64,000 bases of DNA from Dyadobacter sp. 50-39 (GTDB lineage: Bacteria; Bacteroidota; Bacteroidia; Cytophagales; Spirosomataceae). The DNA is taken from the NCBI GenBank assembly GCA_001898145.1, contig MKSR01000006.1, positions 1-64,000 on the forward strand, written 5' to 3'. Below, piece by piece: positions 1 through 64,000 of the stretch. The first letter of the stretch is position 1. The number at the start of each line of letters is the position of its first letter. Below the pieces are notes generated by a model. That model saw only the letters and a list, made by a program, of their open reading frames with translations. It was not told the origin of the DNA and did not search any database. A program made the position numbers and the translations under genes.

Positions 1-75
1 CAAAGCGTTCAGGGCACAGTTCAGAGGAGTTCGAAATGTTGAATTCTTCCTTTATCGACTTACTCAGTTATATGC

Positions 76-2058
76 TTAATCCAAGCTGCTCCACAACATT
101 TGGCCTTGATCCGTTTTCAACCGCATGGCTTTGGCTGCGGTTTCGTTAAGCATGATAGCCGTTGAATCTGTGGGATATTTCGAAATGTCGATTTCCCTGC
201 CCTCGACCAACGTAACCCCGGTCGTCGCGATAAATTCCCGATCCGCACCGAATAGATCAAATTCGACATTCTTGTCTGTTTCCACGCTTCCAGGAAATTG
301 CACACCCCATTGGCGCGTGTTCAGGCTGACCGTTGGCCCAAGTGATCTGGTGGCCGAAACGACTGCCCCACTGGCAATAAGCTGGTCGCGCAGAAGCGGG
401 TAATGCATTTCCAGTTTTCCCGGCAGCGCCGCATAAAGCAGGTGTTCTTTATTAAAACCGATGTTACGGCGTTCGGCATGATCAATCTGATTGCGGATCA
501 CCAAAGTGGAAATGATTAGCACAATGGCGAATGCAAATTGAAGTACAACCAAACCTTTCCTGGCAGGCGTGGCCGCAGTTCCGAATCGGTAAGGACCTTT
601 CAGGACTTTTGCCGGTTGAAATGATGATAGCACAAATGCAGGATAGCTTCCAGCCAACAGGCCAGTCAATAACACAAAAACAAGGCCCGACGCCCAGAAA
701 CCTGAAGAAGTAAAATCAAGCTGAAGATGCCTGCCAACCAGTTCGTTAAACGCAGGAATCACCGCCCAGATGACGACCACCGCAAGCAAGCCGGCGATCA
801 AGGCGAGTAGCACTGCTTCGCTGATAAAGCGCAATACGAGCGAGCCTTTGGCTGCGCCGGCAACCTTGCGCACACCGACCTCTTTGGCGCTCATTTCCCC
901 TCTTGCCGTGCTTAGATTGACAAAATTCACACATGCGGTAACCAAAATGAAAATGGCTACCGCGGCAAAAAGCCTCACAGCCACAATCCCGCCACCGACG
1001 ACCTCCCCCTTTTCTATTTTCGAATATAAATGCCACTTATGGGCTGAATGCAAAAAGATCTCCCGGTTAGCCACGTTATCGAGGGTACCCTTTAAATGAC
1101 GCGCCGTTACTTTCCTTATTTTTTGGTTTACCTCGGCTTGTTGCGCTCCCTGCCGCAACAGGACAAAAGTGCTCAAATTGTTGGATGTCCAGTCAGCGCT
1201 CGCAGAACCCGGCTTAAACATATAATCCGACGGTATCAGATAGTCAATGTCCTGAAACTGGCTGCTTTCGGGCAGGTTCTCCATGACAGTTGAAACCAGA
1301 AAATTGTCTTTATGGTCTATTTGAATCGTCTTCCCTACCGCATTTTCAGTTCCGAATAAATTCGTGGCCAACCTTCTTGAAATAATGATGTGCCCGGCGT
1401 CGGCTAAAAGCTGATTTTTGCTGCCGAGAAGCAGATCAATGTCAAAAATGTGAACGAAATCAGGATCTGCCAAGGCCCCCTTCACATTGCTGTTTAAGTC
1501 TCCGACAGACAAAAGCAGCGTCAATGGTGCATACCGCGTTGCCATCTCGATGTCCGGATAAGACGCTTCGAGCTCATGAGCCAGCGGTGAGGGGGTCGTT
1601 GGCCAAACCGTCTTCTCGTCATTAAAAACATCACGGTTATAAACCTGGTAGATACGGTCGACCTTGCGATAGCCGCGGTCAAATTGCAACTCGCTTTGAA
1701 TCCACAGAAAGATCAATGCCGACGCTGTCATCGCAACCATCAACCCCGTGATATTTATGAGGGCATAACCTTTCGCCTTAAGCAAGTTTCGCCACGAAAT
1801 GCGTAGATAAGTAGTAAGCATATCGAAAGAAAAGATTGGTGTCTGATTTTGAGAAGGCCTGCGCCTTTGTTTGAAAAGAAACCGAGCGAAACCCAGCACT
1901 TCAAGCGTATACCGGATTTTGGCCCGGCGGACATCCGATCGTGATGCGCGCCTCTGAAAACGTTCTTGCAAGTCGCCCTGCACTTCTTCGACTTGCTCTG
2001 GGTGGCAAAAAAGACTTAGCAGCCAATTAGCCAATCTTGGTGGGTTTGGACGGGTCAT
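76..2058 (-). pseudogene. ABC transporter permease (FtsX/MacB type), C-terminally truncated
   Basis: The product is 660 residues. Residues 1-70 form the permease-prefix domain seen in Bacteroidota FtsX permeases. A first membrane helix lies near 97-120, a MacB-like periplasmic domain near 120-325, and the first FtsX membrane block near 365-535, with the motif ARGEMSAKEVGVRKVAGA at the usual cytosolic loop. The family normally runs to about 790-880 residues, with a second periplasmic domain and a second FtsX block. Here the reading ends in the middle of the second periplasmic domain, and no frame in bases 1-75 continues it. The start codon overlaps the PadR stop in an ATGA, so the two are translationally coupled. 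The protein probably cannot form a normal transporter; a sequencing frameshift is the alternative. Confidence 0.75.
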
Positions 2059-2393
2059 ATTCCTTGCACGAGCAAACCCTTCGAAAAAATTGACTCCCAG
2101 AGTTTTGAGCGCATATCCCTTATACTCTCCAAGGCCTGGCCACCAAGCGTAGTAACTGTAAACAGTCGTTTCCGCCTTCCACCCCGCTCCTGGGTTGCTT
2201 CACCGAACGCGGATCTAAGCATTCCCTTCTCTTCAAGTCGTTGCAAGGCGGCATGAACGGCGCTTATACTCACCGATCGGCCAGTCTGTGCCTGCATTTC
2301 GTCGGCGATTGCAGCGCCATATGCGCCCGGATGCAGAATCGTTACAGTCAGCAGCACGAGCTCTTCAAACTCGCCTAAATAGTTTCTTTTCAT
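2055..2393 (-). CDS. PadR family transcriptional regulator
   Basis: This 112-residue winged-helix protein has the PadR pattern: an N-terminal LGEFEELVLLTV helix, then a turn with SISAVHAALQRLEEKGML as the recognition region, then a GGRRKRLFTVT wing. PadR proteins of this short class repress neighbouring ABC permease genes. It is the first gene of a two-gene unit, and its stop overlaps the permease start by four bases. Repression of the permease is inferred from this arrangement. The effector is unknown. Confidence 0.88.
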   Translation of the reverse strand: MKRNYLGEFEELVLLTVTILHPGAYGAAIADEMQAQTGRSVSISAVHAALQRLEEKGMLRSAFGEATQERGGRRKRLFTVTTLGGQALESIRDMRSKLWESIFSKGLLVQGI

Positions 2394-3165
2394 AAAAACA
2401 TAACTTCAACTTTTGTAGACAAAATAACGTGCCATTAACAACACAGTATGCAAAATACTGGTTAATAATAACTTATGGTTTTCCTATTAGACTAGACCGT
2501 CCGTAAATGGACATTCTGTAACGCTACCGAACAGTTGCGAAAAAGAAATTAGAATATGGGCTTCCATTTAAACACATCATTGACTTTGAGAAACTTATCA
2601 ACAAAGTAAAAAGGCGAAATCCGCTACCAGTGTCGCTCCTATTTTGTCACTTAATATAACTGTCGTTTTCAGATCAAAAGAGGTTCTCTTGATTTAAACA
2701 AATTGATAATGGAAAGAAGTTTTTCTGGCAAATGCTACCCATCGCTTCAACACCTACGCGGTTAACAACATCTTACACTCTCCGAAAACCTGTACGCTTC
2801 AATGACCATCACATAGTATCATATGATCTTGCGATATGTGTTACAAGTAGCAAAGTCTGTCCAAGTCACAAATGTTGTTGTCGTAGGTGGGCTATAAATC
2901 GTTCTAAGTGGCTCTTGGTTGCAGGCGTTCAAAAAAAAAACATATAAAAATATACCGATCGGTATATTTTTATTACATTTGTCGTGTCGATCGAAGAAAA
3001 CGGATCTGCATTGAACGGCTTTAAAGGGAATGATGAAACGCCAGCCCTTTCAGAAGCAGTAAAAGGTTAATCAAATTCAGCATGAGCGAAGTCGAACTAC
3101 GGTCGTTGCTACCGGCCCGTGAACATTATGCATCATAAATCAACTACTAATCAGACGTATCAAAA
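2394..3165. other. Intergenic region without a recognisable gene
   Basis: About 770 bases of AT-rich sequence separate the divergent PadR and 240-residue genes. The short open frames inside show no family pattern and no protein-like composition. The one clear element is the long perfect palindrome at 2944-2973. No decayed gene was recognised. Confidence 0.5.
2944..2973. promoter_or_regulatory. Perfect 30-bp palindrome, TetR-type operator candidate
   Basis: Bases 2944-2973 equal their own reverse complement. The core is TACCGATCGGTA with AT-rich flanks. The TACCGA/TCGGTA half-sites are the same as in the two operators beside the TetR gene at 52.4 kb, but here they abut with no spacer. It lies about 190 bases upstream of the gene at 3166. 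TetR binding is inferred from form; no TetR gene is adjacent. Confidence 0.55.
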
Positions 3166-3888
3166 ATGAAAGATCTATTATCGCTGACAATTCAAGCGCA
3201 CGGCGGAATCGAAAACTGGAAGAAATACACCAAGGTCTTTGCCAGCATTAAAGCCGGCGGATTGACCTGGGAGCGCAAACAGCAACCTGGCATTTTAGCC
3301 GATATCAACGTTATCGCCGACACCCACAGGCAATTTCTTGTTTATCAACCCAACGATGATCAACAAGTTCAGGTAGTCTTCGAGCCTAATCGAGTGGCCT
3401 TTGAAAAAAGGAGCGGGCAGCTCATAGAAGAACTGTCCGATCCCCGGAGCTCATTCGATGGGCACCTAAGATCAACGCCCTGGACACGTTTGCAAGCGTT
3501 TTACTTCGCAAGTTATGCGATTTGGACATACCTGAATGCCCCCTTCAATTTTGTTGATCCAGGTTACCGAACCCTGGAAATAGAGCCCTGGGAGGAAAAT
3601 GGGGAGCATTGGCGCAGGCTCAAAGTAACCTTCCCCGATTCGATCGCTACACACAGCACAGTACAGACCTTCTACATCGATAAAACAGGTTTAATTCGAC
3701 GGCACGATTATGATGTCCAGATTTCAGAAGGCGTAACCAGCGCACATTATCTGCTTGACTACGTAGAAGTGCAGGGTATCAAGTTTCCCACTCACAGGCG
3801 TGTTTTCGTCAGACAGCAGGACAATACCCCTCTTTTGCCAGAACCGGTACTTGTCGACCTGCATCTTAGTGACTTTAAGCTTCTTTGA
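3166..3888 (+). CDS. Hypothetical protein, lipoprotein-localisation-fold-like
   Basis: The product has 240 residues and no signal peptide or membrane helix. It starts with the pattern LLSLTIQAHGGIENWKK, found at the start of a family of uncharacterised proteins with an expected LolA/LppX-like beta fold. Alternating hydrophobic strands run through the rest, with a YVEVQGIKFPTHRRVF segment typical of that family. I know of no enzymatic residues to point to. The gene stands alone, with a strong palindrome in its upstream region, so TetR-type control is plausible. The function is unknown. Confidence 0.6.
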   Translation: MKDLLSLTIQAHGGIENWKKYTKVFASIKAGGLTWERKQQPGILADINVIADTHRQFLVYQPNDDQQVQVVFEPNRVAFEKRSGQLIEELSDPRSSFDGHLRSTPWTRLQAFYFASYAIWTYLNAPFNFVDPGYRTLEIEPWEENGEHWRRLKVTFPDSIATHSTVQTFYIDKTGLIRRHDYDVQISEGVTSAHYLLDYVEVQGIKFPTHRRVFVRQQDNTPLLPEPVLVDLHLSDFKLL

Positions 3889-4095
3889 GCCCGACACCAG
3901 TAGCATCCACAATAGCAGTCAATTGCTAATAATATAGACGCAAAGCAGGTGATTAGACCTTCCGGGCAGCATGAAGGACGGCAACTTCCGGCAGGCCGTA
4001 TTGCGGTATGCCACCAGTACCGAAGGCATGCCTGCATTCACCGTTAATGACGGTAGGATGAAACTAGCGATTGCATGGATGCCAACTACTTATAG

Positions 4096-7000
4096 CTATT
4101 GATCAGATTTTGTAATTACATCATCGAATAGAATAACTGCCTTATTAAAAGCAGCTCGCAATTCGCCAAAAATGCTTGTAAGTATTTGAGGGTCGCCTTG
4201 CTCGATGTGTTCGATTTCAGCCGACAACCGATGAACGTTTGGCAAACATGCATAAGCCGCTATCCCTTTCAGTTTGTGGGCTGCAAATTTGACGGCCTTG
4301 AAATCCTGCGCTTTTATATGCCCTTCCAGCTCATTGAAAGTGGCCGATAGAGAGCTTTTGGTTACAATTAGGTATTCCTTTACAAAGTCTTTGTCACCCA
4401 AAAAAGTTTCTACCAATTTATCCAAATTAAAATCGGTAGCTTGTTCGGCCGGAACCCCGGCAGCACTTGGCGTCGTACTGTTTTCAGGCACAGGAACCTG
4501 ACCATTTAGTTGTTCGGCCAAGACTTGTCTGAGGACTTGCTCGACTACAGGTTTAGTCAAATAGGCATTCATGCCGGCTTGCACGCTCCTGTCGCGGTCC
4601 TCTTTAAAACCGCCTGCGCTGAGCGCGACAATTGGCAGCATATCAGCGCCTGGCAACTTGCGGATTTGTCGGCTCGATTCGTATCCGTCCATTTCCGGCA
4701 TCTGAATATCCATCAGGATAAGGTCAGGAAGGGTTTCGGTACAAATTTCTAGCGCCTGGATGCCATTTTTAGCTTGCGAAATCCTCGAATTCGGCAAAAG
4801 CCGTTGAACCAGAATGTTAGTCAGGAAAAGGTTGGCATCGTTATCGTCGGCAATCAGCACATGTAGCTCCGAGCCGGATACCGGTGTGGCGGATTTTGAT
4901 TTCTTTTCAAAAACCGAAGCAATTGTCTTTTTGGAGACCTTGTTGACAAAGCTAACGATATTGTCAATTTTAACCGGCTTGCTCAGATGTTCCATGACCC
5001 CCAACCGGCTTACAGCTTCATTGACGATTATATCATCGGCAGAACTATGCAGCAGAAGGATCGGTAACACGTTGGGGTCAAGTTCCTTCCTGATCTGATC
5101 GATCATGGCAATGCCATCCATTTCCGGCATATGAAAATCGATTACGGCAGCGTCATAGCTGCGTGCTTTGAGCAGTGCCAATCCTTCGGCGCCTGACCGG
5201 GCGGAATCTGTACTGATGTGGAATAGCTCGAAGATCGACGCTAGGATCATCTGATTATGCTCGTTGTCGTCGACAATCAAAACATGTTGGATCTGTTCGA
5301 CTTTTTCGAATGCGAACGCATAAGAATCATCAACGTTTACCTCGATGTCAAACGAGAATGTACTACCCTTGCCGAGCTGGCTGGTAAGCTGCAGCTGGCT
5401 ACCCATCATGGCCAGCAAACGGTTCGATATTGTCAGTCCCAGTCCGGTGCCTCCATACTTTTTGGCCACGCTTCCATCTTCCTGGGTAAAAGCGGTGAAT
5501 ATTTTCTCGACCCGGTCTGCCCGGATTCCGATCCCGGTATCCCTGACCGAGAACCGGATTTTCTGCTGTGTCTGTCCTGTTTGTCCCACCGGGACCACGC
5601 TTAATTCAATCTCGCCGTGATCTGTAAACTTGGCTGCATTGCTGAGCAGATTCAGCAACACCTGTTTCAGTCTGATTTCATCCACCCAGGCATACCGGGG
5701 CAACGAGGGTGACAGGTTCAGAAGGAACTCAACCCCTTTCTTCTGGATCGAGTATGAAACGATATCAGTCGCTTGTGAAATAATTTCAAGCAGATCGCAC
5801 CGTGCGACATCCAGTTCCAACTTCCCGGCCTCAATCTTGGAAAAATCAAGTATGTCATTAATTACCCCCATCAATGCCGTTGCCGACTGATTGACTATAT
5901 TAAGATATTGACCCTGCAGCGCCGAAATCTCAGTCTTTAGAAGTAGGTCGGTAAACCCTATAATCCCGTTGAGCGGAGTCCTGATTTCATGGCTCATGCT
6001 GGCCAAAAACTCCGATTTGGCCACACTGGCCTGCTCTGCGGCCAGCTTGGCAGCACTAAGCTCCTGGCGCTGGGCCACATCGGCCGTCACATCGCTTGTA
6101 AACATCATAATGCCCCCTACCTTACCGTCATGCAAAAACCAGGGCCTTACCTCCCAGCTCAGGTACTGATCATGTGACCATCCCGGCGGTCGCCAGCATT
6201 CTTCATGGTTTCTCAGGATTTCTCCTTGCAGGCATCGCTGGTGGATATCCTTCCACTGCTCGCTGATATTAGGGAAAACTTCATAATGCGATAGGCCCAG
6301 CACTTGCCGGTTTTCAAGATGGTAATCTTCAATCCATTTTTGGCTGGTTGCAAGGTAACAGATATTGGTATCGAACATGGCTACTGCCGCCGGCGCATGG
6401 GTAACAAAAGCAGATAGCCTGGCTTTTTCCTGTAACAGCGCATTCTGGGTCGTCTGTATCTCGGTCATGTCGGTGGCAATACCAAGGTACCCCGCTATTT
6501 CCCCACCCTCGGATCGAATCACGGTCACTGTCAGGTTGACCGGTATCAAAGAACCGTCCTTTCTTTTGTAGGTCCAGTCGCGTACGTCAGAGCCATGCTG
6601 TTCAGCGTGGTGCACAAAGGTCCTGAAACCCGAAATAGGTAGGTTGTATTCGTCAGAAAGTTCCGACGCCCTGCGCTCGAGCTCACTTCCAAGGTGGATA
6701 ATCTCCGGTGAGCCGATGCCAACGAGCTCTTCGGCTTTGTAGCCCAGCATATTCTCTGCCCCCTTGTTGAACATCGTAATGATACCGGCCTGGTCTGTCG
6801 CAATAATGCTGATTTTTGAAGCAGAATCCAGCACATCTTGCAGAAGTTTTCGCGACCTAGAGATTTCGACTTCCCGTTTTTTCCTTTCATTGATATCTTG
6901 GAAGGTACCGAAAAGACGTACGCATTGGCCATTAACGAATTCGGCCTTGCCAATAGCCCTCACCCATAAATGGTTGCCCTTAGCTGTAATCAATTCCAAT

Positions 7001-7974
7001 TCTACATCGTATTCCCGCCCCTCTGTAATGGCATCCCGCACACAGGCCTCGATCAGCGCTCTGCTATGCCCTTGCTTATAAAACGAAAGCCCCATCTGGA
7101 TATCGGGGACGAAATCCGCTTCAACTTCATGGATTTCCCGCGTGACCTGTGTCCAAAAAACTTTGCCTTTCTTTATGTCTACCTCCCACCCTCCTACCCG
7201 GGCTGTTTTATTGGTCTCGGCCAGCAGCTCCTGAAGCCGCTCCATCTGCCTTGCCATTTTATGAGAGCCTGTGATATCGACTGCATTGCCGATCACAACG
7301 TCGTGTTGGCCCTTTTGACGGACTAGACTATTTCGGTATCTCCATACCATCTTTTTGCCGTTCTTATGCAGGATTGGCATGACGCCTTCGGCATGCCCGC
7401 TGTGAAGCACCTGTTGAAGATAATCCGTGAAGGCAGGTGCCGAGCCAGTAGGCATTAGATCCAGTAGCATCTTGCCAATTAGCTCCTCGGGCGTGTAGCC
7501 CAAACTTTCCGCGCCTGATGGGTTGACCGATAATAAAACGCCCTGACTGTCGTGCATGCACATCAGATCATGAGAGTGCTCAAAAAAAAGCTTGTAAAGG
7601 CCGGAATGGGTTTGAAGTAAACCTTCATCGGACTGGACCAGCCCTTGGATCACCCAACTGTTCTGGTCTATATTAAGCACGTAATGCCACTCTACAACTT
7701 TGTAAGACCCATCGTTTGCCCGGATCCTGGCCGCAAATACGTCAATTCGTTGATAGCGAAGTGAATTTAGGTTTACGATAGTTTCCCGCCGCTCGTCTGG
7801 ATGGACCAAATCAAATAATAGTCGTCTATTGACCTGAGCATTTTCCAGGCCAAATACGGCTTGAAACGAGGCACTCGCTATGACTGATAAGGCGTTTTTG
7901 GTAAATGCTAGCGTCAAAACCTGACTATGCCAGGGTTTTGGGTTAGTGCTGGCATTGGTTTGTTTTTCCTGCAT
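4096..7974 (-). CDS. Hybrid sensor histidine kinase, five PAS domains, two receivers and HPt
   Basis: The product has 1292 residues. Five PAS/PAC units occupy roughly 15-110, 125-235, 255-365, 375-500 and 515-635. The dimerisation and phosphoacceptor motif [10 protein letters not shown] has His662, and the ATPase domain follows to about 885 with DTGIGI and GGTGLGL boxes. Two receiver domains have phosphoacceptors Asp946 (DFHMPEMDG) and Asp1089 (DIQMPEMDG). A C-terminal HPt domain has His1233 in AHKLKG. There is no membrane segment, so it senses in the cytosol. This is a complete four-step phosphorelay on one chain. The final receiver must be a separate protein; the REC-CRP regulator at 10.6 kb is one nearby candidate, but nothing in the sequence proves the pairing. 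Confidence 0.93.
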
Positions 7975-8249
7975 TTAGTGGGAGGGTGAATGTATTGACC
8001 GCTTTATGTCGTAAAGCAGCCGAAGCGATGCTGCAATTTACACCTGTTTAAAGGCAATGTCAATATATTACTACACTAAGAGCGAACTCCCATTCGACTG
8101 GTTGATCATTGATCTAAAGGCAATTTAGCGTTGCTACGAATCCTTTTTAATAGCGCCCTGTTAACTCCACAGTCAAAAAAGAACGGTACGGGGTCAAATA
8201 ATGTTACCTACTCCACTCTCTGTGATTAGCAAACCATTGCCCAACGCGT

Positions 8250-9749
8250 TTATCCGATATGGAGCAGCTTGTAAACAGCATCCCGTGCAGACCTTACCGA
8301 ATATTCAACACTAAGTGATGGATAGTTTTCCAATCTTGAGAACTGGCCGATAATGGCAAAATTACTGGCGTGATCCGGAACTACGCTGGGCTTGTCCTGT
8401 GCAGCGGTAGCAAGCAACGGTGCGGTGAAATATGGAAAAACGATCGGACGGCAAATCGCATGTTCAAGTATTCTGTGCTGATGCTCTCCAAATCCCAGGT
8501 GCGCGATCAGTTCTTTGAGAATCTCTTCTCCTGAACACTCTATCATGGCTTTTTTAATAAAATTACCCAGATTATATGGGTTCATAGCATATCCCCAGAA
8601 GGTATATAATCCCTCAGGCTGACCTAAAAAGTACGGCTGGTGGGGTAAACAAAACGAGATTGACCAGTTTGAACCAGGTAAGGTAGTAAGCCCTGCCGAT
8701 CCGTCAATATTGCCGCTGAGCTGCTCCATCAGCTGGAAAAACTTACCATTCGGGCTCGTTACAGTGAAGGAGACTATTGTAGTTTGGCGGATCCTGTCAA
8801 CAAAATTGGATGGATTTCCCAGATCGCTATACTTTTTGGAAAGCGTATGCCATAACGCCCAGTCTCTGCCGGGCAGATCCTGCAATTCCGCAGAACTTTG
8901 ATGGTCGCCCACAGAAAAATCGGAGGTGACTGAACCGGTTGTCACGAACACATAATCACCTGCTCCAAGCGGCAAAGTGACATCATTTCCCATTTGACTA
9001 TACGCGATTTGTTCAGCAGTCCGCACGTTCTCGCTGCTCTGGGAAAATGCTATATCGGTAACCTCGCAACCAGTTTTAATATCGACGCCACGGTCGGTCA
9101 ACCAACGTAGTGCCGGGAAAATGAGGCTATCGAACTGATTATGTTTTGTTGCCTGCAACCCTTCTAAGGTATCGACGCGGATCTGATGGCGCTCGACCAG
9201 TTGATAACAAAGCATGAGTTGATTGATGGAATGCCAAGGCTGAAGGCAAAACACGGAGCCAAACATTGACCAGGCGTCGGAATCAAAAAAAGCCGGATCG
9301 AAAAAGTGCTCTATCGGCTCATCGACCAGCTGCCCGTTGTTGAAAGCAACTGTCTTAATATCGAGCATTCGACTGGTTAGCTCGCTTTCATCAATCCAGA
9401 CCGGCTTGCCATCTTTTACCAGTCTTGCGCGAGCGGACACCCTAAGCTGATCGTTGAAACTTATTGTCTCTTCCAATACCGTTTTGTCAGCAACACCGAT
9501 TGAGCCAATTGCCGACATAAGGTCAAAAGTGGCGATACATGAGGAATTAAGCATTCGAATGCCTTTAATCTTGTAGCCTTCGTGGTGCAGGCAAAACTCT
9601 TGCATACTTCCTCCGGCCGCATTCGATCTTTCGAAAATGGTGATATGCTCGCCGGCGAATCCAGCGTCACGAATCAAATACACTGCAACTGCCAGTGATT
9701 CTAAACCGCCTCCAACAAGATACGCCTTGGCTGATTTATTGACGATCAT
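8250..9749 (-). CDS. Oleate hydratase (MCRA) family FAD protein with substituted catalytic positions
   Basis: The 499-residue protein begins with an FAD-binding Rossmann motif (VGGGLESLAVAVYL) and keeps family landmarks such as WSMFG followed by PWHS, and NQFDSLIFP. Oleate hydratases add water to the C9 double bond of unsaturated fatty acids using FAD as a structural cofactor. By my alignment from memory, the family RGGRE loop carrying the catalytic Glu reads KGIRM here, and the YNQY segment carrying the catalytic Tyr reads HNQF. Length is shorter than the usual 530-590. It is therefore a divergent member whose hydratase activity is doubtful. The gene stands alone between the hybrid kinase and a decayed kinase. 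Confidence 0.72.
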   Translation of the reverse strand: MIVNKSAKAYLVGGGLESLAVAVYLIRDAGFAGEHITIFERSNAAGGSMQEFCLHHEGYKIKGIRMLNSSCIATFDLMSAIGSIGVADKTVLEETISFNDQLRVSARARLVKDGKPVWIDESELTSRMLDIKTVAFNNGQLVDEPIEHFFDPAFFDSDAWSMFGSVFCLQPWHSINQLMLCYQLVERHQIRVDTLEGLQATKHNQFDSLIFPALRWLTDRGVDIKTGCEVTDIAFSQSSENVRTAEQIAYSQMGNDVTLPLGAGDYVFVTTGSVTSDFSVGDHQSSAELQDLPGRDWALWHTLSKKYSDLGNPSNFVDRIRQTTIVSFTVTSPNGKFFQLMEQLSGNIDGSAGLTTLPGSNWSISFCLPHQPYFLGQPEGLYTFWGYAMNPYNLGNFIKKAMIECSGEEILKELIAHLGFGEHQHRILEHAICRPIVFPYFTAPLLATAAQDKPSVVPDHASNFAIIGQFSRLENYPSLSVEYSVRSARDAVYKLLHIG

Positions 9750-9955
9750 AACTAATGCCCATTCTATGGTTACTCGATCGCAATTTAACAGAAATAGCTT
9801 GAGCCTGAACCGTTGCAGTGAAAATCCGTCGTCTTTTTGCCAGCTTCAAAAACGTGGAAGGCACAACTATTGCAGTTGACGACCATTTGTTACCTATTGG
9901 CTTGCCAATTAAGTATCTGGTGCGGTAGGTTGAGCAAGTCAAAATCGAACCTACG

Positions 9956-10496
9956 ATGCTGAACGCAATTTTTACATATGCCACAAAGGGCATCCTTGTT
10001 GTTGACGCACAGAGCATATTGTCTTGCCAAACCCGAAAACGGCAGGGCTATTTGGTTACAAAAAATACGATTTGAGCATGCAAAATCGAAGGCTTATCTC
10101 CTAGCAGCTTTCCTACCATACTAAGCGCCGCGCCGGGCATTTTAGTAATGCAAAGGCCCGCGGCAGCGGTGGTCAAACCTAGCTTTTGGGAAGGCGGAAA
10201 GATGGCAGCGCGTTTCCCGTAGAAGTGATCGTGAGTCCTTTCGGACCGATGAAGGACAATTTCTCGTCGCAATTATCGTCGACATTATTGAAAGAAAAAG
10301 GCAGCAACAAATTAAATTGGAGGATGATCAGCACAACAATCAACTAAATGCACAGCTTGAAGAAAGGGGCAACAGCGCACCATCGAGCTTGACAACCAAA
10401 TCAGGGCCTTTGAATAGTGCCAAACGAAGTGATCAAGGCGCTAGATAAAGAGCGGAAATTGAATCATTGAAAAGCCAGTTCACGTGAATTAACGTG
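9956..10496 (+). pseudogene. Decayed PAS-domain sensor kinase
   Basis: Reading across frames gives a recognisable PAS/PAC and linker series: NAIFTYATKGILVVDAQ at 9962, LFGYKK, KIEGLSPSSF, LLGRRKDGSAFPVEV near 10180, RTDEGQFLVAIIVDIIERKR, then the coiled-coil linker LNAQLEER, IELDNQIRAFE, EVIKALDKERKLNH and LKSQFT. Several frameshifts and at least two in-frame stops break it, and no HisKA or ATPase domain follows. It sits about 110 bases upstream of the intact REC-CRP regulator on the same strand, where a cognate kinase would be expected. I infer that this was the partner kinase and has been lost. Confidence 0.75.
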
Positions 10497-10604
10497 AGGT
10501 ACTGTCTCAATGCACAGCACGACAGGGCCACAAAGTACTTTCTGGATCGCACTTGTCGACAAAGTCCCCTAAATGGGTACGGACTAACATCTATCTAAGA
10601 ATTC

Positions 10605-11669
10605 ATGAATGATTTGAAAGCAAAAACGGTCTTGTTGATTGAAGACAATGCCCAGGTCCTTGAAAATACGGCCGAAATACTTGAACTGGCCAACTACAAA
10701 GTCCTGACCGCAGTAAATGGTAAACAGGGGGTACAACTGGCGATGGAGCATATCCCAGACCTGATCGTCTGCGATATTATGATGCCCGAGCTGGACGGCT
10801 ATGGTGTGTTACACCTTCTTGGCCGCGATCAGAGAACAGCAGATATTCCTTTCATCTTTCTGACGGCACGTGCTGAAAAAGAAGATTATCGCAAAGGTAT
10901 GGTGATGGGTGCGGACGATTACCTGACTAAACCATTTGACGATGTCGAGCTGCTAAATGCAGTCCAAACCCGACTCGATAAATTCGATCGCATCAAAAAA
11001 TCTTTTGAGCGGTCCGCAGAAGGACTTGACCAATTCCTCTCAGAAGCCAGTGGGCTCAGCGGCCTGGTGGCCAACAAACGGGTTAAGCTTCTCAAAAAGA
11101 AAGAACAGCTGTACTCAGAAGGTAGCTACCCTGCAAGTCTTTTCTTTCTGCAAAAAGGAAAGGTGAAAGAGTTTCGCCGAAACGACCAAGGTAAAGAATA
11201 CATCACCAACCTCTACAAAGAGGGTGATTTTTTCGGCTACCTTGACCTGCTGCACGGCGACAGCTATCAACAATCAGCGGTATGCCTCGAAGCATCTGAG
11301 GTTGCCGTAATTCCCAAGGACGATTTTATCAAACTTTTAGAAGGCAACCGGGCAGTGGCAGCAAAATTTATACGGATTCTGTCCGATAACATACGCGACC
11401 GGGAAGTAAAGCTATTACAGTTGGCTTACAATTCCGTTAGGAAAAGGGTTGCAGAATCGCTGGTCCAGCTGGTGAACCGTTACCAGCAGGACAAATCCAT
11501 GCCATTCACGATGGCTATTTCACGTGAAGACATTGCTTCAATGACCGCCACTGCGACCGAAACAGTGATCCGTGTACTCTCCGATTTCAAGGATGAGCGG
11601 TTAGTTGATCTTAAAGGAAGCAGCATCACGGTACTCGACTACGGAAGGCTAATGAAAATGCGAAATTAG
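10605..11669 (+). CDS. REC-CRP fusion response regulator (cyclic-nucleotide-binding fold plus Crp HTH)
   Basis: The 354-residue protein has an N-terminal receiver domain (1-125) with the acidic pair at 13-14, phosphoacceptor Asp57 in CDIMMPELDG and the TKPF lysine motif. A CRP/FNR beta-roll follows (about 150-260), then a Crp-type winged helix (about 275-350). The recognition helix contains ETVIR, keeping the Glu and Arg that FNR and CRP use to read TGA. There is no N-terminal cysteine cluster, so it is not an iron-sulphur FNR. Its likely targets are the ATGAC-N4-GTCAT boxes described separately. The neighbouring kinase is decayed, so phosphorylation must come from elsewhere, perhaps the hybrid kinase at 4.1-8.0 kb. 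Confidence 0.9.
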   Translation: MNDLKAKTVLLIEDNAQVLENTAEILELANYKVLTAVNGKQGVQLAMEHIPDLIVCDIMMPELDGYGVLHLLGRDQRTADIPFIFLTARAEKEDYRKGMVMGADDYLTKPFDDVELLNAVQTRLDKFDRIKKSFERSAEGLDQFLSEASGLSGLVANKRVKLLKKKEQLYSEGSYPASLFFLQKGKVKEFRRNDQGKEYITNLYKEGDFFGYLDLLHGDSYQQSAVCLEASEVAVIPKDDFIKLLEGNRAVAAKFIRILSDNIRDREVKLLQLAYNSVRKRVAESLVQLVNRYQQDKSMPFTMAISREDIASMTATATETVIRVLSDFKDERLVDLKGSSITVLDYGRLMKMRN

Positions 11670-11795
11670 CCTTATAGGACCGTCAGTGCTTATATGACCA
11701 ATTAGTATATTTAAAGCGCCTAAACAGCTAGCAGTGCACCTTGTATTGTTTGGCCTTATATGAAAGTACTAGTCTTCCGCGATCATATGGCTTCA

Positions 11796-12227
11796 ATGAA
11801 AATACCTCCAGACAACATCAAGCAGGCAGTGCCTTTCCTTTGGGTTTCTGATTTAAATAATTCGTTATTATTCTACACAAACGGGTTAGGATTCCGAATA
11901 ACAAATCAATGGGCCCCTGAAGGCAATATCGAATGGTGCTTCCTTGAGTCAGGTGGGGCAGCATTGATGTTGCAACAGATTCGGAAAGACCGCCTCGAGC
12001 ATTGGTTAGAACTTGGTAAGCCAGGCCACGGTATATCCATATTCTTTGTTTGCAATGACGCATTAGCTGTGTATTTGGATGTTATCGCAAAAGGAATAAC
12101 TGTTGAAAGACCGTTTGTTGGAAATGGCATGTGGGTGGTCAGTATGATTGATCCGGATGGCTACAGAATAGAGTTTGAAAGCAAAACAACTGAAAAGGAA
12201 GGAACACAATACGTAGATTATATCTGA
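11796..12227 (+). CDS. VOC superfamily (glyoxalase/bleomycin-resistance fold) protein
   Basis: From the ATG at 11796 the product has 143 residues; an ATG at 11760 would add 12 and is not excluded. It shows the paired beta-alpha-beta-beta-beta pattern of a VOC protein: AVPFLWVSDLNNSLLFYTNGLGF at the start, SGGAALML in the middle and the closing MIDPDGYRIEFES. The family includes lyases, dioxygenases and binding proteins, and metal ligands cannot be assigned with confidence here. It follows the REC-CRP gene on the same strand after about 125 bases. The substrate is unknown. Confidence 0.8.
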   Translation: MKIPPDNIKQAVPFLWVSDLNNSLLFYTNGLGFRITNQWAPEGNIEWCFLESGGAALMLQQIRKDRLEHWLELGKPGHGISIFFVCNDALAVYLDVIAKGITVERPFVGNGMWVVSMIDPDGYRIEFESKTTEKEGTQYVDYI

Positions 12228-12339
12228 TGCCAATACCGTAAAGCCGGTTGGATGGTGAAAAGTGCAAGCACTGCTGTTCACCGCGGCTATACGGTCTTAA
12301 TTAAGGGTCACTACCGGTCCTTTCGTATTTTGCGGATTC

Positions 12340-14991
12340 TTAAAAACGTATGCTCATAAGCTGGACAGATAAAAGCGGAAGGGTTCCTCCCATTATTATC
12401 AATCCAAAAGACCAGCTGCCTATTGCCTGCAAGGAAAGCACTTGGCTTAGTAGTGGAATGAAATACGTTGCCAGGAGGACCATGATGCATATAGCCAGCG
12501 CCTGCCAGATAAATTTATTCCGGGTGATCTCGTTGCAAAAAAAGGTGTTGTTTTGAGAATAAAGGTTGAAGACATGCAGCAACTGTGCAAGTGACAAACT
12601 GTAAAATGTCACCGTACGGGCTTGCTCCTGGCTCATTGCCAACCGGCTTGTAGCATACCAAAATACACCAATAACACAGATTGTAATTACGATCGCATAA
12701 TAAAGGATCCTCTGCCAGTCTTGCGCTTCCAAAACTGGCTTTTGGGGATCCCTGGGTGGAGACGTCATTAATCGGTCATTCTCTTTGCCGACACCTAATG
12801 CAAGCGCGGGAAATACATCGGTGACGATATTTATGAACAAGATTTGCAATGGCAGCAACGGAGTTCCTACGTTGATAAACCCTGCAAAAGTGACTACGAA
12901 GATCTCACTCATATTACAGGAAAGCAAAAAGACGATGAATATCCTGATATTTTCAAAAATGACCCTGCCCTGGCCGATAGCCTTTACAATGGATTCAAAA
13001 GAATCGTCCTTCAAGACCATCTCTGCTGCCTGGGCCGCTACCGCCGTGCCGCGCAAGCCCATCGCAATGCCTATGTCTGACTTTTTCAATGCCGGCGCAT
13101 CATTCACCCCGTCTCCGGTCATAGCTACGATATCGCCCCTTCGCTGATAAAAATCAATCAATTCCAGTTTCTGGGCGGGATTTACACGGGCAAATACCCG
13201 GCAGCTCAGCGTCTTTTGAATGTCACTTTCGAATGAAAAGTCGAAAGATTGGAGGTCACGTCCAGTCAAGACAATTTGCTCATGCGGGTCAACCAAATGG
13301 ACTTGGCGGGCAATATTTAAAGCCGTCCCAGGATGATCACCTGTGACCATGATCACTTTAATTCCAGCATCGCGGCATGCTTGCAATGCAGGCGACACCT
13401 CCGTACGTGGCGGATCCAGAAAGCCGATAATCCCCAGGTAAGTCAGCTTGTAATCCCCACTAAAATCATCAGCGGGCTTCTGCTTTGATTCGCCGTAGGC
13501 AAAGGCAAGTGTGCGCAGACCGTCCGCTGCCATTCGCTCGGATACTTTAAGCTCATGTTCTCGGTGAAAATCTCCCGTCCAGTCGCAAAGTTTGGATATC
13601 TCTTCAAAGGCTCCCTTGACGGAGATAAAGTAAGTTGTTGCACACTGACTAAGCGTTGCCATGATACGCGTGTCTGAGCTAAAAGCTTTCTCCGCCTTTC
13701 TAACATATGATTCGCCCAACTCCTGCAAGTCTACTCCGGTCGCCACAGCAAACCGTAGCAGCGCGATTTCAACGGGGTCACCAATCTGCTGATAATCAGT
13801 CGGCCCTGCATCTAACTGGGCATTATTGGCCAACGCCCCTACCCTTGCCAATAGTTCGAACTGCTTTGAACTTGGAACGGATGAATCGGCCGCTACCAGT
13901 TCAATCAATTCCTTCCCGCTTTTGTCGGCGTGCAAGTTGACAGATATATCACCGGTCGGAAGATGGAGTAGATGAACAGAGATCTCGTTCCTGGTAAGCG
14001 TGCCAGTTTTGTCTGTAAAAATAACATTGGTCCCACCCAGTGTTTCAACCGCTGAAAGCCGTTTCACAATCACTTTTCTTTCGGCCAATCTAAGCATTCC
14101 GTAGGCCAGTGCCACGGTGGCGACCACAGACATCCCTTCTGGAATCGCAGCAATCGCAAGGGCAACGGCCGTTTCCAACAACTGCTTCGTATGCTCGCCA
14201 CGCAATATACCTACTATCAAAAATAACGTAGCTAATCCGATCGTGATCCATATAAGCACCTTGCCAAGCGAATTCAATTTATCTTCCAGCGGCGTTACCG
14301 CACGTTCTGCCTGCTGGACCAGCATCGCGATTTTACCCAGTTCGGTTGCCTGGCCGACACCGGTTACAATAGCCTTCGCGTTTCCGTTGGTAATGGCAGT
14401 TCCTTTGAATAACCGGTTATGCTGATCGGCTATTGGCGCATCTGCCTGGGAAGGTTCGATACGCTTGACGGAGGGAATAGATTCACCTGTGAGGGCCGAC
14501 TCATCGACTTCCAGCTGATTGACCTGGATAACGTTGGCATCGGCAGGAATTAAATCGCCAGCTTCCAAGACCAATATATCCCCTTCAGTGAGCTTTGCGG
14601 AAGGTATCTGCACAACATGTCCGTCCCTGATCACGCGCGCAGGTGTCGTGTCAAGCTTGCGCAGTTCCTCCATCGATTCGCGCGCATTAAACTCCAATAT
14701 GAATCCAGTTGCAGCGTTGATTAAAATGACAGCCAGAACGGCAAACCCGTCGATTGCATCTCCCATCAGAAAAGATACAATAGCAGCGGCAGCCAAAATC
14801 CACACAATAAGGCTATTGATCTGGCGAACCAGTATTGCCACGACGCTTTCGGGCTTTTCTGCTTGCAGTTCATTCAGTCCCAAACGCCTGGTTCTTGCGC
14901 TGGCCTCTAAAGTTGACAGCCCTTTTGAAATATCGGTTTTCAAGCTCTCGGCCACTTGCTGAGCGCTTAGTTCCTGATAAGCTTTTCTCAT
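12340..14991 (-). CDS. P-type cation-transporting ATPase (P2A-like)
   Basis: The 883-residue protein has a cation-ATPase N-terminal domain, the actuator motif LTGES, the phosphorylation motif DKTGTLT with Asp327, the hinge TGDGVNDAPALKKSDIG and a C-terminal bundle of about six membrane helices. The M4 ion-site motif reads AAIPEGM, close to the PEGL of calcium pumps. It probably exports Ca2+ or exchanges another divalent cation at the inner membrane; the exact ion cannot be read from the sequence. It lies 20 bases downstream of a decayed quinone oxidoreductase, suggesting a former operon. P-type ATPases accompany USPs in other low-oxygen regulons, which fits the context. Confidence 0.9.
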   Translation of the reverse strand: MRKAYQELSAQQVAESLKTDISKGLSTLEASARTRRLGLNELQAEKPESVVAILVRQINSLIVWILAAAAIVSFLMGDAIDGFAVLAVILINAATGFILEFNARESMEELRKLDTTPARVIRDGHVVQIPSAKLTEGDILVLEAGDLIPADANVIQVNQLEVDESALTGESIPSVKRIEPSQADAPIADQHNRLFKGTAITNGNAKAIVTGVGQATELGKIAMLVQQAERAVTPLEDKLNSLGKVLIWITIGLATLFLIVGILRGEHTKQLLETAVALAIAAIPEGMSVVATVALAYGMLRLAERKVIVKRLSAVETLGGTNVIFTDKTGTLTRNEISVHLLHLPTGDISVNLHADKSGKELIELVAADSSVPSSKQFELLARVGALANNAQLDAGPTDYQQIGDPVEIALLRFAVATGVDLQELGESYVRKAEKAFSSDTRIMATLSQCATTYFISVKGAFEEISKLCDWTGDFHREHELKVSERMAADGLRTLAFAYGESKQKPADDFSGDYKLTYLGIIGFLDPPRTEVSPALQACRDAGIKVIMVTGDHPGTALNIARQVHLVDPHEQIVLTGRDLQSFDFSFESDIQKTLSCRVFARVNPAQKLELIDFYQRRGDIVAMTGDGVNDAPALKKSDIGIAMGLRGTAVAAQAAEMVLKDDSFESIVKAIGQGRVIFENIRIFIVFLLSCNMSEIFVVTFAGFINVGTPLLPLQILFINIVTDVFPALALGVGKENDRLMTSPPRDPQKPVLEAQDWQRILYYAIVITICVIGVFWYATSRLAMSQEQARTVTFYSLSLAQLLHVFNLYSQNNTFFCNEITRNKFIWQALAICIMVLLATYFIPLLSQVLSLQAIGSWSFGLIIMGGTLPLLSVQLMSIRF

Positions 14992-15011
14992 ATTTTACAA
15001 AAAAGGAAAAG

Positions 15012-15603
15012 TTAGCATCCCTCTATCTGCTTCAAGATATTGTTTCGCCGTTGCTCGTTCAAATATTTGATCCTACCTATACGGGTAACTTTGACCGGTT
15101 TAATCCCACCAAATTCCAATGTGGCTTTTTTGAGCGCTTTGATATCGTCGTTGCCGTATTGACACCATAACCAGATCAGAGGCGCATCGGAGGTCGCGGT
15201 CAGATTGGATGCCCTATTACCCAGATATTATCCCGAAACGGCCCTTTCTGATGGTATTTAAACGAAAACCGGCTAGCAATGTCCGGTCTAACAGCCTTAA
15301 AGATGGCCCGAACCGAACCCGGCCAAACCGGATAGAAAATTAGCCATTTATTACACCACAAAATGTTTTCCTGGGTTTGTTGCACATTCTTTTCGAGTGG
15401 CTGTACAACCGAATAGCCTTTCCATGGTACCTGGTCAAACCGTAACTCCCCGATATTTTGCCGGCGCACCTGATGTCCGGCCAGTAACGCCGACGCTTCA
15501 TATGCGTCTGCCCAACTTTCCATTAAAACTGTCCTCGACCGGGTGGGCCAGTAATATAAAAATTTCACTCTGTGCTTATTTAAGGTTTTTTTCAAAGTCA
15601 TTG
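15012..15603 (-). pseudogene. Decayed NAD(P)H quinone oxidoreductase (flavodoxin fold)
   Basis: This is a broken paralogue of the intact gene at 24061-24633. Matching segments include LLAHPVEDSFNG, GHQVRRQNIGELRFD, QENILWCNKW, FKYHQKGPF and DAPLIWLWCQYGNDDIKALKKA, but they fall in different frames. Single-base changes occur in a T run and a G run near 15520-15560, and another break lies near 15215. The last segment ends at a stop at 15012-15014. It lies between ldhA and the P-type ATPase on the same strand, so decay may have altered expression of the ATPase. Confidence 0.8.
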
Positions 15604-15688
15604 TAGGAAGAACAAAGATTCTCAGGCGTTAAAACGGTATCTTAGCAGGGATGTCTTTACAGAAAAGAGGGGTGCTGCGTGGTGAATT

Positions 15689-16696
15689 TCATACCAGAAT
15701 TGCTTGTTGATTGTCAGCTTGTTGTCCTTTGTAGAGTTGGTCTATACTTTTTAACGTTACCTGGGCAATTTCAGATAACGCCTCTTCCGTGAAAAAGGCC
15801 TGATGCGCAGTAACCAGTACATTGGGAAAGCTCAACAATCGTTGGATTACATCATCTTCGATGATGCTGCCCGTAAGGTCCCTGAAAAACAACTTGTCTT
15901 CTTGCTCATACACATCGATTCCCAGGTAAGCTACCTGCTTGCTTTTTAATGCCTGGATCATGTCGGTCGTATTAATTAAACCACCGCGACTGGTATTAAT
16001 CAATGTTACTCCTTTTTTCATACTCGCCAAAGTCTTTTCATTGATCAGGTAGTGTGTTTCTTCGTTGAGTGGACAGTGTAGTGAAATGATGTCGCTGCTA
16101 GCAAGTAATTCTTCCATTGTAACATATTCGACGCCGGACTGTTCAACGTCCAGCCTAGGGGAAAGGTCATAGCCGATAATCCTGCACCCGAACGCCTTCA
16201 TAATTCGACAAAAAGCGCTTCCGATATTACCAGTGCCTATCACACCTACGGTTTTGCCAGAAAGGTTAAAGCCCAACAGACCGGTCAGCGAAAAATTTTG
16301 TTCTCGTATACGGTTATACGCTTTATGCGTCTTCCTGTTCAAGGTAAGAATCAGGGCAACGGCATGTTCGGCTACGGCCTGAGGGGAATATTCCGGTACC
16401 CTGCAAACCCTTATTCCATGTAGACTTGCAGCATCCAGATCAACATTGTTATAGCCCGCACACCTGAGCGCAATGATTTTGACTCCTTTGCGGGCCAGCA
16501 CGGAGATCACCTCCCCGGTAACTTTATCGTTAACAAACACGCAAACTGCCTTTTCATCTTGTATTACATTGACAATATGCGGCCCTAAATGCGTTTCCAG
16601 GTACTCTATCTGAAAACCATAAGCTTTGTTATACAAATCAAAAAACTGCTTATCATACGGTTTGGCCGAAAATAACAGGATTTTCAGTGGCTTCAT
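15689..16696 (-). CDS. ldhA: Fermentative D-lactate dehydrogenase
   Basis: The 335-residue protein closely follows the Escherichia coli LdhA pattern: CVFVND, ALRCAGYNNVDLDAA, NFSLTGLLGF, the NAD-binding GVIGTGNIGSAF, LINTSRGGLI carrying the substrate Arg, and the general-acid His in TAHQAFFTEEAL. It reduces pyruvate to D-lactate and reoxidises NADH when respiration is limited. It acts in the cytosol. It heads a minus-strand run with the decayed oxidoreductase and the P-type ATPase. I found no good ATGAC-type box directly upstream, so its control may differ from that of its neighbours. Confidence 0.92.
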   Translation of the reverse strand: MKPLKILLFSAKPYDKQFFDLYNKAYGFQIEYLETHLGPHIVNVIQDEKAVCVFVNDKVTGEVISVLARKGVKIIALRCAGYNNVDLDAASLHGIRVCRVPEYSPQAVAEHAVALILTLNRKTHKAYNRIREQNFSLTGLLGFNLSGKTVGVIGTGNIGSAFCRIMKAFGCRIIGYDLSPRLDVEQSGVEYVTMEELLASSDIISLHCPLNEETHYLINEKTLASMKKGVTLINTSRGGLINTTDMIQALKSKQVAYLGIDVYEQEDKLFFRDLTGSIIEDDVIQRLLSFPNVLVTAHQAFFTEEALSEIAQVTLKSIDQLYKGQQADNQQAILV

Positions 16697-16829
16697 TTTT
16701 AGGCTTTTAAAGGCGGTAGCTGTTAACTGCGCCGTTCAGGATGAATGAAATCCCTTGATACAATTCTTGTGCCTATCTCGTTTGCTTAGCCCAAGATTGA
16801 TATGCCGCCCCATCGAAAGTGCATAGATT

Positions 16830-17190
16830 CATGGATTGCCCTTCTGTATATAGCCGCTGACTGACACTGACATTGCGGTGTCGCGTTGGGAAACGTGAGC
16901 TGGTAATGCATCCAGAATCTTTGCGACCGCAGACCGTATGACCACTTCGGGATCCTTTTGGCCATCGAACACGACCTCGATAGCCGCAACCACCCAACCG
17001 CGCCAGATCAGTTTTTTTGTTAGCGATTGCCACACGTCAATAATCAAAGTCACCTCCCGGTACCGAAAAAGGTTATCACGCGGCACCATCCAGTAGCCAC
17101 AGGGCTGCCTGTGTCGGCTTGGTGGTAGACCCGTATTTGCGGGCTGCACCCTACAAAGTTGATTCCGATTAAAGCCAACAATATCCGCAT
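16830..17190 (-). pseudogene. Decayed DUF4136 lipoprotein
   Basis: A start at 17190 gives a lipoprotein signal (MRILLALIGINFVGC, with a lipobox at Cys). In another frame, without the middle of the domain, follow TLIIDVWQSLTKKLIWRG and VVIRSAVAKILDALPA, the C-terminal signature of DUF4136 proteins. The length is about two thirds of the usual 180 residues, so an internal deletion plus a frameshift inactivated it. An ATGAC-type box with a -7 element (17218-17261) is still present upstream, suggesting it belonged to the island regulon. Confidence 0.65.
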
Positions 17191-17217
17191 CAGAACTTTG
17201 AATAGTTGATATGGGAA

Positions 17218-17261
17218 TAAAGTTAAAAGGCGCCTGCACGGACATACATGACCAAGGTCAG
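17218..17261 (-). promoter_or_regulatory. Candidate activator box and -7 element for the DUF4136 pseudogene
   Basis: The dyad ATGACCAAGGTCAG is at 17248-17261. On the minus strand the -7-like box TAACTTTA ends at 17218, 36.5 bases from the dyad centre, the same spacing as at five other sites in the island. Activation by the REC-CRP protein is inferred. Confidence 0.55.
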
Positions 17262-17349
17262 TTTGAAAGGGTTCATTAATCATCTTCCAACATTGTGATA
17301 GTTAACAACTTGCGCACAACAACAGGTTAAGCACCAAACCAACCTACAA

Positions 17350-18195
17350 ATGAAAAAAATCCTTGTCCCTTTCGACTTCTCTGCGCTTTCAGTATCTGCA
17401 CTTCTGTTCGCCATCGAGCTGGCCGAAGCGGGCCAAGGCCAGGTTACAGCCCTGCATGTGGTCAATATGACGCCCGCTTACCTGGAAAGTTTGGACCGGG
17501 CCGGATATGCTGCCGGTTCTGCCTCGATATTACGGGGCTTGGGCCGTGAAGCGACTGAAAACTTTGCCAAAGTTAGAGCTGATCTCAGAAGCCGGATTGA
17601 ACCCAGCTTTCGCGTTGAACAGGGGGGATTGCACCAAGCCATAATAAAAACGATCCATGAAATCGAAGCCGACCTGGTCGTGATGGGGACCAACGGCAGT
17701 AGTGGGCTAACGGAAGCATTAATCGGGTCGAATACCGAAAAAATTGTTAGAACTGCGCCCGTACCAATCATCTCTATTCACAAAGACCAGAAGATAAGCC
17801 AGATCCGTAACATCGTCTTCCCTACGGCTATCGATCTTGAACAACATCGCTTTATTTGGCAGCTTCGGGCATTGCAGTCATTTTTCAACGCGCACCTTCA
17901 TTTGCTTTATGTTAAAACACCTGATTCCATCAACACTGACAAGACCTTGACCGGCATGCTTACCGATCTTGGCAACTATTACAGTCTTACCAATTATAGC
18001 GTTCATATCACGCATGCGGCATCCGAAGAAAAAGGGGTTCTCAAATTTGCTGCCCGCATGCCAGCCTCAATGATCGCGATGGCAACGCACGGCTACACAG
18101 GCCTGACCCATCTAATGCTGGGAAGTGTGGCTGAGAACGTTATCAACCACACCAATGAAGCTGTCTGGACGTGGAAGCTTTCCGGGCAATTGTGA
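17350..18195 (+). CDS. Universal stress protein, tandem UspA domains
   Basis: The 281-residue protein has two UspA domains (about 1-148 and 155-278). The first starts MKKILVPFDFSA and carries the nucleotide-binding pattern G-x2-G-x9-G-S as GTNGSSGLTEALIGS. The second keeps most of it as ATHGYTGLTHLMLGS, with the first Gly replaced. Tandem USPs bind ATP or AMP in the cytosol and aid survival during growth arrest. It is one of five such genes in the island and most resembles the protein at 23057-23902. A hairpin follows at 18232-18259. I found no convincing ATGAC-type box reading in its direction. Confidence 0.93.
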   Translation: MKKILVPFDFSALSVSALLFAIELAEAGQGQVTALHVVNMTPAYLESLDRAGYAAGSASILRGLGREATENFAKVRADLRSRIEPSFRVEQGGLHQAIIKTIHEIEADLVVMGTNGSSGLTEALIGSNTEKIVRTAPVPIISIHKDQKISQIRNIVFPTAIDLEQHRFIWQLRALQSFFNAHLHLLYVKTPDSINTDKTLTGMLTDLGNYYSLTNYSVHITHAASEEKGVLKFAARMPASMIAMATHGYTGLTHLMLGSVAENVINHTNEAVWTWKLSGQL

Positions 18196-18231
18196 ATCTC
18201 AATAACATGCATAACTAACCTAAACTAAAAC

Positions 18232-18259
18232 AGGGCCGGCGGTGAAAACTGTTGGCCCT
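18232..18259 (+). terminator. Terminator-like hairpin after the tandem USP gene
   Basis: Arms at 18232-18242 and 18249-18259 pair over 11 positions, including G-U pairs, around a six-base TGAAAA loop. The following T run is weak (CGCTTTATG). It lies 37 bases past the USP stop. Confidence 0.5.
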
Positions 18260-18695
18260 CGCTTTATGTGTAATAGTCACTGCTTGATCTGGGTCTACCA
18301 CAAGTAACTTGCATCGCCCAATGCATGCTTTCCCAGCCTAATAGTCCATATGCCGTCCAGACCACATGCTCCGATTTTATCACTATCAACCTGGTCAGGG
18401 ATTGACAGTTTCCGGACAAAAATTTGTAATTAATTTTTGGGCTAGAAAGTACTTTCAGGGTCCTCACTTTGAAATCCTGTGAGGGTTTATCGTGCGCAAA
18501 GAAGTTTTGAAGCCCTATCTGATTTTCTTCGCCACTAAATATAAGTGTCCATCTACCACGCGGCGATCAATATAATCGCCGCCAAACTGATCTTATTCTG
18601 CTTCACAAAAATAGCTTTGATAAAATCAATGGCTGCTTGAAGATCAAAAAAGCTTGCCGCAAGCAGCTAAAACCTGATGCAGATCATATTCGAAG

Positions 18696-18739
18696 GTAAG
18701 TCCTGTCAAGTTTTTCCAATCATCAGTACGCTTATTTTG
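18696..18739 (+). promoter_or_regulatory. Candidate activator box and -7 element for the CoA-transferase operon
   Basis: The weaker dyad GTAAGTCCTGTCAA (18696-18709) keeps a good right half. A -7-like box TTATTTTG ends at 18739, again 36.5 bases from the dyad centre. A start site near 18744 would leave a leader of about 37 bases before the ATG at 18781. Confidence 0.5.
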
Positions 18740-18768
18740 AGATAGTTAAACAGATTTTAACAATCTCA
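18738..18768. repeat. Imperfect inverted repeat at the CoA-transferase operon start site
   Basis: TGAGATAGTTAA (18738-18749) and TTAACAATCTCA (18757-18768) are complementary at 11 of 12 positions around a 7-base spacer. It spans the predicted start site and leader, so it could be an operator or an mRNA hairpin just before the first start codon. Confidence 0.5.
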
Positions 18769-18780
18769 CCTAGTGGTAAT

Positions 18781-19311
18781 ATGGACTCGCTCAAATTCCT
18801 TGACATGATCTCATGGGCCTTTTACCTGGGCTGTAACGTGTTTGCCGTATGCTTGCTTTGGGCTAGTAAATCACGCCAGCCTCTGGCGCGCCTCATCCTA
18901 TTTTCCCTTTTCCTCTTTGCCGCGGGAGCCAACACCTATATCGCGCTTGATGCGCCATGGAGCTATCGGGATTTTGCCGATACGGCCATGCCTCTTTACA
19001 AACAATTTATAGTCGGGGCCTTTATCCCCATCATCACGCCGATGGTACTTACCATAGCAATATGCCAGCTTTTAATCGCTGTGGCCATGACTGCGACAGG
19101 GCAAATATTTCAGGCTGGCTGCTGGGCCGGGATTATTTTCTGTATTGCCATTGCCCCACTCGGGCTGTATGCTGCTTTTCCCATGCCTTTGCTACTCGCA
19201 TGGGCGATATTCCGCCTTTTGAGGACGGATAAAGACCAAACCAAAGATTCAAATATGCAAAGGCTCAATCAAATAACTAAAAAGCATCATGCACGACCTA
19301 TCGCGAATTAA
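18781..19311 (+). CDS. Four-helix membrane protein of unknown function
   Basis: The 176-residue protein has about four hydrophobic segments (near 8-30, 36-58, 76-106 and 112-146) and a short basic, polar C-terminal tail. No family is recognised. It starts 12 bases after an inverted repeat and overlaps the start of the CoA transferase by 23 bases, so it is the first gene of an operon with the transferase and a USP. A role in the membrane linked to fermentation or acid export is conceivable but rests on position only. Confidence 0.7.
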   Translation: MDSLKFLDMISWAFYLGCNVFAVCLLWASKSRQPLARLILFSLFLFAAGANTYIALDAPWSYRDFADTAMPLYKQFIVGAFIPIITPMVLTIAICQLLIAVAMTATGQIFQAGCWAGIIFCIAIAPLGLYAAFPMPLLLAWAIFRLLRTDKDQTKDSNMQRLNQITKKHHARPIAN

Positions 19312-20800
19312 ACATACTTTACTGGTTACCAAAGTAATGTCAGCCCGCCAGGCTGCCGCTCTGATCCACGACGGAATGGTCGTCGGAGCAAGCGGCTTCA
19401 CCCGCTCGGGCGACAGCAAGGCCGTACTGGCCGCATTGGCCGAAAAAGCCGAATGCGATCATACCCGCATTACCCTGATGACCGGAGCCTCGCTCGGCCA
19501 GGGAACCGATGGCGTGCTGGCCACCGCTGGCGCAATAGTTATGCGGCTGCCATTCCAATCTGATCCGGTCATGCGGACGGTCATCAATCAGGGCGGACTT
19601 TCCTACATCGACGAAAACCTGAGCGAAACCGCAGCACACATCCGCAACGGTTTTTTGCCGCCCATAGACATCGCGATCATCGAAGCGGCCTACATCGAAG
19701 CCGATGGCAGCATCGTACCCACTACGTCCGTGGGCAATTCAGCGATATTTGTACAACAAGCCAGACAGGTGATTGTCGAAATTAACGAGGCGGTACCGGC
19801 CAGTGTCCGCGGCATACACGACGTGTTCCTGCCGGAGGATCCGACAGGCCGGGCGATCCTACCCATTACCGAGGTGTGGCAGCGTATCGGACAGGATGTA
19901 ATCAGCTGTAATCCAGACAAGATTTCGGCCATTGTTTTTACCAATCAAAAGGACAGCCCTGCCGAAACCACAGCCGATAATGCCGTAGCCACTGCCATTG
20001 CCGGGCATTTACTGCATTTTTTTGAAAGCGAAATAGCAGCCGGCAGGCTCACACGAGCGCTCAGGCCTATCCAGGCAGGCATCGGCAAGATCGCCGATGC
20101 CGTTCTCAGCGGACTTGCACAGGGCGACTTCGAGCACCTTACCATGTACTCCGAGGTATTGCAGGACAGTACTTTCCGGCTGATCGACAGCGGCAAGATG
20201 GATTTTGCCTCAGGCAGCTCGATGACCTTGTCAGAAGGTTGCTACCGGCGTGTGTTTGCTGATTTTGAGCATTACCGGCACAAGATCCTGCTACGTCCGC
20301 AGGACATCACCAATGCGGCCGAAATAATCCAGCGGCTGGGCATTATCGCTATCAACACAGCCCTGGAATGCGATATTTATGGGAATGTCAACTCATCCCA
20401 TATCTCCGGTAGCCATATCGTCAACGGCATAGGAGGTTCGGCTGATTTTGCCCAGAACAGCTACCTGAGCATCTTCGTCACCGAGTCCATTACCAAAGGC
20501 GGTAAAATATCACGTATTGTCCCGATGGTAACTCACGTGGATCATTCAGAGCACGATGTGGACGTGATCGTTACCGAGCAAGGGCTTGCCGATTTGCGGG
20601 GGCTATCGCCAAGGCAAAAGGCCCAGGCCATTCTCAGCAGATGCGTGCATCCGGATTACCAGCCGGAACTGGATTCGTATTTCGAGCGCGCTTGCCTTCG
20701 TGGCGGACATACCCCGCATTTGCTGGAAGAAGCGTTCCAGTTCTATACCAATCTGGCCGAAACCGGCGCCATGAAAACCCGTATCCTGGAATCTGTTTAA
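19289..20800 (+). CDS. Acetyl-CoA hydrolase / succinate:acetate CoA-transferase family
   Basis: The 503-residue protein has the two-domain class I CoA-transferase fold. Landmarks are ASGFTRSGDSKAV near the start, the glutamate motif YSEVLQDSTFRLIDSGK that forms the CoA thioester, NGIGGSADFAQNSYLS and VTEQGLADLRGLSP. These match the AarC/Cat1/Ach1 group, which moves CoA between acetate and succinate or hydrolyses acetyl-CoA. In this context it could support acetate formation or succinate/acetate exchange during fermentation. It is translationally coupled to the upstream membrane protein and lies 12 bases before a USP gene. Confidence 0.9.
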   Translation: MHDLSRIKHTLLVTKVMSARQAAALIHDGMVVGASGFTRSGDSKAVLAALAEKAECDHTRITLMTGASLGQGTDGVLATAGAIVMRLPFQSDPVMRTVINQGGLSYIDENLSETAAHIRNGFLPPIDIAIIEAAYIEADGSIVPTTSVGNSAIFVQQARQVIVEINEAVPASVRGIHDVFLPEDPTGRAILPITEVWQRIGQDVISCNPDKISAIVFTNQKDSPAETTADNAVATAIAGHLLHFFESEIAAGRLTRALRPIQAGIGKIADAVLSGLAQGDFEHLTMYSEVLQDSTFRLIDSGKMDFASGSSMTLSEGCYRRVFADFEHYRHKILLRPQDITNAAEIIQRLGIIAINTALECDIYGNVNSSHISGSHIVNGIGGSADFAQNSYLSIFVTESITKGGKISRIVPMVTHVDHSEHDVDVIVTEQGLADLRGLSPRQKAQAILSRCVHPDYQPELDSYFERACLRGGHTPHLLEEAFQFYTNLAETGAMKTRILESV

Positions 20801-20812
20801 ACCGCCTACATT

Positions 20813-21652
20813 ATGAAAAACATCCGCCTGGTGATCGATGCCGGTCACCTTAATACCGATCACATCCAGTTCGCATGCTACATTGCGTCGCTGACACAGT
20901 CGCGACTCACAGCGATTTTCATGCAAAACGAACCCTACCGGCAGATTCCCGAAATGAAACTGGCATTCGGGGCACCATTTACCGAAACAATTACCCTCAA
21001 AGACCTTCCCCACTTTAAGGAAAGCCAGCAGCTGTTGCAAGAAAACCAGGCAACGTTCCGCGCCATCTGCGAACGGCAAGGCGTACATGCCAGTGTGCAT
21101 GAGAACCCGTGCGAGCCCCTTGAACAGATTTTGGCAGAAAGCCGCTTTGCAGACCTGATGATCGTTGGTAGCGACCTGTCCTTCGAGGGTTCGGACGAGA
21201 AAAAGCCCAGCCCATTCCTGCAAGATGTGCTTTGTGCCATAGAATGCCCTGTGATCATCGCCCCGGCTACTTTTGAGGGCGTCGAACAGGTCGTTTTCGC
21301 CTATGATGGCAATGCTGCCGCTGCACATGCGATCAAGCAGTTTTCTTACCTGCTACCCGAGCTCGAAGACACTCGGCTGACGATCGTTCAGGTTGTAGGT
21401 GAAGATGAGCCGGAACAGGCCAACTGCGGCAAACTAGCCCGGCTGATCAGCTCGCACTATTCCAATGCGCATTTCGAGAAACTTCATGGGCGGCCAGGCG
21501 CTGAGCTGTATGCATATTTGATGAACAAGAAAAAAACGCTGGTTGTGATGGGCTCTTATGGCCGCGGCGCGTTTTCGAACCTGCTCACGCCAAGCACTGC
21601 CGATGCGCTGATCCGCAGATTGAACCTGCCGCTATTCATCGCGCATCCATAA
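20813..21652 (+). CDS. Universal stress protein, tandem domains, degenerate nucleotide motifs
   Basis: The 279-residue protein has two UspA-like domains (about 1-145 and 155-278). The first domain has lost the G-x2-G-x9-G-S pattern, reading GSDLSFEGSDEKK. The second is partly retained as GSYGRGAFSNLLTPS. It may not bind ATP like its relatives, and could act as a protein-binding regulator. It is the third gene of the operon starting at 18781, and a strong bidirectional terminator follows at 21671-21701. Confidence 0.88.
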   Translation: MKNIRLVIDAGHLNTDHIQFACYIASLTQSRLTAIFMQNEPYRQIPEMKLAFGAPFTETITLKDLPHFKESQQLLQENQATFRAICERQGVHASVHENPCEPLEQILAESRFADLMIVGSDLSFEGSDEKKPSPFLQDVLCAIECPVIIAPATFEGVEQVVFAYDGNAAAAHAIKQFSYLLPELEDTRLTIVQVVGEDEPEQANCGKLARLISSHYSNAHFEKLHGRPGAELYAYLMNKKKTLVVMGSYGRGAFSNLLTPSTADALIRRLNLPLFIAHP

Positions 21653-21670
21653 ATCATTAAAAACGTGTAA

Positions 21671-21701
21671 GAAAAAAGGCTGCATTGCACTGCCTTTTTT
21701 C
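21671..21701. terminator. Bidirectional intrinsic terminator
   Basis: GAAAAAAGGC (21671-21680) and GCCTTTTTTC (21692-21701) form a perfect 10-bp stem with an 11-base loop, giving a T run on either strand. It separates the converging operons ending at 21652 (plus) and 21718 (minus). Confidence 0.85.
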
Positions 21702-21717
21702 TTTATACTGCACTTCC

Positions 21718-21960
21718 TCACGCTATTTCAAACCAACCTTCACTGCAAAAACGCTGCCGCCCGACAGACCACGTAAGCTGGGCAAGCCAAAAGCCTTTTG
21801 CAAACCGGCGGGTTGAGATGCTCACACGCGGTCCATTGGAGGGAATAATCGGCACGGTAAGACCATCGTCTGACGACTGCCGGGTAAAGGTCACTTCTGC
21901 TTTTGCAAAATACAGTGGCAGTACAAAAGTGACTTTTTCTTGTTCTGCTTGATAGGTCAT
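21718..21960 (-). CDS. Small hypothetical protein at the end of the USP-BON operon
   Basis: An ATG at 21960 gives 80 residues, 12 bases after the USP stop. The protein has alternating strands and ends FAKGFWLAQLTWSVGRQRF, loosely like the C-terminal beta domain of FixH-type proteins, though it lacks their membrane helix. An upstream extension of the frame would overlap the USP gene and looks like a shadow. Evidence that it is a gene is its position, directly before a terminator, and its protein-like composition. Function unknown. Confidence 0.45.
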   Translation of the reverse strand: MTYQAEQEKVTFVLPLYFAKAEVTFTRQSSDDGLTVPIIPSNGPRVSISTRRFAKGFWLAQLTWSVGRQRFCSEGWFEIA

Positions 21961-21971
21961 GGTCGTTAGGT

Positions 21972-22787
21972 TTAATGTGAAATTAACACCTGCCGCAGCG
22001 GGCATGTAAGGACAGGTATTCTGGCATGGTTGACAACGTCCGCTGTGATACTGGGACGAAACATATGGGCAGGGTCTGGATTGCCCAGTGTTCCCATCGC
22101 TATCATATCCGCGCCGATCTGCGCGGCGAATTTGAGTATCGCCTCGGTGATGTCCTCTGCGATTACAACCGATGTTACGCAATGCGAAAGTGCTAGTTTC
22201 TGAGCATATTCTTCGAGCTGCTGAGCAGATGCTCGTCCGATGCCAGGCGCATCAGTGTCAATGTACAGAAGATGAAACCGGCTATCGAGCATTTGAGAAT
22301 ATCTTGAAAGGCAGACGCGCAGTTCCGCTGGATCAGAATGAATATCGACCGGGACTAAAATTTCTGCCGTCCTTGCAAAGTGCGGGCGCTGCTGAATGCT
22401 CAAAACCGGAACCGGAGCTACGCGCACGATCCTTTCGGCGTGTGATCCCATAAAGACGCCGTCCCATCCCCTGGCTCCCCGGGTCCCAACCACAATCAGG
22501 TCAATATGGTGTGTGTCAACCACATCAAGCACAGAATCGACAAAACGCCCCGTCACATGTAATGGGTGGATTTTGATGGCCGGCGGAAAAGCTGAGATCC
22601 ATTGACTAAGCTCGCTACCGGCATTTACCGGCTGCGCCCTGGCTCCAATGTCCTCCTCTACTGTGAGCACAAAAATCTTGACAGGCATTTGCCATTCGAA
22701 TTCTGCGGTAGCTTGCAGTGCCAGCCGGCCAGCTTGCGAGCAATCGAAAGGAACAAGGATACGCAATATATCAGCGGAGTCATCCAT
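21972..22787 (-). CDS. Universal stress protein, tandem domains
   Basis: The 271-residue protein has two UspA domains. The first keeps the nucleotide motif as GTRGARGWDGVFMGS. The second is degenerate, reading GTLGNPDPAHMFRPS. It begins DDSADILRILVPFDCSQAG, so the first strand starts about ten residues in. It lies four bases after the BON gene and belongs to the operon USP-BON-USP-small protein that reads from 23902 to 21718. Confidence 0.9.
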   Translation of the reverse strand: MDDSADILRILVPFDCSQAGRLALQATAEFEWQMPVKIFVLTVEEDIGARAQPVNAGSELSQWISAFPPAIKIHPLHVTGRFVDSVLDVVDTHHIDLIVVGTRGARGWDGVFMGSHAERIVRVAPVPVLSIQQRPHFARTAEILVPVDIHSDPAELRVCLSRYSQMLDSRFHLLYIDTDAPGIGRASAQQLEEYAQKLALSHCVTSVVIAEDITEAILKFAAQIGADMIAMGTLGNPDPAHMFRPSITADVVNHARIPVLTCPLRQVLISH

Positions 22788-22790
22788 AGC

Positions 22791-23054
22791 TCAAATACTT
22801 GTTTGCCGCGGGTAGGTCAGGTTATTGGTGATCCGGCAAACGCCGGCTACATTTTCTATGCGGGTTTGAACCAGCTGCCTGTCCGCTTCGAAGTCGACAT
22901 GACCCTCCAACAGCACCCAGCCGTCGTGAACACTCATATGGATGTCTTGCTCAGGGATGCGCACATCGCGGTGAAGAATGCTGCTGATCTGCTCAGTAAT
23001 AGCCAGGTCGGGAATACAGGTTGTCATAATAAGTCGGGTTTTTAACTGATCCAT
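22791..23054 (-). CDS. BON domain protein
   Basis: The 87-residue protein is essentially one BON domain, with the patterns ITEQISSIL, IHMSVHDGWVLLEGHVDFEADRQLV and VAGVCRITNNL. BON domains bind phospholipid or other hydrophobic ligands and are often in periplasmic or stress proteins. There is no signal peptide, so this one is probably cytosolic. A second possible start is ATG at 23027. It sits between two tandem USP genes with gaps of two and three bases, a pairing common in Bacteroidota and Proteobacteria stress islands. Confidence 0.88.
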   Translation of the reverse strand: MDQLKTRLIMTTCIPDLAITEQISSILHRDVRIPEQDIHMSVHDGWVLLEGHVDFEADRQLVQTRIENVAGVCRITNNLTYPRQTSI

Positions 23055-23056
23055 AT

Positions 23057-23902
23057 TTATTGCATGACATATGTCCAGACAGGCTCCGACAGATGGTTGA
23101 CCACATCTTCGGCAACGCTGCCTTCGGTAAAATGGACGAGCCCTTTATGCCCGTGCGTGCCCATTGCGATGATCGAATTGGGAACACGCCGCGCGTATTT
23201 GAGGATGCCTTCCTGGATATTGAGTCCCCTGCTCACATGAACAGTATAGTCTTTTAACCCGTAAAACAGGGCGTAGCCTTCCAGTTTATGCTCCGCTTCC
23301 TCATCCGATTCCAGGCTAAACGGAAACCCGTTGACAAATAGCAAATGGAGTACTGCACCAAACAATATCTGCAATCCCATAATTTGCTGCACTAAAGGTT
23401 TTTGATCAAGCTCCATCGTGGTCGGGAAGATAATGTTCTTTATCTGATCCAAATGACAGGAGCCATGGATGGCCATGACCGGCACCGGGGATTCCCGGAC
23501 GATTTTCTCGGTATGCGAACCAATAAACAGCTCTTTCAGTCCCGACGCGCCATCTGTTCCCATGATCACCAGGTCAATCTTTTCCCGGGCAATCACATCC
23601 AGCGTCACATCATTTACATAACCGGTTTCCAGAAGCAATTCGGCCCGGTCACCGACGCCAGCCGTTTTCCCTTTCATTTTCTCAAACTCTTTCTCGCTGT
23701 ACGCGATCCAGTCGTCTATCATCGGGATTGGGTCGATGGCAGCGAAAGGCTGCCCAGGCATCCCATTTCCAAAAATCGTCGGAACTTGCATTACTTTCAG
23801 TACCATCACATGACCACCGCAGGCGGTCGCCATCTCGACAGCGAACTGAAAGGCATGCTTCGCCGCTGCCGAAAAATCACAGGGGACAAGTATTCTTTTC
23901 AT
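23057..23902 (-). CDS. Universal stress protein, tandem UspA domains
   Basis: The 281-residue protein starts MKRILVPCDFSAAAKHAF and has intact nucleotide motifs in both halves: GTDGASGLKELFIGS and GTHGHKGLVHFTEGS. It closely resembles the protein at 17350-18195, including the C-terminal NHLSEPVWTYV against NHTNEAVWTWK, so the two arose by duplication. It is the first gene of the USP-BON-USP operon. A candidate activator box and -7 element lie 75-120 bases upstream. Confidence 0.93.
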   Translation of the reverse strand: MKRILVPCDFSAAAKHAFQFAVEMATACGGHVMVLKVMQVPTIFGNGMPGQPFAAIDPIPMIDDWIAYSEKEFEKMKGKTAGVGDRAELLLETGYVNDVTLDVIAREKIDLVIMGTDGASGLKELFIGSHTEKIVRESPVPVMAIHGSCHLDQIKNIIFPTTMELDQKPLVQQIMGLQILFGAVLHLLFVNGFPFSLESDEEAEHKLEGYALFYGLKDYTVHVSRGLNIQEGILKYARRVPNSIIAMGTHGHKGLVHFTEGSVAEDVVNHLSEPVWTYVMQ

Positions 23903-23978
23903 AGGACTGGTGTTTTAGATAAATACATGCGCAACCCTTGTGGTTATACGCCGGGTCTAAATTAAATTCTCACGCTGG

Positions 23979-24022
23979 CAAACAGGATGACAACTGCCAC
24001 CGCAAAATATGACTTCGCTCAG
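23979..24022 (-). promoter_or_regulatory. Candidate activator box and -7 element for the USP-BON operon
   Basis: The dyad ATGACTTCGCTCAG (24009-24022) has one perfect and one weaker half. On the minus strand CCTGTTTG ends at 23979, exactly 36.5 bases from the dyad centre. Activation of the operon starting at 23902 is inferred. Confidence 0.5.
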
Positions 24023-24060
24023 AGCTGATTGACATTCTGAACCTGCCAACGTAATGCAGT

Positions 24061-24633
24061 TTAATCTAATCTGATCTGGCGGGCGAGCCTGGCGACAACT
24101 ATTTCTCTTTGCGCTGCGGTCAGGTACTTAACCCGCCCGATTCTTGACACCTTTACAGGCTTGACTCCACAAAATTCAAGCGTAGCTTTCCTGATCGCCC
24201 TGATATCGCTACTGCGGTACTGCCACCAGAGCCAGATAGCCGGGGCGTCAGAAGTTGCAATGATGTGCGCCGACCTTTTCGTGAGATAGCCATCCCAAAA
24301 AGGTCCCTTTTCATGGTATTTAAATGCAAACCCAGGTAATAAGACACGGTCCAAAAAGCCTTTGAACAACGCAGGAACCGAGCCCCACCACACAGGATAG
24401 ATAATCACCCATTTATCGCACCACAATATGTTCTGCTGGGCCGTAAGCAGATCTTCTTCCAACTCTTGAACTTGGCCGTAGCCATGCCATAAGATTGGGT
24501 CGAAGCGCATCTGCCCAATGTTTTGTCGGCGGACCTGGTAGCCTGCCGACAGCAAGGCTACTTCACAAGCGTCGGCAATATGACCGTTAAAACTCTTAGT
24601 ATCGGGATGGGCCAGTAGTAGGTAAACTTTCAT
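24061..24633 (-). CDS. NAD(P)H:quinone oxidoreductase family (flavodoxin-like)
   Basis: The 190-residue protein has the NQO1/KefF/MdaB fold: LLLAHPDTKSFNG for the FMN phosphate, the NILWCDKWVIIYPVWWGSVPALFKGFLDRVL core, GFAFKYHEKGPF and an SDAPAIWLWWQYRSSD segment. It reduces quinones or other electrophiles by two electrons using NAD(P)H and FMN in the cytosol. An 11-base palindrome, GTGAATTTCAC, lies at 24650-24660 just upstream and may be its operator. A decayed copy lies at 15012-15603. Confidence 0.88.
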   Translation of the reverse strand: MKVYLLLAHPDTKSFNGHIADACEVALLSAGYQVRRQNIGQMRFDPILWHGYGQVQELEEDLLTAQQNILWCDKWVIIYPVWWGSVPALFKGFLDRVLLPGFAFKYHEKGPFWDGYLTKRSAHIIATSDAPAIWLWWQYRSSDIRAIRKATLEFCGVKPVKVSRIGRVKYLTAAQREIVVARLARQIRLD

Positions 24634-24822
24634 TTAGGACTTAAAAATCGTGAATTTCACTGATAGTAATTTTCAGGTTTTACGCCTGCCGACAGATGCC
24701 GGTTTCCAATCGCGCCCCACCGCTGAATTTTACCCTAAAAGACGTCCACTTCCTGGCCGTCATGTTTGCCTTTTCATTTTGTACTTACTGAAAATGCGCA
24801 CTTTAAATAAATCGGCACCGGG

Positions 24823-25185
24823 ATAGTATCACCAGCTTTGACCGGATTAAATCTGCCGGTACCACCTGCTGCGCATCAACGATCTGCTCGATACCGTCAC
24901 GTAATACGATGCACTTTCTGATAGATCAGTTTTTGCAGTTTTCAACCGCCTTGCCTACCTTAAACTCTTGCCAGAAGCTCAAAAGTGCGCTTGCCAGGAT
25001 GATGCAGCCGATAATGAGCGTATCGGAAACTTCACCTAAAAAGGCGGACAAAAATGACTGCTTCCAGCAGCAGCACGAGCGGGCATTTAAACTGATTGAC
25101 TAGATTGGCACGGGCGCGTTGTAGTCTTTGCGCTGGCAGGGCAACTCCCCAAACCGTATTTGTGAAATTGAATCGGCAGCCGACA
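24823..25185 (-). pseudogene. Remnant of a Mg2+-type P-type ATPase (MgtA-like) gene
   Basis: Across frames the minus strand reads AQRLQRARANLVNQFKCPLVLLL, then FLGEVSDTLIIGCIILASALLSFWQEFKVGKAVE, then KCIVLRDGIEQIVDAQQVVPADLI. These match the first membrane pair and the start of the actuator domain of MgtA-type ATPases. Single-base indels in T and A runs and a stop break the frame, and the rest of the gene, about 750 codons, is missing. It lies between the quinone oxidoreductase and the alcohol dehydrogenase genes. Confidence 0.72.
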
Positions 25186-25189
25186 TACG

Positions 25190-26215
25190 CTACATGGTCA
25201 TCACAACCCGCCCTTCGATACGGCCCGCCTTCATATCGTCAAATATGCTATTGATCTCTTCCAGCCGTGCGGTGTGAACGGTCGCTTTTACTTTACCATC
25301 GAGCGCAAAGCCGACGGCCTCCTGCATATCCTTGCGTGTGCCGACAATCGACCCGCGTATAGTATGCCGGTTGAGAACGGTTTGAAAAATAGGCAGATCA
25401 AAACTGCCCGGCGGTAGGCCGGTCAGCGCCATGGTGCCCTTTTTACGCAGCGCCGAAATTCCCTGCTGAAAAGCCACCGGTGAAACCGCTGTGATCAGCA
25501 CGCCGTGCATACCGCCGGTCCGGGTTTTCAAGAAAGCTCCGGGATCTTCCTGCATGGCATTTACTGTGAGATCTGCTCCTAGCCGCTGGGCCAGTTCGAG
25601 CTTTTCGTCACTTACATCCATGGCTGCCACGTGCATTCCCATGGCTTTCGCATATTGCACTGCCAGGTGTCCCAAACCACCGATCCCGGAAATGGCTACC
25701 CACTCCCCTGCTTTCGTCTCGGTCTCTTTGAGTCCTTTATACACGGTTACGCCTGCACACAAGATCGGCGCCATACCAATCATATCCGTACCAGACGGCA
25801 GGTGCGCCACATAGCGCGCGTCAGCGAGTACATACTCTGCATAGCTGCCATCGACGCTGTAACCGCCGTTCTGCTGAGCGTCGCAAAGCGTCTCCCATCC
25901 GGTAATGCAATATTCGCAGCAGCCGCAGGCGCTGTACAGCCAGGGCACGCCTACAATGTCGCCTTCTTTGACCCCGGTGACCTGTGGCCCTATTGCAGCA
26001 ATATAGCCGATGCCCTCGTGACCAGGTATGAGCGGCAACTGCGGCTTAACAGGCCAGTCGCCATCGGTGGCGTGCAGGTCGGTATGACACACGCCGCTGG
26101 CAACGATCTTAACCAGGACCTGGTGATTACTAGGGCGCCGCACAGCAACTTCTTCTATTTGTAGCGGTTTGCCGAACTGACGGACGACCGCCGCTTTCAT
26201 GGTTTGAGGCAACAT
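25190..26215 (-). CDS. adhP: Zinc-dependent alcohol dehydrogenase (AdhP type)
   Basis: I chose the ATG at 26215 (341 residues); the frame is open 50 codons further upstream, but that part would cover the promoter boxes and does not resemble the family. The protein has the catalytic zinc ligands in GVCHTDLH and GHEGIGYI, the four-cysteine structural zinc loop in CGCCEYCITGWETLC, and the NAD site GIGGLGH. Length and pattern match propanol-preferring AdhP enzymes. It interconverts ethanol and acetaldehyde with NAD(H) and here probably reoxidises NADH. It is divergent from a USP gene, with two candidate activator boxes between them. Confidence 0.92.
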   Translation of the reverse strand: MLPQTMKAAVVRQFGKPLQIEEVAVRRPSNHQVLVKIVASGVCHTDLHATDGDWPVKPQLPLIPGHEGIGYIAAIGPQVTGVKEGDIVGVPWLYSACGCCEYCITGWETLCDAQQNGGYSVDGSYAEYVLADARYVAHLPSGTDMIGMAPILCAGVTVYKGLKETETKAGEWVAISGIGGLGHLAVQYAKAMGMHVAAMDVSDEKLELAQRLGADLTVNAMQEDPGAFLKTRTGGMHGVLITAVSPVAFQQGISALRKKGTMALTGLPPGSFDLPIFQTVLNRHTIRGSIVGTRKDMQEAVGFALDGKVKATVHTARLEEINSIFDDMKAGRIEGRVVMTM

Positions 26216-26245
26216 AATGGTTTGCTTTTCAGGTGGACTGTGCCG

Positions 26246-26289
26246 TAAAGTTGGCCATTTGGTGCGCGCATGATCATGACTGCCGTCAA
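26246..26289 (-). promoter_or_regulatory. Candidate activator box and -7 element for the alcohol dehydrogenase
   Basis: The dyad ATGACTGCCGTCAA (26276-26289) has nine of ten consensus bases. On the minus strand the -7-like CAACTTTA ends at 26246, 36.5 bases from the dyad centre, leaving a leader of about 25 bases before the ATG at 26215. Confidence 0.6.
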
Positions 26290-26358
26290 CTTTAAACATG
26301 ACTGTGATACGGCGCGTCAAGTATCGCCTGTAGTTGAAAGCATTTGTCATAATCCCGC

Positions 26359-26402
26359 ATGACATGCGTCATACATCCACCCAGCGGACAGGCTGAAATT
26401 TG
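26359..26402 (+). promoter_or_regulatory. Candidate activator box and -7 element for the USP gene at 26447
   Basis: The dyad ATGACATGCGTCAT (26359-26372) has two perfect five-base half-sites. GAAATTTG (26395-26402) matches the Bacteroidota -7 consensus at five of six defined bases and ends 36.5 bases from the dyad centre. Confidence 0.65.
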
Positions 26403-26446
26403 GGTGCAAAATCGTACCATCTTGCGTCCATTCAAGTCATCTGAAC

Positions 26447-27280
26447 ATGAGAAAAATCCTTGTACCCACCGATTTCTCTGAGAATGCCGAAAAGGCCCTC
26501 TCTTTCGCCATCCGCATTGCTGATAAAACGAAGGCGCAGCTATTGATGCTTTTTGTATATCATCCGTATATCAACGACGTCGCGTTACCGGAGTACATCG
26601 GTTCACTGGAAATATATAAAGAGCTCGAAGCGTCGTACCGCGAAAAGCTCGATGAAGCCGTGGCGCTGGCGCGTCATCGGGGAATAAATGCCGAAGGGAT
26701 TTGGGCTACCGGCGGGACCCAACCTGCGATTCTTCATACTGCACGCCAGAACGAGGTGGACCTGATCGTGATGGGAAGAACCGGACAAGGCGGCTTTCTG
26801 GATAAATTACTTGGAAGCAACAGTGCTTCCATCGCAACCGAGGCAGACTGCGCAGTGCTGGTCATTCCGCCAATGGCAGCGGACGCGGACTTTAACAATA
26901 TCGTCTACGCTACCCAGCTGGAGTTTGACAAAAAACCGACGCTCGAGCAAGCCATCGGGCTGGCCCGGCAACTTAAGGCGCGCATAACATTTTTGAAAAT
27001 CAATTCAGATGAGCAGCTTGACATCCAGTCAGATGCCCAGTATATCATGGAAATGAAGGAATCCTTTGGCATCGCATCCGAGGATATCACGATCCGCAAT
27101 GCACAAAGTGTTCTAAGGGGCCTTCAGGCGCATTGCCATCAGACACGTGCCGATATGCTGATTTTGTGCAGACGCGACAAGGATTTGTTGCAAACGATTT
27201 TGAACGGCCCCGGCCTTACCAGCAAACTTGCGCTCGCAACGGATACGCCACTTCTCGTATATCATCTGAAAGATGCATAA
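26447..27280 (+). CDS. Universal stress protein, tandem domains
   Basis: The 277-residue protein starts MRKILVPTDFSENAEKAL. The first domain keeps the nucleotide motif as GRTGQGGFLDKLLGS, while the second is degenerate, reading CRRDKDLLQTILNG. It is the fifth tandem USP of the island and the least like the others. It is divergent from the alcohol dehydrogenase, with a perfect activator box 75-88 bases upstream. Its last codons overlap the start of the broken CPBP gene by eight bases. Confidence 0.92.
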   Translation: MRKILVPTDFSENAEKALSFAIRIADKTKAQLLMLFVYHPYINDVALPEYIGSLEIYKELEASYREKLDEAVALARHRGINAEGIWATGGTQPAILHTARQNEVDLIVMGRTGQGGFLDKLLGSNSASIATEADCAVLVIPPMAADADFNNIVYATQLEFDKKPTLEQAIGLARQLKARITFLKINSDEQLDIQSDAQYIMEMKESFGIASEDITIRNAQSVLRGLQAHCHQTRADMLILCRRDKDLLQTILNGPGLTSKLALATDTPLLVYHLKDA

Positions 27281-28087
27281 AGGCCAACCAACGAATTTAG
27301 ATGAGTCGGCTCGAAACGAATCCAAAGCGGTGATCGTCTTTATAATAACGACATTCGTGGTTTCCTGGATCCTTTGGATGCCGCTGGCAATCGATGCAAT
27401 TTTCAAGACTCACACACCTCGTTTGCCCGGTCAGTTTTTTCTGGCCTCCTTCGGGCCGCTTGCAGGAGGTATCGCGGCCAGTTACTATCGGGGGGGACAG
27501 AGCGGATTGACAGCCTGGCTGCGTGCCATCTTTCGCTTTCGGCTGAGTCCAAAAATCTACTACCTGATCAGCGCAATGCTAACCGCATATTTTCTGATAA
27601 GCTTATTAACTATTTGGATCTGCACGGGTACGCTCAATTCCTTAAGGTTTTTAGGGGATACAGAAAAACTGCCCGGAGTGCCCCATGTATTGGTTTTAGG
27701 CGTGTGGATGCTCGTTTTGGCATGGGGGAAGAATCCGGTTGGCGCGGCTGGCTTTACGCCGTTCTTATTAAAAAGCATTCACACGTCCAGGCCGCCTCTT
27801 GGGTAGCAGCTCTATGGATGCTCTGGCATTTGCCAGCGTTTGCATTTAACGAAAGCTACCAGAAAATGGGTTGGGGAGTCATCGGCTGGGTAATCAGCCT
27901 CTTCTATGGGTCTGTCCTACTCGGTTGGCTATTTCTCAAATCGGGCAGCGTCATTCCGTTAATCATCTGGCACGGGGTATTCGATCTGATCACCGCCAGT
28001 GACCACTTGCCCGATCTGGTGCCGGCCGTAATCAGCGGTGTTGTAATCATGCAAGGTATTTACCTGATCGGAAAACCCAGCTGGTAA
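27273..28087 (+). pseudogene. CPBP family intramembrane protease, frameshifted
   Basis: The first part, read from 27273, gives membrane segments (KAVIVFIITTFVVSWILWMP and FLASFGPLAGGIAASYY). The second part, in the next frame, gives EESGWRGWLY with the CPBP Glu-Glu-x3-Arg motif, then WMLWHLPAF and IIWHGVFDL with the other conserved His residues. The frames join at the T run 27715-27718, where one more T would restore a protein of about 271 residues. It is either a recent pseudogene or a base-call error. It is coupled to the upstream USP by an eight-base overlap. Family members are membrane proteases, some modifying prenylated proteins or giving bacteriocin immunity. Confidence 0.8.
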
Positions 28088-28118
28088 CTAAGCGAATCTC
28101 CGTCTTCCATTCGAATGT

Positions 28119-28139
28119 TTCGCCGTATTCTACGGCGAA
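28119..28139. terminator. Perfect hairpin downstream of the CPBP gene
   Basis: TTCGCCGTA (28119-28127) and TACGGCGAA (28131-28139) form a perfect nine-base-pair stem with a three-base loop, 32 bases after the CPBP stop. There is no T run, so termination is only probable. Confidence 0.4.
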
Positions 28140-28257
28140 CTTGTGCTTGTGGTTACGACCAGAAGCGTCTCGTATTGCGCCTGGGCGATGTGGATCAGTG
28201 GATCGTTGATCATCGCAAGGGCGATGTCAATCCGTTGCTTTCGCTACCGGAAAGCTG
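28130..28257 (-). pseudogene. Fragment of an ABC transporter ATP-binding protein
   Basis: On the minus strand QLSGSE appears from 28257. After a one-base shift it continues KQRIDIALAMINDPLI, the signature-motif and Walker B approach region of LolD/MacB-type ATPases (compare LSGGEQQR and ARALINDP). The Walker B acidic residues and everything around them are missing. It is a short remnant only and could be chance resemblance. Confidence 0.4.
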
Positions 28258-28461
28258 ATTGGGTCTTTTTAAGTTAGTTGGTGTATGTCCAGCGAGCCAA
28301 GCTTCCCATATGCTCGATTTGAGCAGTCTACCAGCGCTGGGCATAAGCGCAGCGGATATCACATTGTGAAGGACGGAATTTGACTGCGCATAAGGACATA
28401 AGGAAAACCAGCCGCTTTTTTGGAATTTAAAATATCACATTCGCCCCAAAAACTGAACCCC

Positions 28462-29211
28462 TTATTGGGCCAGGTAACCACCGTCAACCGGATAGTATGA
28501 CCCATTCACAAAAGAAGCCTTCTCGCTACTCAGCCAAAGCACCAACTCGGCAACCTCTTCCGGCTCACCCATTCGTCCCACCGGGTGCTTGGCTATCAAC
28601 CAATCAAATGTCTGATTGTCTAAATCTTTCAACAACGGTGTTTTGATAAATGCAGGGCCTACTGCATTGGCACGAATTCCTCTGGCGCCATATTCCAGCG
28701 CAATGTTCTTGGTAAGTCCAAGCAAGCCGTGCTTAGCCGCGACATAAGCCGGACTATTTGCGAACCCAACACTGCCAAGGATGGAAGCCATGTTCACAAT
28801 CGCTCCCCCACCCGAACTAAGCATGGCCGGAATCTGATGGCGCACTCCGTAAAATACCCCTGACAGGTTCACCGCGATAACTTTATCCCAGGCATCTACC
28901 GGGTACATGCCAGTAGGTGCCATCGCTCCGCCAATCCCCGCATTGTTGCACGCGATGTGTACTGCACCATATTTGTCAATAGTGCTCCAAACAAGCGCCT
29001 GGTTATCCTCCGGTGAAGACACATCGCATTTGACAAAAAAACTATCTCCGCCTAGGTGAGTGATTTGTTGCACCGTATCCCGGCCAGAGTCCTCATCCAG
29101 ATCAGAAACGACCACTTTTGCACCGTGCCTCGCATAGACAAGCGCAACGCTACGCCCGATACCCGAGCCTGCCCCGGTAACGATGGCGACTTTATCCTGT
29201 AATATCTTCAT
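28462..29211 (-). CDS. SDR family oxidoreductase
   Basis: The 249-residue protein is a classical short-chain dehydrogenase: the cofactor motif TGAGSGIG, DLDEDSG for nucleotide choice, NNAG, and the catalytic Ser-Tyr-Lys with YVAAKHG. The C-terminal FVNGSYYPVDGGYLAQ is typical. The acidic residue after the second strand suggests NAD+ rather than NADP+. The substrate cannot be assigned; close families include glucose 1-dehydrogenases and 3-oxoacyl reductase-like proteins. It lies downstream of the 291-residue gene on the same strand, 38 bases away, and may be cotranscribed with it. Confidence 0.9.
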   Translation of the reverse strand: MKILQDKVAIVTGAGSGIGRSVALVYARHGAKVVVSDLDEDSGRDTVQQITHLGGDSFFVKCDVSSPEDNQALVWSTIDKYGAVHIACNNAGIGGAMAPTGMYPVDAWDKVIAVNLSGVFYGVRHQIPAMLSSGGGAIVNMASILGSVGFANSPAYVAAKHGLLGLTKNIALEYGARGIRANAVGPAFIKTPLLKDLDNQTFDWLIAKHPVGRMGEPEEVAELVLWLSSEKASFVNGSYYPVDGGYLAQ

Positions 29212-29249
29212 GTGTTTTTATGGATTGTTAAATACCTATGCTCAAATGG

Positions 29250-30125
29250 TCACAACGCCTGATTGAACCGGATTTCTGTGATTGCAAAACGCGCATATGG
29301 AAAATATCCTTCCGGCAATTCCCAAGCTGCTTCCAATACCATTGGTATCAGCACACCATCACGAAGCTGGTAGTCACTCACAGTAGTCACCCATTTCTGC
29401 CGTGGCCCATCGCCCAAATTTCTCATCGAGATCATGCGCTCTATTTCATGATTTTCATTGAAAGTGACCATGAAATTGATTTGGGTACCCTGATAACTAT
29501 ATTCGAGCCTGGCAGACCGCTCATCAATCGGGCACCATTTCAGGGCTGCAGAAGGCAGCAGATTGGTAGGAAAGCAAACGCTTTCCCCTAACCAGCGCAT
29601 CAGTTCCCCTCGGTTTAATTCAGGACCTTGGCTATCAACGAATTTTATAATAGAAAAAAGCGATACAATCAGACGGCCTTCGCCATTGATAAACATATCC
29701 CGGGCGGTAAAAGCGGCAGTTTTGCCCATCCATACAAAGCCGGGCCGGTCGGCCGTAAAATACTCTTTTCCAATTATTGGCCGCCAGTCCTTTTTCAGGT
29801 CGGTCTTAAAGAATCCCGTATGTGAGAGAACTACGTTGCTGATATAGGGCTGTCCGGATTTCAAAACCCGTCTAAAATACAGCTGAACGGGTTCGGGGAG
29901 CCCATCGAGCTGCCTATAATCGAATACTTTATGAGAAATTGGCGTCTCGTTCGCTATCAATCTTGCAACGTCGTCGTTGAATTGCCAATTGGATTTCACC
30001 TTACCCACGGAGATAAGCATCAAGAGTAAAATGCCTAAACCTAGTCCCCATTTTGCGAAAGCGGGAAATGTATACTTCAATATATTTGAAGCGCTTTGCT
30101 TGAAAACCGATCGATAAGTATTCAT
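29250..30125 (-). CDS. Hypothetical membrane-anchored protein (DUF6544-like)
   Basis: The 291-residue protein has one N-terminal membrane helix (about 27-45, GLGLGILLLMLISVG) followed by a soluble domain. Patterns such as LPEPVQLYFRRVL, QPYISNVVLSHTGFFKT, FVWMGK and NRGELMRWLGE recur in an uncharacterised family often placed in DUF6544/DUF6920, and such proteins commonly neighbour SDR genes. The soluble part probably faces the periplasm. No catalytic residues are known to me. It is the probable first gene of a two-gene unit with the SDR. Confidence 0.65.
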   Translation of the reverse strand: MNTYRSVFKQSASNILKYTFPAFAKWGLGLGILLLMLISVGKVKSNWQFNDDVARLIANETPISHKVFDYRQLDGLPEPVQLYFRRVLKSGQPYISNVVLSHTGFFKTDLKKDWRPIIGKEYFTADRPGFVWMGKTAAFTARDMFINGEGRLIVSLFSIIKFVDSQGPELNRGELMRWLGESVCFPTNLLPSAALKWCPIDERSARLEYSYQGTQINFMVTFNENHEIERMISMRNLGDGPRQKWVTTVSDYQLRDGVLIPMVLEAAWELPEGYFPYARFAITEIRFNQAL

Positions 30126-30274
30126 ATGCTTATATCTGAAATGTACCTTGCCAAAAAACCATCACATCTTTATTTCTGACCCGAGTGGCATCAAATAGTC
30201 AATTAAATAGCAGCTCAAATGTGGACACCAAGCCAAGCGGTTTTCAATCCTTTTACTAGCTCTTGATTCGCACC

Positions 30275-30613
30275 TTAGTCACGAAAAATCAGTGCAGCTG
30301 ACTTTGCCATTGCAAAATATAAGACGACGATAAGGACAAGCGCATTCACAAGGGTGCCAAACCTTGCTTGGTCCCATACTGAAACAATCATGAACTGCGA
30401 GAAAATCACAGACGCGATAGCGATCCACAGCCATTGTCCTTTGTCGAGCAAAAACAATATGCTCGTCATTAAAAAAAGAACAAAACAAACCAGCCATAAA
30501 ATGCTGGGCGTTTTGTCGGTCACTATTGGCCGGCCTGTATCAGGGCTTATAAAGCCTACCAGATGGATCAAACCGTGAAGCAGCAACAGGGCGAAAAGCA
30601 AGTAGCGTAGCAT
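30275..30613 (-). CDS. Small four-helix membrane protein
   Basis: I start at the ATG at 30613 (112 residues); a TTG at 30622 would add three. Four hydrophobic segments fill most of the chain (near 2-22, 33-52, 56-78 and 84-104), with short loops and the motif LHGLIHLVGF in the first helix. No named family is recognised. It has one of the two perfect ATGAC-N4-GTCAT boxes of the window upstream, with a good -7 box, so it is predicted to belong to the same regulon as the USP and alcohol dehydrogenase genes. Confidence 0.7.
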   Translation of the reverse strand: MLRYLLFALLLLHGLIHLVGFISPDTGRPIVTDKTPSILWLVCFVLFLMTSILFLLDKGQWLWIAIASVIFSQFMIVSVWDQARFGTLVNALVLIVVLYFAMAKSAALIFRD

Positions 30614-30635
30614 TTTTGTCAAGATAGTTACTCGA

Positions 30636-30679
30636 CAAAAGTGGCCGCTTTACAGGCGGAAAATTATGACAAGTGTCAT
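30636..30679 (-). promoter_or_regulatory. Candidate activator box and -7 element for the small membrane protein
   Basis: The dyad ATGACAAGTGTCAT (30666-30679) has two perfect half-sites. On the minus strand CACTTTTG (30643-30636) matches five of six defined -7 bases and ends 36.5 bases from the dyad centre, the same geometry as at 26359-26402. Confidence 0.65.
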
Positions 30680-31545
30680 ATTCAAAACTATTGATAATCA
30701 ACCAGCGGCCGTGCCACCACCAGGCATCGTTTCGACCTTTTCCTGAATTCCTTCAGCCGTTTCAAGATCGTTTCCATTGGTCTGCGAAATATGTTGGACG
30801 TCGGAAACCCGTTCAGGCACAGCCTTGGAAAAATAGATGTGGAACCGCCACATTTTCAGTAAGTCACCGAAGGTGACCTCATGGGCCGAGCACACCTTAT
30901 TCAGCGATTCAACAACCACTCAATTTGGTACTGGCAAATCAGTCACTTTTTTGAATAGAAAGTCCTGCGTACGATTCAAGTCACGACAGGATGCTCCCTA
31001 GCTTCTAACGGATATCCAGTCCTCGACAAATGTGCGACTTCGTATCGGCAGCATTGAGTTGCCTGAAAGCAAAGTGTGTTTTGAAAGCTTAGTTTATGGC
31101 AAATTCATTTTTATATACAGTGCATAAATTCTACAAGGAAAATATGGCTGCCGAAAGTATCATCCTTGCGGTATTAAAACGTGAGACGGTTTCTATTCAA
31201 CGTATATTTCCCCCTTCATCCATGGTCTCGACGGAAGCGGCCAGGTTTGGATGACAATAGGCGCTTGTAAAAATTCGAGATGATGATAATGATGGATTCA
31301 GAATCTATTGTAGTGACTTCATCCTCACAAGTATGCCTATCGGGCAATAGCCGAGCAGTCGGTGCATCAACAGCCCGAAGGTAACATTATGGTACATGTG
31401 AACCTCGAACAACAAATCCTCCATAGGATCCAGCTTCATTTAAGCCGGTTTAGATGCGGTATATTGCATACCTCATATAGTGACGAGCGTATTCAAATTT
31501 TTATCGAGCTATGATATAACTTTGCAAAACTTAATCGACAGGACC
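30680..31545. other. Degraded intergenic stretch
   Basis: No intact gene is seen in about 865 bases. A 73-codon minus frame from a GTG at 30919 to 30698 has no recognisable family. Short protein-like pieces occur in several frames around 31140-31400 without a family match. The sequence looks like decayed coding DNA ahead of the broken receiver gene. Confidence 0.45.
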
Positions 31546-31941
31546 ATGCCATGGAAGATCGCAATCATCGACGACGATGACGTCGTCCGATTCCTCTGTA
31601 ACAGGCTGATCGGGAAAATCAGTCCGCTCCACTAGGTCCAGATATACGAAAATGGCCTTGTCGCTTATGAGCATTTCAAAAAGTTTGCTCAGTATTCTAA
31701 TGCCCTTCCTGAGCTGATCATATTAGACATTAATATGCCTTCAATGAATGGATGGCAATTCTTAACAGCCCTTCGCTCACTTGACGTTCCTGGCTATGAT
31801 CCCACTATTTTCATAGTTAGCTCCACCTTGGATGAAGATGACTTTGAAACGGCCAAAGAGTTTACCGAGCTTACCGGATTCAAAACCAAGCCGATCACGC
31901 AGGCTCAATTGGCCGAGATGATTTCAGCGGCCGGGCACTGA
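31546..31941 (+). pseudogene. Single-domain response regulator with an internal stop
   Basis: Read from the ATG at 31546 the frame gives a CheY-like receiver of 131 codons: KIAIIDDDDVVRFLCNRL at the start, the phosphoacceptor in LIILDINMPSMNGW, and FKTKPIT with the conserved Lys near the end. A TAG at 31633-31635 interrupts codon 30. A single C-to-T change from CAG would explain it. The rest of the frame is intact, which suggests recent loss. Restart at the ATG at 31735 would lack the acidic pocket and be non-functional. Confidence 0.85.
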
Positions 31942-32407
31942 TGTAGCCTCAGTCTCCCTTCAAGTTGAAGCTCCTGATCTCGGAATCGTCACTTAACATA
32001 GTGTTCGTTATCAGAACAAAAGCGGATTTGCTTGGTTTTGTCCTATTCTAAAGATCTCTTGATCCACTGTAAATATCGAGATCTTCAGCATAAATCTCCT
32101 GCAGTGCAAAAACAATCACATACACAGGCAATCCCTCACTTCTGCCAATTCACTCGCACTTGCCCCAGATTTGCCATTCTCTATTTGATAGCCAAGAACA
32201 GCCTTTTTAATTCCCCTAATTCCGTCTCGCTTTACAAGTTATAACTAGTAGTCATAAATTCGACACTTCCAAACCCTCTGTAAATTTAGAGCTTCACAAA
32301 AAGCAACGCGCTACTTATCAGAAAATTACACTAATTACTCATAGAAACTTTCGCGCTTAGACGGGATATATTTATCTTCAACTTTGCGTAAACCCTAAAA
32401 CTGAATT
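31942..32407. other. AT-rich intergenic region at the left edge of the defence-like patch
   Basis: No gene or decayed gene is recognised. A 70-codon plus frame at 32032 has low-complexity composition and no family pattern. The promoter of the gene at 32408 should lie at its right end. Confidence 0.4.
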
Positions 32408-33127
32408 ATGAAGCGCTTTATTTCTGAGAACGGTGCAGGATTTGTTACAATCACACTTGTACTTTTCGCCTGTGCATCCCCTTTCATCTTTACTCAGTAT
32501 GGAGCAGAACGTTTCAATTACTCTGACACAGGACAGATCGGCGATACGATTGGTGGACTTACTGCACCTATAATAGGGGTTCTCAATGCAATACTATTAT
32601 ACTGGACCATAAGAACGCAAAGTCAGCAAATCCGTCAGGATCGGTTACGTTTTGATATTGATAAAAGGATTGATAGAGTTAAAGCTTCCATTAAGGGTCT
32701 CAAAATAGTAATTGATGAAATTATAGTTGTGCCAGACAATGAAATTAAAGGAAAACACAAGGGAATGAACTCCCTTGTAACGCTTTCAGGCCTAATAGGG
32801 CTTTCGCCAGCCTTCAACGACTATTTCAAAATAAACTTAACTGATTGGGCGACGTATCTGTCAGATATTGGAGATATAGTTTTAGACGCACAAAGAATAA
32901 TGAAAAATAATCTAGACCTTGATACTGATCAAATTGAGAAGGAAATTCTTTATCAGAATATAAAGCTTCAAATCTCTCCCCTACTAATGTTCTATACAAC
33001 TGTTGAACAGTTTACAAAAAAGTATCCAAATAATCCAGCAATTGTAACTTACAACTTCAATTCACTGACCCACTTTAAAAAACACATCGACGATATGGAG
33101 CAATTAAAGCCCATAAAATTACAATAG
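32408..33127 (+). CDS. Membrane protein resembling putative phage abortive-infection proteins
   Basis: The 239-residue protein has two N-terminal membrane helices (about 10-29 and 48-66) flanking the motif DTGQIGDTIGGLTAPIIG. A QSQQIRQ coiled segment and a helical cytosolic domain follow. The G-D-x2-G-G-x3-P pattern between two helices with a Q-rich follow-on is characteristic of the putative phage abortive-infection group (AbiC-like, Pfam putAbiC). The gene is strikingly AT-rich against its surroundings, implying horizontal transfer. It is followed after 24 bases by another two-helix membrane protein, suggesting a two-component system. Phage defence is inferred, not shown. Confidence 0.62.
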   Translation: MKRFISENGAGFVTITLVLFACASPFIFTQYGAERFNYSDTGQIGDTIGGLTAPIIGVLNAILLYWTIRTQSQQIRQDRLRFDIDKRIDRVKASIKGLKIVIDEIIVVPDNEIKGKHKGMNSLVTLSGLIGLSPAFNDYFKINLTDWATYLSDIGDIVLDAQRIMKNNLDLDTDQIEKEILYQNIKLQISPLLMFYTTVEQFTKKYPNNPAIVTYNFNSLTHFKKHIDDMEQLKPIKLQ

Positions 33128-33151
33128 TTGATATCTAATTAATCACAATAA

Positions 33152-34000
33152 ATGGCACATATTATGATAAAAATTTTAAATAAAGTCCCCCAAATATTAT
33201 ATGCGATTATAGTAATATTAATTTCGATTGCTCTAACACACTATTTAGAAGTGCATTTAATCTCAATAAAATGGATTACTGCTCAAGAGGGTGAAGCGCG
33301 TGTTGCTCTATATTCAAGCGTTTTAACAATTATAGGTATTTTTTACGGAGTCATACAACTACAATCGCAAAAGAAAGACAGTCTCCTTGCAAATGAATAT
33401 ATTAATCAGCCTGATTTTGCTTTTTTTGCTTTTGGAAATGGAAGTACGGTGCCACTATCAAGTTGTACTTCGCCAGGGTGTTGCTGTACTGGCAATCAAC
33501 CATGCTCTAATAATTGTATTGACGAGCACTGGTTTGTAATAAAGCAAATTGGGAACCTGCCTGCAACTGATATCAGTATCTCAATGTTTCATTCCAAGGA
33601 ACAACAAAATATTTGCTGTGATGATAAAATAAAAAAAATTGACACATTGATCAAGAATGACACATTTCAATATAAATTGCCGCCATACAGCTATGATGAA
33701 AATTTTTTAGACAGAACTAGTAACGGTTATTTTGTTGTCTTGATTTCATACAAATCACTGTATTCAAATTTAAGATATAAACGCGTATACCATCTGGCAT
33801 ATAGTCCTGGTAAAGATACTGTGATTGCTAATGGTCTATGGGGAAACAACATAAAATTTTTCTCCGTAAAGCTTTTCAAAATTACTGATTATAATTCGTT
33901 ACGATTTCGCGATATTATCATAGGTAATATGTTATTCTATCTATTCAAATTGAACATAAAAAGCACTTACACGGAGCGAGATTGGATAATGAAATATTGA
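33152..34000 (+). CDS. Two-helix membrane protein with a cysteine-rich insert
   Basis: The 282-residue protein has membrane helices near 13-30 and 50-66, then a QLQSQKKDSLLANEYI linker and a soluble domain. Residues about 104-123 hold eight cysteines (pattern C-x4-CCC-x5-C-x3-C-x-C type), which could bind a metal or cluster. The rest is beta-rich. No family is recognised. An in-frame ATG 12 bases downstream is an alternative start. The topology copies the preceding gene, base composition is equally AT-rich and spacing is 24 bases, so the two are probably cotranscribed and may act as one complex. Confidence 0.65.
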   Translation: MAHIMIKILNKVPQILYAIIVILISIALTHYLEVHLISIKWITAQEGEARVALYSSVLTIIGIFYGVIQLQSQKKDSLLANEYINQPDFAFFAFGNGSTVPLSSCTSPGCCCTGNQPCSNNCIDEHWFVIKQIGNLPATDISISMFHSKEQQNICCDDKIKKIDTLIKNDTFQYKLPPYSYDENFLDRTSNGYFVVLISYKSLYSNLRYKRVYHLAYSPGKDTVIANGLWGNNIKFFSVKLFKITDYNSLRFRDIIIGNMLFYLFKLNIKSTYTERDWIMKY

Positions 34001-34088
34001 TAATTTGAGTGTAAAATGCGTTAAAGCTGGAACCACATTCGGCCAGTCTTATGACTAGACAAAATTTTCCATAATATCTTGATGTGAA

Positions 34089-35258
34089 TTATAAGTCGAA
34101 GTTATCAACGCTAATGGCAGAATAATAGATCTTTTCGAACCATAAATTTTTAAGCGACTCCATATAATCAAAAAATAAAACAACACATTGACCACTGGAA
34201 TGTTTTGCTGAAGTGTATATAATTCCGTCAATCCGATTTTCTAAAAATTCGGATTTCTGAAAGAACTGGGTCATAAACTGTGTTGGTAAATATTCGACAT
34301 GCTGCTTTCCATCGCGAGATATCGGCTTGGAGAAATCCTTGGCGAATTGCCGAAGAAAATCTAAAATGAAGTACCTACTTCTATTTTTTTTATCAAATCT
34401 GCTTGGCAATGTGGGCATCCTTGTCAAATCGAGTAGATACAAATTGGAGTCCGGTCGAAAAACGGCCATGCTAACATATTCCGGGCCGTTCTCTTCGATA
34501 ATCTCCATTGCAGCAGTCTGTGGATCCAATGCACCGTAGAACATTGATACCCCAGACCTGCTCATTCTATTTGGCTGTGTTGGATTGGGTGAAGAAGCAA
34601 AATCCGACGCCTGCATAGGTCTAATTTGTTCCGAATGCGTCCTTCCACGGAAAATTTGACTCTTATCATTGAGAATTGTTATTAAATTAAGTGTTTCTAT
34701 TTCTTTTCTAAGATTTTCCAAGAAATGCCCAATAGTCACACTCTCTCCTTGATATTCATCGATAACCACGTTGTAAATGCCCTGTCCCAATTTTTCCTTG
34801 GCAACGTTGGTTAATGCCTGCCACGAATAAATAAGCATTTGGTCACCCTCACCATAATATCCACTTTCATCCGCCCAGATAGCCTCGGAATCAAACCATT
34901 CCCTCAAATCATCATCAAGTCTCCTAAGGTCGATATCTAACTCAAAAATATCGAAGAGAATGTCGTTAGTGTCGAAAGTACTAACGAGAAAACCACCTTC
35001 TCTACCGTTGTAAGAGGCAAAATTTGTTGGGTCGCTATAAAAGTATTGGACTGCCTCAATAAGAAATTCAGCTAATTGCCCTAAGTCCACCACTTTTGCT
35101 GTCCTTTGGCAATAGTCACACGTGCTCCAGAATCCATTTTCGGTTATGAATTTTTCAATAGCATAATCTGAAAAATGCTTTAGACACACTTGCCTGTCCG
35201 GCCCTGGGTCAATTCCATAAGGGTATTCTATCTCGCTCATAAATTCCAAATAAATCAA
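34089..35258 (-). CDS. HEPN/RES-type RES domain protein (NAD+-degrading toxin family)
   Basis: The 389-residue protein has an N-terminal part with a possible zinc ribbon (CLKH near 25 and CDYC near 48), an alpha-helical HEPN/RES N-terminal region, and a C-terminal RES domain from about 195. The RES domain shows FRGR with the family Arg, SMFYGALDPQTAAMEI with the family Tyr and Glu, and a later SSGQCVVLFF segment. RES toxins such as MbcT and Res destroy NAD+ by phosphorolysis or hydrolysis. No Xre/MbcA antitoxin gene is adjacent, so this long form may control itself or respond to infection. Confidence 0.78.
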   Translation of the reverse strand: MIYLEFMSEIEYPYGIDPGPDRQVCLKHFSDYAIEKFITENGFWSTCDYCQRTAKVVDLGQLAEFLIEAVQYFYSDPTNFASYNGREGGFLVSTFDTNDILFDIFELDIDLRRLDDDLREWFDSEAIWADESGYYGEGDQMLIYSWQALTNVAKEKLGQGIYNVVIDEYQGESVTIGHFLENLRKEIETLNLITILNDKSQIFRGRTHSEQIRPMQASDFASSPNPTQPNRMSRSGVSMFYGALDPQTAAMEIIEENGPEYVSMAVFRPDSNLYLLDLTRMPTLPSRFDKKNRSRYFILDFLRQFAKDFSKPISRDGKQHVEYLPTQFMTQFFQKSEFLENRIDGIIYTSAKHSSGQCVVLFFDYMESLKNLWFEKIYYSAISVDNFDL

Positions 35259-35299
35259 ATGTAAGGGTGAGAAGATTAATTTTGCCCATACTACCGTAT

Positions 35300-35911
35300 C
35301 TACATTCGTTGACTTTTTGAAATGCGAATCCAGCCTTCAATTTCGATGCCTTCGTATCGTAAATAATTGTATAAAGTTGCTTTACTTCCGATGTTTAATT
35401 GTTCACAAATCTGCTGAGTCGTGTATTTCCTACTTTGATAAAGAGTTGCTGCTAAGCTTGCTAGTTCCTTTGACTTTTTTGTCAATCCTTTGGGCCTCCC
35501 TCCTACCCTGCCTCTTGCACGGGCTGCTTCCATTCCCGCCAAAGTTCTCTCCATCAAAATTTCGCGTTCATTTTCTGCAAAGACAGAGCTAAGCATGTAC
35601 CATAGTCGACCCATTTTAGTTGAAGTATCTATGCCCTCAGAAATACTGCGAAAGTCGACACCCATCTCCTTCCATTCCACCATCAGTTTGATCAGCTCAT
35701 AGGTGGCCCTGCCAAGACGGTCGATTCGCCAGACGACGATGACATCTCCCGGTCTAAGCTCAGAAACCATCTTGGCATACTCGGGTCGCTCCTTTGATGC
35801 ACCAGAGACCTTTTCATGAAAAATCTTTTCGCACCCTGCCTTTCGGAGCGCGTCGAATTGCAAGTCCTGGTTCTGCTCATTCTTCGAAACCCGTATATAA
35901 CCAAAAATCAT
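35300..35911 (-). CDS. Serine recombinase (resolvase/invertase)
   Basis: The 203-residue protein begins FGYIRVSKNEQN, with the nucleophile Ser9, and contains VWRIDRLGR and ENEREILMERT, all catalytic-domain landmarks of small Tn3-type resolvases. A C-terminal helix-turn-helix (about 150-190, including CEQLNIGSKATLYNYL) follows. It would cut and rejoin DNA at a res or inversion site. No transposase lies nearby, so it is probably the surviving mobility gene of the AT-rich patch to its left. I did not identify its recombination sites. Confidence 0.9.
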   Translation of the reverse strand: MIFGYIRVSKNEQNQDLQFDALRKAGCEKIFHEKVSGASKERPEYAKMVSELRPGDVIVVWRIDRLGRATYELIKLMVEWKEMGVDFRSISEGIDTSTKMGRLWYMLSSVFAENEREILMERTLAGMEAARARGRVGGRPKGLTKKSKELASLAATLYQSRKYTTQQICEQLNIGSKATLYNYLRYEGIEIEGWIRISKSQRM

Positions 35912-36147
35912 TTCAAATTACATTTTAACCCCTATGGTCGCAATATACTGTAATTTGATTTGATGTACTACTAAAATGAACTACTTTCTGGCACTTTTGA
36001 GGATGAAAGCGTTCGTTTGGCAGGTAGCTCGAAGAGTACAGAAATACGACCGGATAAATTAGCGTAGTAGTATCATAGACATAATCTATCATCGGGAATC
36101 AGTCCTTAATATCATCGCTAACACAGCACTTATAGTTTTTGTGATGT

Positions 36148-36768
36148 TCAAATTAACACCCGAATGAACTGCTCATACGGTAGTGGCATGTCAAGCCACT
36201 TAAAGCTATCCGTAAAGGCCAGTATGATAATAAATGAAGCAACGATGCCGATAACTGCAATCCCGACGGCAGTTCCCTTTGATCCAGTCTTCAAATAATG
36301 AATAGCCGAAACGTGCAAACTGATTGAGGCTACGGCCAGAAAATAGTAGGGTATAAAAATAAAAGTTGCAGGATAGTAGTTAAGCCCAGCCGCTGCAAAA
36401 TAGAAATTGGTATCCAGGTGCTCGATGTACCGCCCGGAAAGAACTGCACCAATGTGGGCAATAAGGAAAAACGAAAGGTAAAGGCCGGAATATACCTGGA
36501 TCTTCTCGGCAATGGTCTGGGCATCCCGTTTGTAGATCAGTCTGATGCCCGTAACGATCTGGAACAAAACGACCAGCAGTAGAAGTGTTTCCACGACCGG
36601 ATGTCTGTAAACGAGCCGGAACTGGTCCATGATCTGGATATGTTTTTCCGGCCCATCCAATGCAAAAAGGTGGTTTAGTAAGTGGAATGCTATAAAAACC
36701 GACAATGTAACACCGGATATGTAATGTAGGGATTTTACCAATCCCCTTCTATCGTTTTGAATATTCAT
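36148..36768 (-). CDS. Five-helix membrane protein, cytochrome-b558-like
   Basis: The ATG at 36768 is preferred (206 residues). Five hydrophobic helices are visible. Histidines lie in or near helices at SLHYISG, FHLLNH, YRHP, FLIAHIG and LHVSAIH, as in the haem-binding anchor subunits of succinate dehydrogenases. No sdhA or sdhB is adjacent, so it may be a stand-alone quinol-linked b-type cytochrome. It follows the terminator of the NmrA pair and probably has its own promoter. The assignment rests on topology and histidine placement only. Confidence 0.6.
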   Translation of the reverse strand: MNIQNDRRGLVKSLHYISGVTLSVFIAFHLLNHLFALDGPEKHIQIMDQFRLVYRHPVVETLLLLVVLFQIVTGIRLIYKRDAQTIAEKIQVYSGLYLSFFLIAHIGAVLSGRYIEHLDTNFYFAAAGLNYYPATFIFIPYYFLAVASISLHVSAIHYLKTGSKGTAVGIAVIGIVASFIIILAFTDSFKWLDMPLPYEQFIRVLI

Positions 36769-36795
36769 GGGATACGCAATCAAAGTTGTTCAAAA

Positions 36796-36824
36796 GCACG
36801 GTCGGTACTTGCTACCAACCGTGC
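36796..36824 (-). terminator. Intrinsic terminator of the NmrA gene pair
   Basis: Arms at 36796-36807 and 36813-36824 pair at 11 of 12 positions around a five-base loop. On the minus strand TTTTG follows directly. It lies 33 bases past the stop of the second NmrA-type gene. Confidence 0.75.
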
Positions 36825-36856
36825 ATGACCAGGACAATCTAACAACCGCAAGGTTG

Positions 36857-37612
36857 TCAGGCCTGGGGCGAAAGAGACCCGAGATACTCCTCGAAGCGGG
36901 TTTCTCCCAGGTAAGCGTTTCCTTCCGGTACCAACGTCGATGCCGGCACTGCCAGGCCAAAATACGCACTGCTGTCGTTCGCGATCACCGTTTTGCCCGC
37001 GTAATTGCCCTTGACATATGCTTCCACAAATTCACTCATGGGCCCACGGACAGGGCCCGCAATCTCGACAGTTCCGTTCGCAGGCTCAGATATCGCAAAC
37101 CGGGCAATGAACAGCGCCACCTCTTCGGCAGCAATGGGCTGGAAATCGAGCTTCGAGACATGAACTTCACTCCCCTGTGTGCCTCCCGCGGCAATGGTTG
37201 GCACAAATTCCTGGAATTGGGTGCTGCGGACGATGGTGTAGGGCACACCGGAGCTTTTTACCAGGTCTTCCTGGATCTTCTTCGCCCGCATGTACCCCAT
37301 GCCTTCCATCAGGTGCGTACCCACAATGGACAGCACTACATGGTGTTTGACGCCTGCATTCAACTCAGCCGACAAAATGTTGCGGCCCACGGTCTCGAAA
37401 AACTGGATTGCCGGACCATCCTCAAATGAAGGAGAGTTGGAAAGGTCAACGAGCACGTCCGTATTTTCCAATGCATCGGAAAGCCCCTCGCCTGTAAGTG
37501 CGTTGATACCTGTCGAAGGAGAACCAGCAATGACGGTGTGGCCAAGCTGGCGAAGCTTTTTAGTGACGTTGGAGCCGATCAGGCCCGTACCGCCTATGAT
37601 TACAATTTTCAT
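36857..37612 (-). CDS. NmrA/atypical SDR NAD(P)-binding reductase, copy 2
   Basis: The 251-residue protein begins with the Rossmann motif IIGGTGLIGSNV and keeps HHVVLSIVG and PYTIVRSTQFQEF, the atypical-SDR equivalents of the cofactor and substrate region. Such proteins act as NAD(P)H-dependent reductases or redox-sensing regulators. It is a tandem duplicate of the gene 39 bases upstream, sharing long blocks such as GHTVIAGSPSTGINALTGEGL. The pair reads from a candidate sigma-54 promoter and ends at a strong terminator. Confidence 0.88.
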   Translation of the reverse strand: MKIVIIGGTGLIGSNVTKKLRQLGHTVIAGSPSTGINALTGEGLSDALENTDVLVDLSNSPSFEDGPAIQFFETVGRNILSAELNAGVKHHVVLSIVGTHLMEGMGYMRAKKIQEDLVKSSGVPYTIVRSTQFQEFVPTIAAGGTQGSEVHVSKLDFQPIAAEEVALFIARFAISEPANGTVEIAGPVRGPMSEFVEAYVKGNYAGKTVIANDSSAYFGLAVPASTLVPEGNAYLGETRFEEYLGSLSPQA

Positions 37613-37651
37613 GATTTCTGGTTGTGAATTAATTGAAATGAATGGATTTGA

Positions 37652-38392
37652 CTATTCTTTAATCCAGTCGCAGAACCGGATTGCGCCAGGGTAAAAATCG
37701 CCCTGAGGGACCAAAAGGGATTTGGGGATTTCGAAGAACATGTACTTATTCTCGTCATTAGCGACCAAGGGCTTTTCCCCGCCTTTGACAGAAAGGTATT
37801 GGCTTACAAACTCGTTCATGGGCGCCAGGTCAGGCCCTGCGATTTCTACTGTCGTGTTTTTAGGTCCTTCCAATGCGAGCCGGGTAACCAATGCGGCCAC
37901 GTCTGCTGCCGCAATGGGCTGGTAGTCCACGGTAGAAATGTGGATGGCCTCCTCGTCGGATTGCACCGCAATCAAAGTTGTGATATGTTCGTGGAACTGC
38001 GTAGCGCGGATGATCGTGTACGGGATACCGGATTCTTTGATAATATCCTCCTGCTCTTTTTTGGCGCGCAGATAACCGATATACAAGGCCCGGTCGGTTC
38101 CTACGATCGAAAGTACCAGGTGGTGTTTCACACCGGCCGCAATTTCTGCCGCAGCCAGGTTCCTGCCTGCTGCACGGAAGAAATTGATAGCCGTATCTTC
38201 CTCGGGAGAAGCCGAGTTAGACAGATCGACGACCACCTCGGCATCTTTCATGGCCTCAGCTAGGCCTTCGCCAGTCAATGCATTGATGCCCGTCGAAGGA
38301 GCGGCTACGACTACCTGATGGCCCAACACCCGCAGTTTTTCGCTAACCCTTGTTCCGATTAACCCCGTACCGCCTACAATGACAATCTTCAT
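37652..38392 (-). CDS. NmrA/atypical SDR NAD(P)-binding reductase, copy 1
   Basis: The 246-residue protein starts IVGGTGLIGTRV, with AAPSTGINALTGEGLAEA and PYTIIRATQFHEH as matching blocks to its tandem copy. There is no membrane segment. It is the first gene of the pair. Upstream lie a -24/-12 type element (38439-38454) and a dyad (38506-38527), followed by the gene for a sigma-54 activator, so expression probably depends on that activator. The substrate is unknown. Confidence 0.88.
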   Translation of the reverse strand: MKIVIVGGTGLIGTRVSEKLRVLGHQVVVAAPSTGINALTGEGLAEAMKDAEVVVDLSNSASPEEDTAINFFRAAGRNLAAAEIAAGVKHHLVLSIVGTDRALYIGYLRAKKEQEDIIKESGIPYTIIRATQFHEHITTLIAVQSDEEAIHISTVDYQPIAAADVAALVTRLALEGPKNTTVEIAGPDLAPMNEFVSQYLSVKGGEKPLVANDENKYMFFEIPKSLLVPQGDFYPGAIRFCDWIKE

Positions 38393-38438
38393 AATTTTGA
38401 AATGTTTAAGTTTAAAATCTTACAGATGATCCTAAACT

Positions 38439-38454
38439 TGCCATTTCGATGCCA
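38439..38454 (-). promoter_or_regulatory. Candidate sigma-54 promoter of the NmrA pair
   Basis: On the minus strand the element is TGGCATCGAAATGGCA, with GG and GC dinucleotides in the -24/-12 positions at the correct spacing, against consensus TGGCAC-N5-TTGCA. The predicted start near 38427 is 35 bases before the ATG at 38392. The next upstream gene encodes a sigma-54 activator. Confidence 0.6.
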
Positions 38455-38505
38455 AATATTTAATAGGCTGATTATCAATAATATATTCAATACAGACACC
38501 TCTCA

Positions 38506-38527
38506 TTTTCACCGTATTTAGTGAAAA
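38506..38527. promoter_or_regulatory. Dyad, candidate enhancer for the sigma-54 activator
   Basis: TTTTCAC (38506-38512) and GTGAAAA (38521-38527) are perfect inverted half-sites with an eight-base spacer. The centre lies about 90 bases upstream of the predicted sigma-54 start, a usual enhancer distance. Confidence 0.5.
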
Positions 38528-38587
38528 CACAAAAAGTATCATCTTATTTGATGAGCATAGACGAAATGTCCCAACTGGTGAAAGGAC

Positions 38588-41209
38588 TTAATGAGCGTAG
38601 TAATCGGCCTTTGAGATGCCCAACTTGCGCATTTTGGAATGAAGGGTATTACCGGGGATACCCAAAATTTCTGCGGCGCCCCCGATGCCGGAAATTTTGC
38701 CGCCGCACCGGCGCAATACCTGTATGATGTGTATGCGCTCGACTTCTTCCAATGCTAAATCTGATGGCACTATTGGATCGTCGGCCGTGGCCCCTGTTGT
38801 TTGCGGCAAGAAAAACTCGGTGACCATGGGACCTGTCGCCAGTATCACCGAGCGCTCAATGAGGTGTTCGAGCTCGCGCACATTGCCCGGCCACAAATAG
38901 GCCTGCAACTGCCGTAACGCGTTGGCTGATAGCTTGACAGTTTTCTTGCCTATACTTTTGCTGAATTTGGATAAGAAAAATCCGGCAAGGCTTTCGATAT
39001 CTTCCCGGCGGTCGCGCAGCGGCGGCAGCTTGATGGGGAAAACATTCAAACGGTAATACAGATCCGAGCGGAACCGACCCGCTTTTACTTCCGCTTCCAG
39101 GTCACGGTTGGTTGCGGCAATGATCCGAACGTTTAGTTTGATGGTAGTTTTACCGCCCACGCGCTCCATTTCCTTTTCCTGCAAAACCCGCAGCAGCTTC
39201 ACCTGTGTTTCCAACGGCATCTCCCCCACCTCGTCCAAAAACAGTGTGCTATTGTTAGCCAGCTCGAATTTTCCGATACGCCGCTCGATGGCCCCGGTGA
39301 ATGCGCCGCGCTCATGACCAAACAACTCGCTCTCGATCAGGCTGGCCGGCATGGCCGCGCAGTTGACCTTGATCATGAGCTTTTCTTTGCGGGCAGAGGC
39401 ATTATGTACGGCTTTTGCGATCAGCTCCTTACCAGTCCCGGTTTCGCCCAGCAGCAGTACCGTCGAGTTGCTTTCCGCCACCAGGGAAATCAACCGGTAT
39501 ACCTGCTGCATTGCTTCGCCGCCGCCTACAATCTCCTCAAAATCCTTATTGAGCTGCTGTTTGAGATAGTCATTTTCGTCTTCCAGCTCTTTTTTCAAAC
39601 GTAGTATCTGCTCGTGCGCAAGCACGTTGGAAACCGCAGTCGAAATCTGGGCGCAAATACCTTGCAAAAGCGGCCCACTGATCTGTTCACCCAGCATCCA
39701 AACCATGCCCAGGTTCTGCTCGCCCAATCTCAACGCCGATGCATAGACAGTATTAATCCCACGCTGCTCCCGCTGGATGGACAGTTTCAGGCATTTCGCT
39801 TCCAGGTTTTCATCAATGTCCAGCAAAATCGGCTGGTTGCTTTCAAAAACCAGCTTTACATGCTGCTCACTGATATTCAGAGCGTAAAATTCTTCGTGCT
39901 CAGCTACTTCGGCTTCCTGGAAAAACTGCCGGTCGAAAAGGTAAGGCCGCAGCGTTACCTGGTCTTCCGCCAAGAGGTACATAACAGCGATCCGGGTTTG
40001 AAACAACCCCTGCAAAACATTCGAAACCACATAGTCCAGGTTGGATTTGGATTTAACACCGGTAATATCGTTCGAAAACGTGAGCATCAGCTGCTGCTCT
40101 GCCTGCCTGCGCAGAATGTCCTCGTTAGCCATAATGTTGCCCATCGCAATGGCAATCTGCGAGCAGATGCCCTGCAAGATCGGAATGTTGATCTCGTCGA
40201 TGCTCAGCCAAAGCAGACCAATATTGGCGTTGCCGTTTCGCAATGCAATGCCAACCATTGTTTTGAAACCCATGTTTTCCCAAAGATCCAGGTAGGACAG
40301 ATTGTAGCCTCTCTGCAACTCGCGGCCCACATTGAAAAGCAACGGTATATAGCTATCCAGGATGCGGTTTTGGAGCCCGTCATTGATCGGGTATTTCTCG
40401 GAAAGCACCCGCTCCAACAATGCAGGATCGAATGCGGAAGCGCCTGTATCGTACAGGTATGCCGACATCGTCAGCCCATCTTCATTAATCTTGCGGATCA
40501 CATATCCTCCCTCGGGGTTGAGCTTTCGTAGTGCTATTTTAACTACGACGGCCAGATCTTCCCTGCTACGGACAGCCGTCATATCATTGCTGAAATCAAG
40601 CAGGAATGACTTTTCATTTTCCTTTTGCAGGATTTCTTCGTTTTTGATAATGTTTGAAACCGCGCTAGACAATTGCGGGGTGATCCTTTGAACGATGTCC
40701 TTGAATTCCTGAGAAAAGCCACCTTCCTGATCGGTGTAAATATGGATAAACCCGATCGGCTGGTCGCCGGTCCGCAGCGTTGTCATCAGCACATGCCGGA
40801 TACCTTTCTCGAAATTTACACGCAGGAACGCCGGGCTTTGCGGCTCATCGACAACATCGGCAAGAAAGAAATCGACAGGACCGCCGGCCGCCAAAACGGA
40901 TTCGATGAAGGGCTCGTCAAGCGGAAAACAGGCCTTGACCATATCATCATATTCGGGGTGGTCCTTAATGGCTGATGCACGGTGATCAAGCAAAAATGGC
41001 TTGTAGGTTTCGTCCTTGCGGTCAATCAAGGTCACAATCGTATGGGTAAAGTGCATTAATGACTTGATCCGATCCGAAAACAGGACGATCAGGTCATTCT
41101 TGTCGCGCACTTTGGTTATATCATTGCCCAGATCGAGCAACAGTTGTCGTTCCCATTCAAGATTTGTATGATTACTACTGTTTTGACCCAGGTTCGAAAA
41201 CTGCTTCAT
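38588..41209 (-). CDS. Sigma-54-dependent activator with GAF-like repeats, AAA+ and Fis-type HTH
   Basis: The 873-residue protein has three or four GAF-like sensory units over residues 20-555. Each begins with a similar block (LLDLGNDITKVR, LLDFSNDMTAVR, MLTFSNDITGVK). The AAA+ domain (about 565-800) has Walker A GETGTGKE, the sigma-54-contacting loop GAFTGA, and FLDEVGEM. The C-terminal helix-turn-helix contains LGIPGNTLHSKMRKLGI. It is organised like FhlA or NorR with extra sensor repeats. It is divergent from the SnoaL-like gene and probably drives the NmrA pair from a distal dyad. The ligand is unknown. Confidence 0.93.
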   Translation of the reverse strand: MKQFSNLGQNSSNHTNLEWERQLLLDLGNDITKVRDKNDLIVLFSDRIKSLMHFTHTIVTLIDRKDETYKPFLLDHRASAIKDHPEYDDMVKACFPLDEPFIESVLAAGGPVDFFLADVVDEPQSPAFLRVNFEKGIRHVLMTTLRTGDQPIGFIHIYTDQEGGFSQEFKDIVQRITPQLSSAVSNIIKNEEILQKENEKSFLLDFSNDMTAVRSREDLAVVVKIALRKLNPEGGYVIRKINEDGLTMSAYLYDTGASAFDPALLERVLSEKYPINDGLQNRILDSYIPLLFNVGRELQRGYNLSYLDLWENMGFKTMVGIALRNGNANIGLLWLSIDEINIPILQGICSQIAIAMGNIMANEDILRRQAEQQLMLTFSNDITGVKSKSNLDYVVSNVLQGLFQTRIAVMYLLAEDQVTLRPYLFDRQFFQEAEVAEHEEFYALNISEQHVKLVFESNQPILLDIDENLEAKCLKLSIQREQRGINTVYASALRLGEQNLGMVWMLGEQISGPLLQGICAQISTAVSNVLAHEQILRLKKELEDENDYLKQQLNKDFEEIVGGGEAMQQVYRLISLVAESNSTVLLLGETGTGKELIAKAVHNASARKEKLMIKVNCAAMPASLIESELFGHERGAFTGAIERRIGKFELANNSTLFLDEVGEMPLETQVKLLRVLQEKEMERVGGKTTIKLNVRIIAATNRDLEAEVKAGRFRSDLYYRLNVFPIKLPPLRDRREDIESLAGFFLSKFSKSIGKKTVKLSANALRQLQAYLWPGNVRELEHLIERSVILATGPMVTEFFLPQTTGATADDPIVPSDLALEEVERIHIIQVLRRCGGKISGIGGAAEILGIPGNTLHSKMRKLGISKADYYAH

Positions 41210-41326
41210 CTGTGCGAGGTATGTCTGAATTTAAGTTGATTTGTCCACCTTTTGCGCCGAATAGTAGGACAATTCAAATCCGCAACCATCCGTGCTTTGC
41301 ATCAACAAAACAAATCAACCAAAGTT

Positions 41327-41776
41327 ATGAAACAGCAAAGTATAGATTCAATCGAAAACACAGTTAATGCAATCGCAGAAAAATATCCGCTCGCAACAAC
41401 GCCCGAAGAGATCGTCCCATCGCTTTTGGCGCATTTTAACTCGATGGATGTCGATGTAATGCTGGATTTCTACGAACAGGATGCCGTGCTCGTCGACGCC
41501 CAGGGTGTCCCTCAGCGAGGGCGAGAGCAGATTCGCAAGGAACTTTTGAAATATTACAGCGTCCAGCTACCCATGCACATCATTGCCCGCCATATTTTTG
41601 TTGCGGGCGACACGGCATCGCTCGTATTGGACTGGAACATTGCCGGTCAAGCTCCCGACGGAACGCCGGTACACATGGTGGCAACGTCCAACGATATCGC
41701 CAGAAAAGGCCCTGACGGCCTCTGGCGGTACATCATTGACAACCCGTTTGGAACACAGGTAAGAAGTTTATATTAA
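41327..41776 (+). CDS. SnoaL-like (NTF2 fold) protein
   Basis: I chose the ATG at 41327 (149 residues); the frame is open 25 codons further up, but that part is basic and unlike the family. The pattern LLAHFNSMDVDVMLDFYEQDAVLVDAQGVPQRGREQIRKEL is typical of the SnoaL/DUF4440-type small enzymes or binding proteins with an NTF2 fold. It lacks a signal peptide. It is divergent from the sigma-54 activator and precedes an AraC regulator, so it may be a target of either. Confidence 0.8.
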   Translation: MKQQSIDSIENTVNAIAEKYPLATTPEEIVPSLLAHFNSMDVDVMLDFYEQDAVLVDAQGVPQRGREQIRKELLKYYSVQLPMHIIARHIFVAGDTASLVLDWNIAGQAPDGTPVHMVATSNDIARKGPDGLWRYIIDNPFGTQVRSLY

Positions 41777-41783
41777 ACCAGCC

Positions 41784-41803
41784 GGGGCCGGACTTCCGGC
41801 CCC
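41784..41803 (+). terminator. GC-rich hairpin between the SnoaL-like and AraC genes
   Basis: GGGGCCGGA (41784-41792) and TCCGGCCCC (41795-41803) are exact complements. There is no T run, so it may slow or partly end transcription before the AraC gene. Confidence 0.45.
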
Positions 41804-41815
41804 AACTTAACATCC

Positions 41816-42679
41816 ATGGCAAACACCGACATTATCCTGCAAAAATTGGTCAATACGCACACAGGTGTAAAAGTCGAGCGGTGGGTTGGCAACAATGTAG
41901 AAAACGCGGAAGCATTCAAACCGCATCGCCATGACCATTATACCTGCCTGCTTTTGGAAAAGGGTAAAATTGATATTATGCTCGATTTTCAGCCAGTTAC
42001 TGTTAAGCCCAGGATGCTTTTCATCTCCTACCCAGGACAGGTGCACCAGGTGATATCATCTCTTGGCGGAGCAGGCTGGTATGTCTCGTTCGACAGCAGA
42101 TTAATTGACGAGCCAATCAGGTCGACGCTGGATGAATCAGTGACCGAGGTACTGGCGGTGTTGCTTTCACAAACCGAAGATGCCTGGTTTAAAAAATCCA
42201 TCGCTCTGATGTTGCAATTGGAAGATTTGAACAAAGGTGCTGATCACAACCGGATCGTTACGCATGCATTACTGAAAGCGTTTGTCTACGAGGCTATGAT
42301 CATTTACCGTAAAACACAAAATCATTTGGCTGAACGTCGCGGGCAACGTCAGTTCGTTGTCGCCAAAGACTTTAAAAAGCTTCTGCGGAACCATTACAAG
42401 ACCTTAAAAAAGCCTGCCGATTATGCCGACCAGTTAAATATATCAGTTAATTACCTGAATGCATGTGTTAAGGCTGTCACAGCTAACTCCGTCTCAGAAT
42501 TGATCCATCGTGAGGTTATCGCCGAATCACAGCGGCTGCTATTCTACACTGATTTAGATATCAAGGAAATTGCATTGGGTTTGGGATTCGAGGATCAGAA
42601 GTATTTTAGCCGGCTGTTTAAGAAGGTCGTAGGCGTTGGCCCAGCTGTATTTAGAAACAAACAATTATCGATCGAATAG
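41816..42679 (+). CDS. AraC family transcriptional regulator
   Basis: The 287-residue protein has an N-terminal cupin-like sensing domain (FKPHRHDHYTCLLLEKGKIDI, then MLFISYPGQVHQV) and a C-terminal double helix-turn-helix (about 185-285) with YADQLNISVNYLNACVKAVT and IALGLGFEDQKYFSRLFKKVVG. The recognition pattern is canonical. It follows the SnoaL-like gene by 39 bases with a GC-rich hairpin between. The inducer and targets are not evident. Confidence 0.9.
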   Translation: MANTDIILQKLVNTHTGVKVERWVGNNVENAEAFKPHRHDHYTCLLLEKGKIDIMLDFQPVTVKPRMLFISYPGQVHQVISSLGGAGWYVSFDSRLIDEPIRSTLDESVTEVLAVLLSQTEDAWFKKSIALMLQLEDLNKGADHNRIVTHALLKAFVYEAMIIYRKTQNHLAERRGQRQFVVAKDFKKLLRNHYKTLKKPADYADQLNISVNYLNACVKAVTANSVSELIHREVIAESQRLLFYTDLDIKEIALGLGFEDQKYFSRLFKKVVGVGPAVFRNKQLSIE

Positions 42680-43027
42680 TCAACACCGGCAGAGTACAAA
42701 AAAACACCGGATGAAATATAGTTAGTCAACCATGACTGAAAGTTATCACACACTTATACAATGTATAAATTGCTCAACAAGTCTATATCGACCAGAAGTA
42801 ATGATGCGACGCAGCCACAACTTAAAGCTGATATCACAAAAGATGCCGCTCCGAATCATCGGAACGGCATTCTGATTTGAAGCTAGATCGATAAAAGATT
42901 TACCTCAAACTTATCCAGGAAATACGATCCAGAATTCTCCGAAACAATATTTAACTACTTGTCCACATGCCATGATTAGGCAAGAAACTTCAAACACTAC
43001 AAGTGTTGACATGATATGGAAGAGCCG
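42680..43027. other. Intergenic region between converging units
   Basis: The AraC gene (plus) and the efflux operon (minus) converge here. The only feature seen is the hairpin at 42843-42870. No gene is recognised. Confidence 0.55.
42843..42870 (-). terminator. Probable terminator of the RND efflux operon
   Basis: Arms at 42843-42854 and 42859-42870 pair at 11 of 12 positions with a four-base loop. On the minus strand it is followed by CTTTTGTG. It lies about 160 bases past the stop of the outer-membrane factor gene. Confidence 0.6.
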
Positions 43028-44434
43028 TCAATTCCACCCACCACCCAGAGACCGGTACAGCTCGACCACCGCATTCAGCTGCCGAGTTTTAATGGTAGCT
43101 AGTTGCAGCTCGCTTTGCAGCAGGTTGCCTTGCGCCGTAATGACTTCCAGGTAATTGGCCATCCCACGGTTAAAGAGCAGGTTCGCATTGCTTGAAGCAG
43201 TTTCCAGCACGCGCGACCGTTCTGCGGCTGCGTGGTATTGTGCTTTCAGCTTTTCCACTTTGGTCAGTTCGTCCGACACTTCGCCCACCGCGTTGAGAAC
43301 CGATTGCCGGAATGCAATCACTGTTTTTTCGCGCTCTATTTTGGCTAGTTCAAGATTGGCTTTCAGCTGTCCGCGCTGAAAAACGGGCTGGGTGATGCCG
43401 CCCGCGACCAGCCCGAAAAGCGATGCGGGGATATTAAACCAGTTGCTGGCCTTCAACGCATTGATGCCACCGCCGGCTGTGATTACCAATGAAGGATAAA
43501 AGCTCGCCTGCGCCTCGCCTACTTTGGCATTAGCCACATTCAAAGCCAGTTCGGCACTTTTGATATCGGGCCGCCGGCTGAGCAATGTGGATGGAAAACC
43601 GGCATGCAGCTCATCCGGGATCACCATTTCTTCCAAACGGCTCTTCCGGTTGATCGTCTTCGGCATTGTCCCGATCAGCACATTTAATGCATTTTCCTGC
43701 AAAATAATCTGCTCTTCCAGCTGCGGGATGAGCTGGGAAGCAGTGAGCCGCTGCACTTCGGCTTGCTGGACCGCCAGTGAAGTGACCTGGCCTGCCGTCG
43801 ATTGCAATTGAATCATGCGCAGCGTGCTTTCGCTGAGCATCAAATTCTTCCGGGCAATCTCCAATTGGGCATCCAGCATTAAAAGATTGTAGTACCCCTG
43901 CGCGACCTGGGCCACCAAATGCGTTTGCACCGCTTTGCGCGCTTCCGCGGTTTGCAGGAACCCTGCCAGGGCGGCGGCTTTCCGGCTACGGATTTTGCCC
44001 CAAATGTCGGCTTCCCACACGGCGCTCAAGGCGGCGCTGTAATCCTCAATGTGCGAGGTGCCCAGGAATTGGTTCAGGGTGAAACCGTTCAAACTATTGT
44101 CGGACGGCCGGCTGGTATTGGCGGACACCTGCAATTTCAGCTCCGGGAGATAGCCTTGTTTGGCCTGTTTGAACAGTACTTCGGCAGCATCAATGTGCTG
44201 TAACGCCATTTGCATATCATAGTTATTGATCAACGCGGTATCGATCAGTTGCAATAGCGCGGGGTCGTTGATAAAACTCCTGAGCGGAATTGCGCCGATG
44301 CTCGCAGAATCTCCCGGCGCTGTACTTCTGAATGCCTCCGGTACCGCATCGGGTAGCGGCACGTTTTTCGAAACCTTACATCCCGCCCATGCCAGGGTCA
44401 CGAGCAGGATGAGGGCTAAATTAAATTGTTTCAT
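43028..44434 (-). CDS. RND efflux outer-membrane lipoprotein (NodT/OprM type)
   Basis: The 468-residue protein starts with a lipoprotein signal ending LAWAGC. Two outer-membrane-efflux repeats follow, with LSRRPDIKSAELALNVANAKVGEAQASFYPSL style blocks and a long coiled-coil region typical of the TolC/OprM trimeric channel. It spans the outer membrane and periplasm and couples to the RND pump encoded directly upstream, whose stop it overlaps by 14 bases. It is the last gene of the efflux operon. Confidence 0.93.
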   Translation of the reverse strand: MKQFNLALILLVTLAWAGCKVSKNVPLPDAVPEAFRSTAPGDSASIGAIPLRSFINDPALLQLIDTALINNYDMQMALQHIDAAEVLFKQAKQGYLPELKLQVSANTSRPSDNSLNGFTLNQFLGTSHIEDYSAALSAVWEADIWGKIRSRKAAALAGFLQTAEARKAVQTHLVAQVAQGYYNLLMLDAQLEIARKNLMLSESTLRMIQLQSTAGQVTSLAVQQAEVQRLTASQLIPQLEEQIILQENALNVLIGTMPKTINRKSRLEEMVIPDELHAGFPSTLLSRRPDIKSAELALNVANAKVGEAQASFYPSLVITAGGGINALKASNWFNIPASLFGLVAGGITQPVFQRGQLKANLELAKIEREKTVIAFRQSVLNAVGEVSDELTKVEKLKAQYHAAAERSRVLETASSNANLLFNRGMANYLEVITAQGNLLQSELQLATIKTRQLNAVVELYRSLGGGWN

Positions 44435-47400
44435 AAATTTCTTGATTTACAGGCCCTTCGTCGTCGCGAACTGCCTCGTTGGAATCTTTGGATAATCTCT
44501 CCTGCAAGGCGCGGAAAATCACAAACAGGACCGGAATGATGAGCAAGCCCAGCACCACCCCGGAGATCATACCACCCGCGGCGCCGATGCTGATCGAATG
44601 GTTGCCCTGCGCCGATGGGCCCGTAGCGCTCATCATCGGGATCAGGCCCACCACAAAGGCCAGTGAGGTCATAATGATGGGGCGGAGCCGCAACTTGGCC
44701 GCCTCGATGGCTGCTGCTACCAGCGATAACCCTGCCCTCCTGCGCTGGACGGCAAATTCCACGATCAGGATCGCATTCTTCGCCAGCAGGCCGATGAGCA
44801 TTACCAGCGCTACCTGCACGTAAATGCTGTTGGCGATGCCGGTTAAGCCAATGGCTATAAATACACCAAAGATTCCCGCCGGGATGGAAAGCATTACCGC
44901 CAGTGGCAGGATGTAGCTTTCATACTGTGCCGCCAGCAGGAAATAGACGAACACCATGCAAAGAATGAAAATGACGGTCGATTGCCCACCGGACGCGATT
45001 TCTTCACGTGTCTGCCCGGAAAATTCGTAGGTATAACCGGCAGGGAGTTGCTTTGCCGCCACTTCTTCCACCGCCTTAATCGCCGCCCCGGAGCTGAAAC
45101 CGGCTTTGGGAATTGCATTCACGGAAATGGAATTGAACATATTATACCTCGAAACCGTCTCCGAACCGTAAATCCGGCTCAGTTTCACGAGCGTGTTGAT
45201 CGGCACCATTTCTCCGGTTTTGTTTTTGACAAACACCCGGTCTATGGCCGACGGGTCGGCGCGATCCTGCACATCGGCCTGCACTACCACGCGATAGTAC
45301 TTTCCAAAACGGTTGAAATCCGATGCCTGGGCGCTGCCGAAATAGGCCTGCATGGTTTCGAGAATGTCTTTCACGCTTACACCGAGCTGGTCGGCTTTAT
45401 CGTCGTCGATGTCCAGTTGCAGCTGCGGGTAATCGGCCTTGAAGCTTGTGAATGCTGCCGCTATTTCCGGGCGCTTGGAAAGCTCGGCGATAAACTGCTG
45501 CGATATGGTGCTGAATTTATCGAGCTTACCGCCGGTTTTATCTTGTAACACCAAATCCAGGGCTTCCACATTGCTGAAACCGGGCACGGTCGGAAAGCTG
45601 AACACGAAGAAGCTGGCACCGGTAATGCCGCCCAGTTTGCTGCGTACATTGTCCATCACGGCATCCAGGTTCTTAATATCGCCGCGCTGCTTATTGGGTT
45701 TTAATAATGCGTAAATAATGCCTTTGTTGGGGCTCATGGAGTTGGTAAGCACGTCAAAACCGGAAATGGCCGTCACAAATCGCGTGGCGTCAAGGCCCTT
45801 CACGGTCGTTTCGGCCTGGCTCATCACTTTCTGCGTCACATCCAGCGTAGTTCCCGAAGGCGTATTTACGGCAATGGCGATAAACCCCTGGTCTTCGGTG
45901 GGTATGAATGCCGAAGGCGTGGATTTGACCATGAATACAGTCGCTGCCGCTACCAGTGCAAGGCCGCTCATGCTGAGCCATTTGTGACGGATCAGGAATT
46001 TCAATCCGCCTACATAGCGACCAGTTAATGCATTGAAACTGCTATCGAACCCGATGAAGAATTTTTCTTTAAAACCTCTCTTCGCCCCTGCTTCTCCTCC
46101 GGTGCCGGGCGCATTTGTATGGATTTCTTTCAGGAACAATGCGGCCAATGCGGGACTGAGCGTGAGCGCATTAATGGCTGAAATCACAATCGCGATAGCC
46201 ATCGTAAACGCAAACTGCCGGTAGAAGAGCCCCGTAGAGCCCTCCATCGAACCCACCGGCACGAATACCGCGGCCATGACGAGCGTAATGGAAATAATGG
46301 CGCCTGAAATTTCATGCATCGCCTCATGGGTCGCCGCTTTGGGACCCAGGTGCTTGTGCTCCATTTTGGCATGCACCGCCTCTACCACTACAATGGCATC
46401 ATCCACTACAATACCGATCGCCAGGATCAATGCAAAGAGTGTGAGCAGGTTAATGGAAAAACCAAAAAGCTGCATAAAAAAGAAGGTACCCAAAATGGCC
46501 ACCGGAACGGCGATGGCGGGAATCAAGGTCGAGCGGAAATCTTGCAGGAACAAAAACACGACGATAAACACCAGGATAAACGCCTCGATGAGCGTGTGCT
46601 CCACCTGCGCAATGGACTCATCCAATGCCGTTTTGGTACTGAAAAATATTTCATGCTTAATGCCCGCCGGAAATGCCTTCGACGCCTTTTCCATCGCCTT
46701 GCGGACTGCGATCTGCGTCTCGTTCGAGTTGGCGCCGGAGAGTTGCAGGATACCGATCACTACCCCTTTCTTGCCGCTCAATCGCGTGGAGCTGTTATAC
46801 GAAAATGCGCCCAACTCCACCCTGGCCACGTCTTTCAGTCGCAATACCGAGCCATCCGCATTCGAGCGGATCGCGATGTTTTCGTATTCGTCGGGCTTGG
46901 TCAGTTTGCCCTTATATTTAATAACATACTCAAAGACTTCCTGGCTATGCTGACCGAATTTTCCCGGCGCAGCTTCCAGGCTTTTGTCCTGGATCGCCTT
47001 CATCACTTCCGCGGTGGTGACCTGGTAGTTGCTCATCTGGGTCGGGTTAAGCCACACACGCATTGAGTAGTCCTTCTGGCCACCGTACAAGCTCGCTAAA
47101 CCGACGCCCGGAATGCGTTTCAGCTCGGGGATAATGTTGATTTCTGCGTAGTTTCCGACAAATGTCGGGTCGTAGCGGGCTTCGTCTTCGGTGAAAAGGC
47201 CGATACCCATCATGAAAGTTACGTGCTGTTTAGAGGTGGTAATCCCCTGCTGCACCACCTCGCCCGGTAAATGGCTCAATGCCTGCGACACCCGGTTTTG
47301 CACGTTGATCGCCGCCTGGTCGGGGTCGGTGCCCAATTTGAAATAAACCGAAATGGACAGCGTGCCGTCGTTACTAGCCGTGGAGCTCATATAGGTCATA

Positions 47401-47621
47401 TTTTCGACCCCGTTAATGGATTCTTCGAGCGAGGGCGCCACCGATCGCAGCACCGTTTCGGCATTGGCGCCGGGGTATAAGGCGCTCACCATCACGGATG
47501 GCGGCGCAATGTCGGGAAATTGCTGCACGGGCAGTTTGATCAGGCTGATCACCCCGAGGATCACCAGGATGATCGAGATCACGGTGGCCAGTACCGGCCT
47601 TTGAATGAATATCTTGAACAT
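44421..47621 (-). CDS. RND multidrug efflux pump permease (HAE1/AcrB family)
   Basis: The 1066-residue protein has the AcrB layout: a first membrane helix (ISIILVILGVISLIKLPV), two large periplasmic porter loops and twelve helices. The proton-relay helix carries the family Asp pair in ALILAIGIVVDDAIVVVEAV, and the C-terminal SLAFVVGLIPMM and VGLLIIPVLFVIF segments close the bundle. It exports hydrophobic or amphiphilic compounds using proton motive force, with the adaptor and channel encoded on either side. It reads 12 bases after the adaptor gene. The substrate range is unknown. Confidence 0.95.
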   Translation of the reverse strand: MFKIFIQRPVLATVISIILVILGVISLIKLPVQQFPDIAPPSVMVSALYPGANAETVLRSVAPSLEESINGVENMTYMSSTASNDGTLSISVYFKLGTDPDQAAINVQNRVSQALSHLPGEVVQQGITTSKQHVTFMMGIGLFTEDEARYDPTFVGNYAEINIIPELKRIPGVGLASLYGGQKDYSMRVWLNPTQMSNYQVTTAEVMKAIQDKSLEAAPGKFGQHSQEVFEYVIKYKGKLTKPDEYENIAIRSNADGSVLRLKDVARVELGAFSYNSSTRLSGKKGVVIGILQLSGANSNETQIAVRKAMEKASKAFPAGIKHEIFFSTKTALDESIAQVEHTLIEAFILVFIVVFLFLQDFRSTLIPAIAVPVAILGTFFFMQLFGFSINLLTLFALILAIGIVVDDAIVVVEAVHAKMEHKHLGPKAATHEAMHEISGAIISITLVMAAVFVPVGSMEGSTGLFYRQFAFTMAIAIVISAINALTLSPALAALFLKEIHTNAPGTGGEAGAKRGFKEKFFIGFDSSFNALTGRYVGGLKFLIRHKWLSMSGLALVAAATVFMVKSTPSAFIPTEDQGFIAIAVNTPSGTTLDVTQKVMSQAETTVKGLDATRFVTAISGFDVLTNSMSPNKGIIYALLKPNKQRGDIKNLDAVMDNVRSKLGGITGASFFVFSFPTVPGFSNVEALDLVLQDKTGGKLDKFSTISQQFIAELSKRPEIAAAFTSFKADYPQLQLDIDDDKADQLGVSVKDILETMQAYFGSAQASDFNRFGKYYRVVVQADVQDRADPSAIDRVFVKNKTGEMVPINTLVKLSRIYGSETVSRYNMFNSISVNAIPKAGFSSGAAIKAVEEVAAKQLPAGYTYEFSGQTREEIASGGQSTVIFILCMVFVYFLLAAQYESYILPLAVMLSIPAGIFGVFIAIGLTGIANSIYVQVALVMLIGLLAKNAILIVEFAVQRRRAGLSLVAAAIEAAKLRLRPIIMTSLAFVVGLIPMMSATGPSAQGNHSISIGAAGGMISGVVLGLLIIPVLFVIFRALQERLSKDSNEAVRDDEGPVNQEIYETI

Positions 47622-47632
47622 GGCTGTAATAC

Positions 47633-48832
47633 TTAATTTTTACTCACTAATTCGGCGGGCTGGCCGGCCACAATCTGTGGCTTAATCACCTGTCCGTCCT
47701 GCAACCGGTCAAATCCGCTGAGCACGATCTGATCGCCCGGTCGCACACCTTCTTTAATCAGGTAATGGCTGCCGCTTTTACCGATCACAGTAATGGGCGT
47801 TTTGGTCACTTTGTTTTGATTATTTAATGCAAAAACAAAAACCTTGTCCTGCATCTCGAACGTCGCCGATTGCGGCACCAGCACCGCGTCGCTATGCTGT
47901 AAACCAAGCCGGATTTTGCCCGTATTCCCCGAGCGGAGCACCGAATTGGCATTCGCGAAACTGGCGCGTAACGTGATCGCGCCGGTATTTTTATCAAACT
48001 GGCCGTCGATCATGTCAATCTTGCCTTTGAACGGATAAGCGGCATGATTAGACAGCAGCAGCTCCACGTCAGGCAGGTTTTTGATCCGCTCCGCAGGCGT
48101 TTTACCAGGATAATGGTTATTGAATGCATTGAAATCATTCTCGGCCAGGGCGAAGTACGCCCGCACTTCGTGGATGTCCGAAAGCTGCGTCAATGCCGCC
48201 TGGTCGCCGGGAGAAACAAGGCTCCCCTGCTTTTTAGGGATGCGGCCGATGTAGCCGCTCACTTTCGCGCGGATATTGGTATAACTTAAATTGATCGCCG
48301 CCGACGCCACACTGGCCCGCGCCTGCTCGGCATTGGCCTGGGCAATCTGGTAGGCGGTCTTAGCCGTTTTCAGTTGAAAATCCGAAACAACCTTGTTTTC
48401 TACGAGCGGCGTCAGCTTTTCTACTTCCAGCTGCGCATTCAGCACGGCTGCCTCTGCCGCACGCAGGCTGGCGTTCGCATTGTTCAGCGCTTCTTTAAAA
48501 GGCTGCGGATCAATCTGAAACAATATTTGTCCAGCCTTAACATATGCGCCTTCATCCACGAATGTATGCTGCAAATACCCGCTCACCTGCGGGCGAACGT
48601 CAATGTCGGCTGCGCCCTGGATGGAGGCTGGGTATTCAACGAATGTGGTTGCGGAACTGCCGCTGATCTGGACGACCGGCAGCACGGGCGGCGGCGTGGC
48701 AGCCGCAGGCTTATCCGCAGCCGACTGGCAGGCCAGCATTAAAGCCGTCATGGAAGAAACTGCAATGAGGTACAAAACCTGGTTCATGCGCATTTTGACC
48801 ATGTCAGGCGCATGTAATGTGATCGTATTCAT
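47633..48832 (-). CDS. RND periplasmic adaptor (membrane fusion lipoprotein)
   Basis: The 399-residue frame contains a lipoprotein signal ending ALMLAC; starts at internal ATGs (48802, 48793 or 48787) would give a more normal signal length. It then has the barrel-sandwich half-motifs IDVRPQVSGYLQHTFVDEG and LSYTNIRAKVSGYIGRI flanking a helical hairpin, then beta-barrel and membrane-proximal domains, as in AcrA/MexA. It bridges the pump and the outer channel in the periplasm. It is the first of the three efflux genes, 44 bases after the OYE gene. Confidence 0.92.
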   Translation of the reverse strand: MNTITLHAPDMVKMRMNQVLYLIAVSSMTALMLACQSAADKPAAATPPPVLPVVQISGSSATTFVEYPASIQGAADIDVRPQVSGYLQHTFVDEGAYVKAGQILFQIDPQPFKEALNNANASLRAAEAAVLNAQLEVEKLTPLVENKVVSDFQLKTAKTAYQIAQANAEQARASVASAAINLSYTNIRAKVSGYIGRIPKKQGSLVSPGDQAALTQLSDIHEVRAYFALAENDFNAFNNHYPGKTPAERIKNLPDVELLLSNHAAYPFKGKIDMIDGQFDKNTGAITLRASFANANSVLRSGNTGKIRLGLQHSDAVLVPQSATFEMQDKVFVFALNNQNKVTKTPITVIGKSGSHYLIKEGVRPGDQIVLSGFDRLQDGQVIKPQIVAGQPAELVSKN

Positions 48833-48876
48833 AGTATTCGTATTTAAGTTTCATTAGTTGTGGTACATGGCTGCAT

Positions 48877-49965
48877 TCAAAGCGAGCCGGGCAGCACGAA
48901 GCTCGGCCATCCGCGCAGGTGGTTGATAAAGCGCTCGCTCAATCCGCCGCGGCGCAGGTATGCGGCCGTTACGGGCAGTGTAGGGCTTTCATACCTTGGA
49001 TCGGCCATTACCTGCAAGGGGAAGTCTCGTTGGAGAATGCCGGCCCGGGCAATGAGCACGAAATCGCACCCTTCGTCCAGTAGCCGTGCAGCCCGGTGCG
49101 CACTCATGATCTTCCCGGCAGCGCCCACCCGTACGCCCTTGCGCGGGAGGCTGGTGAAAACGCTGAGCATGCTCTTGCCCCGGAATGTGCCTTCCCGCAC
49201 GACTTGGGCCGAATCCCATAATGCGAGATCCAGGTAATCAATCAGTTCGCGGTTGAAAATCTCGGCGGTAAGCTCGCGCAGCTCGTCCAGCTGCAACCCG
49301 TACCGTTCGATTGACAGTCGCCAGCCGATCTGAAAATCCGGCCCGCAGGCGCGGCGAATGCCTTCGATCACCTCCATTGTGAGGCGTGCCCGGTTTTCCA
49401 TGCTGCCGCCGTAGCGGTCACGGCGGTCGTTCAGCTCGGGGGAAAGGAACTCGGAAAGTATCCATCCAAACGCGCCGTGTACGGCCACGCAGTCGAACCC
49501 GGCCATTTGTGCGCGTTTGGCGGCTGTGATGAATGAGTCGCGGATCCGCTCCACCACTTCGGTCGGGATTGCCCGCACGCCCGGCACGGTATAGCTCGAC
49601 GCGGGCGCCGGTATACCGCCCAAAATCGGGTTGGCACGGTGCCCGGCGTGGTGCAGTTGTACAGCCGACAGACCGCCGCCTTCCCTTATTGTGTTTGCGA
49701 TGCGCGTAAGACCGGGCAAATGCGCATCGCTATGAATGCCCAGCTGACGCGCGAATGCGATGCCGCCCGCTTCCACGGTCGTCGCGCAGGTTTGGATCAG
49801 TGCGTAGCCGCCTTGGGCAAGCTGCTCCATCCATTGATGGTCGTATTCAGAAGCCGTGCCGTCGTAGCCGCTTTGCTGGTTGGTAAGCGGCGCTAGCATG
49901 AATCGGTTACGCATAGGCGGCCCATGCAGCAGCGTGAGTGGCTGAAAAAGATCAGAAATAGACAT
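48877..49965 (-). CDS. NADH:flavin oxidoreductase, Old Yellow Enzyme family
   Basis: The ATG at 49965 (362 residues) gives MSISDLFQPL, the usual family start; the open frame upstream is unlikely to be used. The TIM barrel shows RNRFMLAPLTNQQ, VQLHHAGHRANP with the paired His residues, GAFGWILSEFLSPELNDRRDRYGG and GCDFVLIARAGI near the FMN phosphate. OYEs reduce the C=C bond of unsaturated carbonyls, often detoxifying electrophiles or quinones. It lies in a minus-strand run ahead of the efflux genes, which suggests a shared toxic-compound response. Confidence 0.92.
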   Translation of the reverse strand: MSISDLFQPLTLLHGPPMRNRFMLAPLTNQQSGYDGTASEYDHQWMEQLAQGGYALIQTCATTVEAGGIAFARQLGIHSDAHLPGLTRIANTIREGGGLSAVQLHHAGHRANPILGGIPAPASSYTVPGVRAIPTEVVERIRDSFITAAKRAQMAGFDCVAVHGAFGWILSEFLSPELNDRRDRYGGSMENRARLTMEVIEGIRRACGPDFQIGWRLSIERYGLQLDELRELTAEIFNRELIDYLDLALWDSAQVVREGTFRGKSMLSVFTSLPRKGVRVGAAGKIMSAHRAARLLDEGCDFVLIARAGILQRDFPLQVMADPRYESPTLPVTAAYLRRGGLSERFINHLRGWPSFVLPGSL

Positions 49966-50005
49966 TTTGCTTAAAATTAAATTGAAATAACAATGACGCT
50001 TGGCA

Positions 50006-50656
50006 TTATACGCCGTGCTTTTCCGGCGCACTACCCTTCACAATCATGAGCAGTTCGCTGATCATCTTCGCAGTGGCTCCCCAAACAGGATGGCCCTGCA
50101 CATCGTAATGCGGCGTGGACACGAGGTCGCCGGGAATCTCGATTTCGCTGGCGCCCAGGTTGTTCGGATCGAGAAAATGATCCAGTTTTACTTCCAGAAC
50201 GGCCTCCACTTCGCGGGTGTCGGGCAAAAAGTCGGGGCGGTATGGAATGCAGGCTACGACGGGCAGGACCAGGAAATTGCTGGGCGCAATATAGATTTCC
50301 GTGAGCGTACCCAGGATTTTGACCACATTAGGCTTTACCCCTATCTCCTCTTTCGCCTCGCGTAACGCCGTGTGGATCAAATCTTCGTCCATAGGCTCAT
50401 ACCTGCCGCCGGGGAATGCCACCTGCCCGGAATGCACCCCATCGTATGCGGTCCGCAGGATCAACGGAACATATATCTCGTCCCGAAATGGATACAGCAG
50501 GATCAATACCGCGCTTCTTCGGGCAGCAGCGTCCGACACTATGCCCAGGTATCCGGCCGACGATGCTTCCATGGTCCGGTGCGCAACTTCACCAGGCAGC
50601 GGCTTTTTCAGGTTTTCGCTGAGCCCGAGGATGAATGAAGAAAACGATTTCATCAT
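50006..50656 (-). CDS. Nudix hydrolase, CoA pyrophosphatase type
   Basis: The 216-residue protein carries the UPF0035/NudL signature HSGQVAFPGGRYEPMDEDL running into the Nudix box TALREAKEEIGV, plus ILLYPFRDEIYVPLILRT upstream. These enzymes cleave CoA or oxidised CoA to 3',5'-ADP and phosphopantetheine, needing Mg2+ or Mn2+. It lies nine bases after the DsbA-like gene and 40 bases before the OYE start, so all three are probably one transcript. Confidence 0.88.
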   Translation of the reverse strand: MMKSFSSFILGLSENLKKPLPGEVAHRTMEASSAGYLGIVSDAAARRSAVLILLYPFRDEIYVPLILRTAYDGVHSGQVAFPGGRYEPMDEDLIHTALREAKEEIGVKPNVVKILGTLTEIYIAPSNFLVLPVVACIPYRPDFLPDTREVEAVLEVKLDHFLDPNNLGASEIEIPGDLVSTPHYDVQGHPVWGATAKMISELLMIVKGSAPEKHGV

Positions 50657-50665
50657 TTCCGGCTG

Positions 50666-51337
50666 CTAGCACGTGCAGGAGTCGTCCGTGCACGCAGGTT
50701 CCTGTCCGGCCGCGGAAGCCGCCATTTTCCTGAACAGCCCGTCGATGATGATTTTCATATTTTCATACGACTGAAACCCGCGGGTAACCACTTTCACCGA
50801 CGCATTTTCCAACGTAAGCAGCGTCGGGAAACCCTGCACGCCCAGCTGCCGGCTGAAATCAAAGCCCTGGACGGTACGACGCTTCATTTCTTCGGAATGA
50901 AAACTTTCCAGGAAAACCTGCTTCTCGATGCCCAGCTCCGCGGCTATTTCTGCCAGCACCAGGTTATTGGTAATGTCCTTACCCTTCACGTAAAACGAAG
51001 TTTGCATCAGGCTCAGGAATTCAAAGTCCCAATCGGGCAAAAGCTTTTGCACAACCGCCAGCGCCCGGCTGGAGGGCTCGGTATCATAATGGAATGTGTC
51101 GGAAACGAACTTCATCGAATGATCGAACGGCTGGCCGCTGCGGGCCGTGACATTCCGCCAATGGTATTCGAGAAAGTCGCGGTACTCTTCGGTGACCGTT
51201 TGCCGGCTGCCGGGGGAGAATCCGCCGGAGACAATTTGAAGATCGATATCCGGGTAATTTTCTTTCAGCTTTTCCAAAACCGGACTAAATCCATAACACC
51301 ACGAACACATCGGGTCCGTGAAATAGAACATTTTCAT
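50666..51337 (-). CDS. DsbA-like thioredoxin-fold protein (FrnE/HCCA-isomerase group)
   Basis: The 223-residue protein begins FYFTDPMCSWCYGFSP, with a CSWC active site on the first helix, then has the inserted helical domain and a GVQGFPTLL cis-proline loop typical of DsbA-like FrnE oxidoreductases. No signal peptide is present, so it is cytosolic. The C-terminus CTDDSCTC has four cysteines in eight residues, which could bind metal or assist disulphide exchange. It starts a probable operon with Nudix and OYE genes. Confidence 0.88.
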   Translation of the reverse strand: MKMFYFTDPMCSWCYGFSPVLEKLKENYPDIDLQIVSGGFSPGSRQTVTEEYRDFLEYHWRNVTARSGQPFDHSMKFVSDTFHYDTEPSSRALAVVQKLLPDWDFEFLSLMQTSFYVKGKDITNNLVLAEIAAELGIEKQVFLESFHSEEMKRRTVQGFDFSRQLGVQGFPTLLTLENASVKVVTRGFQSYENMKIIIDGLFRKMAASAAGQEPACTDDSCTC

Positions 51338-51371
51338 AACGCATCTTGCTGATTGTTTGATGAAACAAAAT

Positions 51372-51394
51372 TAGCCCCTTTGGAGGAGGGGCTA
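51372..51394 (-). terminator. Hairpin after the AraC gene
   Basis: TAGCCCCT (51372-51379) and AGGGGCTA (51387-51394) are exact complements with a seven-base loop. On the minus strand ATTTTGTTT follows. It lies between the AraC stop (51444) and the DsbA-like start (51337). Confidence 0.65.
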
Positions 51395-51443
51395 TTTCAC
51401 GAGAAGTCCAAAAAATGTCCTGTAAAGTTCAGGCTAAAAAGAG

Positions 51444-52340
51444 TCAAAACCGCTGCTGCAACTGCTTGGGCGTGCTGCTGTATTTCTGTTTAAAAGAAGC
51501 AATAAAATGGGCGGGCGTTTCAAAACCGACCTCGTAGGCGATCTCGGTCACGTTCTTTTCGGAGCTTTGCAGCAGCTCGTAAGCCGTTTCGAGCCTCCGC
51601 TGCATGATCCATTTTCCGGGGTTCATTTTAAAGGTCTGCTGAAACTTGCGCTTGAATGTCGAAAGGCTGCAATTGGCCAGGGAAGCGTATTGTTCCAGCG
51701 ACATATTTTCCTTGTAATGGTTTTGCATTAACAACACGAGGTCCGGGGAGAAAAAACTATCGATGCTGCGGAGCTGTTTTTCAAGCAAATGCCCCTCCTG
51801 CGCGGAGATCAGGATCTGGAACAGTTCGGTGATCTTGGCGGGTAAAAGAAACCGTTTGCGCTCGGGATCGGCATTGCCGGTAATGCAGGCTTTGAGCTGC
51901 ACGGTTAGTGCGGCCGTCAGATCGTCGGCCGGGAGTAATGCTACGCCGGGAATGTTCTGTTCCGGTTCGTCGGGCTGTGCGAGGCTGGTGCAAGCAAATA
52001 TATTTCCAGCCTGGGCGCGGAGCCATTCGTCGGAAAAGAGAATGGTAATCTCATCATAGCCCACAGCGGGATCGACCACTTTCTCCGCGATCCGGTAAGT
52101 CCCCTTTTTCAGGCTAAACCCCGCTCCGGCGGTAACGGTAGTGGTGCATTCGCCGCTGGTGATCTCCTTTTGCCCGTTAATGACAATGCTGATCATATTC
52201 ATATGCACACTGGTCAGCGTAGCAGGAATGTCCTCGAAATGCATATGGTGCATCAAATGGATCTCATCGTCCCAGGAAAGAACGGCGGGAGTCTCTTTGA
52301 TGATGACGCTGCAATGGCGGATATTGTTCATGGATCGCAC
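51444..52340 (-). CDS. AraC family transcriptional regulator
   Basis: The 298-residue protein has an N-terminal sensing domain and a C-terminal double helix-turn-helix (about 200-297) with YASLANCSLSTFKRKFQQTFKM and IAYEVGFETPAHFIASFKQKY, matching the AraC consensus. A second possible start is the ATG at 52331. It is divergent from the TetR gene, and the intervening 125 bases hold a TetR-type operator, so TetR may control both. A terminator separates it from the downstream DsbA-like gene. Confidence 0.92.
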   Translation of the reverse strand: MRSMNNIRHCSVIIKETPAVLSWDDEIHLMHHMHFEDIPATLTSVHMNMISIVINGQKEITSGECTTTVTAGAGFSLKKGTYRIAEKVVDPAVGYDEITILFSDEWLRAQAGNIFACTSLAQPDEPEQNIPGVALLPADDLTAALTVQLKACITGNADPERKRFLLPAKITELFQILISAQEGHLLEKQLRSIDSFFSPDLVLLMQNHYKENMSLEQYASLANCSLSTFKRKFQQTFKMNPGKWIMQRRLETAYELLQSSEKNVTEIAYEVGFETPAHFIASFKQKYSSTPKQLQQRF

Positions 52341-52430
52341 AGCTGGTTTGATACATTAATTTTACCAAACGGTCGGGATAGTCTGTAAGTTCCATAAAAA
52401 TTTTTCTCCCATTACTGAACTAATTTTCTT

Positions 52431-52446
52431 TACCGATCGTTCGGTA
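52431..52446. promoter_or_regulatory. TetR operator candidate, copy 1
   Basis: The sequence TACCGATCGTTCGGTA is made of inverted TACCGA/TCGGTA half-sites around TCGT. It lies 20 bases before the TetR ATG at 52466. An identical site precedes the DsrE-family gene at 53117. Confidence 0.75.
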
Positions 52447-52465
52447 TTTGAAACACTCAGAATAC

Positions 52466-53035
52466 ATGGCTTACGCAAAAGTTGAACACGATGTCGTTAT
52501 CGACAAACTGATGGAAGTATTCCGGTCGTCCGGTTACGATGGTGCGAGTATGGCCACGCTTGCGGAAGCGACGCAGTTGAAGAAAGCCAGCCTCTACCAC
52601 CGCTTCCCGCAGGGCAAAGAAGAGATGGCACACGCCGTGCTCCGTTATGTTGCTACCTGGGCCAAAAGCAAAATTGCCGATGTGCTCGTTGTCTCGGATA
52701 GCACGCCGGAAGACCGGCTGGATACTGCATTGAAGGCTATCGACGAGCTCTACGATGGTGGCCGCCTCGACTGCATTCTCCGGGCATTGTCGCATGGCTC
52801 GGCGGCAAACCTTTTTCAGATAGAAATCGGCGCGATTTTCGAAACGTTGATCCGCTCTTTCAAACACCTGGCCCTCGAATTCGACCACAATGAGCAACAG
52901 GCGCAGCAGCTGGCCCATGAACTCATGGTGAAAATCCAGGGAACGCTCATCGTGCAGCGCTCGCTTGGGCAACCCTCGATGTTCAAAGCCATGTTAGCCG
53001 AAATGCGCGCCAAATTCATGAAGACTCATTTTTAA
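52466..53035 (+). CDS. TetR family transcriptional regulator
   Basis: The ATG at 52466 gives 189 residues. The N-terminal helix-turn-helix includes YDGASMATLAEATQLKKASLYHRFPQGKEEM, the standard TetR recognition region. The C-terminal ligand domain is all-helical and unassigned. Identical 16-base dyads lie just upstream of this gene and of the next one, so it probably represses itself and the redox genes downstream, and perhaps the divergent AraC gene. It releases DNA when it binds an unknown small molecule, presumably one handled by the redox genes. Confidence 0.92.
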   Translation: MAYAKVEHDVVIDKLMEVFRSSGYDGASMATLAEATQLKKASLYHRFPQGKEEMAHAVLRYVATWAKSKIADVLVVSDSTPEDRLDTALKAIDELYDGGRLDCILRALSHGSAANLFQIEIGAIFETLIRSFKHLALEFDHNEQQAQQLAHELMVKIQGTLIVQRSLGQPSMFKAMLAEMRAKFMKTHF

Positions 53036-53058
53036 CATATATTTTTTGTCAAAATTTT

Positions 53059-53074
53059 TACCGATCGTTCGGTA
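53059..53074. promoter_or_regulatory. TetR operator candidate, copy 2
   Basis: This is an exact repeat of the 16-base dyad TACCGATCGTTCGGTA seen at 52431-52446, placed 24 bases after the TetR stop and 43 before the start of the DsrE-family gene. Confidence 0.75.
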
Positions 53075-53116
53075 AATTATAAGTTTAATTTTTAAAGTTT
53101 AAATCAATCAAGTACA

Positions 53117-53491
53117 ATGAAAAATGATGCAAAAACGGCCCTGATTATTCTTTCAGATCCTAACTCCAATTCCGACGATGCCAACGGCAAACTGTTCAAT
53201 GCGCTGGCGGCGGCTTACGATTTTAAACAGGCAAACCAGGAAGTGACGATCCTCTTCCAGGGCGCAGGTACCCGCTGGCCGGCATTGCTCGAAAAAGCAG
53301 ACAGTCCGTTTTATGGCTTGTTCGAAGCTGTGAAAGACAAAGTGCAGGGCGTTTCCTGCGGCTGCGCCAACGTCTTCGGCGCGGATACCACCGGCTACGA
53401 CCTTATTTCGACCAATGCCGTTCCCGGCACTTCGGGCCTGCCAAGCTTTGTGAAGCTGCAAGAAGAAGGCTATCAGATCATTACATTTTAA
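53117..53491 (+). CDS. DsrE family protein
   Basis: The 124-residue protein has a DsrE/YchN-like Rossmann-type fold: TALIILSDPNSNSDDANGKLFNALAAAYD with VTILFQGAGTRWPALL, then a cysteine pair in VSCGCANVFGA. DsrE proteins carry sulphur or act in small oligomers. The two cysteines at the position of the sulphur-carrier site could be functional. It is the first gene after the second TetR operator and heads the redox set. Confidence 0.8.
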   Translation: MKNDAKTALIILSDPNSNSDDANGKLFNALAAAYDFKQANQEVTILFQGAGTRWPALLEKADSPFYGLFEAVKDKVQGVSCGCANVFGADTTGYDLISTNAVPGTSGLPSFVKLQEEGYQIITF

Positions 53492-53500
53492 TCCGAAATC

Positions 53501-53526
53501 TGCGGCCGCTGGTAATGGCGGCCGCA
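53501..53526 (+). terminator. Intra-operon GC-rich hairpin
   Basis: TGCGGCCGC (53501-53509) and GCGGCCGCA (53518-53526) are exact complements with an eight-base loop, followed by TTTCCCC. Placed between the DsrE and flavoprotein genes, it may reduce downstream expression or stabilise the upstream message. Confidence 0.45.
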
Positions 53527-53542
53527 TTTCCCCACGCTGAAC

Positions 53543-54463
53543 ATGGAAAACAACCCATTTCACCCCGGCGAACTCAAAATACAGGCCTTGGCCGGCGAGT
53601 CGCAGATCGCCAGTCGAAACGGCCGGCTCATCGCCGACAAGATCCCCAGCGGCGCATTGAAATTTGTTGATAAGCAGCCATTCGTACTCGCTGCAAGCCT
53701 GGATCAGGAGCAAAACATCTGGGTATCGATGCTGGCAGGCCAGCCTGGTTTCGTTCAGGCCGAATCGCCGCAGGTGGTGCAGCTGAATACGGAGCATCTG
53801 GTGTCGGCTGAGAATGATATTTTCTGGGCCAATGTGGCCGGGCACCCCAGTGTCGGTCTGCTGTTCATCGAGCTGGCCACGCGCAGGCGGTTGAAAGTGA
53901 ATGGCCCGGTAAGCTTCGCGCCGGACGGTACGGGCTTGCAGGTACAGGTGCAGGAGTGTTTTCCGCTCTGTCCACGCTACATTCAGCGGCGCGAAGTAGC
54001 AGTGACCGCAGCAACACGGCAAGTCAATGCGGCCGCCGAAACCGGCGGGCATTTCACCGATGCATTGCAAAGCTGGATTACCAGCGCCGACACCCTGTTT
54101 GTCGGCAGCGGTCACGACGACGACCATATCGACGTCGGCCACCGGGGCGGCAACCCTGGGTTTGTACAAATCCTCGACGAGCGCACGCTCCGCATCCCCG
54201 ACTACAACGGTAACAGCATGTTCAATTCGCTCGGCAATTTCAGCATTAACCCCCGCGCAGGGCTACTTTTTGTCAACTACGAAACCGGTGAAACCTTGCA
54301 ACTCACCGGCCTTGCCGACCTGGATTTTACCGCACCAGACGCAGACGACTCCACAGGCGGTACCGGTCGTTACTGGCAATTTCATTTACACAGCTGGCGA
54401 AGGCAGGCAAGCCTAGCTGGACTCAACTGGACCTTTCTTGATTATTCCCCATTTAACGTTTAG
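53543..54463 (+). CDS. Pyridoxamine-5'-phosphate-oxidase-fold flavoprotein
   Basis: The 306-residue protein has a split-barrel domain: PFVLAASLDQEQNIWVSMLAGQPGF in the first part and, in the second, TADTLFVGSGHDDDHIDVGHRGGNPGFV, YNGNSMFNSLGNFSINPRAGLLF, a motif of the PNPOx-like group associated with ferredoxin-reductase genes. It probably binds FMN or a related cofactor. In other bacteria similar domains are fused to the reductase that follows; here the genes are separate and six bases apart, so the two proteins likely form an electron-transfer pair. Confidence 0.85.
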   Translation: MENNPFHPGELKIQALAGESQIASRNGRLIADKIPSGALKFVDKQPFVLAASLDQEQNIWVSMLAGQPGFVQAESPQVVQLNTEHLVSAENDIFWANVAGHPSVGLLFIELATRRRLKVNGPVSFAPDGTGLQVQVQECFPLCPRYIQRREVAVTAATRQVNAAAETGGHFTDALQSWITSADTLFVGSGHDDDHIDVGHRGGNPGFVQILDERTLRIPDYNGNSMFNSLGNFSINPRAGLLFVNYETGETLQLTGLADLDFTAPDADDSTGGTGRYWQFHLHSWRRQASLAGLNWTFLDYSPFNV

Positions 54464-54468
54464 CATTC

Positions 54469-55530
54469 ATGTTCAAGCCCGTTCAGGTCATCGATAAAGT
54501 TCAGGAAAGCCAGACGATCTGGTCATTTTACCTCAAACCCGCCGATGGCGATCGCCTTGCGCATTATCTGCCGGGGCAGCACATTATCGTCCGGCTGCAA
54601 ATACCCGGACAAGCCGGCCCGGTTCAACGTTCTTACACCTTATCAGGCGTCCCTGGCCAGAAACTTTACCGCATTACCGTAAAGCGCGAGGGCACACCGG
54701 ATCAGCCCGGTATTGCATCGTCGTTCTTGCATGATCATGTTGATATTGGCGATACAATCTGGATCAGCGAACCTCTTGGCGGGTTTGCATTACAAAAAGA
54801 CTCACGACGGCCGGTCGTGCTGCTCAGCGCCGGTGTAGGCATTACGCCTATGCTCGGCATGCTCGAAGCCATTGCCGAAGAGCCCGATCCCCGGCAGGTT
54901 TGGTTTGTGCACGGAAGCAGGAATGCGGGCGAGCAGCCGATGCTCGCGTGGCTGCGATCGCTGGCCCGCACGCAGGCGCACATACGGGTGTCGATCCACC
55001 ATAGCCAGCCGTCGCCGTCCGAAATCATTGGGGTTGACTATGATGCGTTGGGTCGGATAGACCTGGATTTTCTCAAACAAAATTCATCCCCTGCCAATAG
55101 TGACTTTTACATTTGCGGCCCGGCATCTTTTGTCAAAACACTTGCTGATGGACTTCGATCGCTAGGCATTGCTGACTCCAGGTTGTTTTGTACTTATTTT
55201 AGTGGAAATGACAACAATGTTTTACCCAATCAGCAAACAGCGCCGATTTTTATCGAAGAAGACCTGGCCGGTGCGGTCCCGACAATCTCACTCACGCAAT
55301 CTGGCCGGTCATTTTCCTGGGCCGATGGATACGGAAACCTGCTGAATTTGCTCGAAAAACACGACATTTACCCGCCAAGCAGTTGCAGGGAAGGCACTTG
55401 TATGAGTTGCAGTACAAGGATGATTTCAGGAACTGTAATCTATGACCCGGAACCATTCGGCGACCCGTTCGAGGGTGAAATCCTGCTTTGTTGCGCACGG
55501 CCCGAAACCGATATTACGCTTGATTTATAG
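54469..55530 (+). CDS. FAD/NAD(P) oxidoreductase with C-terminal [2Fe-2S] domain
   Basis: The 353-residue protein has an FAD domain (RSYTLSG near 48), an NAD(P) domain (VLLSAGVGITPMLGMLEAI near 120) and a plant-type ferredoxin domain from about 265 with the cluster cysteines in CREGTCMSC and a fourth in LLCCARP. It passes electrons from NAD(P)H through FAD to the cluster and on to a partner, probably the flavoprotein encoded just upstream. Its layout matches oxygenase reductases and nitric-oxide-type reductases. The terminal acceptor is unknown. Confidence 0.92.
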   Translation: MFKPVQVIDKVQESQTIWSFYLKPADGDRLAHYLPGQHIIVRLQIPGQAGPVQRSYTLSGVPGQKLYRITVKREGTPDQPGIASSFLHDHVDIGDTIWISEPLGGFALQKDSRRPVVLLSAGVGITPMLGMLEAIAEEPDPRQVWFVHGSRNAGEQPMLAWLRSLARTQAHIRVSIHHSQPSPSEIIGVDYDALGRIDLDFLKQNSSPANSDFYICGPASFVKTLADGLRSLGIADSRLFCTYFSGNDNNVLPNQQTAPIFIEEDLAGAVPTISLTQSGRSFSWADGYGNLLNLLEKHDIYPPSSCREGTCMSCSTRMISGTVIYDPEPFGDPFEGEILLCCARPETDITLDL

Positions 55531-55534
55531 ACAG

Positions 55535-55957
55535 ATGGACGAACACCATAAATTTTTGCAACGCTGCCACGAGCTGGCATTGCAGGCGGGCCGCTCGGGC
55601 AACACGCCAGTTGGCGCTGTCATCGTGCGGGAAGGCGTCATCGTAGGTGAGGGCATCGAAGCCACGCGCCCCGACAACGACATCACCCGACATGCCGAAG
55701 TGGAAGCTATTCGAGATGCATTGAATCGCCTGGGGACAGACAAACTTACCGGCTGCGCGATGTATACCACCCACGAGCCTTGCATCCTCTGCTCGTACGC
55801 CATCCGGCATTATCAAATCAGCTGGGTAGGTTACGAGCATGCCGTGTTGGCAGTAGGTGGCGTCAGTTCACCATGGCCCATTCTGACGGCAGCTGATATA
55901 CAGATTTGGACGCCGCCACCTATGATAGTGACGTTAGAATCGCTGCATGATACCTGA
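55535..55957 (+). CDS. Nucleoside/nucleobase deaminase (CMP/dCMP deaminase fold)
   Basis: The ATG at 55535 (140 residues) is four bases after the reductase stop; the open frame upstream overlaps the reductase and is not used. The zinc site is HAEVEAI with the catalytic Glu, and EPCILCSYAI. The family includes guanine and tRNA-adenosine deaminases; the short length fits a free-base deaminase. It is the last gene of the TetR-controlled set. Why a deaminase accompanies the redox genes is not clear. Confidence 0.88.
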   Translation: MDEHHKFLQRCHELALQAGRSGNTPVGAVIVREGVIVGEGIEATRPDNDITRHAEVEAIRDALNRLGTDKLTGCAMYTTHEPCILCSYAIRHYQISWVGYEHAVLAVGGVSSPWPILTAADIQIWTPPPMIVTLESLHDT

Positions 55958-56635
55958 GAAGTAGCATAATATTTTATCCCTTTATGCTGAGCAATTGCCC
56001 GATGGCACAGCCGTAATTACAGTTTAACGGTACTATCAGAGTTAAAAATGAACCAATAATTAGGTCTAAAAATGCAGAATGAGCATTTTTAGAAATTCTC
56101 TTAATTGTACGCTTAAACGACCGTATAATCAATCGAACATCTCGAAAAAGCGACCAATGTATCCATAGCGTATAAATATGTAGAAAGAGGCAGGCACATT
56201 TGGTAGTCATCCCTTTCTACATATTTATTTTGCTGACCTGCGTAGACGGCAGACTCCGTTTCGGCTGCCTTTGGTTGAACACTACCTCGTCGACATTCGA
56301 ATCTGAAAGCAAATAATTTCTAACTAACTTGCATGTCACAGCGGCCAGATGCGGGCGGGCGAATGTCTAATCTTGGTGGATTATCACAACCCGACCAATC
56401 TGGCCCACGCAGCTAAAATGACGGACAATTGACTCTACCTTGAGACGAATCCCATCCATTTGAGGCCACCGCTCAATTCTAGCAACCAATTTTTCATAGA
56501 AATCAGGTGGAATCAACCACTCTATCTCTTATACCTCTTTCTGTCTCGAACTACGGAAGAATTTCAAGTCCAAACATTCATGGGCCGCCAGAATCTTGCA
56601 ACCTGCGCGGCTCAAAAAGTATCAGTAAATCTTGG
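55958..56635. other. Intergenic region left of the integrase
   Basis: About 680 bases with no recognisable gene. It contains the perfect 15-base inverted repeat at 56173-56227. A 78-codon minus frame overlapping the repeat matches no family. This may be remnant DNA of the element that carried the integrase. Confidence 0.45.
56173..56227. repeat. Perfect 15-base inverted repeat with a 25-base spacer
   Basis: TAAATATGTAGAAAG (56173-56187) is exactly inverted at 56213-56227. It lies 400 bases past the integrase stop. It could be a recombinase-binding site, a miniature-element end pair or a large hairpin. Confidence 0.6.
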
Positions 56636-57901
56636 TCAATCCTTGTTCTTGTCCTGAGGCTTAGCAACCAAATCTCGGTCTCGCCTCTTAACGTTTAATT
56701 TTTCCGTCAGCGAGATCATGTCAACACTAATTTTCTTGTCAACGATTTTGGCGTAGTGCTGGGTCGTCTTAATGTTCTTATGCCCCAGCATTTTCGAGAC
56801 ACTTTCAATAGCAACATCGTTAGCTAACGTGACCGTAGTGGCAAAGGTATGCCGGGCGAGGTGAAAGGTAATTTCCTTATTTATCCCACAAACATCACCA
56901 ATCTCCTTTAGATAGGCGTTCATTTTTTGGTTGCTCAGAACTGGGAGAACGCGATCGTCTTGACACTTGACATGTCCCAAATATTTATTAAGAATCGCTT
57001 CTGGTACAGGTAGAAGCGGAATCCGGGACGGAATATCTGTCTTTTGACGCTTGATAGTTATCCATCTTCTCCCATCAAACCCACTGGTAATATGTGCGTT
57101 CGATAGATTCTTTACGTCGGCATAAGATAACCCCGTATAACAGCAGAAAAGAAAAATATCCCGAACTATTGTAAGTCTCTCATTGCGAAAGTCCCGCTCT
57201 TCAATCACGGTCAGTTCGTCTTCATCCAATGGGAAACGATCCGCGTCACGCCTGGCTAAGCTGAATTCAATGAACGGGTCTCTGAGCAGCCATCCCTTTT
57301 TGACGCAGATTAGAACTATCTTCTTGAAATACACCAAATATTTCATTGTCACATTATGTGATATATTGCGTTTCGCTTTTAGGTAAAACGCATAGTTCGA
57401 AATAAAATCATAATCAAGTTCGTCAAGCCTGATATCTGATGCATTGTATTTGTAGCGAAGAAATTCTTCCAAATTTTTGAGCGCCGTTACATACCTGTTG
57501 TAGGTAGTTTTTACAAAGTCCTTTCCGACGAGCTCTCGCATTTGCTCGTTGTGTTCCTTGAAAATTTCGCAAATGGTATTGGGCCGCTCCTGAATTCCCA
57601 AAAGTCTGTCCTTTATTCTTGCAGCGGTCACCTGCTTACCCAAGTTCGAGATCGATTCCTGAGCCTGATAAACCTTTGCTTGGATTGAATCAAGATAGGC
57701 ATTTAATTGTCTTACATCCTCTTTGTTTCCCTGCTTTCGGCCCGCTGCTGCATTCCAACGTTCAGGCTCACATTGGCGTTTAATTGCCATTTCAAACCGG
57801 TCGCCATCAACCGTTACGCGCATGTAGATCGGCAGCTCACCTGCCCGATAGTCTGCTCTTCTTTTCAGATAGAACAATAATGTGAATGATTTGACTAGCA
57901 T
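56636..57901 (-). CDS. Tyrosine-type site-specific recombinase (integrase)
   Basis: The 421-residue protein has an N-terminal arm-binding domain (ADYRAGELPIYMRVTVDGDRF), a SAM-like core-binding domain (about 105-200) and a catalytic domain with the Arg in CCYTGLSYADV, the HLARHTFAT box and the nucleophile Tyr in TTQHYAKI. It matches Bacteroidota integrases of conjugative and genomic-island elements. The start is 260 bases from the 3' end of tRNA-Arg, and reads away from it, the usual arrangement for integration into a tRNA gene. No other element genes are obvious. Confidence 0.93.
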   Translation of the reverse strand: MLVKSFTLLFYLKRRADYRAGELPIYMRVTVDGDRFEMAIKRQCEPERWNAAAGRKQGNKEDVRQLNAYLDSIQAKVYQAQESISNLGKQVTAARIKDRLLGIQERPNTICEIFKEHNEQMRELVGKDFVKTTYNRYVTALKNLEEFLRYKYNASDIRLDELDYDFISNYAFYLKAKRNISHNVTMKYLVYFKKIVLICVKKGWLLRDPFIEFSLARRDADRFPLDEDELTVIEERDFRNERLTIVRDIFLFCCYTGLSYADVKNLSNAHITSGFDGRRWITIKRQKTDIPSRIPLLPVPEAILNKYLGHVKCQDDRVLPVLSNQKMNAYLKEIGDVCGINKEITFHLARHTFATTVTLANDVAIESVSKMLGHKNIKTTQHYAKIVDKKISVDMISLTEKLNVKRRDRDLVAKPQDKNKD

Positions 57902-58161
57902 AACAAACCCTTTTTAGTGAATGAAATAGGTCTATTACTTCGAAAAAATCAAGATGTTCACCTCTTGAACAGGCTGAAAATAAGCCACTTACAAGCACTC
58001 TGGTGAGCACTTCTAAGATTTACCAAAAAATGGCAATTTGCTCTCGATTTGCTCACCAGAGTTTTGAGAATATTTGCACGTTTTAGCTATATACGTACAA
58101 AAAGAAAACCCTGCAAATGGCTGATTTGCAAGGTTTTGATGATTTTTGATGTTCAATCTAG

Positions 58162-58233
58162 TGCTCCCGAAGGGATTCGAACCCCTATCGATGGTACCGG
58201 AAACCATTATTCTATCCATTGAACTACGGGAGC
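58162..58233 (-). tRNA. tRNA-Arg (anticodon CCG)
   Basis: The minus strand folds as a 72-base tRNA: acceptor arms GCTCCCG and CGGGAGC with discriminator A, an anticodon stem ATGGT/ACCAT around loop TTCCGGT, and a T arm with GGTTCGAATCC. The anticodon CCG reads CGG for arginine. CCA is not encoded. Its 3' end faces the integrase gene, so it is the likely attachment site of that element. Confidence 0.95.
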
Positions 58234-58330
58234 GTAGCGGGCTTTTGGCCTCTAATGGGGTGCAAATATAGCTGCTATTTTGAATTTTGAGCAATTACAG
58301 CACATTTGTTTTCAAATTTCCGGGCCGAAA

Positions 58331-59002
58331 TCATAACTTTTTCAGCAAGTCCCAGTCTCCCACGCTTTTGAGATACAAATAGTCCAGCAATACCCCGTTC
58401 ACATTCGTGATGAGCTTGTGGCCCTCTTCAAATGGTACAACGAACGTCTTGATGTATTCGTGGTCGGAAAGCAGGCCCTGGACGGTGTCGTGGTATGACT
58501 GGATCGCCTCGGAAGAAAGTTCGAGTTCGCAGTAGAACATGTACATGGCCTCGTCGCTGGTGCCGGTAGAGGGATAGAATGGCTCGCTATTGACACTGAT
58601 CAGCTGTGATTTTTCGACGGCAATGCCGGTTTCTTCAAACACCTCGCGCGCGGCCACGGAAGCCGCATCACTTTCACTGTCGAGCATGCCGGCGGGGTGT
58701 TCGTAGGTCATCGAGCCGTCGCATATGCGGCGTTGCTGCACGAGAAGGAGGTACTTTTCCCTCGTTGCTACATCGATAAAGCATACAAGCACGCTCACAA
58801 CCTCGCCTTTCAGGAAGCAGATCGGTGGTATTTTGTTGCCCTCGGGTGTGGTGGCATCGGTATACAGAAGCGAGAAAAGCACTTCGCCGTGGCCATTGCG
58901 ACGGGTGTAAAGTTCGTCTACACGGTGAATGTCGAGGCCATTGGCGATCAGCCGGTTCTTCCAGAGATTGTATTTATGCGAGTCGGTCAGGTTCTCAGCC
59001 AT
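58331..59002 (-). CDS. Nudix hydrolase (nucleotide-sugar pyrophosphatase-like)
   Basis: The 223-residue protein has a Nudix box GMLDSESDAASVAAREVFEETG. Its REVFEETG half is canonical, but the first conserved Glu of the box is Ser here. Upstream IPPICFLKGEVVSVLVCF and the closing LLDYLYLKS fit the ADP-ribose or nucleotide-sugar pyrophosphatase group. The Ser does not remove the metal-binding Glu pair. It lies 18 bases downstream of the outer-membrane-protein gene and may be cotranscribed. Confidence 0.82.
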   Translation of the reverse strand: MAENLTDSHKYNLWKNRLIANGLDIHRVDELYTRRNGHGEVLFSLLYTDATTPEGNKIPPICFLKGEVVSVLVCFIDVATREKYLLLVQQRRICDGSMTYEHPAGMLDSESDAASVAAREVFEETGIAVEKSQLISVNSEPFYPSTGTSDEAMYMFYCELELSSEAIQSYHDTVQGLLSDHEYIKTFVVPFEEGHKLITNVNGVLLDYLYLKSVGDWDLLKKL

Positions 59003-59020
59003 AGCCAGTGTGTCGGTTGC

Positions 59021-59701
59021 TTAGTTGTATAACGGAAACGACAGCGCCAGGTAGGGCACGCCGTAGGTGGTAGAATAGCGGGTCTGGCCGTTCATAAGCT
59101 TCACGGGCGAGGCGTATGTTACGCGGCCATGCACGTAAGCCACTTTCAGGCCTATCCGGTCGGTGATCCAGAAGCGGACGTAAGCTTCCGACTGCCCGTT
59201 TTGCTTATCCATCACAAGCGGCAGCACATTGAATGTGGCCGGAGCGCTCTTGAGGTAGGAGTTGTAAAACTCTCCGCCCTTGTCGTAGAGCTTTCCGCCG
59301 CCGTACAGCGCATTGCGTTTCAGGCCGAATGCCACCCCGAAAAGATCGGTATTGGCACCAATGTCGAATTTCCATAGCCTGAAATTGGCGCCCAGCAGGA
59401 AGCTCGCGCCGTTTGCGGAGATCTTTCCGAATTTGAGCGTATCAGCATTCACTGCGCTGGTTTTGGGAAGCATGTCGGTGCGGCCGGCGTAATAGCCCCA
59501 TGCGCGCACGCCCCAGCCTATCCTGAACCACGGAAAGTTCGTGAGGCTAAGTTCCTGATGGTATGTGGCGGAAGGCACCCAAACTTTATCCTGGTAGCCC
59601 AGGCCAAGGTCGATGCCGGAAGTAACGCGGGAAATATCCTGGGAAAAAACTTTGAATGAACCTAAAAAAACAAAAAGTACTATAAATCGAATGCTTTTCA
59701 T
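59021..59701 (-). CDS. Outer-membrane beta-barrel protein, hypothetical
   Basis: The 226-residue protein has a signal peptide (IRFIVLFVFLGSFKVFSQ) and then alternating amphipathic strands with aromatic ends (FRIGWGVRAWGYY, FRLWKFDIGANTDLFGVAFG, GLKVAYVHGRVTYA) and a C-terminal YLALSFPLYN, typical of a small outer-membrane barrel. No named family is recognised. It lies between the glgB terminator and the Nudix gene, on the same strand as both. Confidence 0.7.
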   Translation of the reverse strand: MKSIRFIVLFVFLGSFKVFSQDISRVTSGIDLGLGYQDKVWVPSATYHQELSLTNFPWFRIGWGVRAWGYYAGRTDMLPKTSAVNADTLKFGKISANGASFLLGANFRLWKFDIGANTDLFGVAFGLKRNALYGGGKLYDKGGEFYNSYLKSAPATFNVLPLVMDKQNGQSEAYVRFWITDRIGLKVAYVHGRVTYASPVKLMNGQTRYSTTYGVPYLALSFPLYN

Positions 59702-59737
59702 TTGATCGTGATGTTTGGAACGGCAAAGGTAAAAAAA

Positions 59738-59765
59738 TAAGGCAGAGACCCCAGCCTCTGCCTTA
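59738..59765 (-). terminator. Intrinsic terminator of glgB
   Basis: Arms at 59738-59747 and 59756-59765 form a perfect 10-bp stem with an eight-base loop. On the minus strand a run of seven T follows. It lies 68 bases past the glgB stop. Confidence 0.9.
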
Positions 59766-59832
59766 AGATCATATACGAATTAAGTAAACGGTAGACACGT
59801 ATCCGGCTTATGACCGTTGCCTGTCTATACAA

Positions 59833-61839
59833 TTATTTCCCTTGTTCGGCCGTCTTGCGCAGCACCACCGCACCGAGCGGAGGCAGGTCGAGCAGCAACG
59901 ATTGCGCCTTGCCATGCCATTGATGGTTCTCCGCGGTTACCGGATCGTAGTTGATAATACCGCTGCCGCCGAACTGCGCGGCATCCGAATTGAATACCTC
60001 CTGCCAGTTACCTTCCGAAATCACGCCTACGCGGTAGCTTTTGCGTGGAACAGGCGTCAGGTTTAATGCAATAATGAGGTTACGCGCCGGGTCGCTCGAC
60101 TTGCGGGCATAAACCAGCACGGAATTCTCCCGGTCCTGCGTGTCTATCCATTCGAAGCCGTCGTGGGAGAAAGAATAGTCGAACAACGCCGGCTCCTCCT
60201 TGTACAGCTTGTTGAGCGTTATCACGCATTCGCGGACGCCTTTGTGCGACGGATTTTCCAGTAAATGCCAGTCGAGGCTTTGCTGAAAATTCCACTCCGA
60301 CGTTTGGCCGAACTCGCATCCCATAAACATGAGCTTCGTGCCCGGGTGTGTAAACATGTACGTGAACATCAGGCGCAGGTTCGCAAACTTCTGCCATTCG
60401 TCACCCGGCATCTTGTTGATCAGCGATTTCTTGCCATACACCACCTCATCATGCGAGAACGGCAGCATGAAGTTTTCAGAAAATGCATATACCAGACTGA
60501 AAGTCAGCTGATCCTGGTGCCATTTGCGGAATGCGGGATCCATTTCGAAATACTTCAGGGTATCATTCATCCAACCCATCATCCATTTCATTCCGAAGCC
60601 CAATCCGCCGACGAATACCGGCCTGGAAACACCCGGAAATGCGGTCGATTCCTCGGCGATGGTCTGAATGTCGGGGAACTCGGTGTACACGGCGACATTC
60701 ATTTCCCGGAGCAGCGAGATCGCTTCCAGGTTCTCCCGCCCGCCGAACTCGTTCGGGATCCACTCGCCGTGTTTACGCGAATAATCGAGGTAAAGCATCG
60801 AAGCCACCGCGTCCACGCGAAGGCCGTCGGAATGGTAGCGGTCGAGCCAGAAAACAGCATTACTGATCAGGAAGGACCTGACTTCATTTCTTCCGTAATT
60901 AAAAATATAGCTCTTCCAGTCGGGATGATAGCCTTTGCGCGGGTCCTCATGCTCGTAAAGCGCCGTGCCGTCGAAGCGAAACAGGCCGTGGGCGTCGCCC
61001 GGGAAATGCGAAGGAACCCAGTCCATATACACACCGATACCCGCCTGGTGTAACTGGTCGATCAGGTACATCAGCTCCTGCGGGGTACCCATGCGCGACG
61101 AGCACGAGAAATAACCGGTGATCTGGTATCCCCACGACGGTGCGTAAGGGTGTTCCATAATCGGCATCAGTTCCACGTGTGTAAAGCCCATTTCCTTCAC
61201 GTACGGTACCAGGCTCGCCGCTATTTCCTTGTAGGTAAGATGTCTTTCCGGATCGGACGGGTCGCGCTGCCATGACCCCAGGTGCACTTCATACACCGAA
61301 ATCGGCGCATTCAGCTTGTTTTTTTCTTTGCGCACCTTCAACCATTCGGCGTCGTCCCATTCGTACCAGGTATCCCACACAATGGAAGCCGTGCGCGGTG
61401 CCACCTCGCACCAGAGCGCAAATGGGTCCGACTTTTCAAGGTGCTGGCCGTTTTGCGATATAATGTAGTATTTGTAAACTTCCCCGACCCCGATATTGGG
61501 GACCCAGCCTTCCCAGATGCCCGAACTGTCCCAGCGCGGTGCCAGCGAATGGCTGCCATGGTTCCAGCCGTTGAAATTCCCGACCACCGACAGGTAGGTT
61601 GCATTGGGTGCCCATACTGCGAAGTACGTGCCTGTCACCCCATTGACCTCCATCACGTGCGAACCCAGCTTCTCATAAAGCTTGTAATGCTTGCCCTGAC
61701 GGAACAAGTGTATATCGAAGTCTGTAAAACGGCTAATGGTTTCCACCGCATTCACCGGCTGGGCCGCCACAGGGGTGCCGGCGTCCTCGGCAGGATCGAT
61801 GGTTGCGTTTGTTTTTTTCTTTCCGGTTGACTTAGCCAT
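59833..61839 (-). CDS. glgB: 1,4-alpha-glucan branching enzyme
   Basis: The 668-residue protein has an N-terminal CBM48 domain (GTYFAVWAPNATYLSVVGNFNGW), a GH13 barrel (about 170-540) with the nucleophile Asp in GLRVDAVASM, the general acid in IAEES and the stabilising HDE in FSHDEVVYG, and a C-terminal beta domain. It makes alpha-1,6 branches in glycogen. The N-terminal extension of about 40 residues is lysine- and threonine-rich and variable. It is a single gene with its own terminator. Confidence 0.96.
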   Translation of the reverse strand: MAKSTGKKKTNATIDPAEDAGTPVAAQPVNAVETISRFTDFDIHLFRQGKHYKLYEKLGSHVMEVNGVTGTYFAVWAPNATYLSVVGNFNGWNHGSHSLAPRWDSSGIWEGWVPNIGVGEVYKYYIISQNGQHLEKSDPFALWCEVAPRTASIVWDTWYEWDDAEWLKVRKEKNKLNAPISVYEVHLGSWQRDPSDPERHLTYKEIAASLVPYVKEMGFTHVELMPIMEHPYAPSWGYQITGYFSCSSRMGTPQELMYLIDQLHQAGIGVYMDWVPSHFPGDAHGLFRFDGTALYEHEDPRKGYHPDWKSYIFNYGRNEVRSFLISNAVFWLDRYHSDGLRVDAVASMLYLDYSRKHGEWIPNEFGGRENLEAISLLREMNVAVYTEFPDIQTIAEESTAFPGVSRPVFVGGLGFGMKWMMGWMNDTLKYFEMDPAFRKWHQDQLTFSLVYAFSENFMLPFSHDEVVYGKKSLINKMPGDEWQKFANLRLMFTYMFTHPGTKLMFMGCEFGQTSEWNFQQSLDWHLLENPSHKGVRECVITLNKLYKEEPALFDYSFSHDGFEWIDTQDRENSVLVYARKSSDPARNLIIALNLTPVPRKSYRVGVISEGNWQEVFNSDAAQFGGSGIINYDPVTAENHQWHGKAQSLLLDLPPLGAVVLRKTAEQGK

Positions 61840-61966
61840 TTGTAATTCTTCAATTAAAGTGTAAGCTGTTCGAGGACGTAAGATTTACAATTTTATTAAA
61901 CTATTTATTAAAATGTATATATTTTTTGTCCCCTCTGTAACGCTCAGGGCGCCACTTGAAGGCAAA

Positions 61967-63175
61967 TCAGAAGTTGCCTGCGGCCTTTTCTACCTGATCC
62001 AGAACGCGCATGATGTTGCCGCCCCATATTTTTTCAATGTCCCGGGCAGAATAGCCTCTTTTGACCAGTTCTTCGGTGATAGCGCCGATCTGGCTCACAT
62101 CCTGCAAGCCCACTACCTCTCCGCCCCCATCCATATCCATGCCAATGCCGACGTGGTCGACGCTTGTCAGCTTGATCACATGCTCGATATGGTTCACCGC
62201 ATCCTGCACGGTAGGCTTGTCTGATTTGTATTTTTCATCGATCGCCTTCATTTCCTCGCGCAACGCCTTGCGATCGGCGTCCGAAAGGTCGGTCTGGCGG
62301 ATTTTAAGGCGTAGTGCTTTGAGGGACATTTCATGCGGCTGGGAAGGCCTTTTTACAAAGCCGGGCACGAAATTGATCTGGATAACGCCCCCATTCCGGG
62401 CAAGGGTCCTGATCATGTCGTCGGTCATGTTCCTCGGCACATCGCTCAACGCGCGGCACGACGAATGCGAAGCGATAACGGGAGCCCTGGTCAGTTTGAT
62501 CACGTCATAAAACGTAGAGTCGGAAACGTGTGAAATGTCCACCATAATGCCCAAACGGTTCATTTCCTTCACCACTTCCTCTCCGAATGCGCTCAGCCCG
62601 TTGTATTCCGGACCATCGCCGTCGGTAGAAGAATCGCAGATGTCGTTGTTCAGGGAATGTGAAAGGGTAATGTAGCGCAGGCCGAGGTCGTGGAAGAGTT
62701 TCAGGTTTGCCAGGTCTTTCCCTATCGGCCAGCCATTTTCCATCCCGATAAAGACGGCGCGTTTGCCTTCTTTCTGGAGTCGGTAGGCATCTTTGGAAGT
62801 GGTGGCGAGCCCTGCGGTTTGCGGGTTCGCTTTCACTGCTTCATGAATTTTATCAAAAATCGCCAATGCCTTCTTCTTTGCCTCGGCATTTCCGTCCTCG
62901 GTACGCTTGCCTTGCCCGAGATAAACGGCGAAAAACATACCGTCCATTCCGCCCCTGATCATCCGCTGGAAATCGATCTGGGACCCTTCCTTCACAAAAT
63001 CATGCTCCACGGCCACATCGAACCCGGGCTTCATCATATTAATGGGCACATCGGCGTGGGTGTCGATGGTCAGCGCGGCCGCGTGGATCTTCCTGGCCTT
63101 GTCGGACATAACCGGCGGCGCCAGCTGCGCTTGCGCGAGCGCAGGTACAAGCAAAAGGAGTAAAAACTGTTTCAT
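61967..63175 (-). CDS. Membrane dipeptidase (peptidase M19), exported
   Basis: The 402-residue protein has a signal peptide (FLLLLLVPALAQA) and M19 landmarks: TIDTHADVPINM with the first metal ligands, GMENGWPIG for the bridging Glu, HSSCRALSDVPRNM with metal-binding His, and VDHVGIGMDMDGGGE with the conserved Asp. Renal-dipeptidase-type enzymes hydrolyse dipeptides, including those with D-residues, using two zinc ions. It acts in the periplasm or outside the cell. It is divergent from the acetolactate decarboxylase gene. Confidence 0.93.
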   Translation of the reverse strand: MKQFLLLLLVPALAQAQLAPPVMSDKARKIHAAALTIDTHADVPINMMKPGFDVAVEHDFVKEGSQIDFQRMIRGGMDGMFFAVYLGQGKRTEDGNAEAKKKALAIFDKIHEAVKANPQTAGLATTSKDAYRLQKEGKRAVFIGMENGWPIGKDLANLKLFHDLGLRYITLSHSLNNDICDSSTDGDGPEYNGLSAFGEEVVKEMNRLGIMVDISHVSDSTFYDVIKLTRAPVIASHSSCRALSDVPRNMTDDMIRTLARNGGVIQINFVPGFVKRPSQPHEMSLKALRLKIRQTDLSDADRKALREEMKAIDEKYKSDKPTVQDAVNHIEHVIKLTSVDHVGIGMDMDGGGEVVGLQDVSQIGAITEELVKRGYSARDIEKIWGGNIMRVLDQVEKAAGNF

Positions 63176-63391
63176 TTCAAATGTAATTGGTGGCAGGTTA
63201 AGGATTAACAGTCGTTTTTAAATTGGCCCTTTTTTCCCGGAATATCAACTTATGCAGTGCTTTCCCTCCTATTCTGCAAAATATCCCCGGCCAGGTGCTA
63301 TTCAAACCTTTCAATAGAATGTCACTGCCTGCATTGCAAAGATTCGGCCATATGCCGTCATTTGCAGCTTCTCCCAAAAACCCCTTCCCGC

Positions 63392-64000
63392 ATGGTTCGT
63401 CTTTTTGCGCCCTCCCGAAGCATATTCCAAGGCCTGGTAATGGCCCTGTTGCTCGCCTGTTTTGCCGGTGCCTCCGTGGCGCAGTCAGCCAAAAGCCGCC
63501 AGGCGGCCGGGGATGATTTTATGTACCAATATTCAATCATCGACGCGCTCATGGCCGGTGTTTTCGACGGCGACCTGACGATCGGGCAACTGAAAAAGAA
63601 GGGTGATTTCGGCGTAGGCACATTCAACCGCGTCGATGGCGAGCTGCTGATCGACAAGGGTCGCGTTTACAAGGTCGCCTGGGACGGCTCGGTCCGGGAA
63701 GCTTCGGATTCCGACAGCACCTCGGCCGCATTCGTCAAATTCTTCAAGGCCGATACGGTCATCCATTTGAATGGCCCCGGACTTACCTACGAAAAAGTAC
63801 AGGAGCAGATCAGGCATTTGCTGAACCCCAATGGCATTTATGCATTGAGAATCTCCGCCACATTTCCCACCATGACCACCCGTGCGGAAAAACCGGCAGT
63901 TAAGCCGTACACCTCCCTACCCGACCATTTGAAGCACAACCAGGTCGTTTTTGAATTGAAAAACACAAAAGGCGTATGCGCCGGCTTTTTGCTGCCGCCC
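63392..64000 (+). CDS. Acetolactate decarboxylase, 5' part with export signal
   Basis: The frame opens at the ATG at 63392 and runs past the end of the window (203 codons seen). A signal-like N-terminus (VMALLLACFAGASVAQS) is followed by the AlsD/BudA pattern: QYSIIDALMAGVFDGDLTIGQLKKKGDFGVGTFN, DGELLIDKGRVYKVAWDG and the closing GVCAGFLLPP. The zinc-binding HxH loop should lie just beyond the edge. The enzyme converts acetolactate to acetoin. Most family members are cytosolic; the signal suggests an exported form. Confidence 0.88.
   Translation, partial: MVRLFAPSRSIFQGLVMALLLACFAGASVAQSAKSRQAAGDDFMYQYSIIDALMAGVFDGDLTIGQLKKKGDFGVGTFNRVDGELLIDKGRVYKVAWDGSVREASDSDSTSAAFVKFFKADTVIHLNGPGLTYEKVQEQIRHLLNPNGIYALRISATFPTMTTRAEKPAVKPYTSLPDHLKHNQVVFELKNTKGVCAGFLLPP

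Follow-up and report, generated by a model that had tools for sequence, protein, structure and literature searches.

Regulators of the Crp/Fnr superfamily use a glutamate and an arginine of the recognition helix to read the GA of the operator half-site, and described operators include TGTGA-N6-TCACA for Escherichia coli CRP, TTGAT-N4-ATCAA, with an outer T-A pair, for FNR and FixK, and TTGAC-N4-GTCAA for sites of the DNR/NnrR type. FixL-type oxygen sensors carry a heme PAS domain with a proximal histidine and a distal arginine, and heme-based kinases also feature in the DosR hypoxia regulon, which is rich in universal stress proteins (USPs) and has a LuxR-type regulator. To our knowledge, the way in which free-living Bacteroidota adjust gene expression to oxygen is poorly described, and a literature search of titles and the starts of abstracts, with subscription papers and preprints mostly outside its scope, found no paper on the system presented here.

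The starting point was a stretch of 64,000 nucleotides from Dyadobacter sp. 50-39 (positions 1 to 64,000 of contig MKSR01000006.1), referred to here as the window, in which an earlier note had read six ATGAC-N4-GTCAT dyads as one regulon, with a protein termed REC-CRP as its candidate reader. Sites, spacing, conservation, gene linkage and co-occurrence were computed, and at the level of sequence they support that reading: the dyads are probably operators of a REC-CRP response regulator that would be driven by a FixL-like PAS kinase and would govern a low-oxygen regulon.

Like the DosR system, this one would have kinases based on heme and a hypoxic regulon rich in USPs, whereas the LuxR-type regulator of DosR and its unrelated operator set the two apart. 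Sites of DNR and NnrR have the same inner half-site, TGAC, and the same N4 spacer but a different outer base, and the targets found here are not mainly denitrification genes. FNR and FnrN share the Crp/Fnr fold and an N4-spaced dyad, and would share the class II position and low-oxygen targets, but the N-terminal cysteine cluster of FNR is not found in REC-CRP, where a receiver domain takes its place. The FixL-FixJ-FixK system of Alphaproteobacteria differs in the outer operator base (T in the FNR/FixK box, A here), in lacking the TAnnTTTG promoter and the second operator 22 bp upstream seen here in many genera, and in the regulator itself, as the receiver and the Crp/Fnr DNA-binding part form one protein in REC-CRP and therefore no FixJ-to-fixK transcription step would be needed. 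It is alike in that a FixL-like PAS kinase gene adjoins the regulator gene, and in the predicted targets cco, hemA and hemN, which are listed as FnrN/FixK targets in one paper (PMC4999443).

Dyads and putative -7 boxes in the window

All six dyads lie where the earlier note had placed them (17248, 18696, 24009, 26276, 26359 and 30666), and in each case the centre is 36.5 bases from the last base of a TTTG or TTTA box on the strand of the downstream unit, so that 26 bases (gap 26) separate the dyad 14-mer from the box; the same fixed distance is found in the tandem sites described below. The dyads would be centred near -41.5, the class II position, a figure that depends on the assignment of the -7 box. 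The grading of the dyads needs some amendment: two are perfect, as had been claimed (26359 and 30666), but those with 9/10 bases number two rather than one (17248 and 26276), and the weaker ones number two rather than three, at 24009 (8/10 bases) and 18696 (6/10).

The dyad CTGACCTTGGTCAT (17248-17261, minus strand, near -41.5; core 8/8) and its box TAACTTTA (17218-17225) are both present, but the DUF4136 pseudogene proposed as their target is doubtful because the frame concerned (16829-17245; Pfam score 30.6, under the cut-off of 32.8) starts between dyad and box. The weak dyad GTAAGTCCTGTCAA (18696-18709, plus strand, near -41.5) is half of a tandem, whose other member TGATGCAGATCA (14-mer 18674-18687) lies exactly 22 bp upstream. 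This upstream dyad, CTGATGCAGATCAT on the plus strand, sits near -63.5 and was absent from the earlier note's list. The box of the tandem, TTATTTTG (18732-18739, plus strand), stands before genes for a membrane protein (18781; no family matched in Pfam), a CoA-transferase (19289) and a USP (20813), and the tandem layout recurs before a paralogous CoA-transferase-like gene at C47:161973.

On the minus strand, the dyad CTGAGCGAAGTCAT (24009-24022, near -41.5; core 7/8) and a TTTG at 23979-23982 precede a USP-like gene (23057-23902), a BON gene (22791-23054) and a second USP-like gene (21972-22787), the BON protein being assigned by Pfam and the USP-like ones by eye. The minus-strand dyad TTGACGGCAGTCAT (26276-26289, near -41.5; core 8/8), with a TTTA at 26246-26249, precedes an alcohol dehydrogenase (ADH) gene; the site falls within the longest ADH frame, and the start common to a C1 paralog (MLPQTMKAAVV) is downstream of the box. 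A similar site precedes that paralog, at C1:134894. The two perfect dyads, both near -41.5, are ATGACATGCGTCAT (26359-26372, plus strand), with a TTTG at 26399-26402 before a USP-like gene (26447-27280), and ATGACACTTGTCAT (30666-30679, minus strand), with a TTTG at 30636-30639 before a gene for a small membrane protein (30275-30622), a layout repeated before a paralog at C47:128055.

Specificity of the proposed operator and co-occurrence across the Bacteroidota

The spacing alone is non-specific. GTGAC-N4-GTCAC sites in the same genome have the same gap, are linked to another Crp/Fnr gene and precede genes resembling those for persulfide dioxygenase, SQR, an exporter and peroxiredoxin (sulfur genes), so that REC-CRP was rejected as sole owner of the spacing. 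These sites are what recommends the view that the gap reflects a general class II geometry of Crp/Fnr proteins in Bacteroidota and that the window's six sites are divided among several regulators, with no single regulon. We consider this unlikely, as the window sites have the inner core of the sites that track REC-CRP, their targets overlap with those of the tracking sites (USP, BON), and GTGAY-N4-RTCAC is rare in 72 REC-CRP loci outside Dyadobacter, with eight oriented occurrences, none at gap 26. In these loci ATGAY-N4-RTCAT stands at gap 26 in 20 of 130 cases; the FNR/FixK and CRP consensus sequences were rejected as the true motif, with TTGAY-N4-RTCAA at that gap in 0 of 30 and GTGA-N6-TCAC in 0 of 28.

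The same 72 loci have two preferred distances from TGA-N6-TCA to TTTG, with counts of 113 at gap 26 and 102 at gap 48 compared with a mean of 14, and the second peak, a gap derived from these other genera, lies 22 bp beyond the first. Tandem promoters number 76 against 1.4 expected, and the A of TAnnTTTG, which was not used in selection, is found in 95% of 74 non-redundant tandem sites.

The earlier note had named an absence of the motif from genomes with the REC-CRP gene as evidence against itself; the composite instead tracks that gene in a set of 296 genomes from the phylum, at least four tandem sites being found in 28 of 43 REC-CRP genomes and in 6 of 253 others, counts that are not independent because the genomes are related. 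One genome matched in the Crp part only (G338) was moved from the 44 REC-CRP matches to the 253 others. The REC-CRP search scored at most seven candidates per genome and the Crp/FNR-like search at most nine (9 of 19 in the Dyadobacter sp. 50-39 genome), and with so few scored the protein absences are not certain. All six exceptions that lack REC-CRP encode a receiver-less Crp/Fnr protein with a similar helix and FNR-like cysteines, four of them invariant, and in this they resemble FNR and FnrN. An FNR-like profile (A3) was built from the proteins of these six genomes and of G086, so the group with strong FNR-like matches consists of its source genomes by construction. The 26 genomes with REC-CRP and without an FNR-like match hold 178 of 412 sites. 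A tree of the Crp parts, considered for a sister relationship of REC-CRP and the FNR-like proteins, was not resolved, the outgroup branches being too long.

One family (f25) follows another pattern, 12 of its 15 REC-CRP genomes having no or one tandem site. In those 12, eight of which also have an FNR-like match, single sites are enriched (213 vs 30), as they are in seven f25 genomes with an FNR-like match only (123 vs 13) and slightly in five with neither (22 vs 10).

The REC-CRP protein and its neighbouring kinase

REC-CRP is encoded at 10605-11669 on the plus strand (Pfam Response_reg, cNMP_binding and HTH_Crp_2) and belongs to the Crp/Fnr superfamily by its PF00027 and PF13545 matches over the cut-off; its PDB relatives by sequence are 2gau, FNR, CRP, FixK2 and DNR. 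Receiver domains are marked by a phospho-acceptor aspartate and a conserved lysine, and in the receiver domain of REC-CRP (PF00072) D54 and K106 are invariant, and T84 nearly so, among 11 proteins, in which E319, V321, I322 and R323 of the recognition helix are invariant too. There are three copies in the genome, the paralogs of the window copy lying at C2 (85%) and C48 (70%). No such PAS kinase stands beside the window copy. A gene cluster of cco, hemN, kinase and REC-CRP was seen, and of 80 named loci 78 have the kinase gene at most 400 nt upstream of that for REC-CRP, which is linkage only.

The PAS domain of the L119 kinase matches the FixL heme PAS at 5.9e-30, with histidine and distal arginine aligned. 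For the Dyadobacter kinase of L069 the best match is 10jx (2.6e-14) and the other 13 of 14 matches are FixL or DosP/heme PAS domains (3.5e-13 to 1.3e-9); here the histidine is aligned and the distal arginine of FixL is absent. Among eight aligned kinases the histidine is found in seven, the arginine in four and both in three.

The dyads might instead be read by another Crp/Fnr protein of the genome, with REC-CRP a mere neighbour, and 19 Crp-like candidates were counted at first look. They include a 217-aa Crp beside nosZ (contig C2), which also has the RVETVIR helix, and a Crp beside the ADH paralog (C1), which thus adjoins a gene with a site. Such a reader is nevertheless quite unlikely, given that the sites track REC-CRP across the 296 genomes, that the genus copy of its gene sits with the PAS kinase in a cbb3-oxidase/hemN cluster whose hemN promoter has a site, and that in other genera the kinase gene itself carries one.

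For REC-CRP as the reader, we infer binding, phosphorylation, the oxygen signal, activation and the start sites as follows. Under low oxygen the PAS histidine kinase would phosphorylate REC-CRP, which would bind TGA[C/T]-N4-[G/A]TCA near -41.5, and in many genera near -63.5 too, and would recruit RNA polymerase to a TAnnTTTG promoter with no evident -33 element. The regulon would comprise genes of the cbb3 oxidase and of its assembly, hemA and hemN, and genes for USPs, a BON protein, and fermentative ADH and CoA-transferase; at some loci the kinase gene would belong to it too. A low-oxygen role is suggested by gene neighbours and by targets in other Bacteroidota. We also lean towards a wider view, in which a low-oxygen regulon across the Bacteroidota would have one operator code, kept throughout (the same dyad ahead of TAnnTTTG, at -41.5 and often a second time at -63.5), and Crp/Fnr readers with exchangeable sensor heads, namely, depending on the lineage, a receiver served by a FixL-like heme-PAS kinase or an FNR-like cysteine cluster. 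The system would offer a pair of regulator and kinase, an operator whose promoter geometry is exact, and targets listed for many genera. It may also be a natural experiment in which one sensor replaced another, parallel to FixK/FnrN of Alphaproteobacteria but with the receiver and the DNA-binding part fused.

Site frequencies, conservation and target genes

The dyad alone was rejected as a signal, as it occurs at chance frequency in the window (28 vs 25.4 expected with up to two mismatches) and, in perfect form, in the genome (eight places vs seven for the reversed control). With the box at its fixed distance it is found in five of the eight perfect dyads of the genome (5 of 16 orientations, P 1e-7 to 3e-6); once the two window sites from which the rule came are set aside, TTTG stands at the exact spacing in three of the remaining six (3 of 12 orientations, P about 1e-4 to 8e-4). 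For one of the five exact composites, C48:140718, no clear gene follows. Among 62 oriented TGA-N6-TCA in the window, TTTG or TTTA stands at gap 26 five times, other gaps having a mean of 0.8 and a maximum of 3. The core TGAC-N4-GTCA and gap 26 derive from the earlier note's dyads, so that the window scan was not blind and the count of full cores, 4 vs 0.01 in first-order Markov copies, is partly circular.

The scan of composite against control that had been suggested gave 286 vs 124 for the reversed control in 48 Dyadobacter genomes at up to one mismatch; with two mismatches the Dyadobacter sp. 50-39 genome gave 120 vs 100, which is too loose for use. That the dyads were chance matches chosen by eye, their spacing noticed later, is hardly credible: the box-less frequency and this loose count speak for it, but three of the six other perfect dyads have the box, and the reversed controls for the sets of 48 and of 296 genomes, the tandem peak and the conservation all speak against it.

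Conservation before orthologous genes, also suggested earlier, was found at the hemN promoters of Dyadobacter, 30 of 32 of which keep the layout with at most two mismatches; the exceptions have three mismatches (L270) or no site (L269). At these promoters the dyad halves hold 1.57 bits of information, the dyad spacer 0.32 and the linker 0.43. Four loci (L070, L127, L136 and L268) were dropped from the set as the regular expression gave no hemN, and the hemN of L119, from another family and outside the 32, has no site. Two Dyadobacter genomes without a hemN match have three composites vs none in the control (G015, where the absence of REC-CRP comes from a search scoring 35 of 114 candidates) and two vs two (G060), too few to weigh.

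Predicted sites extend far past the window, to cbb3 oxidase, hemN, hemA and stress-protein genes. The proteins behind them were taken as the longest frames starting at most 220 nt from a site, with repeats counted once, giving 114, of which 84 came from loci fetched for REC-CRP and 30 from a pattern search, the latter with one (L243) that belongs to the Dyadobacter sp. 50-39 genome. By Pfam they include stress proteins, cbb3 oxidase, cation ATPases, HemA, HemN and, in seven cases, the kinase.

Spaced dyads in the window and its genome

The earlier note described six dyads of the ATGAC-N4-GTCAT type (17248, 18696, 24009, 26276, 26359 and 30666), each followed at a constant distance by a TTTG or TTTA -7 box, and all six are confirmed in the window sequence. 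Two are perfect (10/10) as claimed, while the grading of the others as one with nine matches and three weaker should read two with 9/10, one with 8/10 and one with 6/10. The dyad alone occurs at chance frequency, both in the window (28 against 25.4 expected) and, in its perfect form, in the 7.7 Mb genome of this Dyadobacter (8 against 7 in the reversed control). A box exactly 26 bases away (gap 26) accompanies five of these eight perfect dyads, two of the five being the window sites that had defined the rule; outside those sites three of six are boxed (3/12 orientations, P about 1e-4 to 8e-4). Scanning the window for the core TGAC-N4-GTCA at gap 26 (and 48) places all six sites within the top seven, and the full core is found in four window sites against a Markov mean of 0.01, although the core string was taken from the noted dyads, so that the scan checks consistency and is no blind test. 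Of the 62 oriented dyads that fit the looser TGA-N6-TCA, five are followed by TTTG/TTTA at gap 26, the other gaps having a mean of 0.8 and a maximum of 3.

The core scan also revealed an additional dyad at 18674-18687, which turns the weak 18696 site into a tandem, and the same tandem lies before a paralogous CoA-transferase-like gene on contig C47. Operator centres near -41.5 and -63.5 are assumed on the basis of the usual distance from a -7 box to the start. The window also holds, by eye, an apparent degenerate and shortened copy (15200-15601) of the flavodoxin-fold quinone-reductase-like gene at 24061-24633.

Fifteen composites of dyad and box with at most one mismatch are listed in the genome, 17218 and 26246 being window members beside the two perfect ones; with two mismatches allowed the composite is hardly enriched (120 against 100 in the control). 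By eye, composites precede an acyl-ACP desaturase-like gene (C36), a paralog of the window's small membrane protein (C47:128055), hemN (C48:186109), an alcohol dehydrogenase paralog adjoined by a 219-aa Crp/Fnr-like gene (C1:134894, L014), a hemA-like gene (C12) and a small secreted protein gene (C27), and no clear target gene was found behind those at C48:140718, C10, C40 and C47:448653. The candidate reader, REC-CRP, a fusion of receiver, cNMP-binding fold and Crp-type HTH, is encoded three times: in the window (10605..11669, forward strand), on C2 (85% identical) and on C48 (70%). The C2 copy lies in an island similar to the window's (L070, C2:7000-26000), which contains nosZ, a Crp/Fnr gene, an oleate-hydratase-like gene in two frames and D-lactate-dehydrogenase-like and quinone-reductase-like genes (names partly by eye).

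Conservation in Dyadobacter

Among the other Dyadobacter genomes, 36 were searched for REC-CRP and 34 gave a match at 1e-40; the whole search covered 59 genomes, 44 of which matched. Around the C48 copy (L069) lie fused ccoNO, a ccoP-like gene, FixG and FixH family genes, a DsbD_2 gene, hemN and a PAS histidine kinase, an order repeated in L072 and L081 within the extent of those loci; ccoNO through hemN is found in five of eight named Dyadobacter loci, partially in one and not in two (L142, L144). The composite precedes hemN in 19/19 loci of a first set and in all nine further Dyadobacter loci where hemN was found. Four more loci bring the hemN promoters to 32, of which 30 carry it with at most two mismatches, one with three, and one lacks it, a conservation before orthologous hemN genes; the sole hemN outside the genus, found with the nine further loci (L119), showed no composite. 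Among 27 non-redundant hemN promoters, information is concentrated in the dyad halves (1.57 bits), in the GTTTT that follows the dyad (1.86) and in the -7 box (1.81), against 0.32 in the dyad spacer and 0.43 in the linker. Some 22 bp upstream of the dyad, hemN promoters (L069-L088 and others) share a conserved AAAGTAAGTTTT-like element, which occupies the position of the second dyad of other genera and differs from it.

The earlier note had also considered that the composite might be as common in random DNA. Across 48 Dyadobacter genomes it occurs 286 times with at most one mismatch, against 124 in the reversed control, sites exceeding the control in 39 genomes, falling below it in six and equalling it in three. 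Two nearly complete genomes of the genus (G015 and G060) gave no hemN match at 1e-100, G015 also lacking a REC-CRP match, and are possible natural losses of the module.

Tandem operators and their candidate readers

A profile of 11 REC-CRP proteins yielded the best 80 named loci (at least 80 exist), all titled as Bacteroidota taxa except an uncultured bacterium (L153) and a metagenome-assembled genome titled Alphaproteobacteria (L149). In 78 of them a PAS kinase gene precedes REC-CRP at no more than 400 nt; 26 of the loci include ccoNO, 14 hemN and 34 a USP gene. Seventy-two loci, together 1.25 Mb, are from outside Dyadobacter; there the spacing between TGA-N6-TCA and the TTTG behind it peaks sharply at gap 26 (113) and gap 48 (102) over a mean of 14, and these peaks are read as tandem operators because 76 promoters have both, where independence predicts 1.4. 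Of 74 non-redundant tandem cases, 95% have the A of the TAnnTTTG box, a base unused in selection, and no -33 element stands out among them.

In a census of 296 genomes of the phylum (at most two mismatches), the 43 genomes with REC-CRP hold 287 tandem sites (8 in the control) and the other 253 hold 125 (13 in the control), all counts being inflated by kinship. At least four sites occur in 28/43 carriers and 6/253 non-carriers, in line with the suggested co-occurrence with the REC-CRP gene. All six exceptions have a receiver-less Crp/Fnr protein of about 236 residues; in an alignment of eight such FNR-like proteins C10, C13, C59 and C112 are invariant and the helix reads E-x-x-I-R. Classified by regulator, with searches that used E-value cut-offs and scored best candidates only and so may miss some, 26 genomes with REC-CRP and no FNR-like match hold 178 tandem sites, 17 with both 109, seven with a strong FNR-like match only (those behind the FNR-like profile) 58, 35 with a weaker one only 14, and 211 with neither 53. 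The present genome has no FNR-like match at 1e-60.

One family (f25) counts against this simple picture, since 12 of its 15 REC-CRP genomes have no or one tandem site. These 12 hold single sites instead (213 against 30 in the control), also in the four without an FNR-like match (46 against 4). Single sites number 123 against 13 in seven f25 genomes with an FNR-like match only and, slightly above the control, 22 against 10 in five where neither regulator was found.

Likely signal, predicted targets and related systems

In one relative the kinase PAS domain matches the heme PAS of FixL (5.9e-30), the heme His and the distal Arg both being aligned. For the Dyadobacter kinase PAS the best of 14 matches to solved structures is 10jx (2.6e-14); the remaining 13, starting at 3.5e-13, are heme PAS domains of the FixL and DosP types. 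Here the His is aligned and the Arg is not. Among eight aligned kinases His is present in seven, Arg in four and both in three. This heme-PAS likeness makes oxygen the likely signal.

Behind tandem or full-core sites, 114 proteins were collected, one from this genome and the rest from outside the genus; 84 came from loci fetched for REC-CRP, so that genes near it are over-represented, and 30 from a pattern search. Their Pfam domains include Usp (17), E1-E2 ATPase (9), COX1 (8), histidine kinase (7), glutamyl-tRNA reductase (6), FixO and DoxX (5 each), radical SAM (4), FixS and YceI (3 each) and FixG and HSP20 (2 each).

According to one study of Alphaproteobacteria (PMC4999443), FixK has no iron-sulfur cluster and is under the control of FixLJ, whereas FnrN has a cluster; the two are distributed by taxon, one general site profile served for both in Rhizobiales, and their targets include cco, hemA and hemN. 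As far as that account goes, the Bacteroidota case, as predicted from sequence, would work alike; unlike FixK and FnrN, REC-CRP carries its receiver and its Crp part on a single polypeptide, the outer operator base differs, and the promoter is a Bacteroidota one. No description of this system was found in a search of mostly open-access literature, judged by titles and the openings of abstracts.

In the same genome GTGAC-N4-GTCAC dyads keep the 26-base gap to TTTG/TTTA, at C46:9500-29400 (L283), C13:130000-140000 (L284) and C37:60000-68000 (L285). By eye, the genes behind them resemble those for persulfide dioxygenase, a sulfite exporter, SQR, YeeE-like transport and a peroxiredoxin, and the set is probably a separate sulfur regulon with another Crp/Fnr protein as its reader. 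On C13, back-to-back GTGAT/C sites adjoin a 214-aa Crp/Fnr-like gene.
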